Shown here: positions 1 to 50,315 of the stretch, piece after piece | Numbering within the stretch: the first letter of the stretch is position 1 | Layout of the letters: every line of letters starts with the position of its first letter | Made by a program: the position numbers and the translations under genes | From: Saccoglossus kowalevskii | Lineage: Eukaryota > Hemichordata > Enteropneusta > Harrimaniidae | Reading direction: 5' to 3' | DNA: 50,315 nucleotides | NCBI RefSeq assembly: GCF_000003605.2 | Contig: NW_003124896.1 | Location: forward strand, 360,897 to 411,211 | The notes under the pieces: model-generated | Databases searched by the model: none | Seen by the model: only the letters and a program-made list of their open reading frames with translations | Told to the model about the DNA's origin: nothing

Positions 1-707
1 AAGCAAGTCTAGGCCAGTCCATCGCATCTGGTCATACATGTATATTCTGGAAATTGATTTTAGTTACTCATTATTTGATTTTGTTTCCTGATTGAATATG
101 TAATCCCCTAACTGGCCACCAAAATTGTTAATAAAATGCTGCTCAATAACAGTAATTCTGACATGTCTTTCCTGTGCACATTATTCCTGTAACACAAAGA
201 CTGGGAAAAGACTCTTTTTTACTGTTATTTTTTCTTTTTCTGTTATACTTTTATTTTTTTATGTTTTAAATATATAATTTGTGTATCATTTAATCTTTAT
301 TGTATGTTAGTCCAGATCTCAATGGAGATAGGTTGACAAAGTTATTATTGTTATTACAAACATGAACTATGTCTTCGATTTTTTTGATGATGTGTTTAGA
401 TTTCCTTAAATTTATTTATCAATGTACTAAAATTTTATATATTTTTTTTAGTTTCTAATTGTGGCTCGTGGTGCCGGTTTCTTCCTTTCCGGTAAAGTTT
501 GTACTTCGCTTTGCTGACTATACTACATCAACCATATTAACTATACAGGCACTGTATTGGTACGCTTGCGCAGTTTGCTGGGTGGTGACCTTTCACTTCT
601 TTGTTTGGGGTCAGATTACTGACTACATTCGCGAGGGACTGCACGGTCTTGATCGTCTCACTGTTCTCGATTGTTAGTGTTTCCGTTATTCTGGTTACTA
701 AAACAAA
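1..707. other. Upstream region of gene A, no gene seen
   Basis: AT-rich DNA with no convincing coding exon. The last part should hold the promoter and 5' UTR of the plus-strand gene whose ATG is at 708. An in-frame TAA at 699-701 lies just before that ATG and blocks an upstream extension. I see no clear TATA box. Short open frames here do not resemble any family I know. Confidence 0.4.
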
Positions 708-3700
708 ATGAGTAGAATACCTACGACGCCGCAAGGTGACGACTACATCAAAAGGCATGGATTGGACGGTCTTTTTAACGTGAGTATAATACCCACGTTG
801 CAGATTCACTCGCCATTGCTCCGTGTTTAGCAGCTAATTTTAGTGGCTATTTCGGTTGACCAAGTTATCCATAATCTACGATAGTTTAAAGAAGTTAGAC
901 TTATATGTGCTTTTCTATCCATTTCTTAACTTAATATACCGATTTAGAAACGGTTTATCGGACGAGTATTGTGCGTACCTGTGCTGCTATTTAACGATAT
1001 TTAGCAGATACGACTAGCTAGACAGCTATAAATGGCGCTATTTCAACAAAAGACTGCTGCTGCTGTGATGACGTCGTAAACATCGCAAGTGGTGGGATAC
1101 GACAGGGTGCGTGCACCATGTGGCGGTTTCAGTATTTACCGGTAAATGGGGCCTAGTTGGAAATTCGCTTAAAAACTTAGTTAGTCGATACAAACAAATA
1201 TTACTACAAAGTTCTCCACTCTCTGAATTTTGTTCGATTTAGTAAATAATACAAAATATAGCTTTATATCAATTAATATTTAAATTTACTGTCGACACAA
1301 CAAACCTATTCGGAGTATTCCAGTCATTTTTTTTAAATAAAACTTGTACAAATTTCAATAACTCTTGAATCCAACCTACCAATCATTGAGTGCAGTGTAT
1401 AATGATGTCATTCAAAAATGTTCCAATGTTATTTTGTCAGCCAATAGAACCCTCTCACTTCATTTTTTTGTAAATCAAGTAAATTTGATCTATTTTTTCT
1501 GGACTGGAGTTTTAGAATATTTACCCAGTTGGCCAATGGGTAAAAAAAAATTTCTTTTCAATGAATAATTTAATATCAATATTCTTTTGTATATTTTTTT
1601 GTAATTCTCACACACCGTCTTGTATCCGGAAATATGTAGAAAAAAAATGACAAATTTTGTGAGTACTATCAATTTCAGTACTAGACATTGACGGTATATT
1701 CCACCATATTTATTTGAAATACAGCCATCTAAAACATACTATACTAGACCATACTTGTATGAAAATATATGGGTTGTTTAGTAAAATAACTCTTTTGATG
1801 AGATACCTTTACAGAGACTCATCTATCTTGACAGCTTTGCAGACACTTATTTTCTGGTCTCCGCAAAAATAATTAAAAAATATTCCTATGGATATTTTAT
1901 ATTCTTTCTATCAGTGTAACCATGAAGGTGGAAATAATGAGTGAATAATTACGGAAATTAATTCACAATTGTTGTCACTTTATTTTTTGCATAGTGTACT
2001 TTATATCAGTACTTACTTGATGACATAATAAAGCTGTTCATATAGGTGATCGTTTGTTGTCTGTCCGTTCGTCATCTCATCTGTCTGTCAATAATTACAT
2101 GCTACCTGCTCAATTACTTTGATACTTGGTATGTAGGTACCTTGGATGATTTGTTCATTTTGTGACAATAGTTTAGCAAATACTTTTGTCATCTTTGATA
2201 AAAAGTGATATTTTTGTCTTCATCTTTAAAACAGGTCATCCAGTTGCTTTATTTTTGTCGTCTAAGGTTTGTTCAGATTGTTTGTGAGATGTGAATTGCT
2301 AACAGCAGAGCTATCTCATTCGAGGGGCTGTTTATAAGTAACCCTATGTCCTAATTAAGACACTGAATTCATTTATACATGTATTTACTAATTCAGGACA
2401 TGAATGTACCGGTAGTATAATTTTTTTTTTTTTCTACTAAAAATGTTGGATTGTAGCATGATTACTGATTATTAGGATTCCTATTTCGATGACTTACATT
2501 TGTTCTTCATGCTTTTATGCTTGGTGTATTTATGATTCTGTAGGACTTGATGAATCGTTTACTGCAAGACAGACCAATGGAACCCATTTCATATCTTATT
2601 AAAACACTCACTGATATCACAGAAAAATGCAAAAATCCTATGCCTGTTGTGGTAAGTGACCATTTTTTTTGCTCTAGAATGAGAAATATTCTCTGCAGAT
2701 TTGATGTTGCATGGATATCCAATACAATGTACATGTAGGTCTTAACACTGGATTATAGAAGAAGACAATACATTGTAATAACATAGGGTCAAGCAGCTAT
2801 CCAATCAAAGACGTGAATTAACACATCAGGTCACTCATAGCATTTCAACATGGTGCTGACAGTGGTACTGAAGTCATTTAAGCTGTTGAAACACAAGAAT
2901 CATGAAATTACCATGGAAAAATATAGCCCAAGCTGGATTGTAAAAATTAAATTATATAAAAAAGAAACTGTATATGTGATCATAAAATCCAAGTTTAAAT
3001 CCAGTTTATTTAAAATGTTGTCTGAATATCATATTGCGATAACTTTTTTTTTTTGGTGCTTTTAGTTTTATTTCCTGTTTACCTGTATATCGGTCATAAA
3101 TAGTGTGTGTGAAATGAGAGCATGCCATGTTCTAAGAGATGCGTTTAGTTATTGTACGGTATCTGGTAATAGCCCTTTGTGGCCACTTAGTGGGTATGGA
3201 ACCCTGTTTAAAGAATTTTTGAGAATTCATTCAACATAATTAGATTCACAATTATTTAATTTACCGACTGTATCTTGTGTTTTATCAATTTAATAAATGA
3301 TTATAATACAGGTATTTTATTTCAATCCTGTTCTATAAAAAGTTTAGTAAAAATCAGCAAATATAATATTAGCTTTACCTGTAGTACACTTTGGCCTCTT
3401 TGCTAAACTGCTGATTTAGCTTTTATGCTCTTCACTGTGAGCATAATGCTAGATTATTTGCAGTCTCTGGTTCATACATGTATTTTTCTGGTATTTTCAA
3501 AAATGACATGGTTAACAAGCATTGATTAATTTTTGAATAATTAATCTTGTTTATCAAAAATATTGCTTTATTTGTTAGTGTTAAAAAAATTTGTAATATA
3601 TTAAGTCAAGTGTTTGCAGCAACTTTCTATCAATAATTATTATGTAGAATTTTAATTAGTATGATACATTGTGGCAAAATTGTGGTGATTAATTCATTCA

Positions 3701-6700
3701 TGGTGATTCTACCTGGTGCTAATTTCCTGAAATCGTTACCAGTACTATAAATTGTTTAAACTTTGCTACTAGAAATTGTGTGATTCACTGTCTGTGTAAA
3801 GTTACCCAGTAATGTTTTGTGGTAAAACTCAAAAATACACAAAAAAATTGCAGGTCCTTTGTGGTTTTAGTTTAAGTCCTCTCAACCCATCTATGACAAA
3901 AATAGGAACTAAGTTTTGTCATACATGTGTGTGGAAGTATACAATTAAATGGTTTATGTGATTAGGTCTTTGCCGATTTGGACGTATTGATATTGATGTA
4001 TTCTGTCATAGTTGCTTTCAACAAAACTTTTCTTGTCAAGTAATCGTCTCAAATCAATTCCAGTATTGTTATTGCTTTATCAAATAATTGTAGAACAATT
4101 TTTATTTCTTGATGATTACAGTTTACTTCTACTGTAGTGGGTTCCCATATGTTCCTAGTATGCTCTGATTTCAGCTATAGCGCCCTCTACATGTACATGT
4201 ATCTGTTGCTGATGGCAAAATAACATGAATATTACAGACTTTTCATTATTTGTACATAATATTTGTTTATTTAGAGGATACCGTAAATTAAGCACAGAGA
4301 GATACAGTGAGAGTATAAACGGACGTGTAAAAGTTGATGCAACCATGTACTGTCTCATTTATTATAATGAATCTTCCTATACATCTGATCAACGTATGAA
4401 GCCCAGAACTGGGCATGTCATAAAAATTGGTGGAGCTTGCTATAAACTTTGTTTTGAAACATGCCTGCCATTTTGGAAACATTGCATTATTTTTCTGTTT
4501 TTTTTTTTTTTACGATTACAGTGATTAACCTTTTCACCACCAGACTTTCTCACCCAAGTTCATTGGCCCTTTTTTTCTAAAATTCTTCACTATTTCTGGA
4601 AATGAATCCTAATTTTGGAGCTAACAGACAAAATTTGAGTCAATTTTTAGTTTTTACTCACATTTTAGTCTAAAGTGCAGACGATAAATGGGACTGTTTT
4701 GTGAATTTGTGCTGAAAAGAGGGAACTGGTGGTGAAAAGGTTAATGTATATTATCTACAGGAAAAACTGTTTAAGTAACACACAGTAATTTCTCTCATTG
4801 ATTTGCCCTTCCAACGTGAAGTAAATTGCTTTTCTATGTAAAGCCTAATACACCAAATATTTTATTTAAAAATTCCTGAACATGTTAACGCAATATTTAT
4901 GCATCTTAGTACTGCTGCATCGTGTATGAAAATGTGTCTTTGTTGTACATCGTTGATGTAATTTCCATTTAATCTATGGATCAATCAATCAATGTCATCG
5001 TAATTATACATACATCGACAGTTGAATGCATGTAATTTTTGCATTAAAAACCATGGATTCAAACGATCACTTCATGTTTCAACTTGCTTGCTTTTATTTT
5101 GAGACAAAACCAATGCAGACTTAACATTAAAAATTAAATTTCAGTAAAGGTGCATAATTGTGGTGTGTCAGGTGGTGCTTTAAAACCCATTTTTGAATTC
5201 ACTGTGACTTTATTTGTCATCTCTGGTACATTACAAAATGTATATGATTGCTTTGGATTATTGTGATGGATGTTTTTTTCTTTGCTAAATGTATCGGGAC
5301 ACATGATGTACATCCATGTGTTTTTTACTCCGTAGTCAACTCCACTATAATAAATTACAAACAACTATCCACTGAACTCTTCCCAGTCAATTTGTAAATC
5401 ATATCTTACCAAAATCTTGTTTTCTAACACTGGCTAAAAAGAGTTTTACAAGTACACTGAATGCATGAAAAATAAACTTGTGAAAAAAAAGTTGTATTAT
5501 GTGTACATTTTGTGTTATCTTCATATCGTGACTGTTGTGGGGGCTCTGTTGTTTTTTGGCATTGTTAGAATCAATGTTTCCTGTCAGTACCACAAATCTA
5601 TCTTGGTGTGAGTACATGTATGTTGTTTCTGATTTTACATACCGATACAAGTCCCTTCCCCTTCTATTGAATGAGTACAACAAATATTTTGACTTGGTGT
5701 GATCCCAGGGTGTGAGCATGCCGATTCTGATTTTACTGAAATACATACATCACCATGATCTGCATATTCAACTACCTTTGGAACCTGTCTTTTCTACAGC
5801 ACATGGCGGATTGTGCTACACCCTACAATGGAGATCAGGATTTCACATCAAATGTCAAGACTGAAGGCGTTATTGTTATTGAACCGCAACACAACAACAT
5901 GGAGGAAATGCCTCGCTCTGCCGTGTCACCTGAAGTCATCCGAAATGTACTGTCTACGTACGCCACGGGTATCGGTGTTCCAATACAGTTCATCTTTTAC
6001 CCGCTGTTAACTGCAGTGGCTGCAATGATGCGAAGTCATACCCAGTTGCGCCTAGCACCCCTCTGGACGGAGCCGGCAATACTGTGGACAATAGTGACTA
6101 CGGGTAGGGGGGAGAAGAAGACAGCGGCTATGAAGATTATCGCTGATGCTGTGAAGGAGGTGGAGGAGCATATACGGCAGGAACAGAACAACGTACATGT
6201 TGTATACACTGACGGCAATGAGAGCCACCATCCATCGTTACACATGACCAATATGCAATTTACATACAGTAGTTTTCGTAAACAGATGGGTGAAAACTAC
6301 AACCAATGCTTGCTTCTGCATGATGATATTTCAAGTCTATACGAACAACTGGAACATAAAACAGACTCCCAGCAATGTGATCGTAAAAAACTATACAGTC
6401 TGTACGGAGGTGAGCCATGGCTTACAGACGAGAATAAGCGGTCATCGACACCGAATACACATTTCAATTATACAGGTAAGACCAAATCACTATTGTATGC
6501 TTTACAACTTTATTTTTTCTGTCAAAACAAATGTCATATGACAAATTTTATTTTCGGCCAAGTTTGAATGAACGGTTTGTATCATACACATTATTTGGCA
6601 GTCAGTCTTTCGAAGTTGTCGATTATCAATAAAGAAATCACATCAGTCTCATCAGTAAATACATTTTGTACAATGACTACTGGTACATGTATATATTTTA

Positions 6701-9700
6701 TAAGGCAATGTGCTACCCATCACAGTAGATGTTGCATATTTGATTTTAATGCATGCTTGTATGTGCTTACTCGCTTACAGAGGTATGTTTATGGTCAAAA
6801 TAAGTTATATTTTGATAATTTAGTTTATTGTATACGCAACTATTTGCATACATTAGATTCTATTGAAGATGCGCTACTATTGAAGCTAATACTGTAACAG
6901 GGAATAAAATATGTCTTGCACTCATCATGGATTTTAAGCAGAGCTGGGGTTGAATTTGTTATTGGATCTCAGTTATGACTAACACAGTAAAAGTGTTACA
7001 CACACAACGTAGATAATTATTAATTATTTTCTTTTTTCAGGATTTCTTCATCCAAACAAAGCCAAAAGTCTTCTCAAAATGGAGAATTCAGAGGGGTTCA
7101 GTGACTGCCACGCTGCCATCATATTCCCACAGCCAATCAAATTCTACTTCAACCACTTACAAGTCCAATCGGAGACGTTGATGACCCTGGGTCAAGTCTT
7201 GGTCAGTATCTATAATGTACATAACGAAGAGAGAGAATACTATCTCAGTGATGGGGCCAAACAAGGGTTTGCCGATTTCTATGATAGGCTAGAGGATTTG
7301 AAAGAACAGGTAAGCAAAGTATTACTATAGCTGTCTTATTATAACTGTATACGCCCATCCCTCGTGTGTGTTGGTGCCCCTCCCTATGTATTATGCTGAC
7401 ATCTCTACCCCAATTCAGTTTGCATTCACCTACAAGCTAGTTTTGTATTACTGGATCTGAAGTTTATATAACACGGCCTTTCTTCACAAAGTCACAGTAA
7501 TATCAATTACCACTGTCCTATCACCAACATTTTTTTCCTTATCTGCTGGATTCTAAAAAAATCCCTCAAAATGTTATCACTTCTCAAGAGTTCAAATAAG
7601 TGTTTCATTTGATTAAATTTTAATCGACAATCTGTTGCTCGTAGCATGTTTGGTCATATCCAGAAAACAACGGCAGATAAAAAAAAAAACAATACTTCAC
7701 TAACTGAGTGAAAAATTCAATAGCGGAATAGTCAAAAAAGCACAATATCAAAATTTACCATCAGGTAATCCCTTAAACAAACATTGGTATGGCGTATGGA
7801 TTTCCGTATTTGTCTATATCTAAGCTTTCAGAAGATGTATAGGTTGTTTTACTTTTAGAGAATGTCTGAATCACGGATCAATTTGTTAACATCTTTTACG
7901 TTTGTTACTATCTTAAATTGCCACTAACATTTTGGTATTTTACAAGGAGAGAAATTCTCAAAAATCTTCTCTGTTACAATATTTCACGAGTTTCCAAGTC
8001 TTGGTGTCTTTAATGTTGTTTGCATTACCCCCCCTCCCCAAGATAGCACAGGAAATAAGATTATCGCCACTGCCAAAATAGCCATTTTAAATACAAATAG
8101 TGAACCCCAATATTGAAGTATATTATTGTGAAATATATGCATACCAAATTAAATACAAATGTGACATCAAGATCAGTCTATCATAACAATGTTTGATGTG
8201 GTGTCAATCGTAACTGTGAGAAATACTGTATTGTACTGTACACCTCCTCAAATAATATACGCTGCTTTCGAGCAGTTTATTTATTCCTCGCTATGTAAAC
8301 ATTGAATTTTAAAACAACTTTTTTCAGCTATGATCAAAGATATTGTCGTTTGCAGCTCAAGTATACGATGAACATTTATTTTTGTCAGACAAATCACAAA
8401 AATTTTGTTGTGTTTGAACGTTTCATTGGGATCTTTAAGTGAATTTGAGATGAATTCAAATTTTGCATTACTGAGCGTGTTACTGAGCACATGTGCAATG
8501 CATTATGGGAAAAATACTTATTTAAAACAATGGGGAAAATATCACTCTAGAAATGCAACAAGGTTAAGATTCATATCAATCCTCGGGGGCGGAGCTACGT
8601 CACAGACGTTCTATGTTGCTAAGACGCGCACCACTGTACCACGTATTTCTATGGGCTTTGTGCACGCTGCTGTGGAACGCCGATGGAGCTGGTGAAAACT
8701 CAAGAAAACAACACAAACTCAACTTTGAAGTAATCCTGAACAACCAAATTCATATATGTTACACACGTAGGGCTAATCTTGTTACACTGTTCAGGGAACT
8801 TTCAACAACCATTGCAAAGTACCGTTTTCTGCAAGTTTTTGGTCTTTGTTTTCACCGCGAGGGTTGCCAGGCAGTCGAAAATGCCCGGATGTCCGCCCCC
8901 GAGGATAACAGTATATAATTTTTTTATCTCAAAATTTTGAAACATAAAGAAAATGAAACCATGCAAATATTTTTTGTGGTATGAATGGAGTATGGAGAAA
9001 ATAACTATTCTATTCGTCTCAAACTTCTTTTAGACAGCGAGTCACAGTGATTTTGTATCAGTAAACATTCATTCATTCATACATTCTCAGTAACTTTGAA
9101 CCTAATTGATAATGTCAAATAATTGAACAATTTTTTCACAGTATTCTAATCATTTTCATATAACCATGACAACATGCACGTAGTTTTCTTTAAAAAACCT
9201 CATGGAATTGTATTTATTTTATTTTTTCCAGACGATCGGCAATGAAGAGTGTCAGTGTGTGCTCACGAAAGCACAAGGTCAGTTGGCCAGAGTTGCAATG
9301 GTCATTCACTGCCTTTACACATCCATAGAATCTCTCAGTATTGGCCTTGTGACATGCGATATCCCACTGCAGATCCCTGTACACACTATGCAGTATGCAG
9401 TACACATCATGGAGCATTGTCTGCATGAAAAGTTTTCGGTCATGCCACAATGCGAGCTGCTGGCATCACATTTCGAAGTGCCGATGGTGACAGAGACGAC
9501 AGTGCATTACAAAGAACCATCGCCACCAGCACCTTCGCCTCCCGATGTTGATATGAGACTATCGAACATCAGTGACGATCCATACAACTACACTGATGTC
9601 ATCAAGCGGTACCCGTACAATGTCAAGAGTTTGTTGGAATATGGTCGGGATGATTTAGCGCCATCATTTGTAGCCCAGCGCAAGCTCATGCCCTCAGTCA

Positions 9701-9984
9701 AGAAACCCTTATTACCTACTCCTCCGGGGAAAACTCACAACAGATATCCAACAGAAGCGGCTCGTCATTACTTACATAGGCTTTCAAATCTTGGCCTCGG
9801 AACCATTGACATGCCCGAGCCTGACAGGAGGCCTACACTATTCACATTCCGCAAAAGGAAATATGAAGACTTGAGTCCACGTGCAAAACGCATCCTAACT
9901 GAGTTGAAAGTTACTGAGGAAAGTTATAAAAGGCAACGTGTATGCGAAGAAGTGCGGCGTCCAAATGTGAACATTTGTACCTAA
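708..9984 (+). CDS. RIIa/dpy-30-like plus DUF3987-like protein (gene A), 5 exons, 625 aa
   Basis: Proposed exons are 708-779, 2544-2651, 5800-6475, 7041-7309 and 9232-9984. All introns are GT-AG, the phases agree and the total is 626 codons with the stop. Exons 1-2 (residues 1-60) resemble an RIIa/dpy-30 docking domain: DYIKRHGLDGLF leads into LLQDRPMEPISYLI, the usual L-L-x-x-R-P-x-x-P-x-x-[FY]-L pattern that dimerises and holds amphipathic helices. Residues about 103-460 resemble DUF3987, a P-loop primase/helicase-associated family of phages, plasmids and some animals. Visible parts are a helical GVPIQFIFYPLLTAVAAMM segment, EPAILW, a degenerate P-loop GRGEKKTAAMK (G162-T168), a Walker-B-like LLLHDDISSLYEQL and a basic C-terminal block. 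That C-terminal block is shared with gene B. Biochemical role unknown. Exons 3-5 are the firmer part. The join from exon 2 to exon 3 rests on phase alone, so the RIIa exons could belong to another transcript, with ATG 5803 as the start. Confidence 0.66.
780..2543 (+). other. Intron 1 of gene A
   Basis: AT-rich intron between the two RIIa-like exons, with donor GTGAGT at 780 and an acceptor ending TGTAG at 2543. It holds homopolymer T runs and no coding signal or complete transposon that I can support. Confidence 0.45.
2652..5799 (+). other. Intron 2 of gene A
   Basis: A 3.1-kb intron from GTAAGT at 2652 to TTTCTACAG at 5799. It carries the TTAA-flanked MITE at 4525-4744. I looked for further exons that might continue an RIIa protein in another way, for example an adenylate-kinase P-loop as in AK8, and found none. 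Confidence 0.4.
4525..4744. mobile_element. TTAA-flanked MITE, piggyBac-like
   Basis: The ends are inverted repeats: TTAACCTTTTCACCACCAG on the left, and its exact complement CTGGTGGTGAAAAGGTTAA on the right. A TTAA sits at each edge (4525-4528 and 4741-4744). TTAA target duplication with a CC-starting terminal repeat is typical of piggyBac-type elements. The 212-bp interior is non-coding, so this is a non-autonomous copy. It lies in intron 2 of gene A. Perfect termini suggest a fairly recent insertion. Confidence 0.75.
8579..8906. mobile_element. 328-bp inverted-repeat element (MITE) in intron 4 of gene A
   Basis: ATCCTCGGGGGCGGA at 8579-8593 is repeated as its exact complement TCCGCCCCCGAGGAT at 8892-8906. 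The GC-rich ends stand out in an AT-rich intron (7310-9231). The interior includes short frames but no transposase I recognise. No clear target duplication is visible, so the superfamily is open. Confidence 0.6.
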
Positions 9985-10589
9985 CTGTCATCATCTACCG
10001 GTATTTCTCATTGTGTATTAGTCATAGTAGAAATGATTTGTAGTCATTTCCGAAGACATGATGTCAACCAGCTGATCGTCCAAACACTGCATCATATTGT
10101 ATTCTCCTTAATTATTTAAAATGTATATAATTATTTGATAGCAAGGGAAACTCTATTTTAGTTACATAAGAACTAGCACTGTGTGTATACCAAACTTTCT
10201 TTTTATGGTATATTGTAGGTACAATGTCAGTCAAACATAGAAAATACTGATTCAACACCTCGCCTGCCGTTTCCTGTTGATTTTAATATTTCCGCGGTGG
10301 CTTTTAGCAGGCAATGTGATACTTGAGTATACATTACTTGAGTATACATGTAGGTCTATGGTACACATAAGAGATTTTCTATTTTGGTAAATAGTAATTT
10401 TGGTACCGGTAGTAGTGTTTGTAAGTCCCTGTTTGGACACAGTCCGAAAACAAGGACTTGTGAATTGACCTCTGTGCATTCGTCCGTCTGGACCTACTGG
10501 GTATATCTTGGACATGCCTGGACCGATTATATACAAACTTCACACATGCATCATACATAATAGTATACATATGCACATCAATTTGTTTC

Positions 10590-11135
10590 ATGATCTGATT
10601 CAATATGGTCGAATGGCAGCCTTTTATGTACTGAAAAATCATCATAATTTATTTATAATTTATAATAATCTTCATTTCTCGGCTGTTAACAGATGCATTT
10701 TGTTCAAACTTGGTACATACATTGAACATTATGGGACCTTAATGCATTTTGTTTGTCTGATCAAATTCAAAGTGGCCAACTGGCGACCATTTTGTTTTAA
10801 TGAATGTGGTTCTCATGCCATGACATGCTTTGACTATTTATGTTCAGATTTTAAATATTCATTCTATATCATCTCATTGATGTACATATATATTGGTTTG
10901 AATATTCGATTTAAAATAGCCGAATGGTGGCCATTTTTGTGCTAAAAATCATCAAAAATCATGCATTTTGGGAATTCCGGGTATTCCGGAACTGAATCGT
11001 GATCATTTATGGATGGATTTTGTTCAATCTTGATACATACATTAGACATTATGGGTCTCTGATGCACATTATTTTGTTTTTCGGATCGGATTCAAAATGG
11101 CCGACCGGTGATAATTTTGTTTTAATTAACGCTGT
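10590..11135. repeat. Degenerate repeat block, four units of about 160 bp
   Basis: A phrase of the type GATTCAAAATGGCC followed by a GGTGGCCATTTTG-like stretch recurs near 10595, 10755, 10903 and 11083. A TTGTTCAAACTTGGTACATACATT phrase, split here as TTGTTCAA and TACATACATT, recurs near 10700 and 11020. The copies are diverged and carry no coding potential. This kind of dispersed repeat is common in invertebrate intergenic DNA. Confidence 0.6.
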
Positions 11136-11398
11136 TCAAGAGCAATTTCTCTCAATATGGAAAAATACTTGTACTATATTGATATAAACAAAAATATATA
11201 ACTTAGATTTGATAACTGACATGGACTTTTCTATGTAGGGCTTGTTTTTTTTGTGTAACTGCCATTGTAATTTTACTCTAGGCTGAACTATTATGGGTTC
11301 TGTGCAAGCGTGCATTGGTCAATACCATTATCTCAAATGTTATGGACAAATTTGGGAGTCATAAAATATGTATCTTTTGATTTTTCAGAAAAGTTATA

Positions 11399-11582
11399 TA
11401 CTGTAAAATCTGTATTAGAAACTGTGGCTTCTATTAAAATGGTAGAATGCAACAGAGGGGATGCAGCTTCTATTAGAGCATCTACACATATGAGAATCAA
11501 TGACTTTTTTGGTCTCAATTGTTCAAAAAGAATGGGTGCGACTTATGTTATGGACGTGGCTTCTAATACAGATTTTACGGTA
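11399..11582. mobile_element. TA-flanked MITE, copy 1 (180 bp)
   Basis: CTGTAAAATCTGTATTAGAA at the left end matches, inverted, TTCTAATACAGATTTTACGG at the right end, with TA on both sides (11399-11400 and 11581-11582). TA target sites fit a Tc1/mariner-type MITE. The interior carries further short copies of a TTCTATTAGA motif. A second copy in the opposite orientation is at 29716-29893. Confidence 0.78.
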
Positions 11583-13282
11583 TATTCTGATTTTTAGAAT
11601 TCAAATCTATACTAAAATGGTTTCATGTTCTGAGAACTATATACTGTTAGTTATAATAATTCAATCAAATTAATTTAAACTCATAAAAGTTAGATGAATT
11701 TTGAAATTAGGTGAATTCAAAACAGTTGTCAAATGAATAATGGCTGCCAGTTGTAAAAAAAATAATGTATTTTGACTCCAAGAAAAAGAAGCTTTGTTTT
11801 CATTTACTAATCACGAAACAAAATGTTGTATGACAAAATGGTTAGACAACAGTTGTCGCAGTATTCATAGTTTTCAACGTATCGCTGTTTGTTGTTTTTT
11901 CAGCCAAATGAGGGCAAAATACTATGAGGGTATTACGAGGATACAGCAAAATATGCACGTAGAGAGTCGGTTATTGTATCGACTGATTCGTAGCAGAGGT
12001 TGATGCGTTACCATACTGCTTATTGCCGTCACACACTTTGACAAAAGATTGACAAAACCATATGTTTTGAGGTCATAGTTCACAACTTTTTGTGATAATA
12101 AAAAGTACCATCAGCAGGGTTATATTCAGAAAATAAAAGGTGCCTGTCTTTAAACTTTATCAAATTAAAATATAGCAGTCCCTAGTCTATAAACACAGAC
12201 TTAAAATTTTGTTGATTATTTATGGATGTTTTGTAATTTACTGGTACCGGTAATTTTTATTTAAAATTGTATTGGTTTGTAGAACCTGTCAAATAAAACA
12301 GATGACAGATGGTTGGCTAAAAGCCTGATTTACAACTATGAGTTATCGCCATTACCGGTACTGCATTATTACCTGGTATGTGTGAATGTACCGTATGTAT
12401 GTACTGCATACAAGTAGAGTAGAATGTGCCATTCTTTTCATGTCGACCTGAAATATTTTGTTTTTTCCTCTATTCCCATCTCAAAAAAAAAAGAGAACTA
12501 ACAATTTTAAAACTGTTTACAATATTCATTGTACAATGTAAATGTCGCTTTGTTTTCTCTCATTTTTTTTTTCTGTCACTGTTACACTCATTCAATGTAT
12601 AAGGAGTTATCATTTTTTTATTGTATTACAAATTCTTTTTATGTAAAGAATTTTTACCTCAAACATTCTTCTGTTTTCTTCTTTCCCTATGGGAATAAAA
12701 AATTGTGTTTAATAAAAGGTATTTTTTTTTTTAACAAACACATGTTGGGAGCCTTTTAATTTTCCCTTGTGTGTCTGCTGTCTGTTTGTCATGTTCCCTG
12801 ATATCACAGAATTTTAATGTTCAATGAATGTGGTACATTTGCAGACTGGATTACTTTTTGGCGCATATTCAAGCTTATTTTCCCCATTCAAACAAAGTTC
12901 AAAACAAGGAATAAAATTCAGTTTCTGTCTGTCTGTCTTAGGTCATATTTCAGAACTATCTGGAGTGAATCTGTTCATTCATTCCCTGTGCCTATGGTAA
13001 TATGCATAAAATTTAATTCTAAGCAATCTGTCATACATATAGTCGGTTAATGGATATTGACATTGATGATGGTTGCTAGGGGTGAGTCCCTATAGTAGCA
13101 ACCATAAGCACACCCTCGGCAAACGTTTAAAGCATGATTTATCCTTATAACTCCACTGTTACCTGAAAATTGTTTCACTCTACATGGGGGATGACCTCAT
13201 TATGCACTAATGTGATTCAAAGCAAACTGTCATTCATGTAGTTGTACATGTACTGTAAAATGAATATTGACAGATATAGGCT

Positions 13283-15050
13283 ATCAGGGACATCGTTCCA
13301 TTGATGACACATAAGCTCCAAGGGACATCGTTCCTTTGATGACACATAAGCTCCCAGGGACAATGTTCCTTTGATGACACATAGGCTCCCATGGACATCG
13401 TTCCTTTGATGACACATAAGCTCCCAGGGACAATGTTCCTTTGATGACACATAGGCTCCCATGGACATCGTTCCTTTGATGACACATAAGCTCCCAGGGA
13501 CAATGTTCCTTTGATGACGCATAGGCTCCCAGGGACATTGTTCCTTTGATGACACATAGGCTCCCATGGACATCGTTCCTTTGATGACACATAGGCTCCA
13601 AGGGACATCGTTCCTTTAATGTCACATAGGCTCCCAGGAACATCGTTCCTTTGATGACACATAGGCTCCCAGGGACATCGTTCCTTTGATGACACATAGG
13701 GTCTCAGGGACGTCGTTACTTTGATGACACATAGGCTCCCAGGGACATCGTTCCTTTGATTACACATAGGCTCCCAGGGACATTGTTCCTTGGATGTCAC
13801 ATAGGCTCCCAGGGACATCGTTCCTTTGATGACACATAAGTTCCAAGGGACATCGTTCCTTTGATGACACATAGACTCCCAGGGACATTGTTCCTTGGAT
13901 GTCACATAGGCTCATAGGGACACCGTTCCTTTGATGTCACATAGGCTCCCAGGGACATCGTTCCTTTGATGTCACATAGGCTCCCAGGAACATCGTTACT
14001 TTGATGACACATAGACTCCCAGGTACATCGTTCCATCGATGACATATAAGCTCCAAGGGACATCATTCCTTTGATGTCACATAGGGTCCCATGGACATCG
14101 TTCCTTTGATGTCACATAGGCTCCCATGGACATCGTTCCTTTGATGTCACATAGGCTCCCGGGACATCGTTCCTTTGATGACACATAAGATCCAAGGGAC
14201 ATCGTTCCTTTGATGACACATAAGATCCAAGGGACATCGTTCCTTTGATGTCACATAGTGTCCCATGGACATTGTTCCTTTGATGACACATAGGTTCCCA
14301 TGGACATCGTTCCTTTGATGACACATAGGCTCCCAGGGACATTGTTCCTTTGATGTCACATAGGGTCCCATGGACATCGTTCCTTTGATGTCACATAGGC
14401 TCCCGGGACATCGTTCCTTTGATGACACATAAGATCCAAGGGACATCGTTCCTTTGATGACACATAAGATCCAAGGGACATCGTTCCTTTGATGTCACAT
14501 AGTGTCCCATGGACATTGTTCCTTTGATGACACATAGGTTCCCATGGACATCGTTCCTTTGATGACACATAGGCTCCCAGGGACATCGTTCCTTTGATTA
14601 CACATAGGCTCCCATGGACATCGTTCCTTTGATGTCACATAGACTCCCAGGGACATCGTTCCTTTGATGTCACATAGACTCCCAGGGACATCGTTCCTTT
14701 GATGACACATAAGCTCCCAGGGACATCGTTCCTTTGATGTCACATAGACTCCCAGGGACATCGTTCCTTTGATGACACACAGCCTCCCAGGGACATTCTT
14801 CCTTTGATGACACATAGACTCCCAGGGACATCGTTCCTTTGATGACACATAAGCTCCCAGGGACATCGTTTCTTTGATGTCACATAGACTCCCAGGGACA
14901 TTGTTCCTTTGATGTCACATAGACTCCCAGGGACATCGTTCCTTTGATGTCACATAGACTCCCAGGGACATCGTTCCTTTGATGTCACATAGGCTCCCAG
15001 GAACATCGTTACTTTGATGACACATAGACTCCCAGGGACATCGTTCCATC
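13283..15050. repeat. 35-bp minisatellite, about 50 units, with a 244-bp higher-order repeat
   Basis: The unit begins GGGACATCGTTCCTTTGATG and ends ACACATAGGCTCCCA, 35 bp in all, repeated head to tail about 50 times. Variation is concentrated at a few positions: GATGACAC versus GATGTCAC, ATAAG versus ATAGG or ATAGA, and CCAGGG versus CCATGG or CCAAGG. A block of seven units (244 bp) is itself repeated, for instance with CTCCCGGG at 14156 and 14400. The unit has no stop on much of the minus strand, which produces long open frames; these are by-products of the repeat and not genes. Confidence 0.92.
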
Positions 15051-15212
15051 AATGCTCAAATATAATTTAAATTATTTCTACAAACCAATCACCAACAAAT
15101 TTTCAAACTTTAATCTACTCAGTATGTACAATGTACATGTCACATGCTAAATTTCATTTGTTATTAATATTAATTATAGCGCAAAACATTGGTGATGTGT
15201 ACCTTACCAAAA

Positions 15213-15262
15213 NNNNNNNNNNNNNNNNNNNNNNNNNNNNNNNNNNNNNNNNNNNNNNNNNN
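15213..15262. other. Assembly gap of 50 N
   Basis: Fifty undetermined bases, probably a nominal gap size. It sits close to the end of the 35-bp array and near the palindrome array. Confidence 0.99.
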
Positions 15263-15494
15263 TGCCAAAACTAGATATATAATGGGAAATAAAATTTTAA
15301 TTTAGTTAAATTGATCAAGAAAAAGTTCATGAAAATTGGTACAGTCTTCTCATAATGACTGAATTCTTTCAGTAAACTGTGGTAAAAATATAATTTTATT
15401 GCTATCCAAAAATATAGTTTAGTATTCCTGTAATTAATCTATTGAAAATGTTTTTATACTCTCTTATGAATTTAATTGAATATTAAATTCCATA

Positions 15495-15965
15495 TTTTTG
15501 TACAGTTTATGTATACATATATTGTAATATTGGGCATAGTTAAATTTATTCAGATTCTAAGTCCAATTTTTGTACATTCTATGTATACATAAATAGTACT
15601 AATATTTGTCAAGATGTCAAGTCAATAATTTGTACAATTAATGTGTACATAAATTATACTTCATTCTGACATGATTCTAACATACCCGGTAAACTGTTTT
15701 GGTTACTCTTTGATTCTTACCAGTAGTAATGATATTGTACATTTTATGTATATGTAAATTATACAATATTTAGGCGTTGAATCCTATGCAAAAAATCTGT
15801 ACATTTCTAGTATACAATATACATTAATGAATTTGTATAAAGTGTGTATACAAATAATGTACTGCTGTTTTCTTGTATGTATGAATTTTGTATACATACA
15901 ATGTACACAATTTAAAAAAGATATACTTTTTGTACAGAATATGTATACAATTATTATACTATTGG
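15495..15965. repeat. Array of TGTACA / GTATAC palindromes
   Basis: A motif of the form TTGTACA, a few bases, TATGTATACATA, then ATTATAC recurs about eight times, near 15499, 15570, 15629, 15734, 15797, 15840, 15885 and 15929. Spacing is irregular, about 45-105 bp. The units are diverged but the two palindromes TGTACA and GTATAC are kept. It lies about 600-1050 bp upstream of the gene B start codon. No function is shown. Confidence 0.6.
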
Positions 15966-16551
15966 GGCGTACAATTTGGTGATGTGTTATACTTTTTATT
16001 TGTGATATTGGTGAGTATATGTGAGTATATATCACTGATGCTACAACAACAAATTTTGACCACTTTCAGTTTTGCTTTAAACTAATATGGCCACCAAACC
16101 ATGTTATCAATCACAATTTTGAATGTCAGGTGCAGCGTTTCATAGTATTCCATTCAGTGTTATATTCAGTGATTCTCTCATACAAGAGAAAAAAAAACAG
16201 AATAATCAGAGCACTAACAAAAGACCTCTGATAATAGCATCAAATTTTAGTTTGCTTTCAGAAATTTGACTTTCACTGTATTTGCACTTTTTTTTTTTAT
16301 TTCATCATTGTGTAATTCAAGTTCAGACAAGCTCAGGATTACTAATATTGCGTTGTAATTCATGACAACGAGATGAACTTGCTCATACATTCAAGTTGTG
16401 GAGCATATGGCTTGAAGTCAATCAGTTGAACATCATCAGCACAACTGGTACATCACAGACTGAGGTTGGAGACATACACAAATTCTTGGAATCATATTTA
16501 TATTGTATCTATTTCAAACTGTGTTATTGATTACGTGCCAGATTGTAAACA

Positions 16552-19500
16552 ATGGCGACCTTGGAAGCGGAGCACAAGTTTTTGGGAGAGCTTCGATGGA
16601 AAGCCGAAAACAACAAATCAACCTATAATCCCCTTATAACTGGAGAGAAATATACAAAGTTGATACAAAGCATGAAATCAGCCACTCTACGGGAATCAAA
16701 AACAATGCATGATAGATATATATTAAGAAAGTATGATGTCATTCAACTTGGTGGGGTTGAAAGGCTTGTCAAGAGACAGTCCACTGGAGATGCAAAAAAG
16801 AAAATCTATTTACCAATTGAAGACATGTATCAAGTTATCATGGCAAGTCATATTGATGAAGGACATGGAGGAATTGATAAGGTCAGTAAGGAGCTACTGA
16901 AGAAGTTTGCAAATATTAGCAGAGAAACAATCGCCTTGTGTCTGATGCACTGTAACAAATGTGCTGGAGAAAAAACGCAGTCTAAAAATTTGACTAAATC
17001 GAAGGATGAACTTCTAAGTAATATACAACCATCTCCGAAGTCGTACCAAATTGATTTGGTAGATATGGAAGTTTCCCCTGATGCTGATTACAAGTACATT
17101 CTCTGTTGCCAGAATCTATTCAATAATGTATGCACTTTGTACCCGCTGAAAACCAAGACCCCAAGCGAAGTGGCTTTCAATTTACTGCCATTATTCAAAC
17201 AGCAGCGTTATTGTTCTATACTGAGCGGGAAGGGGAATGTCTTTGTTACTAGTGTTGTTGCGGAACTGACAAAACAGAGGCATGACCTTGTAATTACATC
17301 CCATGCTCATGTTCAAGATCTAGATAATATTACTGTCGGTATTAAAGATGTTGTCTTTGCTTGGATGGTGAAAAACAAAACAACTCGCTGGTCGGAATGC
17401 CTAAGCCTGATACAAAAGAAAAGGAATCAACCAAGATCCCAGTTGCTGTGTCCCATTAGTGGTTTGAAAAATACCATTGCTCATCTGATGAATTCTGAAA
17501 AGTGCCAATCACTGAACATACCAAGAAATAACCCAGGTGCACATCTACTAGATCCGAGAATGAACCAAACACATCACTTGGTTTCTAGCGTGTCTACAAA
17601 TGATTGTTATGAAAACTCAAGAAAGGCCCAATCGCAGCATATGATTACCAGTGTGTCTACAATAGATTGTTATGAAAATGTAAATACACATCTGGTAGAT
17701 TCAAGACAGGACCAATCGCAGCTCTTGGTTTCCAAGATGCCTACACTAGATGGTTATGAAAATGCAAGTGTCAATCTGATAAACCCAGGAAGTGACCAAT
17801 CACAGCACCTTGTGTCCAGTATGTCTGCAACTGATCATTATGTAAACACAGGTGTACATCTGATAAACCCAAAAAGTGACCAATCACAGAATTTTGTTTC
17901 CAGCATGTCGGCAAGTGATTGTTATGAAAATTCAAGTGTAGATCTGGTAAACCCAAGAAGTGACCAACCACAGCACCTTGTGTCCAGTATGTCTGCAACT
18001 GATCATTATGTAAACACAGGTGTACATCTGATAAACCCAAAAAGTGACCAATCACAGAATTTTGTTTCCAGCATGTCGGCAAGTGATTGTTATGAAAATT
18101 CAAGTGTAGATCTGGTAAACCCAAGAAGTGACCAACCACAGCACCTTGTGTCAAGCATATCTGCAACTGATTGTTATGAAAACACAAGTGTACATCTGAT
18201 AAACCCAAAAAGTGACCAATCACAGAACTTTGTTTCCAGCATGTCGGCAAGTGATTGTTATGAAAATTCAAATGTACATCTGGTAAACCCAAGAAGTGAC
18301 CAACCACAGCACCTTGTGTCAAGCATGTCTGCAACTGATTGTTATGAAAACACAAGTGTACATCTGGTAAACCCAAAAATTTACCAATCACAGAACTTTG
18401 TTTCCAGCATGTCGGCAAGTGATTGTTACGAAAATTCAAGTGTACATCTGGTAAACCCAAAAAGTAACCAATCACAGAACTTTGTTAACCAATCACATCA
18501 GTCTTCTTTGGACAGTGCTAAAAATGTCATTACCCATTTGCTGGAACCCAGAAACAACCAATCACAGTCTTTGACTTCCAGAAACCTGAATGTAACTTGC
18601 ATGGATCAAGAAAATCATATTTTAGATGCAACACACACTGACTTGGGAAGAAGTTATCAGTTCAATTGCAGTTTATCTGAAAGAAATGATCCAAGTATAC
18701 GAGTACCTCCCAGTTTATTGATGGTATGCATTACATCTTACTTTGCTGTATCTTTTCAGCCTAGTTCAGCTTGCAATAGAAAAAGATAGAAGTTTTTTTA
18801 GTACTTTAAATATACTTGTATTTGCATTCATACATGTATGTTCCAAGATACCCTACCTTGTATTCTTTTTGTGTAGGATCGTTTATTGGTATTTTAAAGA
18901 GGTAAAGTTCTAGAAGTGGTAGTCTGTGTGCTTTTCACCTTTTCATCTCGTAAGACCCTCTCTCCACAAGGGTCAAGAAATGCTGCTTAAAGGCCCAATT
19001 CAGTTGCCCTGGGCTAGTGTTTATTGGATTTGTGGCTATGCTAATGAGTCCTGTTAATCAGTTACATAGCTTATGTTTATAGAAATTCGTAGTTTATTTA
19101 CAAGTTGATAGCACTAATACCCATAAGCAACAAAGTATACCGGTATATTGGGCCAGTTAGACTTGCTTCCATAGAACACAGACCTGAGCTGCATAGACTA
19201 TCGACAATGATAAGCTAATATGAAACGTGTTACAAAGTGATGTGACATTGATCATTTCTTTGAATTACGTTTATTTCAACAATAGCGTTCATCTGAAATG
19301 CAGAATGGCATATCATATTCATTTGCCACTCTCATATTGTTGAACTATGATTCCACGGCGATGACCAGGATGCACGTATGTTTAGGATGCCGTCAAACTC
19401 GCTATGGTCAACAATAAAAAAATAGTCACTGCAAGGCGTTCACACTTTCACTCGCATAAATGCTGTTACTGATACGTGGCAATAGTAAAGATAATAAATT

Positions 19501-22500
19501 TGAGACGATGCATCACTGCGTACGAAGACCTGATGACCGACCACAGTTACTTGAAACACAAAATAAAACTGATAGATTCTGATACATTTCCTAATGTGCA
19601 CGAGGCCGGTTAGACAAGGAAAGTCGGAACTTGTATTATCTAAAATAAATATTTTTAGTCATTTGTTCTCATACTGTTAGCGTGACTGTAAAGGCTAGAT
19701 TCAGTAATCACGTTAAAATATTTAATTTTAGAGAAAACAAAAATTGTCACGATTCAGCTATGAGCTGGCGCATGGGCACGCAGTTACTGCATGGATTTGC
19801 CATTTTCTTAAACAACTGTAAAAAAAAGCCATGAAGAAGCCAGTAAATTAATTCGTACTGAGTCACATGTAACATTATTAGTGCGTCATCGGAAACTCTG
19901 AAGATCGTCTGGTCCGAGTGTCATTCCTGTTCTATTTACCATAATATGCTGCGCTACTTCCAGAATACGCATTCATATCATTAAAACAACTTGGGGTAAT
20001 TCTGGCTCGTACTCTCTGTGGCAACTTTTTAAATTTGCGAACACGATTTTCATTGTCTTCGTTGAATCCGCTATGTGATAATGAGAAAAGCATTAGGAAC
20101 TGTGTAAATGTTTTTGGAGATTGGACTCCAACCTAGGTGACATTGATTGACAGCAGTTAATTATTCAAGCTTAGTAGCATGTCTCTTTCCAGTTTGTGTT
20201 TTTGACATTTATCTGACAAAATCTGAACTCACACACTATTTATTTTCATATATATAATCACTGCCGTGATATTCATAGACACATACACCCACTTTGGCAC
20301 GCCATAATTGACCTGTAAGTTTGAGAAAACACGTCTTTACCGGAGAATAACTTTCTAGGAAATGCACATGTAATCCCCATTGTTTAGAAGCATATTTATA
20401 GTATACCTGGGTCTTTAAATGGAGAATGTTTTTCTACATGTGCAATTGGTTGATCATGCTGCCAATCTGAATATGCTAATTTTTCAAACAATGGATGACA
20501 GTTTTAGATTTTCCCCACACATCAGCTGAGAAATGCCACGTCACATTCATACATGTGTGTATTCCGAATACCAGTGTCAGCATTGTTCATATTCATTTAA
20601 TATTATGTCTAATATTTTATTTATAATCATTAATTTTACTTTTTAATGTTATATATATTCTCTATATCTATTCACTAATTCTTTTGTCCTGTTCAAAAAT
20701 GTGACTTTCTGCGAGTGAACGATACACCTGATAAAATATTTTGAAAAGTTTTTTATCAATATGTTCTTTTGCTTGAAATTTTGCATTAGTAAAATAATAA
20801 TTTGTTATTCTGTATTTGTGATGCAAACTCAGTTAAAATTATGACTTTTTCTGAAACAATTGCTTATAGTTGCACACTGATCACTTGTATCATAAAAAGA
20901 CATAAAGTACAAAACTATTGAAGTGACAACATATATAAACAATGAAAACAGCGAGTGTAATCACACATTGTTGAGGTAATTCTGTGCAATTTTTAGTTTT
21001 GTTCAGGATAATTGTATTCATGTTCTTTCTCTGATTGTACTCATCATGCGTATTTGTAAAATGTAAATGTAAGTAACAATGATTATTAAATAGGATTTCA
21101 AAACAAGTTCAAGTTTGCAAGCTGTAGCTTGAGTTGGCCTTGAATATTAAGTTGATTGATGGTTTTACACTGCACAAATAAATGAAATAATTGACAGGTT
21201 CACTAAATGCTAAAGACAAATTATAATGAGTGAGTTTATAGCAAGTTTGTGCATGTATTTTTTTTTTTTTTTTTGCTTTTTTTTTTTAAATTCATTGCTC
21301 TATTCATTGACCTGTTTTATTCGTTTTTTGTTCACAGCAAGATGTCTTTAGTATGCAAGAGGGAACTAGTGGGTCCACAAAGGAGTATGATACAGGGTGA
21401 GTGTTATTATCAAGAAAATAATATAAATCACTTTAGTTAGTTTCCTGTCAAATGAATGGGATTTGTGTGCATCTCTGATAACTGGGACTTATGGGTTGAC
21501 TCCTGTGAATCTGTTTGTGCATCTCTGATAACTAACTAAACTCACTAACTCGGACTTATAGGTTGACTTCCGAGGGTCCATCTGTCTGTTTGTTTGTGCA
21601 TCTCTGATAACTGGGACTTATGGGTTGACTTCCGAGGGTCCATCTGTCTGTTTGTTTGTGCATCTCTGATAACTAACTAACTAACTCACTAACTAGGACT
21701 TATGGGTTGACTTCCGAGGGTCCATCTGTCTGTCTGTTTGTGCATCTCTGATAACTGAGACTTATTGGTTGACTTTCGTGGGTCCATCTGTCTGTTTGTT
21801 TGTGCATCTCTGATAACTGGGACTTATGGGTTGACTTTCGTGGGTCCATCTGTCTGTTTGTTTGTGCATCTCTGATAACTGGGACTTATGGGTTGACTTC
21901 TGTGGATCTGTCTGTTTGTGCATCTCTGATAACTGGAACTTATGGGTTGACTTTCGTGGGTCCATCTGTCTGTTTGTGCATCTATGTTAACTGGGACTTA
22001 TGGGTTGACTTGTGTGAATCTGTCTGTGCATTTCTGATAAACTGGGACTTATAGGTTGACTTGTGTGAATCTGTCTGTGCATTTCTGATAAACTGGGACT
22101 TATGGGTTGACCTCCATGGATCTGTCTGTTTGTGCATTTCTGTTAACTAGGACTTATGGGTTGACCTCCATAGATCTGTCTGTTTGCATTTCGTGGCTCA
22201 AGAAATATATTTATGACTTGAAATTTCAATCGTCAATTTAGTAAGAGGGCGCCATTCAAGAGTATCAGGACCCTGTTCCCCAGTTTAGAAAAACCCCTGA
22301 TGATAAAATAAACTTGAACTTTACATATATTTCATAGCAAACAAAAACAAATATTTTTTGTATTAATTCATGACTAAATAATAAGTGACATTTAGAATCT
22401 TAGAAAAGTAAATTATTATTAGTGTGTATGTATATGGTAGTGAATATTTTTATTCTTCCAGTGTCTCTGTGACGCCACCAGTGTTCGAAATTAACTGAAA

Positions 22501-25500
22501 ATCATAAAAGGCCCGAATGACCTATGTCAAATTAAAACTGTAGGTTCTTCTAGCTAACTGTAGGCCCTGATATTTAACAAACAAAGACTAAACAGATAAT
22601 ACAAGCTTGCAATTGCAAAACCTTTATTTACTAATTAATCAGATATATTATCTGCAGGCTCAAAGAGGTCATCATCATTTCTTTCATCGTCACTAAACTC
22701 ATCAAAATCTTCAGAAAAAACACGATCACTGGCCGACTCTGAATCTGACATGTAGCTGACCGTAGGATCCTCGACAAGGCCGGCAATACATCACCTTGTT
22801 GTTGTTATCAAAAAGTAACCAGTCTTTGAACTCCGCCTGCCAGCTAACTTGGAATGTTCGTATTCTTGCTGTTTGTCACACCTTTCTTGTGTAGTTTCCA
22901 CGCGTTTAGCAGCAGGCTCCTGGCAGTTTAAATATCGCCACATACTTCGATGTAGACGTAACTCTGCAACTGTTGATACCAGCGTGTTCGATTCTGAACA
23001 TAAAATGTAAGCGCGAATTCTATTGGTTTGAATCGGAGGCTTGATCGGCCTACAACCAATCAGAACGTTTGTTACAGTTCCCACGTTCGCCGCATTTCGC
23101 GATCATTCGGCGAGCTTGAATTATGACTCGTATGCCCAGGTCGATGAGTGATGCCATTTGTTGTTCAAACGTGCAAGAAAACGCAATTTTGAAACAATTC
23201 TGGAGTTACTATCGATATTTATTATATATTTGGTCTTACAATCATACTAAATAATGCAACGTTTTTTTTAAATTTATGGTCGGTCACAAGGACTGATGGT
23301 TTTTGACAGCTCTAGGCCCTTTAAACCCACTGTCGGCGTGAGGCCGACGGACCGACGTTAATTTCGAACACTAGACGCCACTCACCACAAATTCAACAGT
23401 ATTTGTTTCTATTAATTAAAGGCTAAATTAAAGTTGAACTATTGGTCCAAAAAAAAAATATTAGGTTGATGAAATTTTGAAGAACTAAAAACAGCACATG
23501 CTGTGATTGTTCAAAAATTTTAGAGTAGGTATGTTTCCACGGTATTTGATGAATTTGGTTCATGATGTTTTTAAGTCACTGGCTCATGTCAAACCAAAGT
23601 TACAATTACTGTAAAACATGTCTTTTTCGCGAGCACGTCTTTTTAGCGAATTTAGCGAGAGAACTGATTCGCTAATTCAAGATGTCGCTAATGACTTTAT
23701 TATAAATTCAAAATGGCCAAGGCTTGGGGATTTGTATACAGTTATCCGTAATACATAAAAATCTGGGGTGCTTCCTAATTACACTTGACAGTTTTTCTTT
23801 GTTTTTATGGAAGTGATAACTGCCCATTTGTTTTGGAACACGACAGAAAAATATAGTGAAAACAGGAAATCAACAATGACAAGAGAGATTCGCTGAATCA
23901 ACATTTTGCTATTACATTTGTACGTCAGTTTACCATAATTCGCTAAAATTGCATGTCACTTTTTCAACATGTTTTACAACTATGTATCATGATTCATTTT
24001 CATAATTTAGTCAACATATCTTGTTCTAGGTCTGGTATATCCTCAAGATCAGCATCCCACCAGTCTGTTGCCATGCCAGCCAATTACTCTTTCACAAATG
24101 ATGTAGGAACTAAAAGAATGAGAACTGAAACTGAGTGAGTATATTCTGGTTGATTTTATTTCAGCTACATTTTCTGATTGAAACTGTCACATTTAAGTGT
24201 CAATCTGACATGGTTTTATTCCTTTAGTAAATTTCAATTATCAGTTCAACAAATTATGCAAAAATGTATATCTGTGATAATACTAACTTGACTTGCACTA
24301 GACTTACAGGCTCAATACAAATGGTCCAAATAGATTAAGGTTTTATTTGATTATACAATGTATCTTGCTTCTCAGTTTTAACAAGAACAGAGGAAAATCC
24401 CTAACGCCTTTTGTTATGAATTTTGTTTCACAGATCGCCGTCCTTGAAAGCAACTACTTCGAAACGCATTTCTTACTATACAAAACTTGCGCAGGCATGG
24501 AACATTCAATTAGATTGGGCCCAGCTTAGAATACCAAAGTTAATGAACTTTATACAGATCTATTCCAATATGTTTGGTTGTCCAGATGAGTACTTTCTAA
24601 TCCCGTTGTTGTCAATTGTCGCTTCATTGATGGGAAATAACGCTGAATGCAAAGTGACGCAGGTGTGGAAAGAGCCATGCGTCCTATGGATGGCAGTCGC
24701 TGCGAGAAAGGGTGAAGAGAGCTCATTAATTTATAGGAAGTTTCTTGAGGAATTAAAAATCACTGAACATAAAATCCAGCCACATCCGCAACAGAAGCTT
24801 TTGGACTTTCATCGTTTTGATACCAGGAAACTTTACTCGCCTATAAATTCACTGTCGCATGTATATCATCATTTGTCTACAAATCATAACCAACTGTTAG
24901 CAGTCTCGGAGGAGCTTGGTTTCCTTTATGATTTCCTCGCTGCTAAGAATCCCCAAGAGAAGAAGATGTTTACCAGTTTGTTTCACGGAGATAACAGCTG
25001 TGTGGTTGCCATGGAGAATCAGGAAACCCCTGAAAGCAAAACATCTCTGAACTTGATGGGATTCATGGAGCCGCAGGTTTTAGTGAAGCAGCTTAGTGTC
25101 AACAGTATTGATGACTTATCTGCTAGTCTTCTCATCTCCTGCCCACCGGAAAGAGATATTCTACTTGAGGACTTGAATCATGCCACGCCTGATTTATCAT
25201 TTCATGAGGTTTTCTGGCTGATTCACAAGGTGCATTCCAAGGAACACATCATGTACGAGTTCAATGAGGACAGTATGACTATTGCAAGATCCTACCTTAA
25301 TTCGCTAACGATTCGCAAACGAGAAGTGAACTTTGATGAGAATAGGCGGCTGATTCTCTGTAAGGCACGAAGCCAGTTTGTTCGGCTCTGTATGGTGCTA
25401 CAGTGTGTAAACAATGCCGTGGGTGCCGCTTACAACATGAAGCATGTGCTGCAGTTAACGTCACTGTGCGATACAGATGATCAAAGTTGGCATTCATCAA

Positions 25501-26607
25501 CAATAAGTTCTGATGTCGCGACAGCCGCTGCGTACCTTTCAGAGTGTTTCCTACTACAGAAGTTAGCGTTAATGCCAGAAGAAATGAAGCTCAACATTAA
25601 TCTACAGCAGGTAACAGACAACACCCCACAACCTCGTGTCCCCACACTGAAACAAGATGTCACAGATGAAAATGACGTGTCCTTGTCATATTGTCGAAGC
25701 CGCTCCAATTATGCATCGCTTGATCCAGATGAGCTTGAAGAATACTACGAAAGCCAGTACCCCAAATTTCCAGAAAACTGTGAGAACAACATCCGAAGTT
25801 TTTTAGCGTTTGACGGTGAATTCGTACACTCCAGTAAAGTGATGCAAGTTCATCTGATGCCTCCATTCCATACACCAGGTCCTGGTAAGAATAGGTAAGC
25901 TAAGAAAATTTTAAAAATAAGTTGAAAACTATATTTCTTTGACAATTTATTATTCTGGCAATTGTCACCTGTATATTTTTACATATTACATTAAAATTGC
26001 ACTTTCAGATGATCGCATTAGAATTGGGGTTTTGGGACTATTATGTATGATATAATTGGTACTTTCTGAGGGTACAAATTCAATAACAGAGAGAGTTTCT
26101 CAATAATTTTCCCTAAATGTGTACTGAACCATCAAAATACTAGTAGTTTCACCTTAGATGCACTGTAGACACGTGAGCACATGGGCTATATTATTAGAGC
26201 AAAAATGTAACGGTGCATGGAGTTTTTCTGATATAGTCTGGAATATTACGTTTTCTTTGTTAAGGTATGCGGCACCAGCAGCCAAGTTCTTCATGCGCAA
26301 GATGGCCAATCTTGGAGTTGGTAAACTGTTCAGAAAGGGTAACAAAGGAGGATTGATATTCATGAAGACGAAATGGGAAGATTTGGATGAGAACGCTAGA
26401 GGTCTTGTGGAACGATGCGGTGTCAGCGAGTTGGAGTATAAAGTTGGGAAACGATCTAGAGTTTCCAATGCTGGGAACGGAGACCTGATGGCAGCGTCAT
26501 TGACAGTTGTTGTTGATGATGATTCTTTGCCACCAGTTAACTTGTTAGAACAACACAATGAAGGTGTTTCAATGGCAGACAACCAAGAATATAGACTTGT
26601 TCAGTAA
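16552..26607 (+). CDS. Integrase-derived module plus 28-aa repeats plus DUF3987-like protein (gene B), 5 exons, 1379 aa
   Basis: Proposed exons are 16552-18723, 21338-21396, 24030-24134, 24434-25894 and 26265-26607. All junctions are GT-AG, phases agree and the sum is exactly 1380 codons with the stop. The start has a good context (AACAATGG) and an in-frame TAA at 16546-16548. Residues 100-137 form an HHCC zinc-binding fold (H100, H105, C134, C137). Residues about 163-290 resemble the integrase-like core of vertebrate KRBA2/SCAND3, itself of Ginger/Gypsy-type integrase origin; here it looks catalytically decayed, so a domesticated host gene is most likely. Residues about 330-660 are 28-residue repeats. 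Residues about 810-1180 match the DUF3987-like part of gene A (KEPCVLWMAV, LLAVSEELGFLYDFL), but the P-loop lysine is absent. The shared C-terminal block (NRYAAPAAKFFMRKMANLGV) crosses the exon 4/5 junction. Function unknown. The weakest link is the join from exon 1 to exon 2. Confidence 0.7.
17520..18490 (+). repeat. 84-bp coding repeat (28 residues) inside gene B exon 1
   Basis: The protein repeats a 28-residue unit: NPxSDQxQ, then a [HN][LF]VSSMSA segment, then a TDCYENTSVHL-like end. Eight units are well conserved from about 17780. Three or four more degenerate ones precede them. Two unit types alternate (DQPQHLVSSMSAT and DQSQNFVSSMSAS), so the DNA has a 168-bp higher-order period. The pattern shows expansion by duplication of unit pairs. 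The antisense strand is also open across 17771-18475, which follows from the repeat and needs no gene. Confidence 0.9.
18724..21337 (+). other. Intron 1 of gene B
   Basis: A 2.6-kb intron, donor GTATGC at 18724 and acceptor TTCACAG ending at 21337. The region is AT-rich with long T runs near 21259-21290. I see no transposon with recognisable ends and no other exon. If the donor is not used, the first exon reads on to a stop at 18787-18789 and would give a separate 745-residue protein. Confidence 0.45.
21463..22190. repeat. 62-bp minisatellite in intron 2 of gene B
   Basis: About a dozen diverged copies of a 62-bp unit that includes GGGACTTATGGGTTGACTT, CCATCTGTCTGTTTGT and GCATCTCTGATAACT. 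Some units carry an extra CTAACTAACTCACTAACT insertion, and the later units are shorter. The open frames across it are repeat artefacts. Confidence 0.88.
22479..23373 (-). mobile_element. hAT element, internally deleted, 895 bp
   Basis: The left end starts CAGTGTTCGAAATTAAC and the right end is GTTAATTTCGAACACTA, an inverted pair. The 8-bp target duplication GACGCCAC is exact on both sides (22471-22478 and 23374-23381), as expected for hAT transposons. On the minus strand a 50-residue frame (22943-22791) begins MWRYLNCQEPAAKR, like the N-terminus of some hAT transposases. Nearer the left end an acidic serine-rich tail (SDSESASDRVFSEDFDEF) ends at a stop near 22640. The catalytic middle is missing, so this looks like a deletion derivative that kept both ends of the coding region. 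It lies in intron 2 of gene B. Confidence 0.82.
23607..23982. mobile_element. TA-flanked MITE, about 370 bp
   Basis: CTGTAAAACATG at 23609-23620 is mirrored by CATGTTTTACA at 23968-23978, followed by TA near 23981. Subterminal sequences also pair (TTTTTAGCGAATT on the left against a TTCGCTAAAA stretch on the right). The terminal CTGTAAAA is shared with the 180-bp MITE family at 11399 and 29716, so both may depend on the same kind of Tc1/mariner transposase. It lies just before exon 3 of gene B. Confidence 0.6.
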
Positions 26608-26628
26608 AATAACAACTTATGTGTTTCA

Positions 26629-27977
26629 GTTAACTGAATGTTAGCTGATTACCGTTATNNNNNNNNNNNNNNNNNNNNNNNNNNNNNNNNNNNNNNNNNN
26701 NNNNNNNNNNNNNNNNNNNNNNNNNNNNNNNNNNNNNNNNNNNNNNNNNNNNNNNNNNNNNNNNNNNNNNNNNNNNNNNNNNNNNNNNNNNNNNNNNNNN
26801 NNNNNNNNNNNNNNNNNNNNNNNNNNNNNNNNNNNNNNNNNNNNNNNNNNNNNNNNNNNNNNNNNNNNNNNNNNNNNNNNNNNNNNNNNNNNNNNNNNNN
26901 NNNNNNNNNNNNNNNNNNNNNNNNNNNNNNNNNNNNNNNNNNNNNNNNNNNNNNNNNNNNNNNNNNNNNNNNNNNNNNNNNNNNNNNNNNNNNNNNNNNN
27001 NNNNNNNNNNNNNNNNNNNNNNNNNNNNNNNNNNNNNNNNNNNNNNNNNNNNNNNNNNNNNNNNNNNNNNNNNNNNNNNNNNNNNNNNNNNNNNNNNNNN
27101 NNNNNNNNNNNNNNNNNNNNNNNNNNNNNNNNNNNNNNNNNNNNNNNNNNNNNNNNNNNNNNNNNNNNNNNNNNNNNNNNNNNNNNNNNNNNNNNNNNNN
27201 NNNNNNNNNNNNNNNNNNNNNNNNNNNNNNNNNNNNNNNNNNNNNNNNNNNNNNNNNNNNNNNNNNNNNNNNNNNNNNNNNNNNNNNNNNNNNNNNNNNN
27301 NNNNNNNNNNNNNNNNNNNNNNNNNNNNNNNNNNNNNNNNNNNNNNNNNNNNNNNNNNNNNNNNNNNNNNNNNNNNNNNNNNNNNNNNNNNNNNNNNNNN
27401 NNNNNNNNNNNNNNNNNNNNNNNNNNNNNNNNNNNNNNNNNNNNNNNNNNNNNNNNNNNNNNNNNNNNNNNNNNNNNNNNNNNNNNNNNNNNNNNNNNNN
27501 NNNNNNNNCATTCAGGTCAAATATCAGCAAATGGTTAACATTCAGGTCACATAGCAGCAAATAGCAAACATTTAGTTAACATAACAGTAAACAGCTAACA
27601 TTCAGTTAACATAATGGTAAACAGCTAACATTCAGTTAACATAATGGTAAACAGCTAACATTCAGTTAACATAATGGTAAACAGCTAACATTCAGTTAAC
27701 ATAACAGTAAACAGCTAACATAACAGTAAACAGCTAACATTCAGTTAACATAACAGTAAACTGCTAACATTCAGTTAACATAACAGTAAACTGCTAACAT
27801 TCAGTTAACATAACAGTAAACTGCTAACATTCAGTTAACATAACAGTAAACAGCTAACATTCAGTTAACATAACAGTAAACAGCTAACATTCAGTTAACA
27901 TAACAGTAAACAGCTAACATTCAGTTAACAGTAACATTCAGGTCATATAACAGCAAATAGCTAACATTCAGGTCAAT
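26629..27977. repeat. 30-bp minisatellite interrupted by the gap, units inverted across it
   Basis: To the right of the gap (27509-27977) about 15 units of 30 bp run as CATTCAGTTAACATAACAGT followed by AAACAGCTAA. Variants carry AATGG or CTGCTAA. To the left of the gap (26629-26658) one unit appears in the opposite orientation, as GTTAACTGAATGTTAGCTGA. The array starts about 20 bp after the gene B stop codon, so it probably lies in the 3' UTR. Confidence 0.8.
26659..27508. other. Assembly gap of 850 N
   Basis: A run of 850 undetermined bases within the 30-bp minisatellite. Any open frame spanning it is meaningless. Confidence 0.99.
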
Positions 27978-29589
27978 GTTTCAGGATGAATATTAATTAG
28001 TGATCTGCACCAAAATCAGGTTGGGCAGAACCCTGATATGAATAGTATCAATTTGTTAGTTCCAGAAAGTTGTACGAGATTATTGTGCAAATTCAATGAT
28101 ACACATGTTTTCTCCAATTTAATAACATTCTACTAAATGAATAGACACTAGCATGATGACAATACCATATTATTTGTGAATACCTTCCAGTGCATATTGG
28201 GTTTACCTGTTTGGGAATTAGGATAGATATAAAAGAAGATAATGTCATGTACCACTTGGGATGTACATGTACTGTTATATCTTAACTTGTACCATATTTA
28301 CTCTATTAGTAGCACATACACTAATACATAAATGACAGTGGTGTGTATATTGCTTGTCAAAACAAGTAATATTTGTATGATCTAAGAATACAAATAATTG
28401 CTGGTTTGAATGCGTTTCTATTAGAGATGCGATCTAAATAGTGAAAATATGGTAGAGCTGTTTAACACTATACTTGTCACTGCAAATATTAGTAATACCA
28501 ATGATGCTGTATCTTCAACGTGAGTTTGTTCATTCTGTTTCTTTTTTTTCTTAAACTTGCTTTTGCTAGTTTTTCTATGAAAAGAAACTCAAGTTAAATT
28601 TATTTATTATTTTCCCATTGTTTATTGCTATTCATTTATAATCATCAGTTGTATAATATTCTAATTGTGGATTTACTGTACATAATGAAGTATATTAAAT
28701 TGTTTTATTAGAAACATTTGTTGTTGTTTGTTAGGCATTCAGGGAACGTCACACTTCAACATGTTGAGTTCAAGGGTCATAATGATTATTATATAATGCA
28801 TCGCCTGAATTAAATACTTAAACTGGACCAACTTATTTTCAACATATATTCAATTTTTGAAATTATATCAGTTTATTCTTGTATTTCAAAAACAATTCTA
28901 ACATTTTTCCTTCTTTTTGAGAATTATTGTCTTCAAGGATTTAGTTATCAATGAATTTTCCCCCTTTTAACTTAGAAATGCACAAGATTAAGATGTTTAA
29001 GGACAATATTCAAAGTTCTAAAATATATAAACAGATATATTTTCTGAAAGCTTGGATGTGTGAGAATACATCATATTTTACATCTGCTTGACAAAATTGT
29101 CTTCAGTGCCTCCATTTTGTGAATAGAATCAAGTGCCCTGACTTTAGTCGTATGTTTTATTCGCTAACTGTGTTAACCTTGACATGGCCAAGCTTTCAGA
29201 AAATATATTTTATATGTCTTATTTCCTTGACTCGGAACAATGTTTTCTATAGTTCTTTTAATAAAAATTTTGTTTTCAACAAATCATATCTCTTCCCCTA
29301 TGTTTGTCATCATTGTACATTTTTACTTAGGGTAATACATTTCATGTTGGTTATGATGATACCTACCGGTACTACTAGTATGTTACCACCATACCATCAT
29401 TTGGTGATATTGACTGGAGTATCTGTAGCCCATACCTTATTAGGAAATGTGACTTCCAAATAGGGAACGTTGCATAATATTTCCAAGATAGTGGGTGTGT
29501 TTCAGAATTTAGTCGATAGTTCTTCTGATTGTCGCCACCCTGCTTTGTTCTTAGCTCCACATACACCAGGAGAAGGGAAAGATATATAA

Positions 29590-29628
<39 letters not shown>

Positions 29629-29715
29629 GCTTGTTATGAACTCTAAATGCTATATGCATTAGTCATTCGTTGACTGGAAAAAGTAACAGTTATAACTGGT
29701 ACACAGATGTGTTAC

Positions 29716-29893
29716 TACTGTAAACTCTGTATTAGAAGCTGCATCCCTAATAGAAGTCGCACCCATTCTTTTTGAAAATTCTGAACCAAAAATTCATTTC
29801 TCATGTGTAGATGCTCTAATAGAAGCCGCATTCCCTCTGTTGCATTGTATCATTTCAATAGAAGTCGCGGCTTCTAATACAGATTTTACAGTA
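29716..29893. mobile_element. TA-flanked MITE, copy 2 (174 bp), reverse orientation
   Basis: CTGTAAACTCTGTATTAGAA at the left end and TTCTAATACAGATTTTACAG at the right end are inverted repeats, flanked by TA (29716-29717 and 29892-29893). Its reverse complement aligns along its whole length with the copy at 11399-11582, including a shared GCAACAGAGGG and TAGAGCATCTACACAT. Both copies are non-coding. Confidence 0.78.
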
Positions 29894-30084
29894 CTCAATC
29901 TAAGTTGGCCAACTAGCAGTCAATTTGGTTTACTAATATAGGCAGTCAATTTCTGCACATTACTTGCATCTCAAATGCACACACTTTATTTCCAAACTTA
30001 ATACACAGATAGTTATGTTGATATTGTTTGCTGTACATTTTTTATATTATGAACAATCCACTTAAAACTTGGCACATGAATATT

Positions 30085-30262
30085 TCACGCATAATAATGC
30101 GTTTATTTTGTGACGTAATTACACACGTTATGCTACTTTTCGTGCTTTTTATAAACAAATATAGTCCCCATCAACTTAATGTTCATTAAGATATAAAGTA
30201 CGGTGAGAGCGCTGCTTGGAATTTTCGTATATCTCAATGTAAGCACATTTATTTTGTTTGTT
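30085..30262. repeat. Dispersed repeat, copy 1
   Basis: The stretch with GTAATTACACACGTTATGC, TTTTTATAAA, CATTAAGATATAA and TCAATGTAAG recurs in the same order and orientation at 36081-36240. It has no coding potential and I see no terminal repeats. The element type is unknown. Confidence 0.6.
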
Positions 30263-30960
30263 ATGTATTATTTGTGTTGCAGTATAAGTGGGTTTTAAAA
30301 TGAGTATACAGACATGAGAATGAGTCACAGAAATTATTTCCACATGAATGTTTTACAAATAATAATGCATGTTAAGATGTCTTGCAATCCAAGACAAACT
30401 TTCACAGATAGATTTTGTACAAAAAGGAGTGTGACTGTAAACATCACAAAAAAGAAAACAATTCAACAACACAACTACAGTTCACTCAAACACATTTTTT
30501 TTTCTTTTAGAAAAGATGAATACCATAATAATAGACATTTTATATTAAAATATTGTTCAAAGATTCCTTTAATGGAACTTTTTTCAACTATTGAAAGTGA
30601 AAGTGTCCTTCAACATGCTTTGTATTGCTTAATAGCCTTAACAAAATGATTAGCGAAATAACACACTGACATACTGTTGTGTTGGTTACAAGTGTTAGAC
30701 TATTGGGGGGGAGGGGGGGTTTATATCTGTTCAAAATTTGTGGATAAATTGTAAATACAAATTGTTACAGGAAGCTAAAAGTATTCCTTTATTTTATGAT
30801 TATTTTAATTGCTCATATTTTACTACATTTCGTGAAAACTTCATCAAAGAAATCTGGAAGTGCCTCTTACTTTGCATGGAAAAAAAACAAGATAGCACCA
30901 ACCACAGTCCTTCTAGCGGGACTGCACCAACAATGGAAACAGAGAGAGATGGCGCAAAAC

Positions 30961-31096
30961 TTAAATCTGGGTAGTCATCACCTTCGCATGCGTCAGATGG
31001 CCATAGCGTGTCATTATTTACAAACAAGCGTCTACCCATGAGCCTTTGCGTTATCAGCGTGTGTTATTGTCGCCTGTGACTAAATTCCCGCGTTAA
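30961..31096. mobile_element. TTAA-flanked MITE, family M1 copy 1
   Basis: TTAA lies at both edges (30961-30964 and 31093-31096). The interior, with GCATGCGTCAGATGGCCATA and ACAAACAAGCGTCTACCCAT, matches the copy at 49005-49148 closely. The termini here have decayed more than in that copy. It sits about 160 bp beyond the FAXC stop codon. Confidence 0.72.
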
Positions 31097-31254
31097 AGTT
31101 GTGTACTGATAATGATCAAATCTTTCAGCATACACAATTGCCACCCCCGTCTTACAGGCTGGTAACAAATAATATCCGCTGCAATCCTTCAAAAATGTGA
31201 GTCTTAAACGTAAAGAAACTAGTTGACTGCCAATTTGGGTCATCATCATTGTCC

Positions 31255-35989
<4,735 letters not shown>

Positions 35990-36080
35990 CTTGGATATTA
36001 CAATTAAGTGTTCCGAGCACTCATAAATAATTACACATTTTATCGAGATTATATTCCATTGGACAGGTTGTTCTCAGATG

Positions 36081-36240
36081 CGTAATATTTAATCGGCGGC
36101 GTAATTACACACGTTATGCCACTTTCCGCGTTTTTTATAAAAAAAAATATAATACCCATCAATTAACTGCTCATTAAGATATAATGAATATATAATTTTC
36201 GTATAAATGTTATTTCAATGTAAGTACATTTTTTGACAAT
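36081..36240. repeat. Dispersed repeat, copy 2, upstream of FAXC
   Basis: Same order of motifs as 30085-30262 (GTAATTACACACGTTATGCC, TTTTTATAA, CATTAAGATATAA, TCAATGTAAG). It starts about 90 bp upstream of the FAXC start codon, so it may overlap that gene's promoter or 5' UTR. Confidence 0.6.
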
Positions 36241-36256
36241 ATTTTCTTCTTCAATT

Positions 36257-36295
<39 letters not shown>

Positions 36296-36372
36296 TTCAT
36301 TTATTCATTCATTCATTCATTCATTCATTCATTCATTCATTCATATTTATTCATTTATTTATTTATTTATTT
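36257..36372. repeat. (TTTA)n / (TTCA)n microsatellite
   Basis: A run of ATTTATTT units, then ATTC units, then ATTTATTT again, upstream of FAXC. Confidence 0.96.
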
Positions 36373-38160
36373 CGCGAGAGACCAATTTTTGTCAATTCCA
36401 AGAGTTGGTGGAAATAGCGAAATTTCCCCCCTTCTATATACATTTCGTACCTCTGAAACCGTCTCGTAAGAAAAAATACATCTGGCTGTGAAATGCCCAC
36501 CAACACATTTCCTGTTTTGGATTTGTGTTCCACTGATAGACAGTTACTGATTTTGTTGTTGAAAATAATTACTCGTATCCGAGTTACTAAATTTGAGGTA
36601 CTAGTATTTCTCGTGCTGTAGCTACGCCCACCTATCCTGAACCAGTCGACTGATTCCGACTTTCCGACTAAAGTCGAAGTAAAAGTGCGCCACTAAAAGC
36701 CAAAATATGAGAGGAAGCCATACTCTTGCGCTATACTTTTATAATACTATTAACTATATATATTTTCGGTCGGCGTTTTTTGTTGTTGAAACGTTTTATT
36801 TTTGGTGGATGCAGCAATGCGTATGGTAAGTGTTGGAATTTACTACGCGTTTCCAAAGGATCCGAATTCGTGACATCAGTCAGACGAACGACGTAAAATC
36901 AATGAGAAAAACTTGAGAAGGACATTCTCTCTATACCATCGTACCGCAGATTCGCCGAAAAATTGTCTCCATTTAAATTCGGCCGGTGGTAGAACTCATT
37001 CTCGCTCGCCAGAGTATGTTTTCCGCCCCATTCAGTTGCCGAAAGAGGGCGTGGTTTGGAGGCAACCATCAGTTGCCGAAAGAGGGCGTGGGTGCGACGA
37101 TGGTAGAACTCGGCCAGCGGTCGAACTTAGCCAGGTTATACGTTAATGGGTCTGTGAATGGGCCCGGTGTTAATGGGTGAAGGTGTTGTCGATTCCAGTG
37201 ACGCAGCAAGCACTTTGTCATTTTCTATCAAAGTGCAGAGCGTTGTTGATTTCTAACAAGTACTGACTCGGCTGACTGCCCCAGTCATATCATGTTGTTT
37301 TTTTTTGTAAACTTGCTTCACTGATTTCGAAAACAGTTCGATTTATTGAAATCAACAACATGTCAGGGAAGCGGTAATGTTGCTGGGCAGATAATTTCTT
37401 TTTCTGGTAAACTTGTGTCGCTGAATTCGATAACAAAACACTCCTGTTTGCAAATGAGAAGCTAATGAGGAGCCTTGTTTTAACAAAAATAAAGTTGCAG
37501 TAGACTGAGTTTTGAACCCATTCCATGCTTAGAAAACATAAAAATTAATAATAATGAAGTACCAATACTAGTATATGATTTTAGGCGAGAAAGTAGCAGG
37601 CATTTCATAGGTACTTTAATTTTATCAATCTATTTTTTGTTCTTTCCCCTCGTTTTGAGCTACTTTTTTAAAAGAAATTTTGGTTGTAATGATTGTAGTG
37701 TTTAAGTCTATAAACATGTTATTTTGAACAGTATTCTGTATTTATTTTTTCACTTTAAATAACTTTGGTTTACAATACGCAGTACTTATACAATTAATTT
37801 AATAAATACAACAAAAAACGAAGTAGTTATAATTACTCTATATACGTAATAAATACTAGTATACAAAAGATCTCAAATGAACCTTCAAGCAGTTGTTTTC
37901 TTGAAAAAAATACACTTGCAAACATCAAAGTCATCTGGGCAGATTTAGGGGATACAGGGACATTATTGCGCCCCTTGCCACTGTTACTCATACACACATG
38001 TCCCACAATTCAATGCGTCAATGACGTCATTGCAAATATACATCCGCCCGTTGTCATTATATGTGAGCGTGGTCTACCATTATATGCAGAGAATGGAATA
38101 AAGAGTCACGTGACGCGAGACCACAACCGCTATCAAAATTCCATCGTCATGGCAACTAGG
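36373..38160. other. Intergenic region between FAXC and the SLC16 gene
   Basis: Both neighbours are on the minus strand, so this is the 5' side of FAXC and the 3' side of the transporter. A 22-bp direct repeat, CAGTTGCCGAAAGAGGGCGT plus GG, occurs at 37033 and 37070. A phrase starting with GTAAACTTG and ending with a TTCGA/AAC stretch occurs near 37309 and 37407. The part from 36650 to 37200 is less AT-rich than its surroundings and could include the FAXC promoter. No coding exon is supported. Confidence 0.4.
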
Positions 38161-41100
38161 TCAGACAACGGTAACAAGCTGTAATACTGGTGTGCTGTCC
38201 GAGTCCGTTGCATATTCCGGAGTCTGCTCAGTCAGTTTAATCTCACGTGCGCTCCGCCTTCGAATGAGAATTGGTCCAGAAAACAGCAATAATGCCGACA
38301 GGCATAAAATTAAACCACTGAAGCAATAACAGTAACGATAGTCTTGACTATTGTCGAATATCCATCCTGAAAACAATGTATAAATACATGTACAATAGGG
38401 TTAAGTATGACAATAAATGCAATCGAGGGAGATGTTTGACCATTTTCATTTTCATTATTCAACCAATGTGTCATTTAATCGCTGATCTACTAGTATTCAC
38501 CTATGCACCCTCTATTTTAAATAAGGAACTGCCTTTTCATCGTTAGTACATGTACATGTGCAGCCCACATGCGCGAGGCATCACGTGAGTGTCAGACGAC
38601 ATTTGAGTGAAGTGTACTAATATTGAACTTTGGATGGGTAATAAGAATATAATGGTATTAATCATTTGATGAGGTGTGTGAACAAAAACAATCACAGTAA
38701 CTCTAATCAAAGGTCAGCGTAGCACAATTGTACTGCACGTATTTATATTCCCCTACTAACACCACCAAGAGGTCATGAGGTGAAAGGTTTAATTTGGAAA
38801 GAAGTACGCTCATCTGAGCAATGTGTGATACACGTTGCGGCACTGTCAATCAACCGATATCATCCTGACCTCAATTGAACTATATGATTCTTAATAATAG
38901 ATTATGACTTAATTCGTATAAGCCATTAATGTCCATACGCCACGAGCCAAGCCAGTGACGCAACAGTTGATTGGCAAATCGCTAGTAGTCGGAACAATAA
39001 CACGGTCGTGCGAGTTGCAACACACTCGGTTGAATTGATCTGGATATCGAATAATGTTTCATTTTTATTATTCTGTGGACCAGGGTTGGATCGTGACTCG
39101 CGAGGGAGTGTTATTGAATTGCCGTAGGCATTTATAGTGAACTTACACAATCGCCAAAATCTGATATTTAGCCTTGCCATGTTTACAAACTGTCTGTCAT
39201 GCATCTGTGAAATATGTCCATAACAGGGTTTATATAAGAACCGTTGTCTTACAATGCGCGTTCGAATTTTTATGTAAATAAATGTTTTTAAACGCGTTGC
39301 ATACGTCGCATGGGACTCACGTCGAACACGACGTGGCGCGGACACGACGTGGCGCGACGAGCTTGGCGCTTCAAATAACGATGAAATAAGTCATACCTGT
39401 GATCGGCGGTCCAATAAGTGCGCCTAGTCCATGGCAAAGATTGCAGAATCCAAGAGCAGAAGGGAGCTTCGCCACGCCCACAAAGTCCTTCAACGTGACA
39501 GCTAGAAGAGGGTGATACACGCCGTTTGCAAGTCCGAATACTCCATACAGAATAGCAAGCCCGGTGTATTTTTCACAAAAATAACTTAAAATGTTGATGA
39601 ATCCACAAATGAATATACTTATTGCTAGCGCCCTCGCCGATGACAGTAGACCAGAGTCAATAACAACACCATGTCCAGCACGGCCTATTAGGCTTACGGC
39701 TCCTGTGATTGTCATTAAAGTCGTTGGTAACGGATAGGGTATTCCGAACGACTCGGCACGAGGCACTAGGAACAGCACCGTCGGGTAAAACCCAACTGCA
39801 ATGACGAAGTACGCTACTGCCATGAGAATAAATAAGGGGTTGCAGAATAAAGCAAAATCGATGAAATTAGATAAGAATTTGCAGCATTGTGTGTCTTTAA
39901 AATTCACACATGAACAACAGTGGACGTTTCTTATTTCTTCTACAACTATCTCAGTAGGGACGGTGACGTTATTTTGTAATTGAGCGTCAAATGCAGGATT
40001 GAGCGTCACGTTGACGTCATTCCACGTCAGCGCCGCGTCAGGACCACGCTCTTCATCGGTGTCGCTATCCAGTATATGTTCACCACCAGTTATTATTCGT
40101 TGGGGTGGCGGACGAAACAAGGCCCCGCAAATACATATATGTGCGTCCATCGCACCCACACACATTAGGGCATTTCTCCACCCGAATTGGTTGATAAGCA
40201 GCTGATAAACTTGGGGAAGCGCGATCCAACCAATGGCGAATCCAGAAAATACGATTCCATTGGCTAAGGCGTATTTTCTCTTGAAATATCGCGCGATGAA
40301 TGCGACACTTGGCGTCGACACAAGGCCGTATCCAAATCCTACAAAAAAAAAAACAACAACATGTAATCAGTATTATAGAAGGAAATCGAGATATTTCTAC
40401 AATTCGTTGGAATTTGTTATTATTCGCGTGATTTTTCTCGTCGTTGTCGTGTTGCTGTAAATGTATGAAATCAAATCGAAAGCAACGTTTCGTGGAATTC
40501 AGCAACTATCGACAATTAACAGTAATACTCCCGGATTGTCTCCATTTTTTTGTATCCGTGCGCGCACGCCACCACCTGGATGTAAAAAGTAAATAATAGC
40601 TGAATGCAGCTATTGTATCAGTCCGCGTATCTAGGCAATGTGGTGCCCGTCCCGGTCTTGTATATGTTTACTTTAATGAACATGCTTGTATGTAGTGACG
40701 TCACGTTATGATCATTGGTATTAAAACGAGGAAATGAATAATAAATGTGCTTATTTCGTGTATTACCTGTTACTATTCCATAAGACACGTAAAGATGAGA
40801 GACATCAATAGCGAGCGAACTTATAAATATCCCGATGGTAGATATGATACCGCCTGCCATTACAACAACACGGCAACCAAACCAGCAATTTAGTGCACTA
40901 GCAACCGGTCCTAAAATATAAAGAACATGCCGGTAACAATTTTGCGGGACGTTGAAGATCCTTATTGGTCCATCCGTGGCGGGAGGGAGAATTGTACAGA
41001 CAAGAACCAAAACTTAAGTACATGAATTACGCAACAATAATGTTTCTGTACTGCATACGTAAAGCCAAAAAATGAAAGTAGCAAAGAATTGTAGTTACTG

Positions 41101-42408
41101 TAGAATATGGTTAACGTGGAGCACTTTTGAGTAGTCTTTTTTTCAGTAGTGCATCTTGTTAAAATCTTGGAGCTCGATTTATCATAAAATAAAACCATTC
41201 TTTTGTCAACGAACATTAGTTTAACGAAATACTAAAAGAATTTCAGAATTTTATCGAATCTATGTTTGTTTCCAAAATATCAAACTAAATTATTAACTAA
41301 ATGTTGTAGAATACTCAAGTTACCCACATTGCATATTTAATTTAATTAACCAAACATTTATTGTTAATTGTACAATATAATTGTAAAGTATACAAACTTA
41401 TGATAGGTTGTATAATCTTAGATCCTCCATGGTCTATGGTCTGATATATAGCGTATATGTTATTATTTATGAAACCTCATATCTTTAATGAAAAGTCACT
41501 ATTGTCTATAAAGTCTATTGTATAAACTAGTCGTAGAACAATGTTGTTGTTTTTTTAAATTTTATAGCTATTCTATATATTTAGTTGTGTTTTTTGTGTG
41601 TTTTTTTTGCAATTAATTAAATGTCAATAAATAACGTTAAGCACACTCAAAATGTGAATTTGGTTAAGCGGACAATTTTACGAGAAACAAAATTATTTAA
41701 AAAAATGATATTTAATTGTTCTGTACCTCCAGCGTGATACTATTTCGACATCCCATAATGCATTGCGTTTAAACTCGATAACATGCCTCGTGGTGTACTT
41801 GAATTCGACTTGAGTCGATGAGAGATCCAATGCTATATAAAACACGACTTGGCCTTGAGCGCTATAAATAGCCTCAAAGAGATTACGCTATCTTTGGTGA
41901 ATCTGAGTTCACTATGGCTGTGATCGATAAAAATAAATCGTAATACGCACGTACGCACGTGTACACTGCGTCCGTCAGGTTTTGGGCCACTACTACTAGT
42001 ATATCTGGCGATCAGTTAACACATACTGAATCGGCTGGTGTCCGTGTTATATTAGGATATCCGCATTATGGTGACGGAAATCAATATTTGCCACTTGAGT
42101 ACTCTAACAGCTGACGTTTTGAAATACGTTGAATGAACACATGCATTACCTGTAGCCAAGGTGACGAAAAGAGCCGTGCCGCTAACACCGGCAATCTCAC
42201 TAGCACCGCAACCAAAGTGTAGCTGTAGATTTACTATGAATGGACCGAATCCGGTCAAACTGCCCTGTGATAGAAGTAGTGCAAAATGGGCTGCCATGAC
42301 AACCACCCAGCCCCATCCTCCATCAGGTGGATCGTCTTCATATAATATTGTCGGTGTAGATAATGTTGTCTTGGTTACCGTCTTTTTCTTTATTCTCATA
42401 ATCGTCAT
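38161..42408 (-). CDS. Monocarboxylate transporter-like protein (SLC16 family), 4 coding exons, 516 aa
   Basis: Coding exons on the minus strand are 42408-42150, 40910-40767, 40338-39397 and 38366-38161. All three introns are phase 1 and GT-AG, and the sum is 517 codons with the stop. SLC16 proteins are 12-helix major-facilitator carriers in the plasma membrane that move monocarboxylates or related small molecules, often with protons. The family signature DPPDGGWGWVVVMAAHF lies at the start of the first helix. Further matches include GFGPFIVNLQLHFG, SYGIVTGFGYGLVSTPSVAF (spanning the exon 2/3 junction), YFKRKYALANGIVFSGFAIG and, in the second half, YGVFGLANGVYHPLLAVTL and GALIGPPITG. A charged acidic loop (LDSDTDEERGPD) separates helices 6 and 7. 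The length suits the family. It looks closest to the MCT12/13/14-type orphan group, but the substrate cannot be read from sequence. A GTG at 42429 could start the frame, but ATG 42408 is more likely. Confidence 0.93.
39242..39376. mobile_element. Diverged copy of MITE family M2
   Basis: The stretch GCGCGTTCGAATTTTTATGT ... AAACGCGTTGCATACGTCGC ... GACGTGGCGCGACGAGC matches the middle and right part of the M2 copies at 32851 and 46804 in the same orientation. The left end is not recognisable and the right end has decayed. It lies in the last intron of the transporter gene, next to the donor at 39396. Confidence 0.6.
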
Positions 42409-43241
42409 GTTATGTTTCTTTATTGCCACTAGACTTCTACAAAAATAGAGAACAGACTAACATGAGGTTATCAGATACCAGTATTTCACAATCAGGTTTC
42501 GAAATTAGCGGAACACGAGCTTTATTCTTGAAACATTGTTTCAGTATCCCGAGTACCAACGCATCGAATGGTCCAGCGTCTACTGAATGGTTCAAACTGT
42601 ACATATTATTAATTAATATATTACGGATAAACATAATTATAGTTACATATGAGCTAAAATATAAAAAAAAAAAAAACTGCCGACCTAGACTTCTTATATA
42701 TGCTCCGCGTTCAGCTAGTCACTATATGACGTGTGTGTGCATACTATACCGGTATAATACGTACACATCACGCAGGGGCCATTGCAACGTGGTACTTGGC
42801 ACGTAAAAGGCAGGGCACACATCTCGCTACCCACCACTTTGACGCATTCTCCCCAAAATACCAGCATTATCATTATTTTCAAACTAATTTCATTAGAGTG
42901 GATTTTAAACTAATTTGTAATTAAGCAAAGCCTGACAGTTTAGATAAAATCCAACTTTCACGCGAAAAAAAAATGTGTTAGTTCTAGAAAAAGTTAGTTC
43001 TGAGGTCGCATAAATTTCACGTGGAAAAGTAAGAGCAAAATAAATAGAGAGGAGGATGACAACTACATTTATGTCGTCTGCGCGCTACGTGCCAACGCAC
43101 GACAACTAAAATAAGACCCGTAGACCAAACTAAATTGTACGACAAAACTAAAGTAATTAACATAAATAAAACTCCATATTAAATCGTGGAACGGAGAGAA
43201 TAAAGTTCGAAACATCCTTTAAATGTAAAAAAAACAATTAC

Positions 43242-43400
43242 CTCTTTACGGTATCGAAGGCTATCGTCGTTTCGTTGTCAGCAACTTTTGTAGAATGCGC
43301 AAGAAACGACATTTCAGAAGGTGTTTAACGTACGATGTAGATTCTGCGCATGCGTTATTGCTGTCCGAAAACAAATACCGTCAATTTCAAAGTAGGTACT
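43242..43400 (-). promoter_or_regulatory. Putative 5' untranslated exon and promoter of the SLC16 gene, copy 1
   Basis: On the minus strand, an exon ending in GATACCGTAAAGAG is followed by GTAATT at 43241, a plausible donor to the acceptor at 42437. The sequence TCTGCGCATGCGTT (plus strand, about 43348) resembles an NRF1 site, common in animal promoters. The conservation of this block between the two duplicates supports its being functional. No transcript evidence is available, and the 5' boundary is a guess. Confidence 0.4.
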
Positions 43401-44622
43401 GCGTTCATAGTCGCGATTGTTCGCAAAAGCGGCTGAGTGCTAAAATATGTTAATGGAAACAACCAAGCCCAAATCCATAGTATTACCAAGGTAACTGATC
43501 AGTTCAATTAAAACGCACAATTAAACTGTTGCCAAATCTGTGTAAAGTTGCGCTCAATGAGGAATAGAGAGCCAAACAGTCAGACTCCCTCCCCACTCCC
43601 TCCTACCACGCCTTCACTTACTTGATACGCGTATAATCGATTTAAATCAGAACTACACGTATTCTTTGGTAATATGATGGTTCGCAGTTGAGATACCAAA
43701 CCTTTGTGTAAATCGTCATCAAGATTTTTTACAATAACTTACATTATGGGAACGATGGAACTAACCAAAATTTCACAACAACTTGATTTATGTAATTCAC
43801 AACAGAAAACCGGCGCTGTTTAATAGGACATTTGCTAGAGCATTCGAGCCACAAATATTGAAGCTCTAGTCGATGGTGATCGCCTCCAGACTTCTACAAA
43901 AACAAGCTTCTGAATTTATGGAACTTTATCATTATATTTCTGAAGACCTTTTTTTTCATTGAAACATTATTTGAGCGTCCATGGAATGGTTACGAAATAA
44001 TTAAAAATCTGTCTATTATCAATTAGTAGATACAAATAATTATTGTGACAGATGAGCTAAAGTACAATAAACTGCCGACCTAGTTCCCAGTCGAACCTCG
44101 ACACTTCCTGTTCTGCGTTCAGCTATAGTTACTATATGATATGTGGACACCGTACTAGTATAATACGTACACATCACGCAGGGGCCATTGCAACATGGTA
44201 CTTGGCACGTAGAACGCAGGGTACACATTTCGCTACCTACTACCTTTATGTATTCTCTCCAAAATACCAACATTTCATTATTTTCGACTATTATATTATA
44301 GTGGAACTAATTCGCAATTAAAAAAAGCCTGGCGGCTTAGTTAAAATCAGACGCAAAAAAAATAGCATGTGCATCACGATACGGTGGAAGAAAAAGTGAG
44401 CTATGAGGTTTAATAAATTTTCACGTGGAAAAAGTAAAAGCAAGATAAATAGAGAACGGATTAAAACTACATTTATGTCGTCTGGGCGCTACGTGCCAAC
44501 GCACGACAACTAAAAATGGACTCCAAACTGCAATTGTACGACAAAACTAAAGTAATTATTAATATACGTCGCGGAATAGAAAGAATGAATTCCAGAGCAT
44601 CCTTCAAATGTAAAAAAAATAC

Positions 44623-44745
44623 CTCTTTACGTCATCGAAGACTATCGTCGTTTCTTTGATACAAACGTGTGTACAATGTGCAAGAAACCTCAGTTCAAGC
44701 GGGCTTATCGACACGGCACGATGTAGGCTATGCGCATGTGTTACT
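44623..44745 (-). promoter_or_regulatory. Second putative 5' untranslated exon, copy 2 of the duplication
   Basis: The counterpart of 43242-43400 ends in GATGACGTAAAGAG followed by GTATTT at 44622, a weaker donor than in copy 1. The NRF1-like motif is present in a variant form (ATGCGCATGTG). If used, it would be an alternative first exon of the same transporter gene. Confidence 0.3.
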
Positions 44746-45205
44746 GGTGTGGTGGAAACAAATACCGGCAATTTCGAAATAGACACCGTGTATAGTAATT
44801 GTTCGCGAAAGCATTCAAGCGCTAAACACGTTAATAAAAACAACCAAGCCTAATTTCATACTATCACCGAAGCAAATGATCAGTTCAACTAAAACATAAA
44901 TAAAACTGTTGCCATTTTTTTTGTAAGGCTGCGATCAACTTGCGGGAATAGAGTCACCAGTCATAGCCTCCATCTCCTCCACATTCTTCCTCCTACTACA
45001 TCACCACTCCTTATTTGAAACTTACATAAGTCATTGTCGATTTCATACAGACGGAAATATGGTTATGTATTCGATAGTGATACGGTGGGTTGCGATTGAG
45101 AAACACCAATCCTACGTGTGAATACGTTACTTGGTCAAGATTTTCGACATAAACACACGATATTATGGGATGGAAACGGTAGAGCTGACTCAACGGTCAC
45201 AATTT

Positions 45206-46803
45206 GCTCTTTGGATGGTAGTAATGACGTTGAGGTTCGCAAAAAAAAAAAAAAAAACTGTGGCACTGTTATGATGTTTAGTCGAAAATCCGGGCCAAAA
45301 TCACCGATAGTTGTATTATTTACCATTCAGATTGCAGTGCCAATTATATATTTTTGATCCAATTTTTAAAAATTGTTATAATACCAATAAAACTGGATTA
45401 GGCACATCACTCGCAAATAAAATATACGCGTAAATCAAAGTTACCGGCATTCACGTGTAAAATGCCGTAAGGTTATGGCCTTGGGGAACACTTGAGCCGG
45501 CACGCTAAGCCGGTACATAGACTGCGAAAAAAAATTAACTGAAAAATGATATAATTTCATTGACGAATATGAAGGAATCAACTACATATTAAAGTGTAAA
45601 GTTGCTTACTTGTGACGAGAATTTGTGGAGCTCAAAGGGCGACCATTTCAAAGTATAAAGCTGCCAAAGTAGTATATTGGCTTTGCTGTTGGTGTTCAAA
45701 CACCACCTGACAATCAAGTCACGTGATTGGAAAAATTTGTCAATGACACTTGCGGGGGCAGGCTTACGTGCGAAACAGCACGACTGTACCATGGGAAGAC
45801 ACACGTGTGAAAACACCAACGTAAGTCAGTGCGTCATCGATTTTTTTTACTAATCTTATTGATGTTGGATTTATTGCGTCCTGGAAGTCAGTTCCGCGTC
45901 ATTATAATGTCTCGGTACCGGTACCAACGTCTGGGATAAAGATTTCCTACCGAAAGTATAATTGAACTTGAATTTGATATTTTATTTCAGGGAAGATTCT
46001 TAGCGTGTCACCAGGCTTTTATAGTTCATCGTGTTTTGAAAAAAAAAAATATTTCGGTGATGATTTTAATTTGACCCTGTCGGCTTTGATTATTTTTGAT
46101 TTATTTTGGGGAAAGTTTGACTCGGACTATATTATGTGGCAGCAACTGTAGTAGTACGATGGAAGCTGTGATAATACAGTGCAAGAAATATAAGCCATTG
46201 TCTATGTCACGCCCGGTATTAAATACGTATGAATCGGGCACACAGTAATATAGTGCGTTTTCTGTTATCGAGACCCATTCTTTGGAAGAATCACGGTAAC
46301 CTGGATAGCGGTCCAGATAAGAGAATGTCCCACGTTTCAAGAAGTCGGAAAATGTACATACTTTCAGCAACTTATGATCGCGAAGTATGGTTCAATGTGT
46401 CGAGCACGTGAATAAAATGTGAACATGTTTTGAGGAATGTTCATGTTATATGATTCAGTCAATTTAACAATCAATAGAGTAGAGCGAGACATAACAAATA
46501 TTAGTCTCAACTTCGCTGTCGACAATCTAGGTCACATGCCATGTGGATAACCTCGGCAATGCTTAAAGTTGGTTTTAAAATGTGATCTGTACTTTTTTTT
46601 TATCGCTATCGTTTTTGTAATCCCTTTGTATGGATAGAGGTGACAGTTTCATCTATCTACAGCATATCTTAACCATTCTACAGCAAAGTTGACAGTCAAA
46701 AAACATACGCTGGCAAAATATGAATATAAAATTATGTTGACACTCGGTCTCCCCTTCTACTAAACCCGTCCGTCTTTTCACCCCGTAATTGAAGGGTGCG
46801 TAC
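45206..46803. other. Intergenic region, no gene seen
   Basis: No coding exon with family resemblance. A frame at 45789-45820 starting at an ATG in ACCATGG and ending at GTAAGT looks like a possible first exon on the plus strand, but nothing downstream supports it. Confidence 0.35.
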
Positions 46804-46937
46804 TTAAAGCGCGGTGGTCGTCGCGCAGCGCGTGTTCGAATTTCATGTAAAATAAACAATGTATTTTTCACGAGTTGTATACGTCGCTATGAGTCCCATA
46901 TTGAACATGACGCGGCCCGACGACTGCCGCCCTTTAA
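46804..46937. mobile_element. TTAA-flanked MITE, family M2 copy 2
   Basis: Starts TTAAAGCGCGGTGGTCGTCG and ends CGACTGCCGCCCTTTAA, with TTAA at both edges. It is close to identical with the 32851-32983 copy in the same orientation. It is non-coding. Confidence 0.78.
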
Positions 46938-48136
46938 AGAGGAAACTTCCAAGCCCAGGGATTGCACCAAAGAATTATGGGACACTATTGTTTATGTTGT
47001 TTACAAAGTTAATCTATCTTTTGTTATCCATTGTAATTTTAATCCAGAAAGTAAATTTGTTGTGAAATTAGGCTTAATTGGAATTGCCGGAAACTTTCAT
47101 CACCTCACACACTCCACGCACAACAATGTATCAGTATTACGTCACGTTTTAATCACGTGACACGCATTAGGTCACGAGGGGCTGGCAGGCTGGACCGAGG
47201 AGTACGTGTGACGCTACACGTCCTCCTACCAAATACTGCCGCATGTAACGCATGCTGGATAGCGTACTTTTAGTAACGAATACACCCGATGACGTCGTCA
47301 GCTGGTATTCGCCAGGCTTATACACGTGACCGATAATGATGCGACCTGAATAATCGAGAACAATCAATGTTTACTACACCGCTACATCACCATGTTGAGG
47401 GACAGTGGCAACATATATCCCACAGTCCACTTGTCATTGGAGACAAATCCGGTGACTAAATGCAGTCTATCATCGTGAGATTTTGAACAATCGTTGAATA
47501 TGGTGTACTCGGAATCGCTGAATTCCAGACTAATTCATGTTCATATCTAATTAATAAAACGGTTACTAGTTTACATGAATTTAGGACTTACTAAGCGTTG
47601 ATGCTGCCCACACCAAATATTCACGTCACTTTCATCATTTGATCTATTACATGCAAGATAGATGACTGGTATACATTATACATGTACTTGTACCGGCATC
47701 TCTAGCCAAATCTAGCGCATACGTATTGACCGATTTCACTGAAATATACCATATGCATATACACATACGTCTGTTATTTTGTTTTGCGTTTTGAGGCAAT
47801 ATGCATTTCTGCGAGTCAAGGTGTAACCAATTGTCAATGACACTGAAAAGCGAAATGTATTAAACAACGCTTGCTTTGAATTACTATAATTTACATCTGG
47901 TGCGTACTCAATGCACACCGTGGGATGACACGTCTTATATATGGTCGTATTAGCGTATATTGAAAAATGAACCGACTTTACTACACTTGTTCATTGGATC
48001 ATATTTATAGAGTATATACTAACAATATGGACTAGTACATAAAAATGTTGCTGTGGGTCAAAACGTGATATTGTTTATTCAACGGAGATGTATTTAATCA
48101 AATACCCGGGATCAAATAGTAATATTGTTCTATTGT
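46938..48136. other. Intergenic region, no gene seen
   Basis: The stretch is without a supported gene. The minus-strand frame at 47367-47167 has balanced composition and a splice-like TTATTCAG before it, but matches no family I know. Its middle contains a short palindromic ACGTGTGACGCTACACGT. Confidence 0.35.
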
Positions 48137-48325
48137 GTATGGCCAATGAGCTGTATGACCTATGGGTCGTATGACTTATGGGTCGTATGGAAAATGTACT
48201 GTAATACCAATGGGCCACATGACCAATGGGCTGTATGAAAATGGGTCGCACGACCAATGAGTTGTTTGACCAATGGGCTGTATGAAAATGGGTCGCACGA
48301 CCAATGGGTTGTTTGATGGGCATTT
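48137..48325. repeat. 16-bp minisatellite, left block (diverged)
   Basis: Diverged copies of ATGGGTTGTATGACCA, such as ATGGGCTGTATGAAA and ATGGGTCGCACGACCA, in the same orientation as the large array at the right end of the window. It directly adjoins the 3' end of the LINE. Confidence 0.85.
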
Positions 48326-48329
48326 TTAA

Positions 48330-49620
48330 TAATTTGTGATGGAAAGTTCATTTGGGAAAGTAAGTCTTGGCGTAAAATTTTGTATTTAGAACTTTCCATC
48401 AGAAAATGTATTTCAACTTCTACAAGGTTACTATCACACTGCTTACAAATTGTGTATCATGTTTGAATGTGTATGCCTGACTCTTTTAATCATGGTTGCT
48501 GGTTCTAAGTTTGACCATACTAATGTTTTATATTACTAATATATACGTATGGTTCATAGCAGTAATCGTTTTTAAATGTTTAATTTCCGTAGTTTGCTAT
48601 CATATTTTCCTTTTGTTATTTTCAGGTAGTTTTGATCAATTTAATTTTTACAGTGTTAATAATTTTTTGTGAAAATTCATGATAAATTGGTTTCTGGTTC
48701 AAGTGGAAAATTAAGATTAATATTTATTATGTTATATATCACCGAAGACTTGCACATATATATTATATATAAATGCTATATAACCTAATTGGTTTGATGT
48801 TATATACTAGGTTTTGTTGAGTGCAAATCGTCGTTGTTGCTTTCTTCTGCTAAGTCTTCTAGCTCATGGGATATTCCCTGATAACGTCATCAAGATACCT
48901 AGATATGTGTAGTTAGATACACAACTGATTGTTTGTTTGTTATATATCAATTTTTGTTGTTGATGATTTTAGTGATCTTTTGGAAAAAAAATTATGGCTT
49001 TAGTTTAAAGCGGGGGAGTCGTCACCTACGCATGCGTCAGATGGCCATAGCGTGTCATTGATTACAAACAAGCGTCTACCCATAAGCCTTTGTGTTTTTA
49101 CCGTGTGTTGTTATCGTCGCTTGCGCAGGTGACGACCTTCCGCTTTAAGATAAATTAATCGCCAGATTCCTCTGTATGTTGATTTCTTTCTGCAAGCCAG
49201 CTGATGTTCGTGACATTGATACTAATTTATCTTTGTATAGCAGTGATGTAATCATTCAAAGTGACTGGATCTAATGGTACCATACTATTATCAAATCTAA
49301 AAAGTTAAATAGGATACGCATCCTTGTTTAATTTTAATCTTGAATATCTCTGTTTTTATTATTAACTGTAATTGCTGCGTTGTTGACACTGTAGACGTGT
49401 TTAATTATATTATACATTTTAATATTAATTCCTGCTTTAAACATTGTATAAAACAGACCTGCTCTCTAAACGCTGTCAACAGATTTTCCAAAGTCCACGA
49501 AGCAGAAATAAAATTTATTACTTTGTTTAAGTTATATAAGAAGATAAATTTAATTTGTTGTTTCACAGTTTTTGCCCAAACTTGCCTGGTTTATATTTAT
49601 CGTTTGCCTTTCTTCTAACT
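48330..49620 (-). mobile_element. Decayed LINE (non-LTR retrotransposon) fragment
   Basis: Read on the minus strand, several frames in order resemble a LINE second ORF. KQSNKFYFCFVDFGKSVDSV (near 49540-49470) matches the reverse-transcriptase motif usually written CFVDFxKAFDSV. GLFYTMFKAG and KMYNIIKHVYS follow. DPVTLNDY and LLYKDKLVSMSRTSAGLQ (near 49240-49180) correspond to the LLYADDL catalytic region, whose aspartates are not kept. HIYLGILMTLSGNIP lies beyond the inserted MITE (near 48900). A C-terminal CKQCDSNLVEVEIHFLMESS (near 48440-48380) resembles the zinc-type end domain. Frame changes and stops are numerous, so it is dead. It has lost its 5' part. The clade is undetermined. Confidence 0.8.
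49005..49148. mobile_element. TTAA-flanked MITE, family M1 copy 2, inserted in the LINE
   Basis: The ends are TTAAAGCGGGGGAGTCGTCA on the left and its near complement AGGTGACGACCTTCCGCTTTAA, here given as AGGTGACGACC and TTCCGCTTTAA, on the right, with TTAA at each edge. It interrupts the reverse-transcriptase-derived region of the minus-strand LINE, so it is younger than that LINE. Its interior matches 30961-31096. Confidence 0.82.
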
Positions 49621-49635
49621 AGTGTTTTAATCTGT

Positions 49636-50315
49636 TATATGACAAATGGGTTGTATGACCAATGGGTTGCATGATTAATGGGTTGCATGACTAATGGGTT
49701 GTATGAATAATGGGTTGTATGATTAATGGGTTGTATGACCAATGGGTTGCATGATTAATGGGTTGCATGACTAATGGGTTGTATGACTAATGGGTTGTAT
49801 GATTAATGGGTTGTATGACCAATGGGTTGCATGATTAATGGGTTGTATGACCAATGGGTTGCATGACCAATGAGTTGCAAGACCAATGGGTTGCATGATT
49901 AATGGGTTGTATGACTAATGGGTTGCATGACTAATGGGTTGTATGATTAATGGGTTGTATGACCAATGGGTTGCATGATTAATGGGTTGTATCACCAATG
50001 GGTTGCATGACTGATGGGTTGTATGACTAATGGGTTGTACGATTAATGGGTTGTATGACCAATGGGTTGCATGACCAATGGGTTGCATGATTAATGGGTT
50101 GCATGACTAATGGGTTGTATGGTTAATGGGTTGTATGACCAATGGGTTGCATGACTAATGGGTTGTATGACCAATGGGTTGCATGATTAATGGGTAGCAT
50201 GACTAATGAGTTGCATGACCAATGGGTTGCATGATTAATGGGTTGTATGACTAATGGGTTTTATGACCAATGGGTTGCATGATTAATGGGTTGTATGACC
50301 AACGGGTTGCATGAT
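49636..50315. repeat. 16-bp minisatellite, right block, runs off the window
   Basis: More than 40 copies of ATGGGTTGTATGACCA, with variants ATGGGTTGCATGATTA and ATGGGTTGCATGACTA. The variants alternate in a partly regular pattern, which suggests 32- or 48-bp higher-order steps. The array is still running at the last base. Confidence 0.95.

Follow-up and report, generated by a model that had tools for sequence, protein, structure and literature searches.

The described systems closest to the locus reported here are integrase-derived host genes of mammals and crustaceans. Mammalian NYNRIN/CGIN1 (PMC3424704, PMC12863088) is a fusion in which an integrase is combined with the duplicated copy of a cellular gene. 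It combines an endogenous retrovirus integrase with KIAA0323, whereas gene B, the subject of this study, has a DUF3987 partner and an invertebrate host, the hemichordate Saccoglossus kowalevskii. Imagin of malacostracan crustaceans (PMC12863088) is a single-copy gene that kept its H2C2 motif and lost the catalytic DDE triad, as is also seen in gene B. Imagin contains a YPYY motif and originates from Ginger1, whereas gene B shows neither YPYY nor GPY/F (a pattern scan of residues 1–345 returned neither [YF]P[YF][YF] nor GP[YF]) and has a second large domain in addition. Ginger1 elements are defined by YPYY, GPY/F and terminal inverted repeats of 40–270 bp (PMC2836005). KRBA2 and SCAND3 are listed as rve-derived host genes, SCAND3 being a fusion (PMC3257199). 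For DUF3987 of mobile elements a helicase role has been predicted (PMC5862659), and the ten open-access papers naming DUF3987 deal with bacterial, archaeal and phage contexts, as judged by their titles.

The window, i.e. the whole stretch of 50,315 nucleotides that was analysed, contains gene B and its neighbour gene A with the following features:

5803–6475, forward strand: gene A exon 1 as modelled; the ORF 5740–6564 matches Pfam DUF3987 at E 2.5e-8; further upstream exons may exist
7041–7309, forward strand: gene A exon 2; an alternative donor at 7318 likewise keeps the frame
9232–9984, forward strand: gene A exon 3, holding the C-terminal region common to gene B
16552–18723, forward strand: gene B exon 1, from ATG to the donor ATG/GTATGC, 724 codons; integrase-derived module and 28-residue repeats (frame and splice check)
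16849–16962, forward strand: HHCC zinc-binding ligands H100, H105, C134 and C137 (profile alignment; Integrase_H2C2 E 0.0082, below cut-off)
17053–17337, forward strand: integrase core (PFV alignment; profile alignment for two Asp positions only)
17551–18474, forward strand: eleven consecutive in-frame 28-residue (84-nt) units, residues 334–641 (TRF period 84, 10.4 copies)
21338–21396, forward strand: gene B exon 2, 59 nt, bridging phase 0 to phase 2 (internal exon scan)
24030–24134, forward strand: gene B exon 3, 105 nt, frame unaffected if skipped (frame and splice check)
24434–25894, forward strand: gene B exon 4, DUF3987 domain (Pfam E 8.2e-10 and alignments)
26265–26607, forward strand: gene B exon 5, C-terminal region common to gene A; stop at 26605–26607

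Our preferred explanation, to which we give a probability of about 0.5, is that gene B is a domesticated single-copy host gene, which would have arisen when a mobile-element integrase exon became linked to the upstream side of a DUF3987 gene belonging to a tandem pair. An earlier sequence-only reading had claimed that five exons stay in phase, sum to whole codons and start after an in-frame stop, and recomputation returned the same model: the GT–AG introns keep the frame at all joins, the coding total of 4140 nt equals 1380 codons with a single terminal stop (1379 aa), and a TAA precedes the ATG in frame at 16546. The ORF running through exon 1 to the stop at 18789 comprises 746 codons, and this ORF together with the integrase and DUF3987 domain matches exceeds chance.

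That exon 1 is joined to the remaining exons is supported by the exon 2 candidate, with some doubt left, and from the sequence we infer that gene B is likely to be one transcript. Exon 2 is the stronger of two internal exon candidates above thresholds between 18760 and 24400, and it has the length needed. The exon 1 donor scores 1.99 and no other within 17500–18789 is that good; two better donors sit further up the ORF (16750 and 16881), and a donor of equal quality would occur by chance within the final 290 nt of this ORF with a probability of 0.40. Splice scores of exon 3 are weak and under the exon-scan thresholds, the acceptors of exons 3–5 score low, and the codon scores, which are weak, speak for the modelled frame within exon 1 and not within exons 2, 3 and 5.

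A possible, although less probable, arrangement would consist of two same-strand neighbours, namely a stand-alone domesticated integrase, its ORF ending at 18789, and a DUF3987 gene whose start lies within exon 2 or ahead of it. Exons 2–5 could form such a separate gene, since exon 2 holds an in-frame ATG (M730), and no ATG is found from the in-frame stop at 21308 up to the exon; AATAAA motifs at 19413, 19493, 19562 and 19644 could terminate an exon-1 transcript. The just moderately good exon 1 donor would fit as well, as would the genome-wide protein search, which found no integrase relative near gene A or elsewhere. This arrangement is opposed by exon 2 having no stop after its acceptor when read in the frame delivered by exon 1, which says little because two of its three frames are open, and by the coding score dropping from -0.039 in the exon-1 tail (18490–18723) to -0.181 in 18724–18786, itself a weak test. 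Should gene B be one transcript, it would represent a fusion of a domesticated integrase with a helicase-like domain and provide an animal setting for DUF3987.

According to the alignments, the N-terminus of gene B is a catalytically broken integrase. The HHCC motif found upstream of the core in retroviral and Gypsy-type integrases is present with all four ligands. The full catalytic D, D, E of the integrase superfamily is absent: the first Asp is kept as D168 (codon 17053), the second is replaced by G226 (codon 17227; PFV and profile alignments), and for the Glu position the PFV alignment shows T261 (codon 17332; the position table marks the adjacent V262), so any role of this integrase would be binding or scaffolding. 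The integrase derivation proposed earlier was borne out by the genome's own integrases, as a profile of 18 of them (29 of 30 integrase loci yielded a segment; those used were 150 residues or longer and free of N runs) matched residues 83–242 at E 8e-7, compared with 0.21 for the best among 500 shuffles. With a profile of only four near-identical copies of one integrase family, gene B gave E 0.49 and the exon-1 ORF 0.26, the best shuffle being 0.091. Using phmmer, PFV integrase matched residues 84–298 at E 0.009, and five matches to residues 1–340 were found among 76 ORFs of the same integrase loci (best E 2.8e-5, 16.2 bits). Residues 1–333 have a pI of 9.3.

Among the Pfam profiles that the sequence-only reading had named for a search, DUF3987 scored above its cut-off, whereas Integrase_H2C2 reached at best 16.7 bits against 25.5 and rve gave no match in the N-terminus. 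Rows for DUF7468 (E 8e-5), Glyco_transf_8 (6e-4) and RNase_P_pop3 (0.008) in exon 1 lie under their cut-offs and within the repeat and were taken as repeat or composition effects; further Pfam rows on exon 1, all under their cut-offs, and one chance-level NCBIfam match to exon 1 were likewise dropped. A weak Vasculin row, also below its cut-off, covers residues 3–57 outside the repeat. The KRBA2/SCAND3 integrase genes carry KRAB or SCAN parts and are not known to have DUF3987, and the N-terminus of gene B may be similar to their integrase; a scan of viral_contigs with an 8-residue motif, addressing this similarity, returned 11 stretches, none of which matched residues 1–340 in phmmer at E 1.

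It appears highly improbable that exon 1 is a Ginger-like or Gypsy-like mobile-element copy lying merely upstream of a DUF3987 gene. Its integrase homology would suit such a copy, and a 19-nt inverted pair (89%; 15936–15954 and 21008–21026) flanks exon 1, although this pair is AT-rich and short and was taken as chance. It was the only flanking pair among the 16 inverted pairs listed for 15300–21330, where none of at least 40 nt, as expected for the 40–270 bp repeats of Ginger1, flanks the exon; repeats bearing indels could escape such a search. The lost catalytic residues and the copy number also argue against a mobile-element copy, as gene B is single-copy by DNA search of the 572 Mb genome without any close relative, and the genome-wide protein search finds only itself at E 0.01, versus 150 scored matches for PF17921 in the same genome. 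A viral_contigs protein search showed no relatives of either exon 1 or exon 4. Among phage records, exon 1 had no match at E 0.1 and the first exon of gene A had none at E 1; PADLOC gave no match either. The mitochondrial COX1 of the host, translated with table 5, has ATA for Met and TGA for Trp, which argues against the echinoderm code.

Exon 4 carries the DUF3987 domain (PF13148) with 38.8 bits against a Pfam cut-off of 27 (E 8e-10), as the sequence-only reading had suggested. The whole-genome search with PF13148 at E 0.01 listed gene A alone; exon 4 passes the Pfam cut-off as protein. The PHROGs DNA helicase family matched the gene A ORF 5740–6564 at E 2e-7 and gene B exon 4 at only 0.009. 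The resemblance of the C-terminal half to gene A likewise held, as the blastp alignment shows both genes to be largely collinear up to residue 551 of 564 in A and 1332 of 1379 in B. They differ in that gene A as modelled has no integrase or repeat part, and in their intron positions. Gene A exon 3 retrieved only itself at E 0.1 and no PDB sequence, while two chance-level PDB rows for exon 4 were rejected.

An alignment with plasmid proteins revealed the Walker-A Lys and the Walker-B Asp-Glu in all ten of them and both missing in gene B, where Lys is changed to Ser (S875, codon at 24720) and Asp-Glu to Glu-Glu. Given these two changes, the DUF3987 half of gene B has probably lost P-loop ATPase function and would be a dead motor. 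Gene A keeps the Walker-A Lys-Thr in a non-canonical P-loop (GRGEKKT) and has Asp-Asp as Walker B; with these motifs, it would be a candidate ATPase only. Of the suggested host factor joining an integrase to a P-loop domain, the integrase origin and the DUF3987 assignment stand, but gene B is without the Walker-A Lys, which gene A keeps, leaving the earlier interpretation partly supported overall.

The 28-residue repeat described before was borne out, but tolerant linker is a better term for it than stalk: nonsynonymous differences between copies are about as frequent as synonymous ones, indicating no amino-acid constraint, and the array is probably flexible. No convincing relative was found elsewhere in the genome among the 36 rows obtained (138 of 270 candidates scored). 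Two rows lie in exon 1; the other 34 were taken as composition matches, 31 in C4481 and two in C3055, all 33 with internal stops, and one at C4610, where the frame is open and identity is 20%. Predicted structures reached a pLDDT of 37 for residues 1–342 of exon 1 and of 40 for a model of 480 exon 4 residues combined with three pieces of gene A exons; neither is good enough for comparing folds or for supporting any of these readings.

The near-neutral repeats, the catalytic residues gone in both halves and the branch of gene B (1.81 vs 1.07 for gene A in an unrooted tree, where A and B split from the ten plasmid proteins at 98%) could also reflect a pseudogene or decaying gene, once domesticated and now untranscribed or drifting. 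We regard this as unlikely, as 1379 codons free of stop and frameshift and the intact zinc ligands speak against it.

For the domesticated host gene, we propose a product that would act as a double pseudoenzyme, since the altered catalytic residues in both halves make binding or scaffolding more likely than cutting or unwinding of DNA. Its basic N-terminal module, a zinc fold plus a broken RNase-H-like core, would serve for nucleic-acid binding or for multimerisation, and the probably disordered repeat linker would space this module from the DUF3987 half. The DUF3987 half would have no ATPase activity and would instead attach to a partner, the simplest being the product of gene A with its P-loop Lys kept. 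One transcript, binding, partnership with gene A and any handling of mobile-element DNA or RNA are what we infer here; if true, A and B would form a ready pair, with the lysine kept and lost, respectively, for the question of a dead motor regulating a live motor. A bolder and rather doubtful extension is that two mobile-element parts, an integrase from a transposon or retroelement and a replication helicase domain of the plasmid type, were co-opted into one protein with both centres broken, which together with gene A would be a sensor or dominant-negative subunit for mobile-element replication or integration intermediates. DUF3987 is the domain that gene B has in common with proteins of plasmids and other mobile genetic elements, and of the four plasmids inspected first, two have a primase-type gene immediately upstream of the DUF3987 gene.

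Rebuilding gene B, the candidate fusion of an integrase-derived part, a 28-residue repeat and a DUF3987 domain, from the DNA gave GT-AG introns throughout, an unbroken frame across the junctions, an exon sum of 4140 nt with a single, terminal stop and an in-frame TAA at 16546 before the start, which bears out the five-exon chain of the sequence-only reading. Gene A, its DUF3987 paralogue 6.6 kb upstream, was modelled with 564 aa; an alternative donor at 7318 likewise preserves its frame, and more exons may lie upstream of 5803.

Exons of genes A and B
5803-6475, plus strand, gene A exon 1
7041-7309, plus strand, gene A exon 2
9232-9984, plus strand, gene A exon 3
16552-18723, plus strand, gene B exon 1
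21338-21396, plus strand, gene B exon 2
24030-24134, plus strand, gene B exon 3
24434-25894, plus strand, gene B exon 4
26265-26607, plus strand, gene B exon 5

TRF detects a tandem array of a 35-bp unit (about 51 copies, 13276-15047) between the genes, and one in intron 2 of gene B (21512-22186; overlapping rows, periods 51 to 144).

We put the probability that exons 1-5 share a single transcript at about 0.6. No other donor in 17500-18789 scores as high as that of exon 1. In the 5.7 kb gap two internal exon candidates exceed the thresholds, of which exon 2 scores better, and with 59 nt it joins phase 0 to phase 2. Both findings argue against a separate integrase ORF followed by an independent DUF3987 gene. 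That alternative is nevertheless supported by a probability of 0.40 that a donor like exon 1's arises by chance, an in-frame ATG inside exon 2, AATAAA motifs downstream of the exon 1 ORF and the lack of a detectable integrase exon for gene A. Exon 2 is open in the frame delivered by exon 1 and in a second one, and the acceptors of exons 3-5 score weakly with the weight matrix used. In exon 1 the codon scores, which rest on a small training set, point to the modelled frame; in exons 2, 3 and 5 they do not. They fall from -0.039 in the exon 1 tail to -0.181 past the donor.

PF13148 matches exon 4 at 8e-10, and exons 4 and 5 are collinear with gene A as far as gene B residue 1332, confirming the proposed DUF3987 domain and resemblance to gene A. 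In the genome, the exon 4 protein matches its own locus and that of gene A. A tblastn search with gene A exon 1 hit four plasmids; three of the matches carry a DUF3987 annotation, and two have a primase-type gene directly upstream. PMC5862659 describes DUF3987 as a predicted helicase in MGE replication. Gene A is an intron-bearing member of a plasmid-type helicase family within an animal-like genome. Ten plasmid proteins were compared, namely all four from the first search and six of 16 further records of the second (19 records, three common to both), including two close Planktothrix relatives and two unannotated frames that we read ourselves (Salinibacter, Priestia). All ten carry Lys then Ser or Thr at the Walker-A position and Asp-Glu as Walker B; gene A shares the Walker-A motif (Lys-Thr) and has Asp-Asp at Walker B, whereas gene B has Ser-Ser and Glu-Glu. 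On these residues gene B has the appearance of a pseudo-ATPase of DUF3987 descent, and the suggested P-loop-type domain would probably be inactive as a motor. Genes A and B split from the ten at 98% ultrafast bootstrap (296 columns), the gene B branch being longer in the unrooted tree (1.81 against 1.07).

The integrase assignment of the N-terminal part (residues 1-333, exon 1) held. Among public profiles Integrase_H2C2 scored 16.7 bits, below its cut-off of 25.5, and rve gave no match in gene B, whereas PFV integrase matched residues 84-298 (E 0.009, phmmer against solved structures). An independent profile of 18 same-genome integrase segments (each at least 150 residues without an N run, chosen from 30 loci among the 150 PF17921 hits that were scored) found the exon 1 ORF at 2.4e-7 and gene B at 8e-7 among 683 targets (genes A and B, window ORFs of at least 60 aa without N, 500 shuffles), the next best being a shuffle at 0.21; an earlier profile of four near-identical copies did not succeed as a test of gene B. 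The part, possibly akin to KRBA2/SCAND3, is basic (pI 9.3) and retains the HHCC ligands and, of the D, D, E triad, the first D alone. The second D is Gly in the PFV and profile alignments, and the E is Thr by PFV alignment, the adjacent Val being marked in a separate position check. The module occurs once in the genome at the DNA level, and a genome-wide protein search, in which 10 candidates were scored, returned no sequence but its own at E 0.01. No inverted repeats of transposon length were found flanking exon 1; one AT-rich 19-nt inverted pair does lie on either side of it. YPYY and GPY/F, given as Ginger1 motifs in PMC2836005, are both missing.

The repeat comprises eleven 84-nt units, all in frame, with an overall pN/pS of 0.91, calculated over units 2-11 and the segment after them, which does not count as a genuine unit. 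Comparisons of like types in nine units gave pN 0.117 against pS 0.127 and pN 0.071 against pS 0.074. As pN and pS are nearly equal, what seems to be preserved is the frame alone, perhaps with the length, and we read the proposed stalk as a flexible linker.

Judged from its sequence, the gene B product is most likely a domesticated double pseudoenzyme. The zinc module and broken integrase core would serve in nucleic-acid binding or multimerisation, the linker would connect them to the DUF3987 part, and this dead domain would act as a docking part, perhaps with the gene A product as partner; we infer both binding and docking. Partial precedents appear in the literature, with an integrase joined to a cellular gene in CGIN1/NYNRIN (PMC3424704, PMC12863088) and a dead integrase retained as a single-copy gene in Imagin (PMC12863088). 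Open-access papers naming DUF3987 or PF13148 concern, by title, bacteria, archaea, phages and related elements; no animal DUF3987 fusion was found in this literature, most subscription journals being outside its coverage.

Table 5 fits the mitochondrial COX1 (L040, G000:C4830), in which ATA codes for Met and TGA for Trp and AGA/AGG codons are absent. The window further holds a minus-strand major facilitator gene (39371-42453; PF07690 E 1.5e-22 for 39371-40363), whose upstream ORF (42052-42453, without a Pfam match) is assigned to it as a guess, and, at the window's end, a 16-bp tandem array (TRF, about 43 copies, 49634-50314).
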